Shown here: one piece after another, positions 1 through 46,266 of the stretch
Numbering within the stretch: the stretch's first letter is position 1
Layout of the letters: every line of letters begins with the position of its first letter
Virus record (IMG/VR): IMGVR_UViG_3300035156_000051
Coordinates: 1 to 46,266 of that record
Direction: 5' to 3' (one strand)
Source of the DNA: a virus
DNA: 46,266 bases
Translations under genes and position numbers: made by a program
Notes under the pieces: generated by a model
Databases searched by the model: none
What the model was told of the DNA's origin: nothing
What the model saw: only the letters and a program-made list of their open reading frames with translations

Positions 1-97
1 GAATGAACGCCAGTCCGCGCAGAACCTTGTAGATGAACAAGAAAGCTGGCTTGAAGCTGTCGCTTCCTGGATAGCCGCGGGTAAACCCCGGTCGTGA
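1..97 (+). CDS. 3' end of small acidic protein (same gene as 46078-46236)
   Basis: This is the duplicated 3' part of the 52-residue gene that starts at 46078, cut by the arbitrary linearisation. Its TGA stop (95-97) overlaps the GTG start of the next gene at 94 as GTGA, which suggests translational coupling. See the entry at 46078 for the whole protein. Confidence 0.85.
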   Translation, partial: NERQSAQNLVDEQESWLEAVASWIAAGKPRS

Positions 98-127
98 GCG
101 ACCTCGGCTATTGCCCCGAATGCGGGG
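1..127. repeat. 127-bp terminal direct repeat, left copy
   Basis: Bases 1-127 are identical to 46140-46266. The repeat ends exactly at the window end and is not placed at a gene boundary: it cuts through one small gene and the start of the next. A length of exactly 127 is a common k-mer size in short-read assemblers, so this is most simply the overlap left when a circular assembly graph is written as a line. A real terminal redundancy cannot be excluded from the sequence alone. The unique genome length is 46,139 bp. Confidence 0.95.
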
Positions 128-513
128 ATCCCGGCGTCCGGCAAGTGCGGTTGCACGGCGACACGAAATGCCTGCGCGGGCACATCTATCCGTCGGAGAG
201 GTTCAACCCGCCGACGCACCGCGCGCCGAAGGAAGCGCTGATCGAAGATTACTTCGTCGGCGCGGTGACGCGCAGCGGCGGCATGACACGCAAGGTGAAA
301 TGGCTCGGCGTCGACGGGGCGCCCGATCGGATGGCGGGCTGGCCGAACGGGCGTAACGGGTTTGTCGAATTGAAGCGCCCGAAGGGTGTCGCGGAAGCGC
401 ACCAGGCACGTGAGCATCGACGTATGCGGGAGATCGGGTTTCGCGTTGATGTGCTGGATACAAAGGCCGCGATCGATCTATGGGTTAGCGAGATGGCTGG
501 AGAGAAACTATGA
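94..513 (+). CDS. VRR-NUC domain nuclease with N-terminal zinc-ribbon-like motif
   Basis: A 139-residue protein. Residues 7-30 carry a CPEC...C...H cluster (C7, C10, C26, H30) that looks like a small zinc site. Residues from about 45 to 130 match the VRR-NUC fold of the PD-(D/E)XK nucleases: D78 in APDR, the E92-L-K94 pair in VELKRP, and Q104. VRR-NUC proteins in phages act on branched or replicating DNA and normally sit beside a SNF2 helicase and a family A polymerase, as here. The start is GTG overlapping the upstream stop (GTGA), and the end overlaps the next gene as ATGA. Standalone phage VRR-NUC proteins are usually shorter and lack the cysteine cluster. The nuclease call is firm; metal binding by the N-terminus is inferred. 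Confidence 0.85.
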   Translation: MSDLGYCPECGDPGVRQVRLHGDTKCLRGHIYPSERFNPPTHRAPKEALIEDYFVGAVTRSGGMTRKVKWLGVDGAPDRMAGWPNGRNGFVELKRPKGVAEAHQAREHRRMREIGFRVDVLDTKAAIDLWVSEMAGEKL

Positions 514-749
514 CCTGGGAACCGATGGATCACGCGCCTCTTGACGGCACGTTGATCGATCTGAATTTCAACGGCATCCGCTACACCGATTGCCATTTCA
601 ACGAAGCGCATAACTGTTGGGCGAAGCAACACGGATACCCGGCTATGGAACGAGTCTTTTTTGCGAAACCAACAGGTTGGCAGTATCGGCCAGACGATTT
701 GGTAGATCCCTACGAGACGACCGAAGACGGCGTTAAGTACGTTCCTTGA
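510..749 (+). CDS. Small hypothetical protein, DUF551-like pattern
   Basis: A 79-residue protein beginning MTWEPM and containing a GWQYRPD block near its C-terminus. The spacing of tryptophans and prolines (WEPMDHAP ... PTGW) resembles the small DUF551 phage proteins, but the match is loose and by eye. It overlaps the nuclease gene by ATGA and the helicase gene by TTGA, so it lies inside a tightly coupled operon. No catalytic motif, signal peptide or membrane segment is visible. The function is unknown. Confidence 0.7.
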   Translation: MTWEPMDHAPLDGTLIDLNFNGIRYTDCHFNEAHNCWAKQHGYPAMERVFFAKPTGWQYRPDDLVDPYETTEDGVKYVP

Positions 750-2149
750 CCCGTCAACGCTTCATCCCGAGACCGTGGCAGCCGCAGATGCTCGACTTCC
801 TCGCAGAAAACCGGCGCGGGATGCTCGCCGCGCGCATGGGGTCGGGGAAGACGGGCGCCGTTCTCGTCGGGTTGAATAGCCTCGACCTGCTTGACGAAGG
901 TCCCGCGCTGATCGTCGCCCCGAAGCGTGTCGCCAAGAATACCTGGCCCGCAGAAGCCGAGAAGTGGATCGAGACCACGCACCTTCGCGTCGAACCGATC
1001 ATCGGCACGCTGACCGAACGGTTCCAGGCGCTCGCGCGGCCGGCGCAATTCTACACCACAAACTATGAGCAGATCCCCTGGCTGGTACGGCACTTCGGAA
1101 AGAACTGGCCGTTCCGTACGATCATCGCCGACGAGTCGACGCGGCTGAAATCGTTCCGGCTACGCAATGGCTCGCAACGCGCCGCCGCGTTGGCGAAGGT
1201 CGCGCATCGATACGAGAACCGCTTTATTGAATTGTCGGGCACGCCAGCGCCGAACGGGCTGAAGGATCTGTGGGGACAGCTGTGGTTCCTCGACCGCGGC
1301 GCGCGGCTCGGCACCAGCTTCGACGCCTTCTCGCAACGGTGGTTCCGGCCATCGCCGAACGGCTACGGGTTGGAGCCGCTACGCTACGCGCAAGAGGAAA
1401 TCCAGAACGCGATCCGCGATATCACGCTGACCGTCGACCCTGGCGACTATATCAAGATCGACCCGGTGATCAAGACCGATATCATCGTGCCGCTGCCGGC
1501 TGCCGCGCGTGGCGTTTACGAGAAGATGGAACGGGAGATGTTCCTAGAGCTCGAACGCAGCGGCGCGCTGCACGAGATCGAGGCGGTCAATGCCGCGGTG
1601 CGGACGAACAAGTGCCTGCAAATCGCTAGCGGCGCGCTGTACCTGGGCGACGCGCGTGATCCCGGCGCCCGCGAATGGGCGGACCTGCATGACGCGAAAC
1701 TGGAAGCGCTGGAAAGCATCGTCGAGGAAGCGTGCGGCGCACCGATCCTCGTCGCGTATCAATTCAAGAGCGACCTCGCGCGGATCCTGAAAGCGTTTCC
1801 GCAAGCGCGGTTCTTCGACGACAGCCGGGAGACGGAAGATGCGTGGAACGCTGGCCGTATTCCGATGCTCGTCACGCATCCTGATAGCGCTGGTCACGGC
1901 AGCAATCTTCAGCATGGCGGCAACATCCTTGTTGATTTTAGCAGCGGCTGGAATCTTGAGTCTGATGATCAAATCATCGAACGGCTCGGCCCCATGCGCC
2001 AGTACCAATCGGGATATGATCGCCCGGTGTATCGATATCGACTGATCGCCGAGAACACCGTTGACGGAATGGTGAAGCTGCGCCGCGAAAGCAAACGATC
2101 GGTGCAGGAAATTTTACTCGAGAACATGAAACGGAAGGGACTGATATGA
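746..2149 (+). CDS. SNF2-family DNA helicase/translocase
   Basis: A 467-residue superfamily 2 ATPase. Walker A is MGSGKT (31-36), motif II is DEST (129-132) in place of DEAH, and motif III is SGTPAPN (164-170). The C-terminal half holds a motif VI-like QIIERLGPMRQ followed by YRLIAENTVD, typical of phage SNF2-like proteins encoded beside VRR-NUC and polA genes. It probably remodels DNA during replication or recombination together with the nuclease at 94-513. The start is most likely TTG at 746, overlapping the previous stop; no strong ribosome site is seen, so coupling is presumed. The first ATG in frame (789) would remove the conserved residues before Walker A. Confidence 0.9.
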   Translation: MTRQRFIPRPWQPQMLDFLAENRRGMLAARMGSGKTGAVLVGLNSLDLLDEGPALIVAPKRVAKNTWPAEAEKWIETTHLRVEPIIGTLTERFQALARPAQFYTTNYEQIPWLVRHFGKNWPFRTIIADESTRLKSFRLRNGSQRAAALAKVAHRYENRFIELSGTPAPNGLKDLWGQLWFLDRGARLGTSFDAFSQRWFRPSPNGYGLEPLRYAQEEIQNAIRDITLTVDPGDYIKIDPVIKTDIIVPLPAAARGVYEKMEREMFLELERSGALHEIEAVNAAVRTNKCLQIASGALYLGDARDPGAREWADLHDAKLEALESIVEEACGAPILVAYQFKSDLARILKAFPQARFFDDSRETEDAWNAGRIPMLVTHPDSAGHGSNLQHGGNILVDFSSGWNLESDDQIIERLGPMRQYQSGYDRPVYRYRLIAENTVDGMVKLRRESKRSVQEILLENMKRKGLI

Positions 2150-2370
2150 GCGATGTCGTCAACCAGCCGCCGCACTACACGGCAGGGAAGGTCGAGTGCA
2201 TCGACGCGATCGAGGCGGCGCTAGGTCGTGACGGGTTCATCGCGTATCTGCGCGGCCAGATCATCAAGTATCAATGGCGTCTCGGGCTGAAGGATGCCGC
2301 GGCGCAAGATGCCGCGAAGGCGCATTGGTATTCCACGAAACTGCAATCACAACTGGAGCAAAAGGCATGA
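2146..2370 (+). CDS. DUF3310 protein (phage nucleotide kinase-like family)
   Basis: A 74-residue protein with the complete DUF3310 signature: PPHYTAGKVECIDAIEA, then a RGQIIKYQWR block and DAAKAHWYSTKL. The family is widespread in tailed phages and is often annotated as nucleotide kinase, but it has no P-loop and its biochemical role is unproven. A purine-rich ribosome site (ggaaggga) lies just before the ATG, which overlaps the helicase stop. It sits among replication genes and is probably expressed early. Confidence 0.9.
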   Translation: MSDVVNQPPHYTAGKVECIDAIEAALGRDGFIAYLRGQIIKYQWRLGLKDAAAQDAAKAHWYSTKLQSQLEQKA

Positions 2371-2627
2371 GCGACATCGGACACAACGGCGAAGGCACTG
2401 TCGCGAGCGACGAGGTGCGGCTGCTCGTCGAGCGCATCGAACGACTGACCGAAGAGAAGAAGGGCATCGCCGACGACATGAAGGACGTGAAGGCCGAAGC
2501 GAAATCGCGCGGCTACGATCCGAAGATGATCGTCTTCCTGGTGCGTGAACGCGCGAAGGCGAAGGACAAGCGCGACGAGGAACGCGCGCTGCAGGAAACC
2601 TATCTCGCAGCTATGGGGATGTTGTGA
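2367..2627 (+). CDS. DUF2312 / GapR-like DNA-binding protein
   Basis: An 86-residue, highly charged, probably coiled-coil protein. The segment EVRLLVERIERLTEEKKGI followed by KAEAKSRGYDPKMI is the hallmark of DUF2312, the family of the Caulobacter nucleoid protein GapR, which binds overtwisted AT-rich DNA ahead of replication forks. The family is largely alphaproteobacterial, which supports that host group. The ATG at 2367 has a GGAG ribosome site 8 bases upstream. A longer frame from 2274 exists but runs through the DUF3310 gene and lacks the conserved N-terminus. A role in phage DNA topology or replication is inferred. Confidence 0.88.
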   Translation: MSDIGHNGEGTVASDEVRLLVERIERLTEEKKGIADDMKDVKAEAKSRGYDPKMIVFLVRERAKAKDKRDEERALQETYLAAMGML

Positions 2628-3130
2628 TCCGCACTGTAGTAGCCGACCCACCTTGGCGTCCTGCGCTTCACGCAAACACCAAAGGGAGATCGGAAGGTCC
2701 GTATCGCGCTGGTCCGCAACGCTACTACCCAACGCTTTCCGTCGCCGAGATCAGGGACATGGCGCCTGCGACAGAGCGAAAAGCACATCTTTGGCTTTGG
2801 GTCCTCAATCAACATATCGATTGGGGTTACGAGGTCGCGCGCGCTTGGGGCTTCGAGCCGCAGCAGATGCTTACTTGGCGTAAACCAGGTCTCGGCACTG
2901 GCCGTTTTCAATGCAACACAGAAAGCGTGCTTGTTTGTCGCAAGGGCGGGCCGGCAGGCAATCCATTCGGTGCTACGGGAGGAACGGGCTTCGACTGGCC
3001 GAGGGGCAGGCATAGCGAAAAGCCTGCCGCATTCTTTGATCTTGTCGAGCGTGTTTCACCCGGTCCGTATTTAGAAATGTTCGCTCGTTGTCGACGCCTT
3101 GGATGGGATAGCCATGGCAATGAAATATAA
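2624..3130 (+). CDS. MT-A70 family adenine methyltransferase
   Basis: A 168-residue protein with the catalytic DPPW motif at residues 8-11 and the family landmarks YYPTLSVAEIRDM, HLWLWVLNQH and PYLEMFARCRR. The SAM-binding part is compact, as in phage MT-A70 (Dam-like N6-adenine) enzymes. It may methylate phage DNA to escape host restriction or mark it. The GTG start overlaps the previous stop. It is the last gene of the rightward block and ends 11 bases before the converging lysis genes. Whether DNA or RNA is the substrate cannot be read from the sequence. Confidence 0.88.
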   Translation: MIRTVVADPPWRPALHANTKGRSEGPYRAGPQRYYPTLSVAEIRDMAPATERKAHLWLWVLNQHIDWGYEVARAWGFEPQQMLTWRKPGLGTGRFQCNTESVLVCRKGGPAGNPFGATGGTGFDWPRGRHSEKPAAFFDLVERVSPGPYLEMFARCRRLGWDSHGNEI

Positions 3131-3145
3131 TCTAATCTAATCTAA
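3128..3145. repeat. TCTAA tandem repeat at a tail-to-tail operon junction
   Basis: The stop of the methyltransferase is followed by three tandem TCTAA units. They give TAA on the plus strand at 3128, 3133, 3138 and 3143, and TAG on the minus strand at 3132-3134, 3137-3139 and 3142-3144. Because 5 is not a multiple of 3, these stops fall in all three frames on each strand. One TAG is the real stop of the Rz1-like gene. No hairpin terminator is visible here. Confidence 0.85.
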
Positions 3146-3453
3146 TCCGGCGTCCGCGCGGCAGGGCAATCGAAGGGCAACGCCGCACCGCTGCGCACCG
3201 CCCACCGACAGACCCTGCCGCCGGCTGCGCTAACGCGTTCGCCCCATCCCTCGACCGCGATATCGTAGTTCGCCGCAGCTTGCGCCGAGGTGACGATATC
3301 AGCGGTCGGGCGCGGCTTCGGTTCGGAGACTGCCTGAAGATCGGCAGACGGCGGGAAGATCGGCGTCAACCGTTCCCGCGTTGCGCATGCGTTGGCAGCC
3401 AAGCTGGACACGCACAGCATCAGGAGCGGAGTCAGGCGTCGTGGCGATCGCAT
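3142..3453 (-). CDS. Rz1-like outer-membrane spanin lipoprotein
   Basis: A 103-residue protein with an N-terminal hydrophobic signal (LLMLCVSSLAANAC) ending in a lipobox-like cysteine, then a proline-rich stretch (IFPPSADL, EPKPRP). It starts inside the Rz-like gene in another frame and extends beyond its end, overlapping by 155 bases. This embedded or overlapping layout is typical of Rz/Rz1 spanin pairs, which join inner and outer membranes and disrupt the outer membrane at lysis. The protein is longer than lambda Rz1. The ANAC lipobox departs slightly from the consensus, so the lipidation site is inferred. Confidence 0.7.
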   Translation of the reverse strand: MRSPRRLTPLLMLCVSSLAANACATRERLTPIFPPSADLQAVSEPKPRPTADIVTSAQAAANYDIAVEGWGERVSAAGGRVCRWAVRSGAALPFDCPAARTPD

Positions 3454-3709
3454 CGGTCAGGGTGTCCTCTAGTTTCGCGTTGTCGAGCGCATCGGCGACG
3501 CGCTCCACGGCAGCATCTTCGGCGGTCGACTTCGCTGTCTTTAGCGCCTCGACGTTCGCCAGCGCGCGTTCGGCTGTCGCCTTGTCCGTCGCCGCGTCGT
3601 AGCCCTTGCAGTAGCCGAGCGGCAGGCACAGCGCCACGCACGACACGCCGACGATGATCGACGTCTGCGCTGCCTTCAGCCAGCCCATTATCTCGGTGAC
3701 GTCGATCAC
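3299..3709 (-). CDS. Rz-like inner-membrane spanin
   Basis: A 136-residue protein with one N-terminal membrane segment (about residues 15-32, IIVGVSCVALCLPLGYCKG), then an alanine- and glutamate-rich region likely to form a coiled coil, and a C-terminal RVQLGCQRMR / DLPAVCR block seen in many phage Rz-like proteins. The GTG start overlaps the holin stop (GTGA). With the overlapping lipoprotein it would form a two-component spanin that completes lysis in a Gram-negative host. Confidence 0.75.
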   Translation of the reverse strand: MIDVTEIMGWLKAAQTSIIVGVSCVALCLPLGYCKGYDAATDKATAERALANVEALKTAKSTAEDAAVERVADALDNAKLEDTLTDAIATTPDSAPDAVRVQLGCQRMRNAGTVDADLPAVCRSSGSLRTEAAPDR

Positions 3710-4002
3710 TTCATTTCTCCGATCTCGTCAGCGCGTCCCTGCGCTGCCGCGGCAACGTCGGTCGCGGCATCCTTCACCGTCTCCGGTGTCGGCGGGCCAT
3801 CCTTCGACTTGCCGCCGCTCGACGAGCCGAGCCAGAACCCGAACGCGAGAACCGCAAACGACTTCCAGGTGCCGATGACATCGCCGGTCAGCGACGCGTC
3901 GGCCGTCACCGCGACGACGTAGATGCTGAAGCCGGCATAGATCAGGATCGCGGCGGCGCTGGCGGCGATGACCTCGTTGCGGTTCGGTAGCGAGACGGTC
4001 AT
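3706..4002 (-). CDS. Holin-like protein with two membrane segments
   Basis: A 98-residue protein with hydrophobic segments at about 12-33 (ASAAAILIYAGFSIYVV) and 44-60 (WKSFAVLAFGFWLGS), followed by a polar, charged tail. Size, topology and position between the endolysin and the spanins fit a class II holin or a related pore or antiholin protein. It overlaps both neighbours by ATGA or GTGA. There is a second membrane protein just upstream of the endolysin (4586-5029), so which of the two times lysis is not clear. Confidence 0.65.
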   Translation of the reverse strand: MTVSLPNRNEVIAASAAAILIYAGFSIYVVAVTADASLTGDVIGTWKSFAVLAFGFWLGSSSGGKSKDGPPTPETVKDAATDVAAAAQGRADEIGEMK

Positions 4003-4589
4003 AGGATCAGCCCCTTCGCCTTCGCGATGCGCGCCTTACGATCGTCGAGACCGTTGACGCCGCCGTTGATCTTGCGCGTGATGCGCTCCAGGTTATCGGC
4101 GTCGGCGAGCTCGTTCAATCCGTGATCGCTCCAGTATTTGCACGCGACGAGCATCCCGACCGCAGGCAACGCCACCATCGCCGGATTGTTCTCGAAATCC
4201 AGTCCGAGATCCTGGCCGTATTTGCGATAGTTCGCGCGGCCGGTTAGCTGGATCGGACCGCGCCCATGAAACAGCGGCCCGTCACCGGGCACCACGTTGC
4301 CGAGATCGGCGCGATTGTTGTAGCGCGCGAAATACACGGCGCTGCCAATCTCTTCCATGTACTGATAGCCGCCGCTCTCGTGCGCCGTCTGCCCCATGAA
4401 ATGCGCCAGCCGCAATCCTGTGTCGAGGATGCCATAGGTTCGCAGATGCACGTTCGCGCCGAGCGCTAGGTCGATGGCACGCTGCGGTCCCGCGCCCATG
4501 ACACGGAACAATGCGGTCAACGTGCCGCGTCCGATGTCACCGTCGGTGGTGACGCCGAGATTGTGCTGTAGCTTCTTCGCGTAAGTCAT
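3999..4589 (-). CDS. Endolysin, GH19 chitinase-like muramidase
   Basis: A 196-residue lysis enzyme. The GH19 core shows the catalytic glutamate in AHESGG (E71), a second acidic residue at E80, the diagnostic block FHGRGPIQLTGRANY at 108-121, and the late motif TRKINGGVNGLDDR at 171-184. Residues 1-30 look like a shortened peptidoglycan-binding repeat (LGVTTDGDIGRGTLTALF). No signal peptide is visible, so release through a holin is expected. The family hydrolyses the glycan strands of peptidoglycan in phages of Gram-negative bacteria. It overlaps its neighbours by ATGA on both sides. Confidence 0.92.
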   Translation of the reverse strand: MTYAKKLQHNLGVTTDGDIGRGTLTALFRVMGAGPQRAIDLALGANVHLRTYGILDTGLRLAHFMGQTAHESGGYQYMEEIGSAVYFARYNNRADLGNVVPGDGPLFHGRGPIQLTGRANYRKYGQDLGLDFENNPAMVALPAVGMLVACKYWSDHGLNELADADNLERITRKINGGVNGLDDRKARIAKAKGLIL

Positions 4590-5029
4590 GGCTTGCCCCC
4601 GACAGTCCCCTCGATGCGCCGCTCTTCAGGATGGATCTGTGCTTCGACCCGCGTCGGCGCCACCGGCGACGGCGCGACGACGCCGACCATGCGGCCGTAT
4701 ATCACGAAGGCAATCGCTGCCGTTAGAATGAAACCGACGAACGGCGCCCATTCCTTTATCATCGCGAACGCGCCTTTCGCGCCGTCGCGATGGTTCTTTT
4801 CGACCATCAGTATCGCGACATCGGCTTTCACGCTGCCGATCACCTCGGCGAATTTGCTCGCCTCCAGCGTCGCCAAACGCTCGAGCATCCCGACCTGCGT
4901 CTTCTGCATCGCGGCCATGCCCGACGCGAGTTCGCGCACACTCTCCGACAAGCCACGGATGACCTCGTACTTGAAGCGCTCTTCCTCTTCGGCGTTGCCT
5001 TGGAAGAAGTGATAGGGCTGATCGCTCAC
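4586..5029 (-). CDS. Coiled-coil membrane protein, XhlA/holin-like
   Basis: A 147-residue protein with a charged N-terminal half likely to form a coiled coil (about 20-75, with SESVRELASGMAAMQKTQ), one hydrophobic segment at about 92-113 (WAPFVGFILTAAIAFVIYG) and a proline-rich polar tail. The layout, helix-rich domain then one membrane span, recalls XhlA-type haemolysin or holin-associated proteins. It is the first gene of the lysis cassette, next to the endolysin. The start is GTG, two bases from the tail-spike stop. A role as antiholin or holin partner is inferred. Confidence 0.6.
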   Translation of the reverse strand: MSDQPYHFFQGNAEEEERFKYEVIRGLSESVRELASGMAAMQKTQVGMLERLATLEASKFAEVIGSVKADVAILMVEKNHRDGAKGAFAMIKEWAPFVGFILTAAIAFVIYGRMVGVVAPSPVAPTRVEAQIHPEERRIEGTVGGKP

Positions 5030-5030
5030 C

Positions 5031-7133
5031 TCAATGAACCATCGTGGTGAAGACCGACACGGACCCGCTCGTGGTCTTCATCTGAAGGTCATCCCCGCTG
5101 GTTTGAAATTGCAGGCCAAGGCCGGCCAACACGTTGAACGGGTCCATAGCGGGTGCGACGTTCTGGATCACGTTTCCGACCCAGCCTTTGAACAAGCGAA
5201 AAGGACCGGTGCCGGCGACAGTCCCTGAAATCGTCACCTGTCCGCCGGTACTGGTGCGAGACCTGGCGATGGTGGTCCAGTTCGTGTTGATCGTGACATT
5301 GGCCTTCGACAGGAAGCCGTCCGACGACGACGTGCCGCCCTGGTTCTGCTGATTGAACATGTCGAGATTGTTGTCAGTCGCGCCGTTGAACAGCGTCCTG
5401 CCGTTGCGCACCACCAGCGGGTGCATGTTGTCCATGAACGTCGCCGCACCGACGCCCGAAGCGACGTTGTTCTGCCAGTTGACTGTCACCCGCGCACCAT
5501 TATCGGCGAGCTTGCATCCGCTCGGGATCAACCCAAAGGAGCAATGCTGAAACGCTACCGTGCTAGGGTCCTGCGTCTCGGCAATCAAAGGAGCGTTGCC
5601 GATCATCACGAAGTTGCTGTGTTCGACCAGTATGGACGACGCGGCCGGAATGGTATTGTTGTAATTGAAACTGCGGAAGACCGCTGGCGCGCTGATACCC
5701 TCGAACCAGCAGTTGCTGAACCGCACCATAAAGATGTTGTAAGCCGAGAACGCGCGGCACTGAAGACCTTCGAAGTCGGTGTTCTCAATAGACCACAGCA
5801 CGCCGTAGGTAGCAACGATCGCAGCGTCACCACCGAAGCTGTGAAAGAACATGGAGTCTTTGATACGGTTGACGTTCTGCTGATACGTCTGCCCGTAAGA
5901 TCCCGCTAACGCGACGATGCCAAGATGCTGGCTATCCGACGACCCGCCTAGATAACCGTCGCGGCAGCGATCCCACAATGCAAATATCCACAAGCCGGAA
6001 TAGCTGATCTTCAGGTTCTTGTAGGTTTCGATGTTCCGGAATGTGAAGTAAGCCGAGTACAGCGTTTGCGTCGACTGCGCGTAGAATAGCGCCCCGGTCA
6101 CGCCGTCTGCGGCTCGACATGCCAAATTCTCAAAAGTACAATGCACGGTGATGTCGGCGGTAAAGGTGTTGTAGAACGCCGCGGTGTTGTTCTGACGGAC
6201 CTGAAGCAGCGGCGTCTGCGCGGACATGCCCTTCTTTTCACCGACGATATGCACGTCGCTACCAACGCCGATACTCGCCACGCTGTAGACCGCGCGGACG
6301 CCGGGTGTAACTTCGGCAGGCACAAACACGCGACGGCCCGTCGCGATGGCCGCGTTGAACGCCGCTGTGTCATCCGTCACGCCATCGCCCTTAGCGCCGA
6401 AGTCCAAGACGGAGACTGTCTCGCGAAGTTTAGCTTGCGCAGAACGGAGGATGGCGGCAGGGGTGGCTGCGCGGAAAGTGACACCGTTCGCGCCTTGTCG
6501 TATCCACGCGCCGACCGACGCCGAGGTGCTGTTCGCCTCAATGTAATTGGTCGGATCGCTGACGACGAGTGCCGAATAATTGCCGAGGTTCCACAGCCAC
6601 AACGACCCATCGTATGTCGACTGCCCGTCGGTGATCGGTGCCGCCTTCAGCGCTGCTAGGTTGGCGCGAAACGCTGCAGCCGGTCCTGTGATACCGGGTA
6701 CTCCGTCAACGAGTTCCCATTCCCCGTTGGCGCCGATCTGCGGGAACTTGCCGACCGCGTCCTGGTAACGCCGCGGGATGACGAAAGTACGATCAATGCG
6801 ATCCCGCAGCGCGATATCGCGAACCGCGGCACGGTCGAGGTGGACATTGATAGCGTCGGGGAAATACGGAGCGAAGCGGCTGAACTGCGCCGATTGCTGG
6901 AAGTCGGGGTTAGTCTCGACGAACACCTCGGCGCCGGCAGGAAACGTACCGCTGACCGAACCGTTGCCATCGTCATTCAGCGTCACGATATAGCTGGTCG
7001 TATCGACCGGCAGCCCGTCGATCGTCACCTCGATCTCGTCGACGCTGGCCGCGGTAAAAGTGAAAGGGAATATCTGCGCGGCTCCGGTCGCGACATAAGG
7101 ACCGGAGAACGCTGCGGTGCTGTTGACGCTCAT
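5031..7133 (-). CDS. Tail spike with T7-fibre N-domain and pectate-lyase-like beta-helix
   Basis: A 700-residue protein. Residues 1-140 resemble the N-terminal virion-attachment domain of T7-type tail fibres (TGAAQIFPFTFTAAS, then FAPYFPDAINVHLDRAAVRDIALRDRIDR). A right-handed beta-helix begins with the pectate lyase 3 signature DFGAKGDGVTDDTAAFNAAI at 244, followed by irregular repeats rich in N, S and aromatic residues and a short C-terminal domain. Such spikes recognise and often cleave capsule or O-antigen. Catalytic residues cannot be placed by eye. It lies between the largest ejection protein and the lysis genes, and its start overlaps the previous stop by ATGA. Confidence 0.85.
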   Translation of the reverse strand: MSVNSTAAFSGPYVATGAAQIFPFTFTAASVDEIEVTIDGLPVDTTSYIVTLNDDGNGSVSGTFPAGAEVFVETNPDFQQSAQFSRFAPYFPDAINVHLDRAAVRDIALRDRIDRTFVIPRRYQDAVGKFPQIGANGEWELVDGVPGITGPAAAFRANLAALKAAPITDGQSTYDGSLWLWNLGNYSALVVSDPTNYIEANSTSASVGAWIRQGANGVTFRAATPAAILRSAQAKLRETVSVLDFGAKGDGVTDDTAAFNAAIATGRRVFVPAEVTPGVRAVYSVASIGVGSDVHIVGEKKGMSAQTPLLQVRQNNTAAFYNTFTADITVHCTFENLACRAADGVTGALFYAQSTQTLYSAYFTFRNIETYKNLKISYSGLWIFALWDRCRDGYLGGSSDSQHLGIVALAGSYGQTYQQNVNRIKDSMFFHSFGGDAAIVATYGVLWSIENTDFEGLQCRAFSAYNIFMVRFSNCWFEGISAPAVFRSFNYNNTIPAASSILVEHSNFVMIGNAPLIAETQDPSTVAFQHCSFGLIPSGCKLADNGARVTVNWQNNVASGVGAATFMDNMHPLVVRNGRTLFNGATDNNLDMFNQQNQGGTSSSDGFLSKANVTINTNWTTIARSRTSTGGQVTISGTVAGTGPFRLFKGWVGNVIQNVAPAMDPFNVLAGLGLQFQTSGDDLQMKTTSGSVSVFTTMVH

Positions 7134-10100
7134 CGCTTTTCGTCCTTCGCCATCTTGCCCTTCGTGAGGCCCTGATACCAGTCGGCAATAGACTGTGGCT
7201 CTACCTCACCGCGCTTGTATTGCCAAAGGAATTTGGCGGTCGATCCTGGCTGCCCGAGCGGCGTATGCGTGGCAGCGCCGATCGCGTTGGCGAGACCCGG
7301 CACCGCCTGCGGCTCGAAATCCTTCTCGCCCTGCTGCACCTTGTAGAGCGTCGACGCGCTGCGCGTCATATCCTCAAAGGTTCGCGCGATCGGCGTGCCG
7401 CCGAATGATGCGTATTGCCCGATCATCGAACGCTCGCCGAAGGTTGCCGCGTCGCGCGCGAACGGGATGCCCGAGAACATCCCGAAGCCGACGTTGCGCG
7501 CCGCCCATTTAATCGTCGCCAGCGGCATCCCCTCGGGATCTTCCTTGTCTTCTTTCGGCCAATCGCCCGACAGCAGCGCGTCAGCGAGCATCTGCGCGAC
7601 GAGGAAGAAGAAGGTCAGGTTCGCCGCCTTGGCATAGTCGCCGCGCTTCACGCCGCGAGCGGCTTCCCACTGCGCGTTGAACAGGACGTTGAACGGGGTG
7701 TAGAACATGACGAACAGTTTCTGCGCCTCGCTACCCGGCGCTTGCCATGCCGACAGATCCTTCGCGCGTCCGCCGCCCTGGCTGGTGACGACCATCTGAT
7801 CGGCGTAGTTCGCCGCTTCCTTGTCCGTCATCCCTTCGTTCACGGCTTTCGCGTGCGCGGTCAACCATGTCGGGATCGCAACGATATGCAGATCGACCAT
7901 GCCGATATGCCACATCGACCACGCCGCCACCGTGTCGCGGTAGTTGTGCTTGCCCGCCAGCTTGCGAAACGCACTATCGGTCTCGACGCTGCTTTCGCGC
8001 AACCGTCGACGCATTTGCTCGCTACGCGAGAACACGAACTCGTGCGTTTCGCTCGCGCCGCCCGCCATCATCGCCGGGATCCCCATCAATGTGCGGCGCA
8101 TGTTGTTGACGAGCGGCAGCGTCTGCGTACCGCCGAGCCGCGCGACGCTATTCATAAGGCCGCTGACCTGCGCGACGCCGGTTGAAAACCGTAGCCCCAT
8201 ACCGACGACGGTGATCCCCTGCCTCGTGTAGCGTAGCACGCGCTCCATGAACTTCGCGCCGTCGAGATTGACGTAAGAAGTGATCTGACGTTGAAGCCAC
8301 GGCTGGATCTGCCGGCGGTACTCCTTGCCGAGCTTCAGGTCGATAATGCCCTTCACCCGGTCATCGCCGACGACGCGCATCACGTCGCGCGCATACTCGG
8401 CATACGAGACGCGGGTGATAACCTTCTCGACGTGATTCATCAAAATATGGTCGAGGCTATAGGTCATCGGCCCCGTCGCTTCGGTACGCGCGATCGTATG
8501 CCCCTTCGGCGTCGACAGCCCTGCGCGCTTGCCGAACAGATCATCGGCCGACTTGTCAGCGTTCTTTTCGGCGACGCCCGAACGATCGCTGTCATAGACC
8601 ACCGGCCAATACCCGCCGGCGAAGATACCGTGCGGCGTCTCGGCGGCGAGCGGCGTCACCTTCTCGGGCACGACACCCGACAGCGCGCGTTCGGTCTCGA
8701 CGATCGACGGCCATAGCCGTTCGACGCCATCCCACATCGCCTGAACGAATTGCCAGTCACCTGCGGTCAGTTCGCGGTTCAGCGCTTCGCGCAGCGCGGT
8801 GGGGTTCCAGCGTTCGCCCTTGGTCATCTTCTCCAGATTGGAGAGATTACCGGTATTAAGTGCGATCGCGAGCAGTTCTTTGCGCGTCACCGTTACCGGC
8901 TGCCCGAGTCGCGGATCGTCTTCGCCGAGACCGACGTTGAACGATAGTTCGGGGAGCATCACCAGTTCCTCAAGTCGACGCTGCTCCTTCGCCGTCATGT
9001 CGACATAACGCTGCGCGAGCGGCGTCAGCACGAGATCGCGAAGGTTCGCGCGCTTGTTCTCGGCTTCGGTGGCGCGGTGCACGAGCAGGTTCATCATCGG
9101 CCCGTTCTGGTTCTGCACATCCAGGTCGAGCGCGATGGTGCTGATCTTCAGCCCGCCAGCAACGACATCGCGCAACCCCCGGCGCTTCGTGTCTTCATTG
9201 AACGACTTCTTCGGCAGCGAGCGGGTCGGTAGCTGCCGGCCGTTGGCAACGATCGCGTTGACAACCTCGGCGAAGTCGCGTTCTTTCTGACCGTCGAGCA
9301 ACTTCTGCTTGTGCCGGCCGAGCGCCATCAGGCTATCGACCGCATCGCGAACGCCGAACAGTTCCTCGACCGTCACCCGGCTGTAATGCTGCTGATCGAT
9401 GGCGAGCCGCGCCGGTACAAAGACTTCGAACCCGGCAGCGGCGCGCTGTTCCGCCCACGCACGGAAACCTTCGAGCTCGTCAAGACCCTTTTGCGATGCG
9501 GCGCGGAAGCTGTAGCCCTCGAGCAACGCGTGAACCCGATCGAAATAATCCTGGTCGACCGACTGCATGGCGGCGCGCTTCGCGAGTTTGTTCATGCGCG
9601 CGACCACCGTGTCGATCTCGTCGGCGGCGGCTTTCGCCTCGACAAGCAGCGCGTGGTTCAGCATCTGCGCTTGCTTCTGCCGGAACGCCTCGTCGACATT
9701 GCCCTCCAGCATCGCCCCTTCGGCGAGCCGCGATGCCTTGGCGGCGGCACGCGCGTAGCGCTGCATCGCGGCTCGGCTGGCGACATCGTTGACGCGACCC
9801 GCCTCGACCTTGCGCTTCGCCCATTCCCGCGCAAGCCGGTACGGCGTCGCCGCGCCGCGGGTGCGCCGCGCCAGTGCGCGGCTTTCCGACGCGATGACCT
9901 CGCCCTGGCGATCGTTGTTGATCGCGGCGATCGCTTCCTCTTCGATTGAACCGTCGGTCAGCGGATCCTTCAGCCCTTGGTCGACGACCGCCGCTTCGAC
10001 TGCCTCATCGATCAGACGGTCGCGCAGCTGCCGCTTGTCACCGAGCGCGCGCATCGTGCGGGTCTGATCGCCGATGTCGAACAGCGCGTCCATCATCTCG

Positions 10101-13100
10101 GCACCCGAGGCGAACCCCGTCAGCGCGGCGACGTCATCGGCGTTGGTCGCGTCACTGCCGGCGATACGGATGTTCACCGGCAGCCGCGCTTCCGCGTCGT
10201 CGCCGTACCGCTCTTTCAACCATTCACGGTCGAGCCGTACCGGCATTTCGCGATCGTCGATGCGGCCGGTGCGCAGCAGCCGCAGCGCGCGAAAGCGCGG
10301 CTGATCGCTGATCGCGGTCGTGGCTTCGTCGCGGATCGTGCGACTCGTCTCGCGGTAGGCGCGTTCGCGCTGCTGCTTGATCTTCGCCATCGTGCGGAAT
10401 AGCAGCGCGTCGAAGGCGTCATTGCGCGATTGGTTGACCGTCGCCTGGTACGCGTCGAACTCGGCTTCGGTCATGTCCGCCTGCGCGGCATCAGTGAACA
10501 GCGCCTTCGCGTTCTGCTCGTCGGCATAGGCGTCGATCGCCTCTTGCGTCGCGAGCATCCGGTCCATGACCTGCCGCACCTCCGGTGTGATCGGTGCGCG
10601 AAGACGGCTGACGACTTCGTAGATCCGCAGCAGCCAGCCACGGAACGCCGTGAACGCGCCTTGCAGCGCAGACGATGGCGCCTTGCCTTCCATCGCATAG
10701 CGTTCGAACCCGCGCGCCCATAGCTCATGCGCTTCACGGGGAATGTTGCCGGGGGTTGGCGATGTCTCGTCGCCGTTCTGGTTCAGCGTCACCGACTGAG
10801 GTTCGCGGACCGGATGACCGTTCTCAGCAAACCACGCCTTCACGCTCTCCCAATCGGCGACGACGTCGGCAGGGGCGTTCGGCAGCGCGGCGTTCTTCTG
10901 CAATTCCTCGAGGAACAGATGCCCGGTCTCGTGGATCAGCGTCGACAGATCCGCGGTTTCGAACAACGTGATGACACTGCGATCGCCGTAGAGGGCGATC
11001 TGTCCGCGGGCGCCTTGGTCGTATTTGTTGACGGGCTGCGGTTCACGAATCATCGTCTCGCGTGTTGAAAAATTACGACCCGGCCCTGTGTTTTCTCTGA
11101 ACCCGAGCGACTTATAAAATTTGACGAGCGCCGTTTTCGACGCCTTCCTGCCATCGCCGATCGGCTCGGCGGTCAATGCAACGGTGCGGCCCTGCGCGTC
11201 GGCTTGCGCAAGGAACTGCTCCATCGCCGAACGGCCAGCGCCAGCGCGCCGTGCGCGTGGCTCGACATGCAGCAAGTCGAGTTTGATAGGCACGTCGGGA
11301 TCGCGCGAAATCTCATAGTCAATTTCGGCGGCACCGTTCTGCCAGATGCGATAGCCGTTATGCGCCGCGCCTTCAGTGCCTGGAATGGAAAAGTCGATAT
11401 CGCGATACGACTGATCCAGCGTCCGCTGCGCGCCGCTCGTATCCATCGACCCGCGCTTGAACTCGACCGGGTTCGCCGCGTGATATTCCTGCGCGGTCAT
11501 GCCGAGTCGCTTGCCCCACGCCTCACGCGACGCGGCGAATAGCTGCGCCTGCTTCTCGGCGGCGCCCTGCGTGAACCCCGCCGCCTTCAACTGGTCGCGC
11601 ACTTCCTCGTAGACGGCGACCGCGGGTTCTGCCGCCTCGGCTTCGTCCCGCGCTGCCGTCGCGATCTCTTCGCCGCGCGCTTCAATTGCCTTGGTGATCT
11701 CGGCACCTTCGGTGACAGACTGCCGCAGCGACAGCCCGCCAGCGCTCAACCGCGCATCGTCCTTCAGCGCTTCCCAAGCCGGCGTTCCCGCAAGCCGTGA
11801 CGCGACATCCGAAAGCGGCACCACCACGTCGCCACCCGTCGCCCGCGCCTCGTCAAGCTGGTCGCGCAACCCTTCGAAGAACCCGTCCTCATCCGCAAAT
11901 CCCTCCGACTGCATGTAGGTTTCGACCGCTTCGGCGGGCAGATAGACATGCTCGGCGGGATGGTTCTCTGCTGCCTGCTCGACGAACTGGCGAAACGCTT
12001 CGGGATCCCGGCCGCGCAGTTTCGAGTTCGCCGCCTGTGTCATGATGCCGTCGAGCGTCGCCGCGCCGCGCCGCGCATCCATGACGCGGTTCACGACATC
12101 GACCGTCTTCTCGGCACCGGCGATCGCGACGTTCGTCGACCCCACCGTCGCGGCAACGGCGAGCGCGGTGCGCGCTGCCGCCTCGGGCCGTTCCTTCAGA
12201 TACTCGCCGAACGTCTTGCCCTTACTCTGGTCGAGCAGCGCCCATTCGTTGAAATCCTGTAGCGCGGTGGCGGTCTGCTCGCCGACCTGCTCCGCGCCCA
12301 TGTTCTTCGCGAGCCGCTTGAAAAACGGCGTGCCGACCTTCGTATCCTTCAGGAAATTCAGAACCGGTACGGCTTCGGTCAGCACCTCGACACCCGCTTG
12401 CGCGGCGCCAAAATACGCAGCGTCGAGTGGCGCCTTACCCGCGTCGCGCGCCTGACCGTAGGACTGACCACCGGTGGAAAGCCCGAGCAGCCCGAGACCG
12501 GCAGCCGGTGCGCCGAGTAGTCCCGCGCCGAGCGCCGCCACCGATGACGGTACGCTCTCGATGCCTTGGTACAGCGACTGTTCGACGAACCCGCCATCGG
12601 TCGGGCGCAAGCGCTTCGCTTCCGCGCGCTGCGTTGCGATCAGCGGCTTCAACACGTTGCCGCGATCGGCGGCGCGGCGCTGCTCGGGCGTCGCATCCGA
12701 CATCGCATTGTAAATCAGTGCGACGGGATCGATCTGATCGCGTACCTCGCCGAGCGCACGCAGCCCCTGCGTCACCCCTTCGGCGAGACCGAACACACCG
12801 GCTCCGACTGCCCCGGCAATGTTCGACGGGATATCGCGGGCGCGCTGGAGAAACGACTTCGGCTGCGCAGCGGGCTTTGCATCCCAAAACGACTTGAACT
12901 GCTTGCTGATCGCGGCAAGCGTCGACGTGTCATCGTGTGCTACCGCAGCAGCGCGCGGGTCGGCAAGAAACCGTCCCACATTGGGATGCTCGGCGGCAAC
13001 CGCCGCGACGCGACGCTGCCGCGCCATCGCGTCGTAATTGCTGATCTCGTCCTGCGCGACCGCGGCCGGCACGCCGAACGATCGCTCATACTTGTTGGCG

Positions 13101-13270
13101 CGTGCCGCGACATCAGGGTTGTTGTCGGGCAGGACGTTGATCTGCGCGCGGCGCGCATCCTGGTCGGGGATAATACTGTCGTATTTGCTCGCGAGTTCAG
13201 CGGCGCGCGACGAACGCGCGTCGGGTGCTGCACGATTGCCAAAGAGTGAATCGTATCGGTTGTTCGTCAC
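7130..13270 (-). CDS. 2046-residue ejection/polyvalent protein with GNAT and zincin-like motifs
   Basis: The largest gene. The N-terminal 400 residues include small hydrophobic, glycine/alanine-rich segments (near 150-175 and 235-310) that could insert in membranes. A GNAT acetyltransferase domain lies at about 650-735, with HVEPRARRAGAGR (R674-R680 is the acetyl-CoA loop) and KFYKSLGF. A zinc metallopeptidase motif HETGH follows at 780-784. Next comes the block GFERYAMEGKAPS...PEVRQVMDRML known from phage polyvalent proteins, then long charged helical regions. Position and size match the large internal virion proteins of podophages that enter the cell with the DNA. Embedded enzymes could modify host proteins on entry; this is inferred. 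It overlaps both neighbours by ATGA. Confidence 0.8.
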   Translation of the reverse strand: MTNNRYDSLFGNRAAPDARSSRAAELASKYDSIIPDQDARRAQINVLPDNNPDVAARANKYERSFGVPAAVAQDEISNYDAMARQRRVAAVAAEHPNVGRFLADPRAAAVAHDDTSTLAAISKQFKSFWDAKPAAQPKSFLQRARDIPSNIAGAVGAGVFGLAEGVTQGLRALGEVRDQIDPVALIYNAMSDATPEQRRAADRGNVLKPLIATQRAEAKRLRPTDGGFVEQSLYQGIESVPSSVAALGAGLLGAPAAGLGLLGLSTGGQSYGQARDAGKAPLDAAYFGAAQAGVEVLTEAVPVLNFLKDTKVGTPFFKRLAKNMGAEQVGEQTATALQDFNEWALLDQSKGKTFGEYLKERPEAAARTALAVAATVGSTNVAIAGAEKTVDVVNRVMDARRGAATLDGIMTQAANSKLRGRDPEAFRQFVEQAAENHPAEHVYLPAEAVETYMQSEGFADEDGFFEGLRDQLDEARATGGDVVVPLSDVASRLAGTPAWEALKDDARLSAGGLSLRQSVTEGAEITKAIEARGEEIATAARDEAEAAEPAVAVYEEVRDQLKAAGFTQGAAEKQAQLFAASREAWGKRLGMTAQEYHAANPVEFKRGSMDTSGAQRTLDQSYRDIDFSIPGTEGAAHNGYRIWQNGAAEIDYEISRDPDVPIKLDLLHVEPRARRAGAGRSAMEQFLAQADAQGRTVALTAEPIGDGRKASKTALVKFYKSLGFRENTGPGRNFSTRETMIREPQPVNKYDQGARGQIALYGDRSVITLFETADLSTLIHETGHLFLEELQKNAALPNAPADVVADWESVKAWFAENGHPVREPQSVTLNQNGDETSPTPGNIPREAHELWARGFERYAMEGKAPSSALQGAFTAFRGWLLRIYEVVSRLRAPITPEVRQVMDRMLATQEAIDAYADEQNAKALFTDAAQADMTEAEFDAYQATVNQSRNDAFDALLFRTMAKIKQQRERAYRETSRTIRDEATTAISDQPRFRALRLLRTGRIDDREMPVRLDREWLKERYGDDAEARLPVNIRIAGSDATNADDVAALTGFASGAEMMDALFDIGDQTRTMRALGDKRQLRDRLIDEAVEAAVVDQGLKDPLTDGSIEEEAIAAINNDRQGEVIASESRALARRTRGAATPYRLAREWAKRKVEAGRVNDVASRAAMQRYARAAAKASRLAEGAMLEGNVDEAFRQKQAQMLNHALLVEAKAAADEIDTVVARMNKLAKRAAMQSVDQDYFDRVHALLEGYSFRAASQKGLDELEGFRAWAEQRAAAGFEVFVPARLAIDQQHYSRVTVEELFGVRDAVDSLMALGRHKQKLLDGQKERDFAEVVNAIVANGRQLPTRSLPKKSFNEDTKRRGLRDVVAGGLKISTIALDLDVQNQNGPMMNLLVHRATEAENKRANLRDLVLTPLAQRYVDMTAKEQRRLEELVMLPELSFNVGLGEDDPRLGQPVTVTRKELLAIALNTGNLSNLEKMTKGERWNPTALREALNRELTAGDWQFVQAMWDGVERLWPSIVETERALSGVVPEKVTPLAAETPHGIFAGGYWPVVYDSDRSGVAEKNADKSADDLFGKRAGLSTPKGHTIARTEATGPMTYSLDHILMNHVEKVITRVSYAEYARDVMRVVGDDRVKGIIDLKLGKEYRRQIQPWLQRQITSYVNLDGAKFMERVLRYTRQGITVVGMGLRFSTGVAQVSGLMNSVARLGGTQTLPLVNNMRRTLMGIPAMMAGGASETHEFVFSRSEQMRRRLRESSVETDSAFRKLAGKHNYRDTVAAWSMWHIGMVDLHIVAIPTWLTAHAKAVNEGMTDKEAANYADQMVVTSQGGGRAKDLSAWQAPGSEAQKLFVMFYTPFNVLFNAQWEAARGVKRGDYAKAANLTFFFLVAQMLADALLSGDWPKEDKEDPEGMPLATIKWAARNVGFGMFSGIPFARDAATFGERSMIGQYASFGGTPIARTFEDMTRSASTLYKVQQGEKDFEPQAVPGLANAIGAATHTPLGQPGSTAKFLWQYKRGEVEPQSIADWYQGLTKGKMAKDEKR

Positions 13271-15447
13271 TTCAATCCACCGCCAGCGTCGAGGTAGAAG
13301 CGGGCTATCATACCTTCGGTCAGCGGTCGATTGCCGTATGCCTTGCGATAAGCGGCGATGATCTGGTCGCGCTCCACCTTCGGAACGCTGACGGCGTAAT
13401 TCTGGTTGGCGCCGAGCGCGCCGCGCGCCATCGGCTTCGACGTATCGCCGCCGAGATAGACCGGGGCAAGTTGCGCGCGGACAACACCGGCGAGCTCGTC
13501 GTCGGTCAGCTTGGCGCCCTTCTTCTGCTGCATCACGGCGACCTGGTCGCGCACCTTCGCCTCGACCCGCGCACGGCGAACGCGCGCCTCGTTGGCGGCT
13601 GACGTCTTACCTTGCACCGTAAGGCCCGCTGACTGCGGCGCGTAGCGCCCGACCATCGTCGACACTCGGCTATAATCGATGCCGAGTTCTTCACCCTTGC
13701 CGCCGCCGTTCTTCAAGTCGATCTGATGCTTGCGAAGCTGCAGCCATTCGCCTTTCGACATCGACCCGCGAACCTTGTAGAGATCGGCGTTGACGAATGC
13801 CTGTTGCGAAGCGGGGTTGCCTGACATCTCGTACAGGTCGAGATAGGTGCCGCCGCCCGCCTCGACGGCATCGCCCTTCGCGTTACCGTCCGCCACGTTG
13901 CGCAGCGTCGACAGTACCCCCGGCGCGAGCCGCGCGCGATCCGCTGCCGGTAGCTGCGTGATGCTGGTGAAGTTGTCGCCGAGTTGATCGAGCCGCGAAT
14001 AGACTGCATCGCGTGCCCGGTCTTCGCTGTCACGCTTCAGCGCGTCATTGCGGTTCGCGTCCTGGTCGACACGCGATAGCAGCTTCTGGAATTGCCGCGG
14101 CGACAGATTGTTCGCCTGCGCCACGCGACGCGCGGCGGCGTATTGGTTCTCAAGCGCGGGACGCGTCTGCGCCGAGTACGCCGGTAAGTCGCCTTCCTTC
14201 CACGACACTTTCGTCGGATCGACCTTCGGCCCGCCGGGTGCGTTGCGCACCGTGTAGTGGAGATGGTTGCCGCGGCTCGCGCTGCCTGTATTACCGACAC
14301 CCCCGATCACCGTCGTCGCGTCGACCTCGTCGCCGGCTGACACGTTGACGTTGCGCAGATGCGCGTAGCCCGTTACTTTGCCGTTCGGATGCTGGATCAA
14401 GACGGAATTGCCGCCCTCCTTGTCGAACCACGCCTTCAGCACCTTGCCCGACATCGGCGGCAACACCGGCGTTCCGGCCGGCGCCGCGATATCTTCGGCG
14501 GCGTGCATCCGCCGCCCGCCGTCACGCGTATCTGTGAACCCGCTCGATTGGCGACCTTTGCCGCGCAACGGGTCGGCGTTCGCCGCCGCCTTCGCGCCCT
14601 GCCGCTCGACCACCTTGGCTTCGTCAGGTGCCGCCTCGACACCGTGGATCCCGGCAAGCGTCTCGCCGTAGGCGGCATCAACGACCGCCTCGTCGACGTC
14701 GTCCTTCATGCCCTTGCGCAGCTTCGTCTCATCGGCCGCGCTAATCTCGCCGGCGTGGCTATCGACATACGCCTTCGCCTTCACCGGATCCTCGTCGAGC
14801 AGCTTCGCCGCGACCGCGACGTGATATCCCGATACCGTCTCGGCGCGCTTTAGCGCCAGCGTCTCGGGCGCGGCGCCGGGATTGGCGGCACCGACTTCGG
14901 TCAGCGCGTCAGCGAGCGACGACTGCGCCGCGTCGTCGTTGACGCCGGCGAGCGTTACCGCCCGGTCCATGCTCGACGAGTAGCGCGCGTTGCTGGCGTC
15001 GACGTTCGCGGTCTCGACCTGCTTGCGCTCATGCCCGTCGTAGGTTTCGAACTCCTGCAACTGGATCCGGTCGAACGCTTCGCCTAGCATCCGCTGCTGC
15101 CGCGGTGTGGTCATCGACCCGATGTACGTCTTGCGGAGTTCGGTCAGCTTCTTCTGCGCGTCAGCGCGTGCCGCAGTAGCGTCGAGACCCTTCGCCGACA
15201 GCACCTGGTTGCGGATCGGCGCAATGTCAGTCAGCACCTTCGATAGCCGGTCCTTGGTCGCGGCGGTGTCGAAGCGTTCGTTCAATCGATCCTGATCGTC
15301 GACGGCTTGGCTAGCGGCGCGGCCGAAGCCCGCTACCGCGCGTCCGATCTGCTCGCCCGCCGCGCCGAAGTCGGCGGCTTGTAGCCGCTGACGCGGTAGC
15401 GGATCGGCGGCAACGCGGTTCTGCGTATCGACCGGAACCGTAGGCAT
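13267..15447 (-). CDS. Internal virion protein with M23 (LytM) peptidase domain
   Basis: A 726-residue protein. Long helical, charged regions flank a central M23 endopeptidase domain at about 290-405. Its zinc ligands are visible as HAAED (H315, D319) and HLH (H395, H397), in the sequence GNHLHYTVRN. The surrounding SAGDEV and GNTG turns are typical of LytM. It probably cuts peptide cross-links in peptidoglycan during DNA entry, as the transglycosylase of T7 gp16 does for glycan strands. The N-terminus is rich in glutamine and alanine. The ATG overlaps the upstream gene stop as TAATG. Confidence 0.87.
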   Translation of the reverse strand: MPTVPVDTQNRVAADPLPRQRLQAADFGAAGEQIGRAVAGFGRAASQAVDDQDRLNERFDTAATKDRLSKVLTDIAPIRNQVLSAKGLDATAARADAQKKLTELRKTYIGSMTTPRQQRMLGEAFDRIQLQEFETYDGHERKQVETANVDASNARYSSSMDRAVTLAGVNDDAAQSSLADALTEVGAANPGAAPETLALKRAETVSGYHVAVAAKLLDEDPVKAKAYVDSHAGEISAADETKLRKGMKDDVDEAVVDAAYGETLAGIHGVEAAPDEAKVVERQGAKAAANADPLRGKGRQSSGFTDTRDGGRRMHAAEDIAAPAGTPVLPPMSGKVLKAWFDKEGGNSVLIQHPNGKVTGYAHLRNVNVSAGDEVDATTVIGGVGNTGSASRGNHLHYTVRNAPGGPKVDPTKVSWKEGDLPAYSAQTRPALENQYAAARRVAQANNLSPRQFQKLLSRVDQDANRNDALKRDSEDRARDAVYSRLDQLGDNFTSITQLPAADRARLAPGVLSTLRNVADGNAKGDAVEAGGGTYLDLYEMSGNPASQQAFVNADLYKVRGSMSKGEWLQLRKHQIDLKNGGGKGEELGIDYSRVSTMVGRYAPQSAGLTVQGKTSAANEARVRRARVEAKVRDQVAVMQQKKGAKLTDDELAGVVRAQLAPVYLGGDTSKPMARGALGANQNYAVSVPKVERDQIIAAYRKAYGNRPLTEGMIARFYLDAGGGLK

Positions 15448-15947
15448 TACTTACCCATGCCTTTGACCTGCTGCGCGCCACCGAGAACGGTGCCCGCCGC
15501 CTGGAAATAGCTGCTAACCTGCGCCGCCTTGCCCTTCGCCAGCGCGGCGCGGCCCTGCATGGTGTAGTTCGCCGCGTTGATGTCAAACCCCATCTGCTCG
15601 CGCCGCGTATTCTCGGCGAGCGTGCTGCTATCTTCATAACCGATCTGCGCGGTGTCGAGTTGCGTGCCGAGCGCCGAACCGAAATCGATGTCGACGCCGT
15701 TCGCCGCCGACGCCGCGCGCTGCGCGCCGAGCGATTGCGCGAGTTGGCGATAGCGCTGAAGCTGCGCCGTCTCGCCGCGCTTCGCCGCGTCAGCGGCTGC
15801 CGTGCGTTCGGCTGCCGCGTTCTGATCGGCGATCTGCTTTTCGTATTTGCCCTGCTGCTTCGCGGCGGCGCCGGCATAGAGTTGCCCGCCAGCCGTTACT
15901 GCGGTGGCGGCAATCGCGAGAATGGGTAACGCGGCGGGCCCACACAA
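15447..15947 (-). CDS. Internal virion protein, T7 gp14-like
   Basis: A 166-residue protein with a hydrophobic N-terminal segment (LPILAIAATAVTAGGQLYAG) followed by an alanine/glutamine-rich helical body (KQQGKYEKQIADQNAAAERT). This composition, the size and the place between the gp13-like and the large ejection proteins match the gp14-like internal core protein of podophages, thought to form the outer-membrane part of the ejection channel. The best start is TTG at 15947, seven bases after GGGAGA. Assignment rests on architecture rather than a clear motif. Confidence 0.7.
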   Translation of the reverse strand: MCGPAALPILAIAATAVTAGGQLYAGAAAKQQGKYEKQIADQNAAAERTAAADAAKRGETAQLQRYRQLAQSLGAQRAASAANGVDIDFGSALGTQLDTAQIGYEDSSTLAENTRREQMGFDINAANYTMQGRAALAKGKAAQVSSYFQAAGTVLGGAQQVKGMGK

Positions 15948-15961
15948 AGTCTTGTCTCCCT

Positions 15962-16408
15962 TTACGCGAGCCGCGTGAAATACCGCACCTTATGCCCGCG
16001 TATCACGTCAGTCGGCCCAATGCAAAAGCCTAGTCGCGACAGCCATCGGATCGCGCGATCGTTGTCCGCGCTGACATAGTTTTCGAGGATCCGATAATGT
16101 CGATTGAGCGCCGCCGTGTAAATGCCGCCGAACCGCACGATGGCGCGATGCTGCTTCGCGCCGACATCCGTCATCAGCATCCACACCCGCCCGCGACCCT
16201 CGAGCAGCGACACCCCGACAACGCCGAACATGGCTTCGGCTCGCCCGTCGATCATCACCGTCCACACGGTTTCGCTGTTCGCGAGGCCGTGGCGTAGCGC
16301 TTCCTTCGGCGTCATGCCCGCCATTGCGCATTCGTCGCGGTCGATCGGACGGATACGGCTGGCGATGGTGCCAACGTGCGAGGGTCTTGCGGCGACAACT
16401 TCAATCAT
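15962..16408 (-). CDS. T7 gp13-like protein (DUF2833, GNAT-like fold)
   Basis: A 148-residue protein. It opens like a GNAT domain (MIEVVAARPSHVGTIASRIR), has the conserved DRDECAMAG stretch and ends with a typical GNAT beta-bulge and helix (NDRAIRWLSRLGF). This is the pattern of the phage gp13/DUF2833 family, needed for virion maturation in T7. The ATG at 16408 follows the 137-base gap upstream. It begins the ejection-protein cluster. Confidence 0.8.
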   Translation of the reverse strand: MIEVVAARPSHVGTIASRIRPIDRDECAMAGMTPKEALRHGLANSETVWTVMIDGRAEAMFGVVGVSLLEGRGRVWMLMTDVGAKQHRAIVRFGGIYTAALNRHYRILENYVSADNDRAIRWLSRLGFCIGPTDVIRGHKVRYFTRLA

Positions 16409-16545
16409 GTAGTTGATCCCTCGTCGCGAGCGGGTCAGGTGATCCAGAGAGTGCAGCGGGGATCGTGACCCCTAGCCTATGGTTCGATACCGGACGGCGC
16501 ATGGACGGTTCAGCGAACCGGCAAAACTCTCCACGGCTCGCGGCA
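16409..16545. other. Gap in the late operon with short hairpin and shared 11-mer
   Basis: This 137-base gap between the nozzle C-part and the gp13-like gene has no supportable gene. It contains GGGGATCGTGACCCC at about 16458-16472, a short hairpin with a four-base stem. The 11-mer CCCTAGCCTAT at 16470-16480 recurs exactly at 24111-24121, in another gap of the same operon. It may be an RNA-processing or promoter element; no sigma70-like boxes are clear on the minus strand. Confidence 0.4.
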
Positions 16546-18321
16546 TCAATCATCCCCGACATCCGGCTCGACGAACAACCCGGTGATGTGCATCGGCATC
16601 GGCTGCGTCTGCCGGATGGTCAGCGTGGCGCCATCGCTCCAAGTCGACGGCAACTTGATATCGTAATCGCGCGCCCCGATCTCAGGCAGCACGCCCATTG
16701 GTTCTGCCAGCCGCTCAACGATCGGTTCGAACGTGGCGCCCGTCACCGCCACCTCGACGCCCTTGGTGTCGATCGCACGCACGACGACGGAAGCGATGGT
16801 CTGCCGGTTCGTATGATAGGACCCGCCCTGCCCCGACAACGTCAACGGCAGCGTCTCGATCTCGGCGACATAAGGTAATCCAACCGACACGATGTTCGCC
16901 GCTTCTTGTAGCGTCACCGCGCCGCCCGTCACCTTCAACCCGGTCTCGGCATATCCATCGTAAAACGCCGAGACGGTCATGCCTTCGAGATGATCCAGCC
17001 CGGTAACAACTTTTTGCATCTGATCGTAGACCTGCGTCACCGCGCAATCAAGATGACACGCCGTCGCGTAATCATCGGTCTGCGGCACTGCCATGCGCTC
17101 ATAGAAGCGCTTGGTCGCATCGCCGATCTGGCGTTCCACGATGACGTAGACGCGGTCGAGACCTTGTTCGGTGATGACCGCGACATCCTTGAACAGCCCT
17201 TGCGTCTCCAGCACCGTCCAGCCCCATACTTCTTGCTCTTGCTCCCATGTGAAGGCGAGCATCCGGCCCGACGTCATCACTGCGTAGATGCACGAGAAGG
17301 GTTCATTCTGATACGCCCACGAAACGATCGTATCGGTGTCAAACAGATGCGGCGAGAAGATCGCGACATTGTTCGACCGGTAGCCGTCGATGTCGAAACT
17401 GAAGCCGAGCGCGCGAACGCTCGACCCTTGGTTCGGCTGGAAGAACACCGTCTGATCGATCTCGATCGCGGGCAGCCGCGACGCGCCACGGTCGTTCTGC
17501 TTCTTCGGCAGGAAGCTCGATGGCCCGATCGGGTTGTCGCTGCTCCCGGTGACAGAGAAAATTGAATCGGTAGTCAGCGCGAGCAGACTTTTCGCCGACA
17601 CGACCTGGTTGACCGCGTTGACCTTCTTGCCGACGAGCGCAAACGAGAACGCGTCATCGGCTTTCGCCGGCCGCGACGTATCCAAGTTCTCGAAATCACC
17701 CGACTGCGTACCGAAAATCGCGTTCGGACGATTACGGGTGCGCGCGAAGATCGCACGCTGCTCGTGGAACGTAATCGCCGACGGGTAGTTGCCTGCGCCC
17801 GATAGCGGGTTCTGCCCCTTCGGCGGCGTGTCGGCGAGATCCGCGATGATGATCGGCGTACCGTCGCGGATCGACGTTCCCTCGGTGCCGGCGATGAAAC
17901 CGAACACGCCGTTATTGCCCTTGTAGACCGCGTACCGATCATACCCCATGTTTGTCCAGGACACGGTGTTGTAGTTGCCGTCGAGCGTCAGATCGTTGGT
18001 GACGGTCGCGATCGCCGACGCGCGGCTTTCCTGTCCGACCGTGTCGCTGATCCCGGTGACGACATACGTATACGATGTCGCCACGAAGCCGGTCATATTC
18101 GGCGACGACGCGCTCGCGGTGACGCCAGTCGGCGGCGCGATCGTCGGCCCGAACTGCACCTCGGCGAACCGCCAGTCGGTATGCCCGAACCGCGTTAGCC
18201 GCTGCACCGGCCGATCGATGTGAACAAAGTACATCAGGTTCGCCGTCTGCGCGTACTGCACATCGGCGAGATCCGCGGCGTTGTACGGCGTGCCGAACTT
18301 ATAGATGCGTGCGACGCCCAT
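16546..18321 (-). CDS. Tail nozzle (tubular protein B, gp12-like), C-terminal part
   Basis: A 591-residue protein. It begins where the middle of a normal podophage nozzle would be: KFGTPYNAADLADVQYAQTA followed by LMYFVHIDRP and LTRFGHTDWRF, which in single-gene relatives continue directly from the N-terminal domain. A beta-rich propeller-like body follows (HEQRAIFARTRNRPNAIFGTQ, then FSPHLF). The ATG at 18321 shares its A with the TAA stop of the preceding gene (TAATG), so it is probably translated by re-initiation. Both halves are needed to make a complete nozzle; see 18321-18989. Confidence 0.85.
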   Translation of the reverse strand: MGVARIYKFGTPYNAADLADVQYAQTANLMYFVHIDRPVQRLTRFGHTDWRFAEVQFGPTIAPPTGVTASASSPNMTGFVATSYTYVVTGISDTVGQESRASAIATVTNDLTLDGNYNTVSWTNMGYDRYAVYKGNNGVFGFIAGTEGTSIRDGTPIIIADLADTPPKGQNPLSGAGNYPSAITFHEQRAIFARTRNRPNAIFGTQSGDFENLDTSRPAKADDAFSFALVGKKVNAVNQVVSAKSLLALTTDSIFSVTGSSDNPIGPSSFLPKKQNDRGASRLPAIEIDQTVFFQPNQGSSVRALGFSFDIDGYRSNNVAIFSPHLFDTDTIVSWAYQNEPFSCIYAVMTSGRMLAFTWEQEQEVWGWTVLETQGLFKDVAVITEQGLDRVYVIVERQIGDATKRFYERMAVPQTDDYATACHLDCAVTQVYDQMQKVVTGLDHLEGMTVSAFYDGYAETGLKVTGGAVTLQEAANIVSVGLPYVAEIETLPLTLSGQGGSYHTNRQTIASVVVRAIDTKGVEVAVTGATFEPIVERLAEPMGVLPEIGARDYDIKLPSTWSDGATLTIRQTQPMPMHITGLFVEPDVGDD

Positions 18322-18989
18322 TACTGGAACTCTTCATATTGGCGCGGCAGGTATCGCCCGCCGCCAACGCCGGTGCCGTTACCCCCGCCGCCGCCGGTCG
18401 AAGGCTGCGGTGGCGGTGCAGGCGTCGGGGTAGGTGTCGGGGCTGGCGTCGGCGTGGGCGGTGTCGCCATGTTCAACGTACCGTCGCTGGCGGTAAATGC
18501 GCTGAAGGTTCGCGCGTCGATGTCGAGCGTCATGGTATCCGCGCTAGGAACCGTCAGCACCCGGCCACTGCGTCCGTTCAATTGCGTCATCCCGGTAACG
18601 CCTGAGAAAAACACGCGATCGCCGACTGCATAGCCGTGCAGTGGCGCGGTGATCTGGATCGGGTTGGTCTGCGTCGCTACGGTGATCTTCGTGTTCGTCT
18701 CTAGCACGAAGCCGCCGAACGCTAGCGCGCGGGCCGACGCCTGCTGCATCCCGAGAACATATGCCTGGTCGATTGAATATTGAAACGGCACCAGCTTCGC
18801 CGGCAGCGTCTGATCGTCGAGCTCACCGATGACACGGAATCCCGGCCGCGCCGCCGCACCGCCGTAGCGCTGCGCGATGACGTTGCGCATCCGCTTCGCA
18901 CCAGCGTTGTATTGACTGGCGTCGATACGCGCCCATAACTGCGGCCCGAGTTCACCCTTGCTGAAATTGAGGATCGGCGTTTTCGGCAT
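18321..18989 (-). CDS. Tail nozzle (gp12-like), N-terminal part with Pro/Thr/Gly-rich end
   Basis: A 222-residue protein starting with the nozzle signature NFSKGELGPQLWARIDASQYNAG, then AARPGFRVIGEL and VPFQYSIDQAYVLGM. Residues of about 110-165 hold the small beta domain often inserted in these proteins (HGYAVGDRVFFSGVTGM). Residues 177-222 are an unusual low-complexity tail of PT repeats, a poly-glycine run and RYLPRQYEEFQ. The gene stops here, and the rest of the nozzle is encoded by the next gene in a different frame. A sequencing frameshift is possible, but the clean TAATG junction and the linker-like end argue for real gene fission. Confidence 0.82.
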   Translation of the reverse strand: MPKTPILNFSKGELGPQLWARIDASQYNAGAKRMRNVIAQRYGGAAARPGFRVIGELDDQTLPAKLVPFQYSIDQAYVLGMQQASARALAFGGFVLETNTKITVATQTNPIQITAPLHGYAVGDRVFFSGVTGMTQLNGRSGRVLTVPSADTMTLDIDARTFSAFTASDGTLNMATPPTPTPAPTPTPTPAPPPQPSTGGGGGNGTGVGGGRYLPRQYEEFQ

Positions 18990-19014
18990 AGGCTATCGTG
19001 TTCCTGATCGCGCG

Positions 19015-19233
19015 CTAGGTCAACCGGTTTGCGTGCTCGGCGTCAACCTCCGCACGGGCGGCGTCACGGCGCGCAGTAGCCTCCGCTACTGTACGCTCGT
19101 AGTCGGCGGGGCTCTCCCACACTGAGAAGGGGCGCCCCACCGCGCCTGCCGATGCCTCGAGGCCTGAGAGTGCAAACTCTGCAATCTCAAGGGCAGTCTC
19201 TGCTGCGGTCTTCTCGTTGGTGTCAGTCGTCAT
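19015..19233 (-). CDS. Small coiled-coil protein, unknown function
   Basis: A 72-residue, alanine- and glutamate-rich protein (ETALEIAEFALSGLEAS, later EATARRDAARAEVDAEHA), probably two helices. An AAGGAG ribosome site lies just upstream of the ATG. It sits between the 828-residue tail protein and the nozzle. It could be a chaperone or minor tail component; nothing in the sequence decides this. Confidence 0.65.
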   Translation of the reverse strand: MTTDTNEKTAAETALEIAEFALSGLEASAGAVGRPFSVWESPADYERTVAEATARRDAARAEVDAEHANRLT

Positions 19234-19246
19234 GCTGCAATCTCCT

Positions 19247-21733
19247 TTAGGCTAGGGCAGGCCGGGTGCCGCCGGTGAGACCGAGAATATGGCCGTCGTA
19301 GCGGTGCTTGGTAACGTTCGCGTTCCAGTCACGCTTGAGGCCCCAGATGAAGCCAAAGCCGCTGTAGTAGAACCAGTAGCCCGTTCCAATCTCGACCGCC
19401 ATCTTCGCCCAATCGTAATCGACGGCGCGCATCAGCGATGTCATCACCACCGCCTTGTAGGTGTCAATGTAGTGCTGCGTCACCCCCGGCATAAAGTTCA
19501 TCGGGTGAGGCCCACCCTCGTATATGCCCAACTGGAACGGCCCCATGTCGCGCATCGAGTTGATGTGCGCTTGGATTTCTGCCTTGGCCACGGGAATGCG
19601 GTCGATGAACTCCTGCGCGAGCCCCTGCATGGTGAGGCCCGAAGTGGCGTTCTTGGTAGCCGAGCTGTGGTGCAGGTAGGCCGAGGTCCCGAGGATCTTG
19701 ATCTTCTGGCGATAGCCAGGGACCGCATCGAGTTGCGCGTTCTTGGTGCTTGGGAGGATGCCAGTCTGGCAGTAGATACCCGGCAGGATCTGACGGTTGT
19801 AGCGCTCGGTGCCGAGCACCTCCTCATATATCTGCAAGACCCGGTTATGACGCCAGCCCAGCCACAGCGCGCCACCCGCGAGAAGCTGCGGGAGGTTCGC
19901 AACCAAGTCGAAGTCGGCCGCGGTGATCGTGGTCCCGTCCGCGATCGGCTTGTTGGCCCGGTACAGGGAATATGAACCCGTAAGCGAGTGGCTGTTGTTC
20001 GAGAAAATCGTCTCGCCCGTCGCCATCGCGGGGGCAATCCCGAACGACTTGACCCACTTGACGACGTACTTTGTACCCGGCGCGGTGGGCGTACCGCCGT
20101 TGAGGAAGCCTTCGCGAGCCGCCTCGACCAGAGTGCGCGCTCGAGCCGGGAAGCTGTCGGACCAGTCCTCGTTGCTGAGCTCGTGGATCAACTTGGCGAG
20201 CGCGTTGTTGGGGAAGTGGTTCTTGACGATGTTCGCCTCGCGGTAAACGACATCGTCATCCAGCACGAGACACTGCACCAGATGATAATTTACGTAGGTG
20301 GGGTCGACGGCGTGCTTGGCCGCGAATGCCCTGATCGGTAGCTCGCGGTTGTCGGGCCAATTGGCAAGCGTCTGCCATTCGCTCTGCGGCGTGTAGTTCC
20401 CCCCGCAGATGTCTAGGTCACGCATCCCCTTGCCGAACTGCTCGGTGATCCATCGGGGGTTGATCGCTCCCGCAGCGACGCCGCGCTGCTGCATGACGAA
20501 CGAAGTCGGGGCCGGTCCCGAATAGGTAACGCCTCGCGCGTCACCACCCCCGCCCGACTCGTATGGCCTGTTATCACCCGCAATCGTAATCGTGTACGTA
20601 CCTGCCCCCGCGTTGACCGGGGTAATCGAAATGGCCTGACTATCGGCACCGTTATGGAGCCCGGTGATAGTCGTGCCGGGAGTCAACTGAACATCGTAAA
20701 TCCCATCAACCCCGCTGAAGGGGACCAAGATGCACTTGAGGTCGTCCCTGATTGACGAGCTACGACCGAGGTCAGACGATATCGGCCACGGCTCATAGTA
20801 TCGAGCCCCATTCAGGTTAAGACTCATGGCCATCGGCACCGCTGCGACGGTGGGCATGGTGTAGGGTGCCGTGTCGCGGAACACGCCAGACTCCACCCCG
20901 TTGATGATCTCGTATACACGAACAACGACCTTCGAGCCGAACTGCGCCTCGCCGGCTGCGAAGTCCGTGGGTCCGGTGAGGGTCACGTGGCCAGTCTCCC
21001 CCAACACAACGATAGCTGGGACCTTCGCGCCGATCGCCGTGCTGTTGTTGTAGCGGAGTTCGAGGTTCCACCCCGTCCGGTTCGAGCCGGTGTAGCTGGC
21101 TTGGATTGTGGGATGAAAGCTCGAGTCCCATTCAACTGAGTTGATCGTGAGAGGGATCGAGTCGCCCACGCCGTAGGTTTGGAGGTTGGTCCCTGCGCCG
21201 TCCGCCCAGGCCGACACAACTGTGCCCTTGTACGTGGCATTCCACCCGAGGTTCGTGACCGCGGTAGCGGTGCTCTGCGGGGTGATGTTCTCGCCGGTGT
21301 CGAGGCGAACGTTCACGATCGCCCCTGTGGCGGTGTGGGTCGTCTGCATCAGCGTGCCCTCGGGGGGCAGAGACGAGGTGTTGACGAACTGGATGTTGGT
21401 GAACTGCGCCGTGCCGCCCAGATAGGGAGTGATCGTAAACTTTGTTCCGCTGCTCTGGAACTCGACCCGCAGACCAGTTGTCGTGGCGTTCGGGGCGTCG
21501 GTGTCCGAGAGGCGATGAAGCCAAATCTTGGTGTTCGACTCCTTGTACCACGTCCAAAACACAGACTGGATCACGCTGGTCGTATTGTACGATGGCAGCG
21601 ATCGAGCGTTGAACGTGGCGCTCGGCAGCGGCGCGGGCACGTTGGGGATGTTGGTCGAGATCGGCGGCAGCGTTCCGAAACGCGAGCGCCACAGAACGCG
21701 CCCACGCGCGGCTTGAACTTTGATGTTACTCAT
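19247..21733 (-). CDS. Tail-associated protein with predicted clan GH-A glycosidase domain
   Basis: An 828-residue protein. The first 420 residues are beta-rich (many N, T, S, V), like adhesin or lectin domains, ending in a glycine-rich hinge (YESGGGGDARG). The second half looks like a TIM-barrel glycoside hydrolase: LIHELSNEDW places an N-E acid/base pair at N521-E522, and GIYEGG places a candidate nucleophile at E739. The 217-residue spacing fits clan GH-A. It is therefore a candidate depolymerase for a host surface polysaccharide. Its neighbours (SPRY-like and coiled-coil tail proteins) place it in the tail-fibre module. The substrate is unknown and the fold is predicted only from these motifs. 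Confidence 0.65.
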   Translation of the reverse strand: MSNIKVQAARGRVLWRSRFGTLPPISTNIPNVPAPLPSATFNARSLPSYNTTSVIQSVFWTWYKESNTKIWLHRLSDTDAPNATTTGLRVEFQSSGTKFTITPYLGGTAQFTNIQFVNTSSLPPEGTLMQTTHTATGAIVNVRLDTGENITPQSTATAVTNLGWNATYKGTVVSAWADGAGTNLQTYGVGDSIPLTINSVEWDSSFHPTIQASYTGSNRTGWNLELRYNNSTAIGAKVPAIVVLGETGHVTLTGPTDFAAGEAQFGSKVVVRVYEIINGVESGVFRDTAPYTMPTVAAVPMAMSLNLNGARYYEPWPISSDLGRSSSIRDDLKCILVPFSGVDGIYDVQLTPGTTITGLHNGADSQAISITPVNAGAGTYTITIAGDNRPYESGGGGDARGVTYSGPAPTSFVMQQRGVAAGAINPRWITEQFGKGMRDLDICGGNYTPQSEWQTLANWPDNRELPIRAFAAKHAVDPTYVNYHLVQCLVLDDDVVYREANIVKNHFPNNALAKLIHELSNEDWSDSFPARARTLVEAAREGFLNGGTPTAPGTKYVVKWVKSFGIAPAMATGETIFSNNSHSLTGSYSLYRANKPIADGTTITAADFDLVANLPQLLAGGALWLGWRHNRVLQIYEEVLGTERYNRQILPGIYCQTGILPSTKNAQLDAVPGYRQKIKILGTSAYLHHSSATKNATSGLTMQGLAQEFIDRIPVAKAEIQAHINSMRDMGPFQLGIYEGGPHPMNFMPGVTQHYIDTYKAVVMTSLMRAVDYDWAKMAVEIGTGYWFYYSGFGFIWGLKRDWNANVTKHRYDGHILGLTGGTRPALA

Positions 21734-21736
21734 GGT

Positions 21737-22339
21737 TCAGCCCCAATTGTCGACGGCAGGCAGTCCGAAGTAGAACGGACTGTCGCCGGTGTTGATAGCG
21801 ATGTTGTCGCCTGCGCCGTTGAACAGCGCAATCGGGAACCACGTCCCGGCTGCAATTGTGCGGGGTGCCGTCCAAACGCCGTTCAGCGCCATCGCAAGCG
21901 TAGGCGACGCCCCAGTGTAGTCAAAGTCATACGAGATGACATCGCCTGCAACTAGTGCCCGGCCGATCGACGTTGCATAGTTGCTGTTATAACCGATCGC
22001 TCCATCCGAGCTTACGATAATGGACGCCGTGTTGCCGCCGTTGCTCCCGCCCAAGGTAGCCGCCGAGGTGGCAATCCCAATTTGGACTTTACCCCCCATC
22101 GCGCCGATACGCGTCTCAAACTGGCTGCGTGCGCCGGCCGATTTGCCGAGCGTGCCGCGAACACCCCGCAACCCCGCATCGCCGGTACGCGAAAGCAGGC
22201 TGCTTGCCGTGCGCCCGTCGCTCGTAACCCTAATTTCACCAGCCTTATCTGTTGCGCTCCAACCAGAGGTCAACGGTAAGGAACTGCCGGTTTGCGATCG
22301 AGCCAGCAGCAGTCTGTGGCGTGCGCCGATATAGACCAT
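21737..22339 (-). CDS. SPRY/concanavalin-like tail protein
   Basis: A 200-residue protein. The core FETRIGAMGGKVQIGIATSA, then SSDGAIGYNSNYATSIGRAL, then AGDVISYDFDYTGASPTL and ALNGVW, is the pattern of phage B30.2/SPRY-like beta-sandwich domains. They bind ligands and often decorate tail fibres. A short N-terminal segment before residue 70 may anchor it. It lies between the coiled-coil tail protein and the predicted glycosidase, with a gap of three bases to the latter. Receptor or polysaccharide binding is inferred. Confidence 0.7.
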   Translation of the reverse strand: MVYIGARHRLLLARSQTGSSLPLTSGWSATDKAGEIRVTSDGRTASSLLSRTGDAGLRGVRGTLGKSAGARSQFETRIGAMGGKVQIGIATSAATLGGSNGGNTASIIVSSDGAIGYNSNYATSIGRALVAGDVISYDFDYTGASPTLAMALNGVWTAPRTIAAGTWFPIALFNGAGDNIAINTGDSPFYFGLPAVDNWG

Positions 22340-22343
22340 GCGC

Positions 22344-23135
22344 TTAGTCCCTTATCAATTCGAGACCGGCAGCGATCATCTCACCAGAGACGCCAGCGAT
22401 CGCCGAACGCGCTTCGAGCAAGCCGTAGATCGAGGTACTATTACTGGCGCATTTGAAGACGATGCTGCCTCGTCCGCGCGGAGGAGCGTGGCCTAGTGTG
22501 CCGTCGTTGCCAACGAGGTCCAGCGTGGTATCGATGCTGCCAAAGTGGCCCGCCGCACGCAGAGCCACTGCGGTTGCAAAAACAGATGCATCTGCGCCAG
22601 TGATGACAGGAAGATTTTGGCAAACATGCAAACGGATGACATCCAAACCGCCGCGCACGCTCTGCGAAATCAGAGAGCCCGCAGTGATGGTGCCCGTGCC
22701 GCCATTGACGCGCCCAGCGCCAGCAAACGTCAACGGAGCGCCGCCAAGCAGTATCAGCTGGCCACTGGCATACGTCGGCGTAGTGGCAGGACGAGCAGCA
22801 AAGGCTGTCGATACCCGATCGGTGTTGCTGCTGACGAACGCGGGATCAGCCGTGCCGAGCAAAGCGATCATCTGATCGAGCTTGCCCTCCAACCCGTCGA
22901 GATAGCCGTTCTGCGTCGTCATCGACGTACCAAGCGACGTCAGCAATCCCTCGACACCGTCGAGGAAGCCTTCGACACCGTCTTCGTAACCGCCGATCTG
23001 TACGAGCAGCAGCCGCACTAATTCCAGCTTGGCCGTCACCGCGTCGACCGAAGTCTTCGTGGCACCATGAAGCACGGTGACTTCGTCCGCGGTGAGGATC
23101 GGCGCCGAGCCGGGATTGTTTGCTGGAACCGTCAT
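22344..23135 (-). CDS. Tail protein with DG(V/L)EG coiled-coil repeats
   Basis: A 263-residue protein. After a short head, residues of about 25-95 form a likely trimeric coiled coil with the repeated unit DGVEGFL, DGVEGLL, DGLEGKL, separated by polar turns (TTQNGY). The rest is a beta-rich domain with HVCQNLPVITGAD. Similar DGVEGLL repeats occur in fibre-like proteins of other podophages. The ATG at 23135 has GGAG nine bases upstream and overlaps the stop of the 55-residue gene (ATGA). A longer GTG start at 23150 would overlap that gene more and is less likely. Confidence 0.7.
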   Translation of the reverse strand: MTVPANNPGSAPILTADEVTVLHGATKTSVDAVTAKLELVRLLLVQIGGYEDGVEGFLDGVEGLLTSLGTSMTTQNGYLDGLEGKLDQMIALLGTADPAFVSSNTDRVSTAFAARPATTPTYASGQLILLGGAPLTFAGAGRVNGGTGTITAGSLISQSVRGGLDVIRLHVCQNLPVITGADASVFATAVALRAAGHFGSIDTTLDLVGNDGTLGHAPPRGRGSIVFKCASNSTSIYGLLEARSAIAGVSGEMIAAGLELIRD

Positions 23136-23299
23136 TGCATGGCACTCCACATCAGGATGATATTCGAAGTCGGATCAGGCGTTCCACCGCCGCCTTCTTC
23201 AATGGTATCTTCAAGGATCGACATCTTGAGCTCGAGCGCGAGGATACGCCGCAACAGTTCCTTGATAAGCGGAGATTGCGAAAGCGGGATCGCGGCCAT
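23132..23299 (-). CDS. Small hypothetical protein (55 aa)
   Basis: This short gene fills the space between the tail adaptor and the coiled-coil fibre protein. It reads MAAIPLSQSPLIKELLRRIL, an amphipathic helix with LALELKMSILEDTIEEGGGG, and ends LMWSAMQ. A GAGGG ribosome site precedes the ATG, and the stop overlaps the next start as ATGA. The coupling, ribosome site and lack of other coding in this interval support it as real. Similar short helical proteins beside fibre genes may be assembly factors; that is inference. Confidence 0.75.
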   Translation of the reverse strand: MAAIPLSQSPLIKELLRRILALELKMSILEDTIEEGGGGTPDPTSNIILMWSAMQ

Positions 23300-23301
23300 C
23301 G

Positions 23302-24060
23302 TCAGCCCTCGTACAGATAGTCGCCGGCAGGACCGACGTCGGGAACAATGGGAGCGCCGATCGGCTGCGCGACGGGATCGAACACGGTGCCTGGCACGTC
23401 GTTCGTGACGAACCCGCTACCGGTATAGCCGATGCCGCCACGCGCGATCTCGGTCTCTGTCGGCGTGTCGCCGTAGCGCGGCGCGTTCTCGTTGAGGTTG
23501 CGCGCCATCGCCATCGTCAACGCGTCAGCCGCCATCTGCCGATACTTCTCGGCGGTGGTCATCTTCTTCGTGATCGGCATCGCGAAGCGCGCCGCCAGCG
23601 TCAACACGATCACATCGCAGAGCTCTTCGGAAAACGCGGCTTCGGTGGTCTGGAACGACGTGAAGTCGGCGACGGCACCGGGGGTGTTCGTGTAGATGAT
23701 GTTGCCGACACGCTCGAAGCGCGGCCCGCGCGACAGGATATCGCGGATCCCGGCATAGTAGCCGATGCCGCCTTGCATCCCGCCGACGTTGACGAGATAC
23801 GCGCAATCGGCCGGCCGCGCATAGGCGAAGCCGCTGCCGCGATTGTTCGTCACCAGCGTCAACGCTTCGCGCCGCAGCGCAAGGTTCCAGTGATGCCGCT
23901 CGAGCAACGCGCCAACGGTCGGCTTGTACCAACGGCGCGCGGTGCGCGCGGCGAGACCGCCAACCTGGTCGTCGAGCGAGGGAACAGGATCTTGCGCGAT
24001 CATGTCGAACGCACGATTGCAGAGTTCCGTACCCGTTATCGATGTCCGAAAACTGCTCAC
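23302..24060 (-). CDS. Tail adaptor protein (tubular protein A, gp11-like)
   Basis: A 252-residue protein with the gp11-type layout: an N-terminal helical part (TELCNRAFDMIAQDPV, RTARRWYKPTVGALLERHHWNLALRR), a central ADCAYLVNV / RFERVGNIIYTNTPG segment, and a helical EELCDVIVLTLAARFAMPITK block. It would join the portal ring to the nozzle. The GTG start at 24060 follows AAGGGGAT; the upstream ATG at 24072 is in a frame that stops at once. The loose C-terminus is variable in this family. Confidence 0.85.
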   Translation of the reverse strand: MSSFRTSITGTELCNRAFDMIAQDPVPSLDDQVGGLAARTARRWYKPTVGALLERHHWNLALRREALTLVTNNRGSGFAYARPADCAYLVNVGGMQGGIGYYAGIRDILSRGPRFERVGNIIYTNTPGAVADFTSFQTTEAAFSEELCDVIVLTLAARFAMPITKKMTTAEKYRQMAADALTMAMARNLNENAPRYGDTPTETEIARGGIGYTGSGFVTNDVPGTVFDPVAQPIGAPIVPDVGPAGDYLYEG

Positions 24061-24080
24061 GCGATCCCCTTCATGTGAAA

Positions 24081-24108
24081 CAGGGGCAGGCGTTGCGGCC
24101 CGCCCCTG
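24081..24108 (-). terminator. Strong hairpin between gene 24131-24523 and tail adaptor
   Basis: On the minus strand a hairpin forms with a 7-bp stem (CAGGGGC/GCCCCTG), one G-T wobble, 3 more pairs (GGC/GCC) and a 6-base loop (CGCAAC), followed by TTTCA. The U-run is short, so it may act as an attenuator or an mRNA-stabilising structure rather than a full terminator. It lies 20 bases before the adaptor start. The 11-mer CCCTAGCCTAT follows at 24111-24121. Confidence 0.55.
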
Positions 24109-24130
24109 ATCCCTAGCCTATCCCGCCCGA

Positions 24131-24523
24131 TTAGGAAAGCGGATCAGCGCGCTTCCGTCGCGTGGTCGGCGTACCACCTTCCTCGACTTCGACTTCCGCC
24201 GCCTGGACGCTGCCCTCGCCGACGACGACCGTGCCGTCGGCATCGGCATAGCCGTCGACGGTCTGGATATTACCCGGTGCAAGCTGCTGCGGCGCGGTCG
24301 GGTTCGGGCCGGTGGGCGCGATTGCGCCCATCACGATCACGGGTGCCGGCTGATAATCCTTTGCCGAGACGAGGCCGATCTGCTTCTCGACCTTCTCTTC
24401 TTCCTGCGGCTTGCCCGACAGGTCCATCGTCGACGTATCGACGCTGACCAACGTACCGGCGGGCACGAGAACGGCCGCCTGCGTGAAGGTCAGCCCCGTC
24501 GTCACCATCTGCTTGATCGTCAT
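24131..24523 (-). CDS. Hypothetical head-module protein
   Basis: A 130-residue protein with a beta-rich first half (FTQAAVLVPAGTLVSVDTST) and an acidic C-terminus ending in TTRRKRADPLS. A GGGAGA ribosome site, like that of the capsid and cement genes, precedes the ATG. It follows the cement gene in the head module, so a minor capsid or head-tail role is plausible, but no family is recognised. Confidence 0.65.
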   Translation of the reverse strand: MTIKQMVTTGLTFTQAAVLVPAGTLVSVDTSTMDLSGKPQEEEKVEKQIGLVSAKDYQPAPVIVMGAIAPTGPNPTAPQQLAPGNIQTVDGYADADGTVVVGEGSVQAAEVEVEEGGTPTTRRKRADPLS

Positions 24524-24558
24524 CTTCTATCTCCCGAATGAGGCTCCGACGAACCGGC

Positions 24559-24984
24559 TTAGAAGCCGGTGTTCGCCGTGAGATAAGGCTGCTGCGGCGT
24601 GTCGGCGAGAACGTAAGCCGACACCGCGCCCGCGGTGAACGTGCCGGTGACGACGTATTGGAAGCCGACATAGCGCTTCGTGTTGTCGGGGATCACCACG
24701 TCGATCAGCACGCGGCCGACCGTCGCCTGTGCGGTGTTCGTCGTCAGCCCTACCGCCAGAACATCCGGCGACGAGAGATCGGCGTTCGCCGACTGCACGA
24801 ACTGTGCCTGCACCGACGTGCCGCCGACCATTGCAGTGACGACGCTGGCATATGCCTTGCGCGGCCGGCCGCGACCGAGATTGGTGGACGGCGAAAGCAG
24901 ATCGATAACGTTCGTCGAAACCGTAGTGCCTGCCGCGGTCAGGGCCTGTGCCTGGCTCGGGCGAAGCTGTGCGTCCGTATACAT
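24559..24984 (-). CDS. Bbp16-like capsid cement protein
   Basis: A 141-residue protein starting MYTDAQLRPSQAQALTAAGT with TNVIDLLSP and GRGRPRKAY, the pattern of the Bbp16 family of capsid cement proteins from the Bordetella phage BPP-1 group. Beta-rich segments (ANADLSSPDVLAVGL, YVGFQYVVTGTF) fit a jelly-roll that clamps capsomers. The ATG at 24984 has GGGAGA upstream; a longer frame extends to 25131 but overlaps the capsid gene and lacks support. It directly follows the major capsid gene, as in BPP-1. Confidence 0.85.
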   Translation of the reverse strand: MYTDAQLRPSQAQALTAAGTTVSTNVIDLLSPSTNLGRGRPRKAYASVVTAMVGGTSVQAQFVQSANADLSSPDVLAVGLTTNTAQATVGRVLIDVVIPDNTKRYVGFQYVVTGTFTAGAVSAYVLADTPQQPYLTANTGF

Positions 24985-25000
24985 ATTCTGTCTCCCTATT

Positions 25001-25021
25001 CCCCGGTGCGCCGCACCGGGG
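25001..25021 (-). promoter_or_regulatory. Intergenic hairpin between capsid and cement genes
   Basis: CCCCGGTGC and GCACCGGGG form a perfect 9-bp stem around a 3-base loop. It sits between the capsid stop (25040) and the cement ribosome site. There is no U-run after it on the minus strand, so it is more likely an mRNA stability or partial read-through element that helps raise capsid output than a full terminator. Confidence 0.55.
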
Positions 25022-25039
25022 GTTATTGCTTCGCCGCTC

Positions 25040-26071
25040 TTACGAGACCTGCGCTTCGTTGACCGCCATTGCATCGGTGCGCAGGATCGGAATTTCACCG
25101 AAGTTGAGCATCCGCTTGCCGCCGACATCATCCATCGACAGGAACTGGTTCTTCTGCGCGGTCAACTGCCGGCGGAAGAACGCGCGAATGTTGCGATCCA
25201 TGAGGAAGAACGCGCGCCCGTTCGACGTGTCCTGCACCCGCTCGGCAGCCTGGATCATCAGATCTTGGATGTCAGCGCCGGTCGCGCCCGACTTCGTTAG
25301 CGTGGTCGGATCGATGTTGGCGATACGAACGGCGTAACGCCAATCCTTCACCATCATGCCGCAGCGCCACAGCCAGTGATCGCGGAAGCCGATGTATGGG
25401 TTGCCGTTGGCGTCGAGCATGACCTGCCCGCCGCCGTTCTCCGCGGTGCCGCCGGCGTGGCTGGTGGCATCTTCGTGCAGCAAGCCGCCCTTGGTGTTCT
25501 TCGGATACAGGCCGGTGATCGTATCCGGACCCGAAACGATGAGCCAGATCGACCGCAGCGCCGAGCCGGTGCCGCCTGCGTTCAGCACGTTATTTGCGGT
25601 GTTCGACACCGACGTCGACAGCGAGTTGTACCGCGGCGCGAGACCGGTGAACGACTTCGGATCGGCAGCAGCGTTACCGTAGATCATCTGCTGCGCCATC
25701 TTGTGACCCATGCCGATGATGTGCGGCTTGCCTTCCTGGAGGCGATAGCCGGCGATGTTGCCCGACAGGATCGCGAGTTCGCGATCGCACTGGCTGAAGT
25801 CTTCGAGCAGCGCGCACGTCTCTTCGATCTGCGTGCTGGCGCCCTTGGTGACGGGCACACCCTCGTTGATCGCGCGGAACGACGGCGTCGGCAGCGCGGT
25901 GCGTGCGGCATCGCGATGACCGGTGACGAGGTTGCCTTCACGCCAGTTGAAGTAATCCAGGAACTCATTGTCCTGCGTCAGGATCTCGGCGATATCGAGC
26001 AGCTTGCCTTGCGGGTCTAGGACCGACAGAACATCGTTGAGCGTCTGTACGCCGGTTGCGGTAACGGCCAT
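25040..26071 (-). CDS. Major capsid protein, BPP-1 (Bbp17)-like
   Basis: A 343-residue protein. It matches the major head protein of BPP-1-like podophages: an N-terminal LNDVLSVLDPQGKLLDIAEIL, then NWREGNLVTGHRDAARTALP, INEGVPVTKGASTQIEETCA and IAGYRLQEGKPHIIGMGHKM. An HK97 fold is expected from the family. The ribosome site GGGAGA precedes the ATG. The scaffold gene lies upstream and the cement gene downstream, the usual head order. No decoration or protease domain is fused. Confidence 0.9.
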   Translation of the reverse strand: MAVTATGVQTLNDVLSVLDPQGKLLDIAEILTQDNEFLDYFNWREGNLVTGHRDAARTALPTPSFRAINEGVPVTKGASTQIEETCALLEDFSQCDRELAILSGNIAGYRLQEGKPHIIGMGHKMAQQMIYGNAAADPKSFTGLAPRYNSLSTSVSNTANNVLNAGGTGSALRSIWLIVSGPDTITGLYPKNTKGGLLHEDATSHAGGTAENGGGQVMLDANGNPYIGFRDHWLWRCGMMVKDWRYAVRIANIDPTTLTKSGATGADIQDLMIQAAERVQDTSNGRAFFLMDRNIRAFFRRQLTAQKNQFLSMDDVGGKRMLNFGEIPILRTDAMAVNEAQVS

Positions 26072-26082
26072 CTGTTATCTCC

Positions 26083-26859
26083 CTATTTCGTACCGTAGTA
26101 CTTCTCTTCGCGGGTCAATTCCGCCTTCGGTACGCCCTGCCCGCGTTCGAAACTCGTGTCTTCGCTGATCGCGCGGCCCGCCTGGAACGCGAACTTCAGC
26201 ATCGACGGATGATTGCCGAGACCATGCTCGTCGAGAAATTCACGGAAGCCTTCGCCGCCGAGCTTGTCGAGCGCCTTCGCGCTGACCTGCTGCACTTCCT
26301 GAAGCGACATGCCAGCATAGGCGGGATCGCGCTCGACGGTTTCGCCGGCTGCGTTCTGCCCGCCCTGTACCGCGGCGCGTGCGTCGGTGGCCCAGCCCTT
26401 ACGGATCTCGCCGACTTGTGCCGCGAGGTCGGCTTCCATCGACTTGACGACGTTGGGTAGCACGCCTTCGGTATAGGTCTGCGCGAGCTTCGACAGTCCT
26501 TCGTTCGACAGCCCGAGCTCGCGCGCCAGCGGCGTCACCGCGGCGAGCGCTTCCTTGTCGAGCGTGACGCCTTCCGGCAATCCGGTGATCTCGTAGTCGG
26601 CGCCTTCCTCGGGAGCACCGAACAGCGCTGCGTTCGCGGGCGGCTCGTCTTCCGTCTTCGGTTCATCCGCTGCCGCGTCTTCCGTCTTCGGGTTCAGTAG
26701 CGACCCGTCATCCGCTGGCGGCGTCTCCGCCGACGGGCTTGGTGTAGTCGACGAGTTCGTATCGCTGGAGCCCGCTGCCGGGCTTGCGTCCTTCGACGCC
26801 GACGGGGCCGTCGGGGTCGGCGAGTTCGTCTCTACTGTCGTATCTGGCTGATCGGCCAT
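26083..26859 (-). CDS. Scaffolding protein
   Basis: A 258-residue protein with a low-complexity P/S/T- and then acidic N-terminus (about 1-85) and a helical C-terminal half (LAALTPLAREL-like segments, KLAQTYTEGVLPNVVKSMEADLAAQVGEIRKGW) ending in a basic KYYGTK, as is common in phage scaffolds. It lies immediately before the capsid gene. GGAG lies 7 bases before the ATG at 26859. Its first 152 bases overlap, in another frame, the end of the gene upstream. Confidence 0.8.
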   Translation of the reverse strand: MADQPDTTVETNSPTPTAPSASKDASPAAGSSDTNSSTTPSPSAETPPADDGSLLNPKTEDAAADEPKTEDEPPANAALFGAPEEGADYEITGLPEGVTLDKEALAAVTPLARELGLSNEGLSKLAQTYTEGVLPNVVKSMEADLAAQVGEIRKGWATDARAAVQGGQNAAGETVERDPAYAGMSLQEVQQVSAKALDKLGGEGFREFLDEHGLGNHPSMLKFAFQAGRAISEDTSFERGQGVPKAELTREEKYYGTK

Positions 26860-27127
26860 CGGGGTACTCCATCAGGGCTGAGGTTTCGGCTTGCAAAATA
26901 GCAAGGTGTGCATCCGGTCGAACGAGTTCGACGGTACGCAGCATATCGAACCCCAGGCTCCGACGTCCCTCGGCAAAGGCGAGGTGATCTTTGGACCCGT
27001 AGGTGGAGTTGTATATGCCAGCGGTGTTGAGCGCTGTAAAGAGGAAACGCAGGAACCGCGGATCCTGGCTAAGCGCTTCCATGTCGCGCTGATTGAGCGC
27101 GGCGCGCGTCGTGTCAGGCTTGCTCAC
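26708..27127 (-). CDS. Bbp19-like protein, overlapping the scaffold gene
   Basis: A 139-residue protein. The first 90 residues carry the Bbp19-like pattern: FLRFLFTALNTAGIYNSTYGS, LAFAEGRRSLGFDMLRTVE and HLAILQAE. The C-terminal 50 residues (rich in D, G, P) are encoded on the same DNA as the scaffold N-terminus, in a different frame. The ATG overlaps the portal stop (ATGA). Its place between portal and scaffold matches BPP-1. The function in head assembly is not known. Confidence 0.8.
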   Translation of the reverse strand: MSKPDTTRAALNQRDMEALSQDPRFLRFLFTALNTAGIYNSTYGSKDHLAFAEGRRSLGFDMLRTVELVRPDAHLAILQAETSALMEYPDGRSARYDSRDELADPDGPVGVEGRKPGSGLQRYELVDYTKPVGGDAASG

Positions 27128-28818
27128 GCAGCACCGACCATCTGATCCAGCATCGACTGCCCGCCGCCGACGTTGGTGCGCGACAACAGTTCCGCCGCCT
27201 GCGCGCCCTGCTGCGCGGCCGGCGCCATCTGTGCCATCTGCTCCATCTGTTGCTGCTGTTGCATCTGCTGCTTCATCTGCGCGACGATCTCGTCGGAGCG
27301 GATGATCTTCGGCGGCGTACCGGTGCCGGTTGCGAACTCGTCGATCGCCTGTTCCGCGTCGAACTTGATCGCGGCATCGGGAAAGATGCCGGCGACGAAA
27401 CCGACGAACCGCGCCGCGCGCTCGATCGCCGAGTTCTGCCCCGCGCGCTGCGCTTGCGCGAGCGGCGAGATGAAATTGGTCGTCAGCGCCTTGCCCTGCA
27501 ATTCCTGCGGCGCTGGCGGCATCTGCCCGAGCGAATGCAAGATCGACGTGCCGCGGTCGATCGCGACCTCCAGCTTTTCGATATTGATGCGGTCGACAAC
27601 GGGGCCGATCTGCGTGTACTTCTCGTTTTCACGCAAGCTCGTCTCGAGATCGTTCAACGGCTGCACGCCTTCGCGTTGGCTGATCGCCATGAACAGATCC
27701 GAGAAGAAGCATTCCTCGACATCGCGGCGCTTGGCTTCGTGTTCCTCGCGGATCGCCTGCAGCGACTGATACCCGATGTCGAACATCGACCCGACCTTAT
27801 CCAGGTCCATCGCGGTGCCGAAGGTAATTGATCCAGGGTCGAGCCGCAGCTTGTTGCCTGCCATCCCGACCGGCGCCTTCATCGGCGGCTTGACGATCAG
27901 GTCGGTAGCGCGGCCGCGATTACGCTGCCCTAGCTGCATCTCGCGCAGATCGGGCAGCGCGTAGAACCCCGGCGACGACGCCGAGTAGACTTCCGCCGAC
28001 GTGGTCTCCCACCGCGGCGCCCAAAACGGCTTGGTGTCGTAGCCGCTTTCGCGCAGGATCGCCGACTTGTCGGTGTTACCTTCCTCCCACGTGATCGACG
28101 CCCACGGCTTGTTCGCGCCATCGAACTTGTCGGGGTTGCGTTCCCTTCGCGGCTCGATCGCGTGGATCACCGGGAACATGACCTGATAGTTGCCTTTGTC
28201 GTAGTGATCGCGAACGTGCTGCGACAGTCGATCCCACGGAAACGAGCCGACCATCTGCGTCGTCGTCAGATACGAGCGGCGGTAGAGCGTGTCGACACGC
28301 AGCCCTTCGTCGGTCGCGATCCAGTATTCGCCGGCGGTGAGGCTGTGGCAGACGGCGCGGTAATCGCGATGCTCGAGCATCACGCACGCCTCGACCCCGA
28401 TCGTGCCGAGCTCGCTATAACCCGTCTTCGACGCATCGTAGAAATTCGTCGACGCGAACAGGTCGTACAAACGGCGCTCGACTTCGGCGAGCCACACCTT
28501 GACGGGTTCGAACTCCATCAGGTCGGGATCGGGTGTCTGCAGCTTGAACCACGGAATCGCCTGGTTGTTCATGCCGGTCTGTAAACCGTTGGTGAGCGTC
28601 CGAGCGGCACGCCCGCCTTTGCTGTCACGGTTCGCCTTGTTCGCGCGGCGCGTCGGCGCGCTGGCGCTTTTCGCGCCGCCCTGCCCTATCTGCACTATGC
28701 CACGTGATGGCAGCGTGTGTTGGAATATCTCTTGCCAGTCCTGCTCATACGGCCCGCGGACGTCGGACATGCTCGATAGCCGGATCTCGCACTTTTCGCG
28801 CAGCGTCTTTTCAGCCAT
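27124..28818 (-). CDS. Portal (head-tail connector) protein
   Basis: A 564-residue protein of the podophage head-tail connector family. Landmarks are KCEIRLSSMSDVRGPYEQDWQEI at the start, GGRAARTLTNGLQTGMNNQ, WLAEVERRLYDLFASTNFY, FDIGYQSLQAIREEH and a Q/M-rich C-terminus (MKQQMQQQQQMEQMAQM) that may form the barrel. The ATG at 28818 follows GGGGAAG; a longer frame to 28992 runs through the preceding small gene and is rejected. It forms the dodecameric ring through which DNA is packaged. Confidence 0.9.
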   Translation of the reverse strand: MAEKTLREKCEIRLSSMSDVRGPYEQDWQEIFQHTLPSRGIVQIGQGGAKSASAPTRRANKANRDSKGGRAARTLTNGLQTGMNNQAIPWFKLQTPDPDLMEFEPVKVWLAEVERRLYDLFASTNFYDASKTGYSELGTIGVEACVMLEHRDYRAVCHSLTAGEYWIATDEGLRVDTLYRRSYLTTTQMVGSFPWDRLSQHVRDHYDKGNYQVMFPVIHAIEPRRERNPDKFDGANKPWASITWEEGNTDKSAILRESGYDTKPFWAPRWETTSAEVYSASSPGFYALPDLREMQLGQRNRGRATDLIVKPPMKAPVGMAGNKLRLDPGSITFGTAMDLDKVGSMFDIGYQSLQAIREEHEAKRRDVEECFFSDLFMAISQREGVQPLNDLETSLRENEKYTQIGPVVDRINIEKLEVAIDRGTSILHSLGQMPPAPQELQGKALTTNFISPLAQAQRAGQNSAIERAARFVGFVAGIFPDAAIKFDAEQAIDEFATGTGTPPKIIRSDEIVAQMKQQMQQQQQMEQMAQMAPAAQQGAQAAELLSRTNVGGGQSMLDQMVGAA

Positions 28819-29026
28819 TCCGACTTCCCCGAACCTCTTTCGCGCGTCGCGGCTGCTGCTGCATCGCGTTCCACGCCACCGCGGCAATCGCTTCCGCGTC
28901 ATCGCGCACGTTGAGCGGAAAGCCGTCCTTATCCCACATCGCCGTAAGCGCTGCCGCGATCGCCGTGACGTCGGCCGACGGTGGCGCGGCAATGTTGGCG
29001 GCTGTTGTGGTGGGCTTCTTAGCCAC
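28811..29026 (-). CDS. Small hypothetical protein between terminase and portal
   Basis: A 71-residue protein with a PTTTAANIAAPPSADV N-terminus and a helical body (AAALTAMWDKDGF, EAIAAVAWNAMQQQPR). The start is GTG at 29026, overlapping the preceding gene end; its stop overlaps the portal start by eight bases. The tight packing supports expression. No family is recognised. Confidence 0.6.
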   Translation of the reverse strand: MAKKPTTTAANIAAPPSADVTAIAAALTAMWDKDGFPLNVRDDAEAIAAVAWNAMQQQPRRAKEVRGSRNG

Positions 29027-29219
29027 TACTCGTCATCCCGAGCGGCGCCGACGTAGCGGGCGAACCGAGCGTCGCGGCTTGCGCAAGCGCGGCCTGGCTC
29101 CAGCCAGCACGGCGCTTGCTGCGATCGCTCTGGCGGATCGACGGGTCGCCGCCGTTCGGGAGCGCCGATGCCGCGCGAACGGGTACTTTCTCGATTTTAG
29201 GCGGCTTCGGTGCGCAGAT
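29019..29219 (-). CDS. Small Pro-rich protein with probable AUC start
   Basis: A 66-residue protein reading (M)CAPKPPKIEKVP and ending SAPLGMTSSG. Short proteins beginning MC, with a proline/lysine-rich head and an arginine patch (here RSKRRAG) then a small-residue tail, occupy this place in related podophages. The in-frame codon at the expected start (29219-29217) is ATC, with a perfect GGGAGG five bases upstream and no ATG, GTG or TTG in frame nearby. The longer frame to 29312 lies within the terminase gene. AUC initiation is therefore the simplest reading, though unusual. Confidence 0.55.
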   Translation of the reverse strand: MCAPKPPKIEKVPVRAASALPNGGDPSIRQSDRSKRRAGWSQAALAQAATLGSPATSAPLGMTSSG

Positions 29220-29220
29220 G

Positions 29221-30870
29221 TCAGCCTCCCGTCGACAGAACCTTGAACCGGTCGTCGTCGTAGCTCGACGCGGTGCCGGCAGCCTCGAAACCGAGGAACC
29301 CGTCAACGGCATACCTCAACTTGGGCGTGTCTACTAGGGCATAGATTACGGCGTCCCCTTTGTCGGGCGAACGCTTCAGCCGTTCCTTGATATCGTCCTT
29401 GCTCTCAACTTGGATGCCGCGCGTCCCGAGCCACCATGTCGGCGCCGCGAGATCGGCTAACAGTTCCTGGTCATCGGGCAGCGCGATCGGGTTGGGGTTC
29501 TTCGGATCGAGCGCTTCGCGCAATCGCCAGTGCAGTTCGGCGCGCAGGTTGAAGAACGGCAACAGTCCGCTCGCATCCGTGCCGAGCGACTTTGCGGCGC
29601 CGTTGATCGGGACCGTGTGAACGTTGTTCTGCTTCAGCACGTCATACGGGCTGGCGCCGATTCCGACGACGTCGATATGCGCTGGCGCGTGATCGGTACG
29701 AAAGCGGATGACCTGTGACGCGGCAAGGAAGCCATCGTTCACATCGACGCCCTTGATCGACACCAGCGGCGCGAACCACTGACCGTGTCGCCGAGCGATG
29801 ACCATCTTGTCCTTGCCGGTAGCGCCGAGCGATGACCCGCTATTGCCGCCCCGCGCCGCGTCAACGCCCATACTCGTCATCTCGCCACGCGCTTCGCGGG
29901 GCTGCCATCGCGCCATCGCGGCTTCGATCCACGCGGTCGGGATGACCTGGTCTGCGGGGTCTTCGATACCGGCCATGAAATCACCTTTCAGCATCTGTGC
30001 GCGCAACGTCGGAGGCAACTGCTGAAGCTGACGCAGATATGCGCCATCGCGCACGAGGTAGGGGTTATCAGCCAGCTTGGCGTGGAAGAACGTGCGCGAC
30101 ATCGGGGTGACGATATCCTCTGGCGCGTAGTCGTCGGGGTCAAACTGATAGCACGGCTTGCCGTTGAGGATGACGAATGCTTCCGGCCCCTCGACCTCGT
30201 AGTCCGCGTTGTCACCGACCGTCGTGAACCACCGGAGTTCGCCGTCTTTGGCGGGGCGCGGATGCTTGGCGTCAAGCCACGGCGCGAAATAGCGGACGAC
30301 CCACCGGCCTTCGGCTGTCGTCGGCGGGTTGAACGTCATGATGACGCGAACGCGTTGACCCGGTATCGTGGTGCGCGCCCACCCCACCGTGTAGCGGACC
30401 TGGCTTTCACGCATCTGCGTGGCTTCGTCATAGGCTTTCAGGTCGTAGTCGACGCCCTGCTGCTTTTCCTCGTCGCCCTCATTCTCCATACCGGCGAACT
30501 CGATAACGCGCTGCGCGCCATCCGGGCCGGTCAACTGCCACGAGCTCGTTTGCGAGGAATAGCCATCACGGCTGCCGAGCGCGAGCGCGATATCCTGGAC
30601 AAACTTGCGCGTCGTCGTCTTCTCCTGCCGAATGATGAGCGATCGCGTATGAGCGGTCGTCGCCAGTCCGCGGATCAGCGCCGACTTGCCGCCGCCGGCT
30701 GCGCCCCCGTAGCCGATGATATCGGCATCGGAGTTGTAGGCGTCGGTCTGCGGGCCTTCGCTCGGTACGAACAACGGCGCGTATCCGTTGACCGCGGCGT
30801 CGAACTCCAGCCGTTCGGCTGGCGTCATCGCGGCCATGAGTTCGCGGATACGGCTAGGTGAGTACGCCAC
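29221..30870 (-). CDS. Terminase large subunit
   Basis: A 549-residue packaging motor. Walker A is GGAAGGGKS at 55-63, Walker B ends in AYDEA (D148, E149), and FNPP at about 180-183 is the coupling motif. The nuclease domain shows VDAARGG (D337), HIDVVGIG (D400) and a late acidic residue in SPDKGDAVIY. It cuts and pumps concatemeric DNA through the portal. The start is GTG, overlapping the preceding gene by 17 bases. The packaging mode cannot be deduced from sequence alone. Confidence 0.93.
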   Translation of the reverse strand: MAYSPSRIRELMAAMTPAERLEFDAAVNGYAPLFVPSEGPQTDAYNSDADIIGYGGAAGGGKSALIRGLATTAHTRSLIIRQEKTTTRKFVQDIALALGSRDGYSSQTSSWQLTGPDGAQRVIEFAGMENEGDEEKQQGVDYDLKAYDEATQMRESQVRYTVGWARTTIPGQRVRVIMTFNPPTTAEGRWVVRYFAPWLDAKHPRPAKDGELRWFTTVGDNADYEVEGPEAFVILNGKPCYQFDPDDYAPEDIVTPMSRTFFHAKLADNPYLVRDGAYLRQLQQLPPTLRAQMLKGDFMAGIEDPADQVIPTAWIEAAMARWQPREARGEMTSMGVDAARGGNSGSSLGATGKDKMVIARRHGQWFAPLVSIKGVDVNDGFLAASQVIRFRTDHAPAHIDVVGIGASPYDVLKQNNVHTVPINGAAKSLGTDASGLLPFFNLRAELHWRLREALDPKNPNPIALPDDQELLADLAAPTWWLGTRGIQVESKDDIKERLKRSPDKGDAVIYALVDTPKLRYAVDGFLGFEAAGTASSYDDDRFKVLSTGG

Positions 30871-31159
30871 GAACCGTCGCGTCTAGAAGCAATACGCCAG
30901 CGACACCGATAGCGATAAGCACGATCACCAGTACCCCGACTTCGATCCAAGTACGAAGTTCTCGCCAACGATCTTGCGAGCAACGCGGTTCGATCTGCGG
31001 ATACGCGCTCTTGAACGACGGCGACAACGGCGAAAAGCGAAGCTCGGCAGCGCGCCGCGCGTCCTCAAGCATGATGCCTTGGTCAATCAGTTGCGCCTCG
31101 TAACGCTCGCGGCGTTCACGGATGCGGCGATTGCGTTCTTCGTCGGTGAGGCGGTCCAT
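30854..31159 (-). CDS. Small charged protein with C-terminal membrane segment
   Basis: A 101-residue protein. The N-terminus is very charged and helical (DRLTDEERNRRIRERRERYE), and residues of about 75-95 form one hydrophobic span (VGVLVIVLIAIGVAGVLLL). It is coupled to the preceding gene as TGATG and overlaps the terminase start by 17 bases. It may be a membrane-anchored regulator or a lysis factor. No family is recognised. Confidence 0.65.
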   Translation of the reverse strand: MDRLTDEERNRRIRERRERYEAQLIDQGIMLEDARRAAELRFSPLSPSFKSAYPQIEPRCSQDRWRELRTWIEVGVLVIVLIAIGVAGVLLLDATVRGVLT

Positions 31160-31338
31160 CAACGCACCGCGTTTTCGAGTTTCCAGCCGAGCGCCCACCG
31201 CTCCGCCTTATCCGCCCACACTTCAACCTTTTCGCCGGTTTGTCGTGGCATCGCTTCCATCTTGTAGAAGGGATTGTCGAATTCCGTCAGCCCGCCAGCG
31301 CGAGCGTTCATGCCCTGCTTGGTAATCTCGTCATCCAT
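31159..31338 (-). CDS. RMF-like small protein
   Basis: A 59-residue protein. The pattern GMNARAGG, then DNPFYK, then WADKAERWALGWKLEN resembles the ribosome modulation factor/CrpP-type fold (G..A..G, NPY, W..GW). RMF dimerises ribosomes during slow growth; phage and plasmid homologues are little studied. The ATG at 31338 follows GGAG with good spacing. It lies between the terminase subunits, an unusual place for a translation factor. The match is by eye and short. Confidence 0.5.
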   Translation of the reverse strand: MDDEITKQGMNARAGGLTEFDNPFYKMEAMPRQTGEKVEVWADKAERWALGWKLENAVR

Positions 31339-31352
31339 CGTCAGTCTCCAGC

Positions 31353-31472
31353 TTAACGGCGGGAGCGTAGCCACTTCACGGCATCGTCGCAAGCCACACC
31401 GAGCGCGCCGCCGGTGAGCGCGATCGCGAAGCCGCCAGCGTAGACCCATAGGAACTCGGCAACGGTGGTCAC
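31353..31472 (-). CDS. Small membrane protein (39 aa)
   Basis: A short gene beginning with GTG in a GTGA overlap with the small terminase stop. The product is TTVAEFLWVYAGGFAIAL, TGGALGVACDDAV and KWLRSRR, giving one membrane segment and a basic tail. The overlap and the lack of another gene in this interval support it. The function is unknown. Confidence 0.6.
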   Translation of the reverse strand: MTTVAEFLWVYAGGFAIALTGGALGVACDDAVKWLRSRR

Positions 31473-31990
31473 GACAGCAGATCCTGGACGTCGGCGCCGC
31501 CCTGTACGCGCGCCTCAACGCGCTTCAGAAGCTCGGCAGCGCGGTCCGCGGCATCGGGCGCCGCGCTGCCGAGTTGCTTGCCGTCGGTGGTCAGGTCGAG
31601 GCGGGGGCCGTAGGTTTTGGGTTTGAGCATCTGCGCTCGCTTGATGCGAGCGTCATAGCGAAGCCGTGCTCGCTTGGGATCGTTGCGAGCCATAGCCGCC
31701 GCCAGCGCGTCGCCGGATAGCCCGTCGAGCGATATCACGTCATCACCGTCTGCGATTGCCTGCGCATCCTCTAGCGCGGCTTCGATGCCGCAATCTCGAG
31801 CACGCGCGAGTTCGTCGGCGAGTTGCTGATCCTTACGAAGCCAATCCCAGAAGGTCGAGCGATCCGGCATCGCGTCATCCGTCTTCAGGATCGTCGTCAC
31901 CGCGCGACCGGCGGCGACTTCACGAAACACTCGACGCGCAATGTCGTCGCGCTCGGCTTGTGTCCAAGTCGTCGAGATAGGAGCTGCCAT
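31469..31990 (-). CDS. Terminase small subunit
   Basis: A 173-residue protein with an N-terminal helix-turn-helix region (TQAERDDIARRVFREVAAGRA, then RSTFWDWLRKDQQLADELARAR) and a C-terminal KRAQMLKPKTYGPRLDLT segment typical of phage small terminases. It would recognise the packaging site and load the large subunit. It is the first gene of the late leftward operon and starts at the edge of the iteron-rich gap, which could contain its promoter and the packaging signal. Confidence 0.88.
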   Translation of the reverse strand: MAAPISTTWTQAERDDIARRVFREVAAGRAVTTILKTDDAMPDRSTFWDWLRKDQQLADELARARDCGIEAALEDAQAIADGDDVISLDGLSGDALAAAMARNDPKRARLRYDARIKRAQMLKPKTYGPRLDLTTDGKQLGSAAPDAADRAAELLKRVEARVQGGADVQDLLS

Positions 31991-32124
31991 GCCGCCGAAA
32001 TACGCCTTGTCGCGTCACCGCGCAAGCGCCTTGACACCGATCGGAAACGCGCGCAGCGTTGACCCGTCGCCACCACAGCCCCTGACCCAGCAACGCGACT
32101 TAGGACAGCCAGATTGCCCTAAAA

Positions 32125-32400
32125 GAACACCTCCGAAGGTGTTCATCGAGGTGTTCACCTCGCAGGTCGTTGAAATCTAACGAAAAAGAACACGTAGAAC
32201 ACCTCACAATCGTTTTCCCGGCCTTACGTGTGCGCGTGCGCGCGAGGCTACCTACCTCCTTTACCCTCTCTCTATCTACTCCATACCCTCCACCCTAGAA
32301 AGTGATTGTGAGGTGTTCTAGGTGGTCTAACAGGTATATTTTCAATGACTTAGAAAAAGAACACCTTCGCTCCTAGGTGTTCATCCGAGACGAGGTGTTC
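32125..32400. repeat. Iteron array GAACACCT / AGGTGTTC
   Basis: Exact copies lie at 32125, 32137, 32149, 32197, 32311, 32359, 32375 and 32393, with one 7/8 copy (GAACACGT) at 32188. The left group opens with GAACACCT-CCGA-AGGTGTTC, a perfect 8-bp hairpin. The right group has GAACACCT and AGGTGTTC eight bases apart and a further copy. AGGTGTTCATC(C)GAG is shared between the groups (32137 and 32375). The two groups face each other around a central tract, giving overall near-symmetry. Confidence 0.9.
32195..32320. repeat. Perfect 17-bp inverted repeat
   Basis: TAGAACACCTCACAATC at 32195-32211 and its exact reverse complement at 32304-32320 are 92 bases apart. Each contains one iteron, extended by the shared CACAATC. 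Between the arms lie TACGTGTGCGCGTGCGCGCG and a strand-biased pyrimidine-rich run (TACCTACCTCC, CCCTCTCTCTATC). The arms could bring the two iteron clusters together when bound by a protein. Confidence 0.9.
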
Positions 32401-32425
32401 ACCCCCAACCGGTGAAAAATACCCG

Positions 32426-32454
32426 TTGACGGCATCAACCAAACGGTTTATATG
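32426..32454 (+). promoter_or_regulatory. Sigma70-like promoter P1 with embedded operator-like half-sites
   Basis: TTGACG (32426-32431), a 17-base spacer and TATATG (32449-32454). The spacer ends in AACCAAACGGTT, an imperfect palindrome found in similar form at the other rightward promoters. Transcription would start about 20 bases before the ribosome site of the gene at 32482. Confidence 0.8.
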
Positions 32455-32481
32455 CCTGTTCAACTACAACGGAGATACGAC

Positions 32482-32700
32482 ATGACTAGTGATGAAATGA
32501 ACTTCACCACCACCGACGGTCAGTTCAACGCGCGTATCCGCCGGCTGCAGACCATGACGATCTCCTTTAACGAAACCGCACAGCGCTTCGTCGTTCGCAA
32601 CGACAGCGACGACCGGTTGTGCGGCTCGGGCTTCGTCAGCGTCGACGAGGCAGTGAAGTCGTGCAAAAACGAAGACGAACGGCGCTATCGCATCTGGTGA
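32482..32700 (+). CDS. Small early protein of unknown function
   Basis: A 72-residue protein with ATG at 32482 and GGAG eight bases upstream, directly after promoter P1. Segments are NFTTTDGQFNARIRRLQTM, QRFVVRNDSDDRLCGSGF and VDEAVKSCKNEDERRYRIW. The alternating charged and hydrophobic pattern suggests a small beta-alpha fold. No family is recognised. As the first gene after P1 it may be an early host-takeover factor; that is inferred from position only. Confidence 0.75.
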   Translation: MTSDEMNFTTTDGQFNARIRRLQTMTISFNETAQRFVVRNDSDDRLCGSGFVSVDEAVKSCKNEDERRYRIW

Positions 32701-32768
32701 TCGCCTGATTCCCCGAGACCCCGCGATCGTGGTATCACGGGGCGACGATGGCATCAGGAGAGAATAAG

Positions 32769-33038
32769 ATGACCGACGATCTGCTATCCCGCGCTGAAAT
32801 GCTGACCTTGGTGACGGGCTGCACCACACGTGAGCAAATCTCCGCCGCTGCCGCTGCTGCGGGTTTAACCGTCGGCGCTAAAAAGGTTCGCCTCATATAC
32901 GAGACAGCGAACGAGATGTGGCGCAACGGCGAGCCGATCCGTCACTTCCGCACGCTCGGCGGCCACGTCACCTTCATCGATACCCCCAAGCCGATTAGCA
33001 AGCGCAAGGCTCGCCGCCTTCGTGGACGCGCGGCATGA
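32769..33038 (+). CDS. Small basic protein of unknown function
   Basis: An 89-residue protein. ATG at 32769 follows GGAG; an ATG at 32748 in frame lacks a ribosome site. It contains RAEMLTLVTGCTTREQISAA, a possible helix-turn-helix, then KKVRLIYETANEMWRNGEP and a basic KRKARRLRGRAA tail. DNA binding is plausible. A hairpin (CCCCGCGAT...ATCACGGGG, one mismatch) at about 32716-32739 lies upstream. It overlaps the next gene by ATGA. Confidence 0.7.
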   Translation: MTDDLLSRAEMLTLVTGCTTREQISAAAAAAGLTVGAKKVRLIYETANEMWRNGEPIRHFRTLGGHVTFIDTPKPISKRKARRLRGRAA

Positions 33039-33247
33039 GCGCCGACCGCTTCTTCCGCCCGACCACCGCCTACACGGCGAGCGACGCCGACCCGCACGCG
33101 CTCCAGCGCGCTTGGGACGCCGAGGAAGCCGAATGGCTCGACGAGGCGCCACCGGTCGCGCCGCGAGTTCGCTTCGCCACCTGGAGCGTCTGCGCGGTCG
33201 TCGGCACGATGTTCTGGACAGCGGTGGTGATGTTCTTTATCGGCTAA
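33035..33247 (+). CDS. Small protein with C-terminal membrane anchor
   Basis: A 70-residue protein. Residues of about 48-69 are hydrophobic (WSVCAVVGTMFWTAVVMFFIG), forming a tail anchor; the rest is polar and acidic (AEEAEWLDEAPP). It overlaps the previous gene (ATGA) and is the last gene of this short unit, followed by an intrinsic terminator. The function is unknown. Confidence 0.7.
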   Translation: MSADRFFRPTTAYTASDADPHALQRAWDAEEAEWLDEAPPVAPRVRFATWSVCAVVGTMFWTAVVMFFIG

Positions 33248-33277
33248 GGTCTAGCTCGTCACTTCAGCAGCACCTCA

Positions 33278-33314
33278 CCCCGTCACCGCGAAAGCGATGG
33301 CGGGGTTTCTTTTT
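33278..33314 (+). terminator. Intrinsic terminator with GAAA loop and T-run
   Basis: CCCCGTCACCGC and GCGATGGCGGGG pair (one G-T, one mismatch) around a GAAA tetraloop and are followed by TTTCTTTTT. It ends the rightward unit 32482-33247. The T-run lies inside the 3' end of the convergent HNH gene. Confidence 0.88.
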
Positions 33315-33699
33315 GCTCTAGCCACGCCGGCGGGTAATAGAACGGCACCGCGTCGTCCGCTATCTCGCCGACAGGTGGCTGCGGCAGCAATCCGACCTGC
33401 CGCCGGATCCACTGATATTCGCGGTTCGCTTCCGGCGTCACCGCTTGGACGTGATGCACGCACAGTGTTTCGGGGCCGTGCGGGCAGCAATGATCGACTT
33501 GCATATCGTTGATTTCCTGCCCGTGAATATGTTTTGCCGCCCACCGGTGCGCGTACCAGCGCCGCCTCTCGAACCAGAACGCACCATAGCGCTGCGAATG
33601 CCCACGACCGGCGGTCGTGCCGCCGATCCACATCACACAACCCGTCAGCGGATCGAAGGCGCAATATTTCAAGAACCGTGCCAGCGCGACATCCGTCAT
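33283..33699 (-). CDS. HNH endonuclease
   Basis: A 138-residue protein with an HNH/zinc pattern: VDHCC (D69-H70), C80-VHH and the final N92 in ANRE. The upstream segment CVMWIGGTTAGRGHSQRYGAF is typical of small phage HNH proteins that precede the metal motif. The ATG at 33699 overlaps the helicase stop; the frame extends to a TTG at 33714 without support. Such proteins may act as homing endonucleases or help DNA packaging. Its C-terminus is encoded over the terminator of the opposing operon. Confidence 0.82.
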   Translation of the reverse strand: MTDVALARFLKYCAFDPLTGCVMWIGGTTAGRGHSQRYGAFWFERRRWYAHRWAAKHIHGQEINDMQVDHCCPHGPETLCVHHVQAVTPEANREYQWIRRQVGLLPQPPVGEIADDAVPFYYPPAWLEQKETPPSLSR

Positions 33700-35930
33700 G
33701 GTGCTTCGAACCAATGGCGTACCCGAGCCGACCCGACCTGGCGCGACACGAACCGCAACTTGCGCATCGCGATACCGACCTGCGTCGACACCGACCGGTC
33801 AGGCTTGCCGCTTGCCGCGCCAATCGCAACCGCGATGTCGTGGTTCGTCAATCCCTCACCCGTCAGCCGGTCCATCTTCGCTCGCGGCTTCTCGCCGCTG
33901 ATCGATGGCGTCTCCAGCCAGCGCATGATGAGCGGGACATAGCTGTCATCGGCCTTGAACGCGTCCTGTTCCGTCGGCGCCAGTCGCTCGGCGTCCTGCC
34001 ATGCGATGCCGTCAAGCATGAACGCGATAGCACCTTCCGCCCATAGCTGCTCCCGGTCGCGCACGATCGCGTCGACATCGATCGGACCCGCCACGCCTAC
34101 CGTCGTCGGCAGCCACCGACGCTCGCCGGTGGGATCGTCTAGAAAGTCATCGCGGTTCGTGGTGCCGAAGAACACCGACCGGCGCAGGTACGTCGACGCG
34201 AACTCCACATATTTTGGCGTCCACTTGTCGCCCGATTTCGTGATCCACGCCTTGATGCTCTCGGCGTCGCGCGACTTCAGCCCGCGCAGTTCCTCGAGCT
34301 CGTTGACGAGCGTCCCTCGCATCAGTCGCGCGGTGTCGTCGTCACGTACCGACATGTCGATCGTTGCGTAGAAGTCGGGCGACGGCACTAGCGCGCGGAT
34401 CGCCGACGTTTTGCGCAGCCCTTGTTCGCCGAACAGGATCGGCACCATGTCGGCCTGAATACCCGGCTCCAGCACGCGACCGGCGAGCGCGGTCCAGATA
34501 TAGCGCGATACCGCCGACGCGTAGCCGAAGCCGTCGTCGCGGACGCCCATATAGGCGGCAAGAAACCGTTCGACGCGCGGCACGCCGTCCCACGCCAGCC
34601 GCTGTAGCCATTCCCGTGCGCTGTCGAACTGGCAATCGTCGGCAGCCTTGCGCACCCACCGGCGAAGAGTCTCGTGCCCTACCGAATCAACGCCACGACG
34701 ATGCAGCGCGATCTCCAGGTTCACATAGTCGACGTCGCGGAACTCCCGCCACTGCGGCGGATCCTGGCGCGCCGGCGCCCACATGATCGCACCGCGGAAC
34801 ACGTCATAGCCGAGCCGAACGCCGGTGAAGTCAGGCAGCCGCAGCAGCTTGTTCAGGTTGTCCGCGTTGGCTTCGATTTTGCCGTTCTTGTCGCGGTCGA
34901 GTCGCGGCAGGTCGCCGATCTCTTCGGTCAGCATCAGCACGTCATGCGATACCGTGTCGGCCGGCAGCACGACTTCCGCCGCCCGCAACGGCAACGCCGC
35001 GAACCCCGCACCGATATACCCCGTCGCGACCTGGTAGTCGTGGTCGTCACGGCCCATGCAATGCGCGTGGAGGCACTTGACGTGGCCGCGCTCATACCCG
35101 CCAGTGCCGGCAAGGAAGTACGCCGTCGACGTTTCGCCGCTGTCCGATGTGTGTTCGCTTTCGAACGGGCAGCGGATGTAGAGCTCGCCGTCACGACCGG
35201 TGTCGTAGACGTCCCAATGCTCGGCGAGCCATAGCCCGAAACTGTCGGTCGTCGGCCCGATGTCGAGATCCGCAGCCGCGGTACGCCGCTGACGCGCTAT
35301 CGTGGGTTCGGCTGTCGCGAACAGCGCGACGAGCGTCGACCATACCGCTTCGAGTTCGTCATCGGTCAGCGTCGGGATCGCGGCCGGCAACCCGTTATCG
35401 CAGTCCCACGCATAAGGGACGCCGCTATCGTGATGGCCGCTGGCGACGAACTGCTGACCGTCCCCTAAGAACTCGATGATGCCGCCCTCGACCGGGATGA
35501 CGCGCTTCGGCATCTCGCCAGCGTAGCGAAAGGCGAATAGCCGCTTGCCGCTATTGCCGCGGTAGCGCTTCGGCAACGCGATGCCGCCGAGCGTGCCGAC
35601 GATCACCGCCTCGACCGCGTCCGCGGCAGCCGGATCGGGAATATCGACATCGATCGCCCGCACGGTGCGGCATTGCAGCGACAACGCGTAATCGGGTTCG
35701 CGCGCCCACCGCTCCACGGCATCGCGCGTAGTGACACGCTCCGTCCACTTGCCGAGCCCCACGACTTCGCGGTGCCCGTCATAGACGCTCGGCGTCTTGC
35801 CGACCGCTTTCATGGTCGAGCGCTGCGCGATGACGGCGTTCGGGTTGGCGACGATAGGCAGCAGGTCGGCGGTAAGGTTTAGGGTATCGGCAAAGTGTTT
35901 CCACGCAGCCTCGGTGGCGCCGTAGCGCAT
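33696..35930 (-). CDS. Primase-polymerase / VapE-type helicase fusion
   Basis: A 744-residue replication protein. The N-terminal prim-pol domain shows D94-V-D96 in RAIDVDIPD and the conserved SGHHDSGVPYAW. A zinc-ribbon-like CPF..H...C..H C block follows at about 255-300. The C-terminal half is a VapE/D5-type ATPase with Walker A GEQGLRKTS (K507), ELEELRGLKSRDAESIKAW, and the downstream FFGTTNRDDFLDDPTGERRW. It would prime and unwind at the origin. It lies in the leftward early operon, away from the polymerase genes. ATG at 35930 follows CTGGAGAACGCT. Confidence 0.9.
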   Translation of the reverse strand: MRYGATEAAWKHFADTLNLTADLLPIVANPNAVIAQRSTMKAVGKTPSVYDGHREVVGLGKWTERVTTRDAVERWAREPDYALSLQCRTVRAIDVDIPDPAAADAVEAVIVGTLGGIALPKRYRGNSGKRLFAFRYAGEMPKRVIPVEGGIIEFLGDGQQFVASGHHDSGVPYAWDCDNGLPAAIPTLTDDELEAVWSTLVALFATAEPTIARQRRTAAADLDIGPTTDSFGLWLAEHWDVYDTGRDGELYIRCPFESEHTSDSGETSTAYFLAGTGGYERGHVKCLHAHCMGRDDHDYQVATGYIGAGFAALPLRAAEVVLPADTVSHDVLMLTEEIGDLPRLDRDKNGKIEANADNLNKLLRLPDFTGVRLGYDVFRGAIMWAPARQDPPQWREFRDVDYVNLEIALHRRGVDSVGHETLRRWVRKAADDCQFDSAREWLQRLAWDGVPRVERFLAAYMGVRDDGFGYASAVSRYIWTALAGRVLEPGIQADMVPILFGEQGLRKTSAIRALVPSPDFYATIDMSVRDDDTARLMRGTLVNELEELRGLKSRDAESIKAWITKSGDKWTPKYVEFASTYLRRSVFFGTTNRDDFLDDPTGERRWLPTTVGVAGPIDVDAIVRDREQLWAEGAIAFMLDGIAWQDAERLAPTEQDAFKADDSYVPLIMRWLETPSISGEKPRAKMDRLTGEGLTNHDIAVAIGAASGKPDRSVSTQVGIAMRKLRFVSRQVGSARVRHWFEAP

Positions 35931-35954
35931 AGCGTTCTCCAGGTACGCGAGGAA

Positions 35955-36200
35955 TCAGGCGCGATCGGCTTCCATCGCCGCCGCGATATCGGGCTTCACG
36001 AGTTCCCGAAGCGGGACACCGTAGAGAACCTTGCATTCGCGGGCGCGCTCAAGCGGGAGCCACCCCTGCCCGATCCACTTGTGTACCGCCTGCGTGGAAA
36101 CGCGCAAGCGCGCGGCGAGCTCGGGCCTGGCCGCGATCGGTGGGGTGCGGCCTTCGCCGTCGGACGCCGCCGCCTTCAGGACTTTCTCGATACCGGTCAT
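35955..36200 (-). CDS. YdaS/Cro-like HTH regulator
   Basis: An 81-residue protein. A helix-turn-helix is clear: RPELAARLRVSTQAVHKWIGQGWLP then LERARECKVLYGVPLRELV, close to the YdaS/Cro family of phage regulators. It is a candidate to bind the palindromes in the rightward promoters or the iterons. It overlaps the next upstream gene by ATGA and precedes the primase-helicase. There is no CI-type repressor with a C-terminal protease domain in the window. Confidence 0.8.
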   Translation of the reverse strand: MTGIEKVLKAAASDGEGRTPPIAARPELAARLRVSTQAVHKWIGQGWLPLERARECKVLYGVPLRELVKPDIAAAMEADRA

Positions 36201-36400
36201 TTCGATTCCTTGTTCTTGTGCGGGACTACCCCGCGTTCGAAGCCGAGTGCATGTGCGAGATCGAACGGCACGCCTGGTCGTTTGCCCGCCATGAACTCAA
36301 TAGCGGCCGGCCGGTTGACGTTGTGGACTTCGCACCAGCGCTTCATGCTCGGGCGATACGGTTGCGCTTTCGCGTAAGCGCGAAATTGCTCGACGTTCAT
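36197..36400 (-). CDS. Small putative DNA-binding protein
   Basis: A 67-residue protein: VEQFRAYAKAQPYRPSMKRW, CEVHNVNRPAAIEFMAGKRP, then VPFDLAHALGFERGVV. The central part resembles a helix-turn-helix in small phage regulators. It overlaps both neighbours (TAATG, ATGA), so it is co-translated with the HTH protein. The family is not identified. Confidence 0.65.
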   Translation of the reverse strand: MNVEQFRAYAKAQPYRPSMKRWCEVHNVNRPAAIEFMAGKRPGVPFDLAHALGFERGVVPHKNKESK

Positions 36401-36684
36401 TAGTCATCTCCCTTCGGCATATTGGGGGTGGAGATTAGATGGTTGCGGACAGCAAGACCGAGGGGGGTTAGGCGGTACTCGGTAACGCCGTGCCTCTTCT
36501 GGAGGAGGAATAGCACCCGGCAGCCGAGTGGCTTCAACCCGAGCCACAGACGACGGGCGCGGTTGTAGCTAACCGGACGTTTCCATTCTTCGGCGTGGTG
36601 CGCGATCTCTTCGCGTGCCGCCTTCGTCAGCTTGCCCGCGATGCTCGCGATCTCCGCTACGTCCTTCTCTGTATGAGAGGTCAT
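36400..36684 (-). CDS. Winged-helix-like regulatory protein
   Basis: A 94-residue protein. The second half, RARRLWLGLKPLGCRVLFLL followed by HGVTEYRLTPLGLAVRN, has the look of a winged helix. The first half is a charged helix (KLTKAAREEIAHHAEEW). It may be a regulator. The position among HTH genes supports this, but no family is recognised. Confidence 0.6.
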   Translation of the reverse strand: MTSHTEKDVAEIASIAGKLTKAAREEIAHHAEEWKRPVSYNRARRLWLGLKPLGCRVLFLLQKRHGVTEYRLTPLGLAVRNHLISTPNMPKGDD

Positions 36685-36797
36685 CGCGCCAAACTCCTAG
36701 CCAGCCCGTCGATCAGCAGCGCGCCACTGACACCGACGATCATCATGGTTGCGAGCGCAACTGCTGCCCGCCGCCACATGCGGTTCTCGCGGGTCAT
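36681..36797 (-). CDS. Small membrane protein (38 aa)
   Basis: A 38-residue protein starting MTRENRMWRRAAVALATMMI with one hydrophobic span (VALATMMIVGVSGALLIDGLA). Its ATG at 36797 overlaps the stop of the upstream gene as ATGA and its own stop overlaps the next start. A longer in-frame extension lacks a ribosome site. The function is unknown. Confidence 0.6.
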   Translation of the reverse strand: MTRENRMWRRAAVALATMMIVGVSGALLIDGLARSLAR

Positions 36798-37192
36798 TGC
36801 GCGCCTCCATCGGTAGGGAGGCTTTGTGCGAGGGCGGCGCGGGCGACGTGACGAGCGCGGCTCTGGTCCTTCCACCCGTTGCCTGCGATCTGTTGCAGCG
36901 CGTCGGCGTAGGCTAGTGCCCGATCACGCCATCGCTCGACCTCTCCGCCTCCCTGCGCCTGATCGGTCGGGGCTGTGTCGGACCAAATGTCTTTGACGAC
37001 GGGGAACCGGAGCCATCCCTCCCGCGGCTGGCTGGCGGCTTCGTCGGCGAGGGCGAGCATGGCAGCGATGGCCTCGCGCGGCTTGATGACGCCCCAGTTG
37101 TCATCGTTGCTCTCTCGGATCAAATTGCCCCAGTGCTTGGACGCCACGCTCTGCGCCAGCAACTCACGCGCCCGCTTCTCTCGGTCGATCAT
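36794..37192 (-). CDS. Hypothetical accessory protein
   Basis: A 132-residue helical protein: MIDREKRARELLAQSVA, then WGVIKPREAIAAMLALADEA and GGGEVERWRDRALAYADALQ. Similar mosaic phage proteins often share such WRDRA-type ends. The ATG at 37192 overlaps the upstream HNH gene stop. No enzyme motif is seen. Confidence 0.65.
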   Translation of the reverse strand: MIDREKRARELLAQSVASKHWGNLIRESNDDNWGVIKPREAIAAMLALADEAASQPREGWLRFPVVKDIWSDTAPTDQAQGGGEVERWRDRALAYADALQQIAGNGWKDQSRARHVARAALAQSLPTDGGAQ

Positions 37193-37686
37193 TGTGTGCC
37201 TCCGATTGCGGCAGCGGCTTGAGCCGCGCGCCTTTTCTCGTCGCGGGTTGCGTTGCTGCGCCTGTTGCGTTCGACGATGCAGGCGGCGCAACGCCGCCAC
37301 CCGTGCTTGTCGATCTTCAGGTTATCCCCGGCCAACTCGTGCCCAGCGTCGCAATGCGTTTTGCGAGCGTTATGAGCAGTCGGGCCGACACCCCGCAGAG
37401 TGTTCTCCCTAGGTGTGACGGGTTCCAAATGACGCGGGTTTACGCAACCCCGATTGCGGCAAAGATGGTCAAGCTGCTTGCCCTCAGGAACGGGCCCACG
37501 CGTCGTCTCCCAACCGTGTTTTTGCACGGGATAGAAAACACCATAGCCTTGGCCCCCTTGGGTCCCTTCCCATTGCCAGCAGCTATTAGCGGTGCCCTTC
37601 CGAACTCTTGACCAAAACAGGGCAACTTTAGCCGGTGCGAAATCAGCCCGCGCTTCACGGCTTGCGGCATTGGCTGGATTGGTCAT
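37189..37686 (-). CDS. HNH endonuclease with C-terminal zinc site
   Basis: A 165-residue protein. The core LDHLCRNRGCVNPRHLEPVT with ENTLRG gives D73-H74, C76, C81, H86 and N95. A second set, C112...H116 and C133...C136, follows. This is a common free-standing phage HNH layout. ATG at 37686 follows GAGGA. It may be a selfish homing nuclease moved into the operon, as free-standing HNH genes often are. Confidence 0.87.
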   Translation of the reverse strand: MTNPANAASREARADFAPAKVALFWSRVRKGTANSCWQWEGTQGGQGYGVFYPVQKHGWETTRGPVPEGKQLDHLCRNRGCVNPRHLEPVTPRENTLRGVGPTAHNARKTHCDAGHELAGDNLKIDKHGWRRCAACIVERNRRSNATRDEKRRAAQAAAAIGGTQ

Positions 37687-37844
37687 GGTATCCTCGGCAT
37701 GTCGCGCAAGTTGCGCTGGATCTCGGCGAGGGCGGTATCGAACTCGCGCTCCCACAAGCGGTTGCCCTCAAGATCGTCGGCCAGCTTTTCAGCGCCAGCC
37801 GCGACCGCACGGAGCGCGAGGACTGCGCGGCGTTTGTCGCTCAC
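37683..37844 (-). CDS. Small helical protein (53 aa)
   Basis: A short gene, GTG at 37844 in a GTGA overlap, reading SDKRRAVLALRAVAAGAEKL, then LADDLEGNRLWEREFDTALA and EIQRNLRDMPRIP. It ends in an ATGA-type overlap with the HNH gene. Alpha-helical and charged. It fills the interval exactly. The function is unknown. Confidence 0.7.
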   Translation of the reverse strand: MSDKRRAVLALRAVAAGAEKLADDLEGNRLWEREFDTALAEIQRNLRDMPRIP

Positions 37845-38158
37845 GTCCGGCCCTCCCGCTTGGCGGCATCGGGCGCGGTGGTGGCGAGGGCTGCGATCTT
37901 CACGATGATGCGATCAGCAATCTGTCGGCTGTGATCGAAGCTAACGACGCGCCCAAGAACCGCTAGACAAGCATCCCGAACCTCGTCGGCGATGTGCCCG
38001 TCGAGATCGACGATCCGCTCCCCCGCTACGGACGTAGGATCGGCGGATGCCCGCGCCTCCGCAACGGCAGCGTCATAGCCCGCGTACCATCCGCGCCGCT
38101 CTGCTTCACCGCCGGGAAACTCCGGGTCGCCCCGAGCCATGACTTCGCGGAGGGTCAT
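37841..38158 (-). CDS. Hypothetical accessory protein
   Basis: A 105-residue protein: GWYAGYDAAVAEARASADPT, then ERIVDLDGHIADEVRDACLA and DHSRQIADRIIVKIAALA. The tail is basic. It overlaps its neighbours by ATGA and GTGA. The segment DPTSV is also found in the MazG-like protein of the same operon (ADPTSVEGERL), suggesting exchange of modules within this operon. Confidence 0.65.
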   Translation of the reverse strand: MTLREVMARGDPEFPGGEAERRGWYAGYDAAVAEARASADPTSVAGERIVDLDGHIADEVRDACLAVLGRVVSFDHSRQIADRIIVKIAALATTAPDAAKREGRT

Positions 38159-38562
38159 GACTTCACCTCGGACGCTTTGGTGGCAGCGCGGTCCAGCCGT
38201 TCGATCTCGGCGAGAATCAGCGCACCGGCCTTAACAAGGTCCCGCCGCCTGTTGGTCGGCTTCCACCAACGGCGGTTCCAAGGCCAATACCAAGGAACAG
38301 CCGTAGGGTAGAGTATAGCGGCTGCGTACGCCGCCGCTGCAAGCGCCAACTCGCCATGCACGTGGGTATCGTCGTGACTAGCACCGAACTCTTCGTCTTG
38401 GCTCATCTGCCGTTCGCGCTCGGCTAACACGTCATGCGTCGCCAAGGTCTGCGCGGAGGGCGGTCGACGGTTCGCTCGCTCTGCTAGCTGCGTCATCCGC
38501 TCCCGATAAATGTCCGAGATGCTCTGGATCTCAGCGATCATGTCGGCGTTAAGCAAGGTCAT
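38155..38562 (-). CDS. Common phage accessory protein (HDD...GELALAAAAYA type)
   Basis: A 135-residue protein. DVLAERERQMSQDEEFGA, HDDTHVHGELALAAAAYAAA, WPWNRRWWKPTNRRRDLVKA and GALILAEIERLDR form a pattern found in many phages and prophages of Proteobacteria. The function is not established. ATG at 38562 is used; it overlaps the upstream gene by 14 bases. Confidence 0.8.
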   Translation of the reverse strand: MTLLNADMIAEIQSISDIYRERMTQLAERANRRPPSAQTLATHDVLAERERQMSQDEEFGASHDDTHVHGELALAAAAYAAAILYPTAVPWYWPWNRRWWKPTNRRRDLVKAGALILAEIERLDRAATKASEVKS

Positions 38563-39049
38563 TGTACGGACCTCCCACCGTGCATGCCGGGATGCCGTTG
38601 TCGTGATCGTAGTTTGGCGCTGTGCGGGCGACCTCTTCCGGCACATGCAGGATCGTCTCGCCCATGATCCGCGACCCGTCGTTCGCCTCCTGCACTAGCC
38701 GATGCCCGCTCGCCGTCGTGCGACCCGGGCTATCGGCAGCACTGTTCTCGCCCCATTGAGCGCCATCCTTGCGGCCGGGGTGCATCGCTTCGATCATCGC
38801 GAAGTTGGCGGCGTCGGCAAGGAAGTGCTTGTTGCCGGTCTGCCGGTACTTCGACATGCGAGCGCGCACATCGGACGCAGCGTCGAACTTGAGCGGGTAG
38901 GCATCTGCGACCCGGCCATGCTTGTGGAAGCTGACCATCATGTTGCTCATCATCTGAACGACAAACTCAGGATCAAACTCGGTGATTGGCACCCCCGCGC
39001 TCTCGACATAGCTGCGCATCGCCGCGACTGCGGTTTCTTTAGGTGTCAT
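38549..39049 (-). CDS. Hypothetical protein
   Basis: A 166-residue protein. MTPKETAVAAMRSYVESAGV, VVQMMSNMMVSFHKHGRV and YRQTGNKHFLADAANFAMIEAMHPG suggest a helical domain; the last block (HFLADAANFAMIEAMHP) recurs in phage proteins of unknown role. It overlaps its neighbours by ATGA and by 14 bases. Confidence 0.7.
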   Translation of the reverse strand: MTPKETAVAAMRSYVESAGVPITEFDPEFVVQMMSNMMVSFHKHGRVADAYPLKFDAASDVRARMSKYRQTGNKHFLADAANFAMIEAMHPGRKDGAQWGENSAADSPGRTTASGHRLVQEANDGSRIMGETILHVPEEVARTAPNYDHDNGIPACTVGGPYNDLA

Positions 39050-40077
39050 GATTGGTGCTCCTGATTAAGCGCCTTGATGGCAAGGGCTGCGAGCACATCC
39101 TTCGCGATGCCCCGCATGCCGTGGGTTGTGCTGTACTGCGTCCCGCCGCTGTAGTTCGCGATACGCGTCAGGCCGTCTCGCATGATCTCGGCCGCGTCGT
39201 CCGGCGTCGCGTCGGGCGCGTTGGCGACGAGGGCCGCGGCACGGTAGCAATCCGCATACGTGATCTTCGCTCCACCCCCCCAACTGCAATGCACCGTGTC
39301 AGGGGGATCGTGAGGAAAGTTCGCCAGACCTTTCACTACGGCCGCGGAATAAGCCGCAAAGGGGGCAAGCGCGGCTCGATACCGCCCGACCGCACCGTCA
39401 GGCCGCAGCCGCTCCCCCTCTACGGACGTAGGATCGGCGGGCTTGGGGGTGGCGGGCAGCGGCGAGTGCTTAGGTTTCGCCGCCTGCTTTGCGCGGATCA
39501 CCTCGACCTTCGTCCAGATGCGCGCCAATTCGCGCTCGGCCGCGTCGTGCATGTCCAGCCCGTTCGCGAGGCATAGTGCGGCGAGCGTGACCATGACGCC
39601 GCCCACCTCCTGATCCGGCTCACCAATGTCCCGCCCGTAAACGTAATCGACAAGCTGATGAGCCTCGCTCGCCGTGCAGCCACACGACTGCACAAGCTCT
39701 AGCGCTTCCTCAAGGAACCGATAATTGCGTTCCTCGCGATCGCCCGCAATCATCTCGCCGAAGCACGCTATCAGCCATGGCTGCACTCGCGCTTGAAACG
39801 TCGCCTCCCCCATCGACTGTTCGGCTATCTCGGGAGAAGGGGTCGGGGTGTAGGCGATGACGTCGTAAGGCGTTGTCGCGCCCTGTACGATAGGCTCGCC
39901 GTCTACTCCCACGCCCCACGGATGCTGCCACGATGCAATATCCAAGCCGGGCAAGATTTTGCCGTTGCGGAACATCACCATTCCGCCATCCCAATCCGCA
40001 GGTGCAGCATCGCCACCACTCCACAGCTTCATACCGGCGGGTATCTCTACCCCGCCTCCTCTGATCTGGTCGGTCAT
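39046..40077 (-). CDS. MazG-like NTP pyrophosphohydrolase domain protein
   Basis: A 343-residue protein. Residues of about 110-200 match phage MazG-like (all-alpha NTP-PPase) proteins: RNYRFLEEALELVQSCGCT (E123, E124, E127), LVDYVYGRDIGEPDQEVGGV and ELARIWTKVEVIRAKQAAKP. An unknown N-terminal domain precedes it, and a C-terminal region (GRYRAALAPFAAYSAAV) follows. MazG enzymes hydrolyse (d)NTPs or (p)ppGpp and are used by phages to shape host nucleotide pools. ATG at 40077 overlaps the 34-residue gene. Confidence 0.82.
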   Translation of the reverse strand: MTDQIRGGGVEIPAGMKLWSGGDAAPADWDGGMVMFRNGKILPGLDIASWQHPWGVGVDGEPIVQGATTPYDVIAYTPTPSPEIAEQSMGEATFQARVQPWLIACFGEMIAGDREERNYRFLEEALELVQSCGCTASEAHQLVDYVYGRDIGEPDQEVGGVMVTLAALCLANGLDMHDAAERELARIWTKVEVIRAKQAAKPKHSPLPATPKPADPTSVEGERLRPDGAVGRYRAALAPFAAYSAAVVKGLANFPHDPPDTVHCSWGGGAKITYADCYRAAALVANAPDATPDDAAEIMRDGLTRIANYSGGTQYSTTHGMRGIAKDVLAALAIKALNQEHQS

Positions 40078-40178
40078 AGATCGTCCCGCAGCTTGGCGAG
40101 GCGCGCGGTTTCGGCCTTCTGCTCGGCGATGTTCCAAGCGAGAAATTTTTGCCGCCACCACTGTTTCAGAAATCGCAT
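40074..40178 (-). CDS. Small basic protein (34 aa), first gene of leftward operon
   Basis: Reads MRFLKQWWRQKFLAWNIAEQ then KAETARLAKLRDDL. GGAG precedes the ATG at 40178, and the stop overlaps the next ATG (ATGA). Tryptophan- and lysine-rich helix. It is the first gene after the divergent control region. Confidence 0.65.
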   Translation of the reverse strand: MRFLKQWWRQKFLAWNIAEQKAETARLAKLRDDL

Positions 40179-40242
40179 AGCGTGTCTCCAGATGCCATAA
40201 ACTACCCGGTTGATCGCATATCCGATTGCGCGATGCAACCCC

Positions 40243-40271
40243 TTGACAGCATAAATCGGATGGTTGATATC
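40243..40271 (+). promoter_or_regulatory. Sigma70-like promoter P2 in divergent region
   Basis: TTGACA (40243-40248) and GATATC (40266-40271), 17 bases apart. The spacer ends in AAATCGGATGGTT, a diverged form of the operator seen at P3 and P4. An inverted ATCCGATT at 40220-40227 pairs with AATCGGAT at 40255-40262, which could form a second operator between the two divergent units. Confidence 0.75.
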
Positions 40272-40299
40272 GGTCGGCGTTCAACCTGGAGAACGAACA

Positions 40300-40434
40300 A
40301 TGAAACCGACCTATCGCACCGCGCTGCGCGCCAAGGGGATCCGCCCGCTCCCGCCATCGTGGAAGGCGTCGACGGTGAAGAAACCCGGCGACAAGGTGCT
40401 GACGCGCAACGACCGTCCCGCGGTGACGGCTTGA
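40300..40434 (+). CDS. Small basic protein (44 aa)
   Basis: Reads MKPTYRTALRAKGIRPLPPS, then WKASTVKKPGDKVLTRNDRP and AVTA; strongly basic. CTGGAG lies nine bases before the ATG and promoter P2 about 30 bases further upstream. It is followed by its own intrinsic terminator, so it is expressed as a single-gene unit. It may be a regulator or a host-inhibitory peptide; unproven. Confidence 0.75.
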   Translation: MKPTYRTALRAKGIRPLPPSWKASTVKKPGDKVLTRNDRPAVTA

Positions 40435-40497
40435 CGTTTCCGCGATGCCGCGTCATGAAGCGTCTGTCCCTTAGGACTGTCGCTCTCCAGGCGCATG

Positions 40498-40536
40498 AAG
40501 GCATCCCGGCACTTGCCCTGTCGGGGTGCCTTTTTT
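40498..40536 (+). terminator. Intrinsic terminator with T6
   Basis: AAGGCATCCCGGCA pairs with TGTCGGGGTGCCTT (two wobbles) around CTTGCCC, followed by TTTTTT. It ends the gene 40300-40434, six bases before the next promoter. Confidence 0.88.
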
Positions 40537-40541
40537 CACGG

Positions 40542-40570
40542 TTGACACAAACCGATCGGTTGATTTATCC
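40542..40570 (+). promoter_or_regulatory. Sigma70-like promoter P3 with perfect palindrome AACCGATCGGTT
   Basis: TTGACA (40542-40547) is followed by CAAACCGATCGGTTGATTTATCC. The 12-bp AACCGATCGGTT is a perfect palindrome placed between the -35 and the weak -10 (TTATCC with 17-base spacing). A protein bound there would block RNA polymerase. It precedes the gene at 40592. Confidence 0.78.
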
Positions 40571-40591
40571 CGGTCTGACTGGAGAACGAAT

Positions 40592-40744
40592 ATGGCAAAT
40601 CAACATTTGCGCAACGAGCTTACCGCGATCGAAGATCGCGCACGGCAGATGCGTAATGAAACAGCTAACGATGGCGGCGTCATTATTCTTGCGGGTCTGA
40701 TCGCAGCGCTTACGCAATTGGTTCGCGAAGAGCTGGTGAAGTGA
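40592..40744 (+). CDS. Small protein (50 aa)
   Basis: Reads MANQHLRNELTAIEDRARQM, then RNETANDGGVIILAGLIAAL and TQLVREELVK; a charged helix then a hydrophobic helix, possibly membrane-associated. ATG at 40592 follows GGAGAACGAAT, a leader also found before other genes in this operon. It overlaps the next gene by GTGA. Confidence 0.7.
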   Translation: MANQHLRNELTAIEDRARQMRNETANDGGVIILAGLIAALTQLVREELVK

Positions 40745-41058
40745 CCCCCGAATTCGAAGCCGGTGATTGGATCGTCTACACTCGCAAGGAACGGGGCTTT
40801 GCCGACGCGCTCGGCGGGCCGTGGTCCTACGGCAAGCTGACGCGTAAAGGCGTTGACGGGTGGACCGTCTGGATACCGAACGGCACCACGCCCTTCATTA
40901 TGACCCGTGAGATCGTCCGCGTCACGCTATCGCAAGGCGAAGCACTCGACCTTGTCGACAAGCTAACCACGGCGCAACGCCTCTATCAAGTCGAGCGCGC
41001 CGCGCTCAAACCGAAGTTCCAGGCGCAGATCGACGCGCTGCTGAACACCAAACGCTAG
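40741..41058 (+). CDS. Hypothetical early protein
   Basis: A 105-residue protein. FEAGDWIVYTRKERGFAD, then GWTVWIPNGTTPFIMTREIV suggest a small SH3-like or beta-barrel domain, with a helical end (DLVDKLTTAQRLYQVERAAL). GTG start overlaps the previous stop. It precedes replication genes. The function is unknown. Confidence 0.65.
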   Translation: MTPEFEAGDWIVYTRKERGFADALGGPWSYGKLTRKGVDGWTVWIPNGTTPFIMTREIVRVTLSQGEALDLVDKLTTAQRLYQVERAALKPKFQAQIDALLNTKR

Positions 41059-41069
41059 GAGAAACGACC

Positions 41070-41588
41070 ATGACTATCGAAATCAAATTCTACGCCGAGA
41101 CGCTTGTTGATTTGGCGGGTCAGCTTGACGCATTTCGGAACAGCTTCACGGCCGACAACGCGCCAGCGGGAAACGCCGAGACAAAGCCGGCAACGCGTGG
41201 ACGCAAGTCGAAGGACGCTGGCGAACCGGCAGCTTCGCAGGCTTCCGAACCGTCTTCGCCGAGCGTCGCGATTGAGCCGACCAAGGAAGTCCAGGATGCG
41301 GTGATCGACACCGGCGGTCCGGTGGGAAACGCTGGCGCTGTGACCACTGTCACGGAAGCGGCTGGCACGACTGCACCGGAGAGTGCTGCCCTTACTGAAC
41401 CGACGATCGACCGCGATACCGTGATGACCGCAGCCGTGAAGCTGTCACAGATCGACGGCGGGAAGAAGCTGCAGGCAGCGCTCGCCGAGATGGGCGCCGC
41501 TAAGTTCAGCGACATCCCCGCCGAGAAGTACGCGACGTTCCTCGACGTGATCGAGAAGCACAGCGCACCCGTCGACGCGCTATCGTGA
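41070..41588 (+). CDS. Hypothetical replication-module protein
   Basis: A 172-residue protein. A short N-terminal helix, a long A/P/E/S-rich disordered middle (about 30-115) and a C-terminal helical domain (VMTAAVKLSQIDGGKKLQAA, AEKYATFLDVIEKHSA). This domain type occurs in phage proteins encoded near Cas4-like nucleases. A binding or accessory function in replication is inferred. Confidence 0.65.
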   Translation: MTIEIKFYAETLVDLAGQLDAFRNSFTADNAPAGNAETKPATRGRKSKDAGEPAASQASEPSSPSVAIEPTKEVQDAVIDTGGPVGNAGAVTTVTEAAGTTAPESAALTEPTIDRDTVMTAAVKLSQIDGGKKLQAALAEMGAAKFSDIPAEKYATFLDVIEKHSAPVDALS

Positions 41589-41593
41589 TGCGA

Positions 41594-41674
41594 GGTGCGG
41601 CGCCTTCGGGCGCCGCGCTTTCGATGAAGGGCGGGGCGTCGGTCGGCGTATGGCTGTCCGCCCTTCTTCGAAAG
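41594..41674 (+). terminator. Double hairpin after 41588; first copy of 41-bp repeat
   Basis: The first hairpin is GCGGCGCC-TTCG-GGCGCCGC, a perfect 8-bp stem with a TTCG loop. It is followed by a second, formed by CTTTCGATGAAGGGCGG (41618-41634) and CCGCCCTTCTTCGAAAG (41658-41674), with one mismatch in 17. Bases 41594-41634 recur exactly at 43903-43943. There is no clear T-run. It may act as a terminator-attenuator or an RNA-processing signal between operon genes. Confidence 0.65.
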
Positions 41675-41690
41675 CTACTGGAGAACGAAT

Positions 41691-41882
41691 ATGGATAACG
41701 AAGCGCAGGTTACGACGCGAGTGACACGTACCGTTACGGTCGATATGACTGAACAATATATCAATGATTTGTTGATTCGCGCATGCGGCTTTACCAGCAG
41801 CGCTAGAGTGGATTGGGACGCAAGCGGATACGGCGTTCGCGGCGCAACGGTTACTCATTCGACCGTGAAAGACGAAGCATGA
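41691..41882 (+). CDS. Small hypothetical protein
   Basis: A 63-residue protein: VTTRVTRTVTVDMTEQYIND, LLIRACGFTSSARVDWDASG, then RGATVTHSTVKDEA. ATG at 41691 follows GGAGAACGAAT. It overlaps the DUF2800 gene by ATGA. No family is recognised. Confidence 0.7.
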   Translation: MDNEAQVTTRVTRTVTVDMTEQYINDLLIRACGFTSSARVDWDASGYGVRGATVTHSTVKDEA

Positions 41883-43189
41883 CCGAAGTCACCGAAAAGA
41901 CGCACGCTGTTCTCTCGCCATCGGGTTACTCAAGATGGAGCGCCTGCCCCGGCAGCGTCGAACTCGAAAAGCCGTTCCCGAACTCGGGCAGCAAGTATGC
42001 GCGATATGGAACTGCGGCCCACGAGCTCGCTGATATCTGTCTAACCAAGCAGGAAGACGCCGAGATCCACGTCGGCCGCACGTTCGTCGTTGAGGGTCAC
42101 GAGATCGAAGTCGACATGGCGATGGCGGATCTCGTCAACGAATATGTCAGCTACGTCGGCACGTTCCTCGACCGCTCCGCGGGCGACATCATCCTGCCCG
42201 AGCAGCAAGTTCCGCTGACGCACATGACCGGCGAGAAGGATGCAACCGGCACGTCGGACGTTGTTGGCTTTCGCAAGCGCCCCGACGGCAAGTGGACGAT
42301 GGTCATCGTTGATATGAAGACGGGCGCCGGGGTGCCAGTGTTCGCGAAGGGCAACGGTCAGTTGCGGATGTACGCCGGCGGGGCGCTGGAGAAGTTCGGG
42401 CTGCTCTACGATGTCGCCGACGTGCAGATGGTCATCGTGCAGCCGCCGCTCCACATCGTCGACGACGAGACGCTGACCGTCGACGAGCTTCGCGCCTTCA
42501 TGGACGAGGTCGCGATCGCCGCCGGTCGCACGCAAACCGGCAACGCGGAACTCGTACCGGGCGAAAAGCAATGCCGGTTCTGCCGTGCCAAGTCGACGTG
42601 CCCCGCGTTGCGCGATGAGGTGATGGCGACGGTGACGGTGTCGACGGCATCGTCGTTCCGCTCGCTTGACGATGCACCCGACGCGATGCCGAAGCTGCTC
42701 GCCGCCGAGATCAAGACGGCGGACGATGCCGCGCTGCTCGCCGCGCAGATGCGCAGCCTGAAGCTCGTCGAGGAATGGTGCAAGGCGGTGCGCGCCGAGG
42801 TGGAACGGCGCACCTTCGCTGGCGAGATGCCGGGGTACAAGATCGTTCAGGGCAAGGCGGGTAATAGGCAATGGGGTGACGAGGAAGCGGCGCTAGCGGC
42901 GCTGAAGAAAGTGCCGACGCTGAAGATCGACGACGTGGCACCGCGCAAACTGGCATCGCCGACCGTCGCCGAGAAACTGCTGAAGGCAGACCCGAAGCGG
43001 TGGTCGAAGATCGCGCCGCTGATTACGCAGGAACCAGGCAAGCCGAGCGTCGCGCCAGAGAGTGACCCGCGTCCCGCTTACGAGGTGGTGTCATCCGCCT
43101 ACACCTTTGCAGCGATAGCACGCTGCGAAAACCCCTTGACGGAATCAACCGCCAAGGTCACACCCGACGTGCAGGCGTTACTCTCGTAA
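41879..43189 (+). CDS. DUF2800 Cas4-like PD-(D/E)XK nuclease
   Basis: A 436-residue protein. GTAAHELADICL near the N-terminus, a nuclease core with D127 in GTSDVVGF and D145-M-K147 in VIVDMKTG, Q161 in GNGQLRMYA, and cysteines C232, C235 and C241 in CRFCRAKSTCPAL. With C23 they would hold a 4Fe-4S cluster as in Cas4/AddB nucleases. DUF2800 is nearly always next to DUF2815 and a family A polymerase, as here. It may process DNA ends during replication or recombination. ATG at 41879 overlaps the previous stop; a longer frame to 41813 is not supported. Confidence 0.9.
   Translation: MTEVTEKTHAVLSPSGYSRWSACPGSVELEKPFPNSGSKYARYGTAAHELADICLTKQEDAEIHVGRTFVVEGHEIEVDMAMADLVNEYVSYVGTFLDRSAGDIILPEQQVPLTHMTGEKDATGTSDVVGFRKRPDGKWTMVIVDMKTGAGVPVFAKGNGQLRMYAGGALEKFGLLYDVADVQMVIVQPPLHIVDDETLTVDELRAFMDEVAIAAGRTQTGNAELVPGEKQCRFCRAKSTCPALRDEVMATVTVSTASSFRSLDDAPDAMPKLLAAEIKTADDAALLAAQMRSLKLVEEWCKAVRAEVERRTFAGEMPGYKIVQGKAGNRQWGDEEAALAALKKVPTLKIDDVAPRKLASPTVAEKLLKADPKRWSKIAPLITQEPGKPSVAPESDPRPAYEVVSSAYTFAAIARCENPLTESTAKVTPDVQALLS
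43135..43157 (+). promoter_or_regulatory. Weak P5: TTGACG with partial operator, inside the DUF2800 3' end
   Basis: CCCCTTGACGGAATCAACC shares the -35 and left flank of P1 and P2, then CCAAGGT. There is no -10 at 17 bases (CACACC). It could be a decayed or weak promoter, or an operator, for the DUF2815 gene at 43229. Confidence 0.35.
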
Positions 43190-43228
43190 CGGCTGTCTTC
43201 TGGAAACGAGCATACAAGGATATTGAAT

Positions 43229-43900
43229 ATGAAGGTCATGTTGATTGATTCGCCGTCGGACCCCGTCCGCATCGCTTTCGCACAGAACCTGTACGAGAAG
43301 CGCCCTGGCATGAAGAACGACGACGGCACCACGGGCAAAGCCAAGTATGAAATGAACGCCATCCTGAAGCCGGGTGGCGAGAACGCGAAGCGCGTCGAAG
43401 ACGCGATCGCCAAGGTGATGACCGAGAAGTACGGCACCAAGCTCGTCGACGTCGTCGACAAGGACGGCGAGAAGACAGGCGAGCAGCTTCCCGCATGGCT
43501 GGCGCTATGGAAGCATGACTTCGCCGACGATCAGAAGGGGCTGCGCAAGGGTAATCTGAAGCGCAGCGCGTCGGGTGAAATCTACGACGGCTTCGAAGGC
43601 AATCTCTACGTCTACCCGAAGAACGAGAACCGCCCTGGCGTATTCAATCGCGCCGCGGTGCCGGTCGTCGGCGGCGACGATGGTGCTCCGTATTCGGGCT
43701 GCTACGGCAATGTCGAGATTGACATCTGGGCGCTGAACAAGCCGAAGGTGACGAAGCGTATTGTCATTGATTTGCTCGGCGTGCAGTTCTCGCGTGACGG
43801 TGACAGCTTCGGTGCCGGCTCGGCGCCGTCGAAGGCGAGCAGCTTCGCCAACCTGTCAGCGGCAGACGAACCGGCGAACGCTGGCGGGCTGCTCGGCTGA
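43229..43900 (+). CDS. DUF2815 ssDNA-binding protein
   Basis: A 223-residue protein. Family landmarks are YEMNAILKPGGENAKRVEDA, KRSASGEIYDGFEGNLYVYP, NRPGVFNR, APYSGCYGNVEIDIWALNKP and a disordered, acidic C-terminal tail. DUF2815 proteins act as phage single-stranded DNA-binding proteins, with an OB fold expected. ATG at 43229 follows AAGGA. It lies between the Cas4-like nuclease and the polymerase, with which it would work at the fork. Confidence 0.9.
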   Translation: MKVMLIDSPSDPVRIAFAQNLYEKRPGMKNDDGTTGKAKYEMNAILKPGGENAKRVEDAIAKVMTEKYGTKLVDVVDKDGEKTGEQLPAWLALWKHDFADDQKGLRKGNLKRSASGEIYDGFEGNLYVYPKNENRPGVFNRAAVPVVGGDDGAPYSGCYGNVEIDIWALNKPKVTKRIVIDLLGVQFSRDGDSFGAGSAPSKASSFANLSAADEPANAGGLLG

Positions 43901-43902
43901 TT

Positions 43903-43943
43903 GGTGCGGCGCCTTCGGGCGCCGCGCTTTCGATGAAGGGCGG
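43903..43943 (+). repeat. Second copy of the 41-bp hairpin repeat
   Basis: Identical to 41594-41634, including the GCGGCGCC-TTCG-GGCGCCGC hairpin and the CTTTCGATGAAGGGCGG arm. Here the partner arm of the second hairpin is missing. It follows the stop of the DUF2815 gene and precedes the polymerase. The remaining bases to 44039 have no supportable gene, only a 36-codon frame from 43933 whose stop overlaps the polymerase start. Confidence 0.9.
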
Positions 43944-44039
43944 CGGTCGTAACCCGGCTGGCTCCACGCGCAGGTGTCTAAGCATGAGCCGTAAGGCAAT
44001 ACGGTGCCACCTCTCTCCCAAGGCGTTCTGGAGATCACC

Positions 44040-46064
44040 GTGATATTGATGGCCGACAGCGAATCGTTCTCTTCGGTTCCGATCAAGGACGGCGTTCATG
44101 CCTACAGCGACGCGCCTGATTTTGAAGTTACAGTTATCACCTACGCCGAATACCACGGCAGTAACGACATTGATGTCAAGACGATAGACCGGACGGCGGG
44201 CGATAGCGTCGACACGTTTCGCGATGCGGTGGACCGCGCTGACAAGGTGGTGTTTCACAATTCGGGGTTCGACCGGATCGTGCTGGCGAAAAGCTGCGGC
44301 ATTGTCATTCCCGCGTCGAAGATACATGACACCATGATCCAAGCGCTGGCGCACGGCCTACCCGGCAGTCTCGCGAAGCTCGGCGAGATATTTGGGATCC
44401 CCGAAGACAAGGCGAAGGACAAGGAAGGGCATGGCGACATGCTCTATTTTTGTAAGCCGTTGCCGAAGAACTCCGTCCTCCGTCGCGCCACCCGCGATAC
44501 GCATCCTGATCGGTGGGAACGGTTCCTGCATTATGCACGTCGGGACATTTTCGCCATGCTGTTCCTGTTCGTCAATATGCCGCGTTGGAATTATCCCGGC
44601 AACCCGCAAGCCAACCGCTATCGCGGCGAGTACGACAACTGGCTGCTCGACCAGGCGATCAACGATCGCGGAATCATGGTCGATCAGGATCTCGCCCGCG
44701 CCGCAATCGACGCCGTCAACATCGCGCAGAAGGCGAACGACGAACGCACCGCCGACATGACCGACGGCGATGTCGACCGCACCAATCAGCGCGACAAGCT
44801 GCTGCAGCATCTGCTCGGCGAATACGGCGTCACGCTGCCTGACATGCAGAAGTCGACGCTCGAGCGACGGCTGAACGATCCCGATCTGCCCGACGCCGTG
44901 CGCGAACTGATTGCGCTGCGGCTGGAAGGCGCCACGACATCGAACAGCAAGTACAACACGCTGCTGAAATCGGTCAGCGCCGATGGGCGGTTGCGCGGCA
45001 CGCTGCAGTTCTGCGGTGCTGCACGCACTGGCCGCGATGCGGGGCGCCTGTTTCAGCCACAGAACCTGCCGCGTCCCGATATGGCGGCATCGGATATCGC
45101 GCTCGGCATCGACGCGCTGAAGGCAGGCACGGCACACCTGCTGTTCGATAGCCCGATCAAGCTGGCGTCGAACGCGATCCGCGGTGCGATCGTCGCGGCG
45201 CCGGGTAAGAAGCTGGTGCAGGGCGACTTCGCGCAGATCGAAGCGCGCGTCCTACCCTGGCTGGCGGGTGAGACGTGGAAGCTCGACGCGTTCCGTGCCT
45301 ACGATGCCGGCGACGGCCCCGATCTCTACAAGGTATCGGCGGCGCGCGTCCTCGGGAAGGACGCTGGCGGCATCACCAAGCCAGAGCGGCAGCGCTATGG
45401 CAAGGTGCCCGAGCTCGCGTGCGGCTATGGCGGCGCGAAGGGCGCGTTCAAGTCGATGGCGCGGCTGCTTGGCGGCGATGATATCAGCGACGCGGAATCG
45501 CAAGAGATCGTCAACGGCTGGCGGAAGGCGAACGTCGCTATCGCCGACTGGGATGACGGATTGTGGGCGAAGCTGAACCGCGCTGCGTTCGACGCGCTGC
45601 GGCAGCCCGACCAGGTGTTCGACGTCAACGGCAAGGTGTCATTCGAAAAGTGGCGTTCGTGGCTGCGCTTCACGCTGCCGAGCGGCCGCGCGCTGTGCTA
45701 CGCGGATCCGCAGATCATCGAAGACCCGCGAATGCCGGGAAAGATGACGCTCTCCTACATGGGGCTGAACTCGTACACGCGGAAATGGGAGCGGCTGACG
45801 ACCTACGGCGGCAAGCTGTCGGCGGATGGCACGCAGGCAACGGCGCGCGACATTCTGTGGCACGCAGCGCATAACGTGGAAGCGGCGGGCTTTCCTATCG
45901 TAAGCCGGGTGCATGACGAATTGATAACGGAACCGGTTGACAGTGCAAACCAATCGGTTGATAAGATGATTGCAGCGATGGTGATCCGCCCACCGTGGGT
46001 TGACGAGCAGCTACCGCTCGCCGCCGACGGGTTCGAAGATTACCGGTATCGCAAAGACGGCTGA
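44040..46064 (+). CDS. Family A DNA polymerase with 3'-5' exonuclease
   Basis: A 674-residue protein. Exonuclease motifs are D6-S-E8, HNSGFD and YARRD. The polymerase has motif A GDFAQIEARV (D396), a motif B variant KVPELACGYGGAKGAF (in place of KxxxNFGxxYG) as in related phage polymerases, and motif C VHDE (D626, E627). No 5' nuclease domain. The best start is GTG at 44040, seven bases after TGGAG; a GTG at 44004 has no ribosome site. It is the phage replicase, encoded after the SSB and before the nuclease-helicase genes that continue through the window join. Confidence 0.93.
   Translation: MILMADSESFSSVPIKDGVHAYSDAPDFEVTVITYAEYHGSNDIDVKTIDRTAGDSVDTFRDAVDRADKVVFHNSGFDRIVLAKSCGIVIPASKIHDTMIQALAHGLPGSLAKLGEIFGIPEDKAKDKEGHGDMLYFCKPLPKNSVLRRATRDTHPDRWERFLHYARRDIFAMLFLFVNMPRWNYPGNPQANRYRGEYDNWLLDQAINDRGIMVDQDLARAAIDAVNIAQKANDERTADMTDGDVDRTNQRDKLLQHLLGEYGVTLPDMQKSTLERRLNDPDLPDAVRELIALRLEGATTSNSKYNTLLKSVSADGRLRGTLQFCGAARTGRDAGRLFQPQNLPRPDMAASDIALGIDALKAGTAHLLFDSPIKLASNAIRGAIVAAPGKKLVQGDFAQIEARVLPWLAGETWKLDAFRAYDAGDGPDLYKVSAARVLGKDAGGITKPERQRYGKVPELACGYGGAKGAFKSMARLLGGDDISDAESQEIVNGWRKANVAIADWDDGLWAKLNRAAFDALRQPDQVFDVNGKVSFEKWRSWLRFTLPSGRALCYADPQIIEDPRMPGKMTLSYMGLNSYTRKWERLTTYGGKLSADGTQATARDILWHAAHNVEAAGFPIVSRVHDELITEPVDSANQSVDKMIAAMVIRPPWVDEQLPLAADGFEDYRYRKDG
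45937..45965 (+). promoter_or_regulatory. Promoter P4 with operator, inside the polymerase 3' end
   Basis: TTGACA (45937-45942), a 17-base spacer and GATAAG (45960-45965). The spacer ends AACCAATCGGTT, 11 of 12 bases matching the P3 palindrome. AACCGGTT also overlaps the -35 (45931-45938). It would drive the small gene at 46078 and, across the join, the VRR-NUC-helicase-methyltransferase genes. Confidence 0.78.
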
Positions 46065-46077
46065 CCTGGAGATTGAT

Positions 46078-46236
46078 ATGGACGACGCCTGGAAAGAATA
46101 CGAGGCCGACTTCAATGCGATGTCGGATGAAGAGATCGAGAATGAACGCCAGTCCGCGCAGAACCTTGTAGATGAACAAGAAAGCTGGCTTGAAGCTGTC
46201 GCTTCCTGGATAGCCGCGGGTAAACCCCGGTCGTGA
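46078..46236 (+). CDS. Small acidic protein (52 aa), complete copy
   Basis: A 52-residue protein, MDDAWKEYEADFNAMSDEEI, ENERQSAQNLVDEQESWLEA and VASWIAAGKPRS, strongly acidic and helical. TGGAG lies 7 bases before the ATG. Acidic small proteins of this kind can be DNA mimics or host-enzyme inhibitors, but nothing here shows that. It is followed by the nuclease gene (GTGA overlap). Its 3' part is repeated at 1-97. Confidence 0.75.
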   Translation: MDDAWKEYEADFNAMSDEEIENERQSAQNLVDEQESWLEAVASWIAAGKPRS

Positions 46237-46266
46237 GCGACCTCGGCTATTGCCCCGAATGCGGGG
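46140..46266. repeat. 127-bp terminal direct repeat, right copy
   Basis: Identical to 1-127. It closes the genome into a circle or concatemer. Confidence 0.95.
46233..46266 (+). CDS. 5' fragment of VRR-NUC gene (same as 94-513)
   Basis: GTG at 46233 begins the same nuclease read in full at 94-513. The fragment is cut by the end of the window and is not a separate gene. Confidence 0.85.
   Translation, partial: MSDLGYCPECG

What the first reader, a model, noticed from the sequence alone, without database searches (positions are those of the whole stretch)
31991..32481. Iteron-rich divergent gap: candidate replication origin or master operator
Eight exact and one near copy of GAACACCT/AGGTGTTC lie in about 280 bases, in both orientations, in two clusters around a pyrimidine-rich tract, in the only gap above 300 bases in the genome. 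Local AT content is higher than around it. Such density of an 8-mer is very unlikely by chance. Candidates are an origin bound by a phage initiator, an operator array for one of the HTH proteins at 35955-36684, or the packaging site, since the small terminase gene adjoins it.
Basis: partly seen in the sequence, partly recalled or inferred. Interest (0 to 1): 0.78.

Follow-up and report, generated by a model that had tools for sequence, protein, structure and literature searches.

The report
Phage replication origin of satellite type
The repeats are very probably the DNA replication start site of a full-size tailed phage, recognised by the tail end of the phage's own primase-helicase; this layout has been described for phage satellites, and the repeat sequence and the protein appear to have changed together across many phages.

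Summary
Eight exact and two one-mismatch GAACACCT sites lie at 32125-32400, where 0.59 exact sites are expected in the whole 46-kb window. They are ordered: viewed along the nearby primase-helicase gene they read >>< >> [106 bp] << >><.

Sixty-four distinct primases of this family (33696-35930 here, Prim-Pol plus VapE helicase) carry such an array on the 3' side of the gene. It lies within about 100 bp of the stop codon in 58, with different repeat words in different lineages. The three closest genomes, this one included, share word and layout but hold the array 0.8-1.7 kb away. The word covaries with the predicted winged helix at the primase C terminus, not with its helicase or primase domains. 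The top structural match is the staphylococcal-island initiator PriRep1 bound to DNA.

Best reading: the replication origin of a full-size BPP-1-like phage, bound by the primase C terminus. It works like the Rep-ori of SaPI/PICI satellites, an organisation published as unknown in any other replicon. It departs from that type: displaced from the gene, spacer not AT-rich, an extra outer trio.

The HTH operator and packaging-site readings are not supported. No replication or binding experiment was possible.

The parts
32125..32400 (.). candidate replication origin: 8 exact + 2 near iterons, core word GAACACC(T)
   Evidence: layout
32359..32400 (-). outer iteron trio on the primase side (sites 32359+, 32375-, 32393-; reads >>< along the primase strand); inverted pair followed by TTTTT, terminator-like in the primase direction
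32311..32327 (-). core iteron pair (32311- exact, 32320- near) pointing into the spacer
32205..32310 (.). 106-bp core spacer (candidate unwinding/loading segment): 55% GC, purine-rich on the primase strand, with a TAAGGYCGGGAAAACG block shared with L010
32225..32244 (.). 20-base run of alternating purine and pyrimidine, the only run of 16 or more in the genome; longer runs at the same place in L009 (28) and L010 (36)
32188..32204 (+). core iteron pair (32188+ near, 32197+ exact) pointing into the spacer from the terminase side
32125..32156 (-). second outer trio on the terminase side (32125+, 32137-, 32149-); inverted pair folds as a UUCG-loop hairpin followed by UUUU in the primase direction
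33696..35930 (-). primase-helicase, proposed initiator: Prim-Pol (aa 61-186) + VapE-like helicase (aa 442-656)
33699..33863 (-). predicted C-terminal winged helix (about aa 690-744; helices 696-702 and 712-724, wing strands 727-731 and 738-742), proposed iteron reader
31469..31990 (-). terminase small subunit gene flanking the origin
32482..33247 (+). three small genes of unknown function, opposite in direction to the primase, between origin and primase 3' end

Best explanation
The array is the phage's replication origin. The C-terminal winged helix of the phage's own primase-helicase (33696-35930) binds GAACACC iterons. Convergent tandem iterons on either side of the 106-bp spacer would seat two helicase assemblies facing each other; they open the spacer and load, and the fused Prim-Pol domain primes synthesis. 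The outer trios add initiator sites, and their inverted iteron pairs also look like transcription terminators pointing in the primase direction. Shown here: the ordered array, its conservation, its linkage to the primase gene, and residue-level covariation with the winged helix. Inferred by homology to SaPI/PICI Rep-ori and SCC Cch2: binding, melting, helicase loading and priming.
For: Density far above chance. Two relatives at 70-73% primase identity keep the same word and layout. Of 119 distinct primase-plus-downstream regions, 109 carry an array above shuffles; median score 7.6 downstream, 4.0 upstream, 3.4 shuffled. In 58 of 64 dereplicated cases the array starts within -60..+100 bp of the primase stop. 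The usual layout is >>< >>> [spacer] <<<. All 64 spacers are lower in GC than their locus and purine-rich on the primase strand. Iteron distance follows the C-terminal winged helix after controlling for helicase, linker and spacer (partial r 0.33, p 0.001), and the linker shows nothing. The top covarying columns are in the recognition helix and wing. Among close relatives, Phe versus Trp in the wing pairs with A versus C before ACC (Fisher p 4e-6). The best structural match is PriRep1 with dsDNA, 7pds, E 2.9e-22 (by sequence 9.6e-52). SaPI Rep helicases recognise iterons directly 3' of rep with their C-terminal domain (PMC7581432).
Against: In this genome the array is 1.3 kb past the primase stop with three opposing genes between. 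The spacer is only modestly AT-enriched (55% GC). The first finder missed the L009 array in a 1.6-kb window because it lies at 1.7-2.0 kb. No GC-skew turn at the site. No binding, depth or plasmid data exist. Mantel permutation values are not corrected for phylogeny beyond the helicase control, and adjacent DNA can covary through linkage. The F/W rule has one exception (APSE-1) and weakens outside the enteric group.
Confidence: 0.87

Rival explanations
1. A replication enhancer or incompatibility site bound by the primase, like P4 crr, with initiation elsewhere in the genome.
For: P4 crr is an iteron cluster just 3' of the alpha gene and is separate from its annotated origin; the same finder detects crr.
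Against: No second cluster of the word anywhere in the window. The core has a conserved spacer with strand asymmetry, as expected of a melting site. In PICIs such a site together with rep drives plasmid replication (PMC6092414).
Confidence: 0.07
2. An operator array for a phage repressor or activator (HTH proteins 35955-36684).
For: A CI-like HTH protein is encoded nearby; the array lies between divergent genes.
Against: No copies at the HTH genes themselves. The array tracks the primase 3' end and covaries with its winged helix. No sigma-70-like promoter found in the gap.
Confidence: 0.02
3. The packaging (pac/cos) recognition site of the small terminase.
For: The small terminase gene adjoins it, also in L009 and L010.
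Against: In an enteric relative the same kind of array is followed by antiterminator Q. The word changes with the primase winged helix.
Confidence: 0.02
4. Transcription terminators only: inverted repeats that insulate divergent operons.
For: The outer trios fold into hairpins followed by T runs in the primase direction; 40 of 91 loci have at least 4 T after the trio against 14 of 91 at control places.
Against: Explains only the inverted pairs, not the tandem core iterons, the spacer, or covariation with a DNA-binding domain.
Confidence: 0.02

Closest known systems
SaPI/PICI Rep-ori (staphylococcal and Gram-negative phage-inducible islands)
   Same: VapE-type Prim-Pol/helicase initiator, two iteron sets flanking a spacer, 3' of rep, C-terminal recognition (PMC6092414, PMC7581432); top structural match PriRep1 7pds
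   Different: Full-size tailed phage with its own terminase; array displaced 1.3 kb past three opposing genes; spacer 55% GC with alternating purine-pyrimidine tract; a second outer trio on the far side
Phage P4 alpha / crr / ori
   Same: Short iterons (GGTGAACA) in both orientations; crr directly 3' of the initiator gene
   Different: P4 has a separate annotated origin far from alpha; the window primase matches VapE (PF05272) and Prim-Pol in the scans made here, and its word differs
SCCmec Cch2 and its putative origin
   Same: Self-loading helicase whose C-terminal domain binds direct repeats downstream of its operon (PMC7581432)
   Different: Only three AAGTG iterons, separate polymerase-primase, not a phage
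Vibrio PLE RepA and its origin
   Same: Initiator DNA-binding domain and iterons covary between relatives (PMC8263062)
   Different: Unrelated initiator (RepA_N), N-terminal reader, semi-palindromic repeats of about 30 bp
Phage lambda O / ori
   Same: Iterons with an unwinding segment bound by a phage initiator
   Different: From general knowledge: iterons lie inside the initiator gene and O loads host DnaB through P; here the array is outside the gene and the initiator is itself a helicase

Membership tests
PICI/SaPI-type Rep-ori | initiator of the VapE/Pri-Rep helicase family | tested here: met
   PF05272 E 2.3e-53 and PF09250 E 1.3e-7; 7pds by sequence 9.6e-52 and by fold 2.9e-22
PICI/SaPI-type Rep-ori | two sets of short iterons flanking a central segment | tested here: met
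PICI/SaPI-type Rep-ori | central segment AT-rich | tested here: not met
   window spacer 55% GC against 62.6% genome; the mean over 64 relatives is 36%
PICI/SaPI-type Rep-ori | origin immediately 3' of the initiator gene | tested here: not met
   1.3 kb away with three opposing genes between; met in 58 of 64 relatives
PICI/SaPI-type Rep-ori | C-terminal domain of the initiator recognises the iterons | tested here: inconclusive
   predicted winged helix and covariation; no binding test
PICI/SaPI-type Rep-ori | rep plus ori drives autonomous replication | not testable with these tools
   needs a plasmid maintenance assay
PICI (the satellite element) | satellite that depends on a helper phage for its virion | tested here: not met
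   46-kb genome with 127-bp terminal repeat and its own large and small terminase
P4 alpha/crr | P4-type iteron GGTGAACA and P4-alpha type initiator | tested here: not met
   word is GAACACCT; Pfam hits are VapE and Prim-Pol
Repressor operator array | word present at the regulator's own promoter | tested here: not met
   no exact copy between 32.4 and 45.6 kb and no one-mismatch copy between 34.8 and 39.4 kb

The most novel reading that the evidence does not exclude
The C-terminal wing of these phage primases reads the iteron by a simple, partly readable code, so origin specificity can be predicted from protein sequence. In the enteric subgroup, Phe versus Trp sets A versus C before ACC, and two neighbouring wing residues go with the preceding bases (KC GGAA, GC GCAA, LM GTTA, NY GCTA, mostly VQ/VL GTAA). 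Full-size tailed phages of several bacterial phyla then use a satellite-type Rep-ori with rapidly switching specificity.
Probability: 0.6. Interest if true: 0.72.

Novelty: new variant of a known kind. Interest (0 to 1): 0.56.

Why it matters
[quoted passage not shown] Finding it in full-size phages (a BPP-1-like phage, Caulobacter Rauchviruses, Yersinia YeP5, APSE-1, Kosakonia Kc259, Pseudomonas Haddon, Marinobacter PS3, Enterococcus phiFL4A) changes that picture and bears on where satellites got their replicons. It also gives ready-made origin predictions for phages whose origin I found no mapping for, BPP-1 included. The natural series of initiator-iteron pairs with near-identical helicases makes origin specificity directly testable. 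Switching of specificity may reflect escape from origin-targeting rivals, as shown for PLE and Odn (PMC8263062), though that is untested here.

Tried and rejected
GC skew as an origin test: no turn at the array, dominated by coding strand. Rfam over 31500-33800: no match. Promoter scan of the gap: none. Near DNA search of phage records: no match, so relatives had to be found by protein. Scan of genome contigs with the primase: no relative. The plain 7-mer survey missed degenerate arrays and was replaced by a one-mismatch finder. That finder also returns arrays far downstream that are probably coding repeats (L032, L262, L280, L289), left out of the covariation set. BPP-1 did not beat shuffles by score (4.0 against 4.4), though its four exact sites have the core layout. 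Bacteroides BC669P1 has no array. Coding overlap of iterons with the primase 3' end was checked as a confounder and removed: one locus dropped, result unchanged. Linkage was checked with linker and spacer controls. The PriRep1 paper itself is not held.

Full report
What is there. The 8-mer GAACACCT occurs ten times in the window, eight of them within 276 bases at 32125-32400; 0.59 are expected in the whole window and no shuffle of 100 reached ten. Two more sites with one mismatch, 32188+ and 32320-, complete the array. Viewed along the strand of the nearby primase gene the order is >>< >> [106 bp] << >><. The two inner pairs point into a spacer at 32205-32310. The spacer is purine-rich on the primase strand and contains the only run of 16 or more alternating purines and pyrimidines in the genome, 32225-32244. 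The window starts and ends with the same 127 bases, so the genome looks complete at about 46.14 kb.

The neighbourhood. The array lies between the small terminase gene (31469-31990, minus) and three small plus-strand genes, beyond which ends the minus-strand gene 33696-35930. That gene encodes a Prim-Pol domain and a VapE-like helicase. The large terminase is 52% identical to that of Bordetella phage BPP-1, and the closest named relatives by primase are Caulobacter Rauchviruses and Yersinia phage YeP5.

Relatives. Two IMG/VR genomes with primases 73% and 70% identical (L009, L010) carry the same word in the same order, 1.7-2.0 kb and 0.8-1.1 kb past the primase stop. Alignment of the three shows a conserved core: iterons, CACAATCACTTTCTAGGGTGGAGG, a variable middle with alternating purine-pyrimidine DNA, CGTAAGG, iterons. 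More distant primases have arrays of other words at their 3' ends, for example GTAACAAC in L012, AGACAACC in YeP5 and GTTCCCAC in L046.

Survey. From 295 loci I took 119 distinct primase-plus-downstream regions. A one-mismatch 8-mer finder beat ten shuffles in 109. Median scores were 7.6 downstream, 4.0 in a matched upstream stretch and 3.4 in shuffles; downstream beat upstream in 100 of 111 pairs. Of 64 dereplicated primases with a core layout, 58 have the first iteron within -60 to +100 bp of the primase stop. The commonest order is >>< >>> [57-65 bp] <<<. All 64 spacers are lower in GC than their locus (mean 36% against 57%) and all 64 are purine-rich on the primase strand (mean 61%). Full-size phages with much more distant primases (Kosakonia Kc259, Marinobacter PS3, Enterococcus phiFL4A, Pseudomonas Haddon, Acidovorax ACF1) also show arrays 3' of the gene; Bacteroides BC669P1 does not. 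As a positive control the finder recovers P4 crr.

Who reads the iterons. AlphaFold2 with 35 relatives gives the primase a mean pLDDT of 87. The last 50 residues form helices 696-702 and 712-724 followed by two strands 727-731 and 738-742, which I read as a winged helix. Foldseek's best match is PriRep1 with dsDNA, 7pds (E 2.9e-22), followed by NrS-1 Prim-Pol and SaPI5 primase-helicase; 7pds is also the only PDB sequence match. Distance between iteron words correlates with distance in the C-terminal domain after controlling for the helicase (partial r 0.36, permutation p 0.0005), but not with the helicase or Prim-Pol once the C terminus is controlled for. The strongest single columns are 737, 736, 712, an insertion after 732, 730 and 731. 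Removing the locus where iterons overlap the codons in question changes nothing material. Along the protein the signal rises at 705-738, with one unexplained peak of similar size at 505-524. Because origin and gene end are neighbours, linkage was a concern. Adding the linker (660-699) and the spacer plus flank as controls leaves partial r 0.33 (p 0.001), while the linker itself gives 0.01. Among pairs with helicases at least 85% identical, winged-helix distance is 0.13 when the word is the same and 0.32 when it differs; the linker shows no difference.

A partial code. In the enteric subgroup the wing reads GK-x-x-[RK]-[VIL]-[WF]. KC or KS goes with GGAACCAC, GC with GCAACCAC, LM with GTTACCAC, NY with GCTACCAC, VQ/VL/VS/VC mostly with GTAACCAC, MT-F with GTACCAAC, MT-W with GTACCCAC, KM-F with GTCCCAAC, KQ-W with GTCCCCAC, QQ-F with AGACAACC, and QI/QQ-W with AGACCACC. 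Counted once per distinct wing, Phe pairs with A before the AC(C) in 7 of 7 and Trp with C in 22 of 23 (Fisher p 4e-6). The exception is APSE-1; five wings were left out because the register of their word was unclear. This grouping was noticed in the data and then counted, so the p-value is descriptive. The window's own wing (SRQVGSARVRHWF) is shared in essence with L009 and L010, which have the same word. The rule does not carry over cleanly to more distant relatives.

Terminators. The inverted pair in the outer trio is followed by a T run in the primase direction more often than control places: at least four T in 40 of 91 loci against 14 and 14 of 91. In the window both trios fold into hairpins (-18.9 and -19.2 kcal/mol), the second well beyond shuffles (z -3.4), the first not (z -1.3). 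So the trio may double as the terminator of the primase operon in many of these phages; this is inference.

How it works, and what is inferred. [quoted passage not shown] PICI origins have two iteron sets flanking an AT-rich segment immediately 3' of rep, and rep plus ori maintain a plasmid (PMC6092414). By analogy the window primase would bind the convergent iterons, open the spacer, load as two facing helicases and prime with its Prim-Pol domain. The array, layout, conservation and covariation are shown; every biochemical step is inferred.

Comparison and verdict. It works like a PICI-type Rep-ori. As a member it fails two defining features in this genome: the spacer is not AT-rich, and the origin is not immediately 3' of the gene. 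It is also not in a satellite. I therefore call it a new variant of a known kind. Fillol-Salom et al. [quoted passage not shown] within the open-access papers searched I found no report of it in full-size phages, but subscription papers were not searchable. The window's own feature is a solid origin prediction of a largely known type; the wider interest lies in the phage-wide pattern and the specificity series.

Noticed in passing
window 1-127 and 46140-46266: Identical 127-base terminal direct repeat: the record looks like a complete, circularly mapped genome of about 46.14 kb.
   Followed up: partly
L289 (IMGVR_UViG_3300050138_000232), 1.4-1.6 kb 3' of its primase: Eleven CGCATTAC-like copies (1412-1592 past the stop) at exactly 18-base spacing plus one more; probably a coding tandem repeat.
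   Followed up: no
L097 (BPP-1) about 7020-7125: Bordetella phage BPP-1 has GTTTGCCTC pairs facing each other across about 70 bases between bbp28 and bbp27: a candidate origin for the model DGR phage.
   Followed up: partly
spacers of many enteric relatives (e.g. L083, L054, L057): A shared block AACCCCATATATATATATAAGTCG...GGGAAAGGTTAGAAA inside the spacer, conserved although the iteron word changes; GGRAAAGG in 26 of 64 spacers. Possibly the unwinding or loading element.
   Followed up: partly
downstream of the right iterons in many relatives (L083, L038, L028, BPP-1): A recurring TTTTTGCAYGTTG-like sequence after the array; role unknown.
   Followed up: no
primase residues about 505-524: A second rise of covariation with the iteron word inside the helicase domain, far from the winged helix.
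   Followed up: no
window 7130-13270 (-): A 2046-aa ORF, the largest in the genome, not examined.
   Followed up: no
window 39046-40284 (-): Protein of unknown function matching PHROGs 8593 and 14118 over a 120-135 aa stretch only.
   Followed up: no
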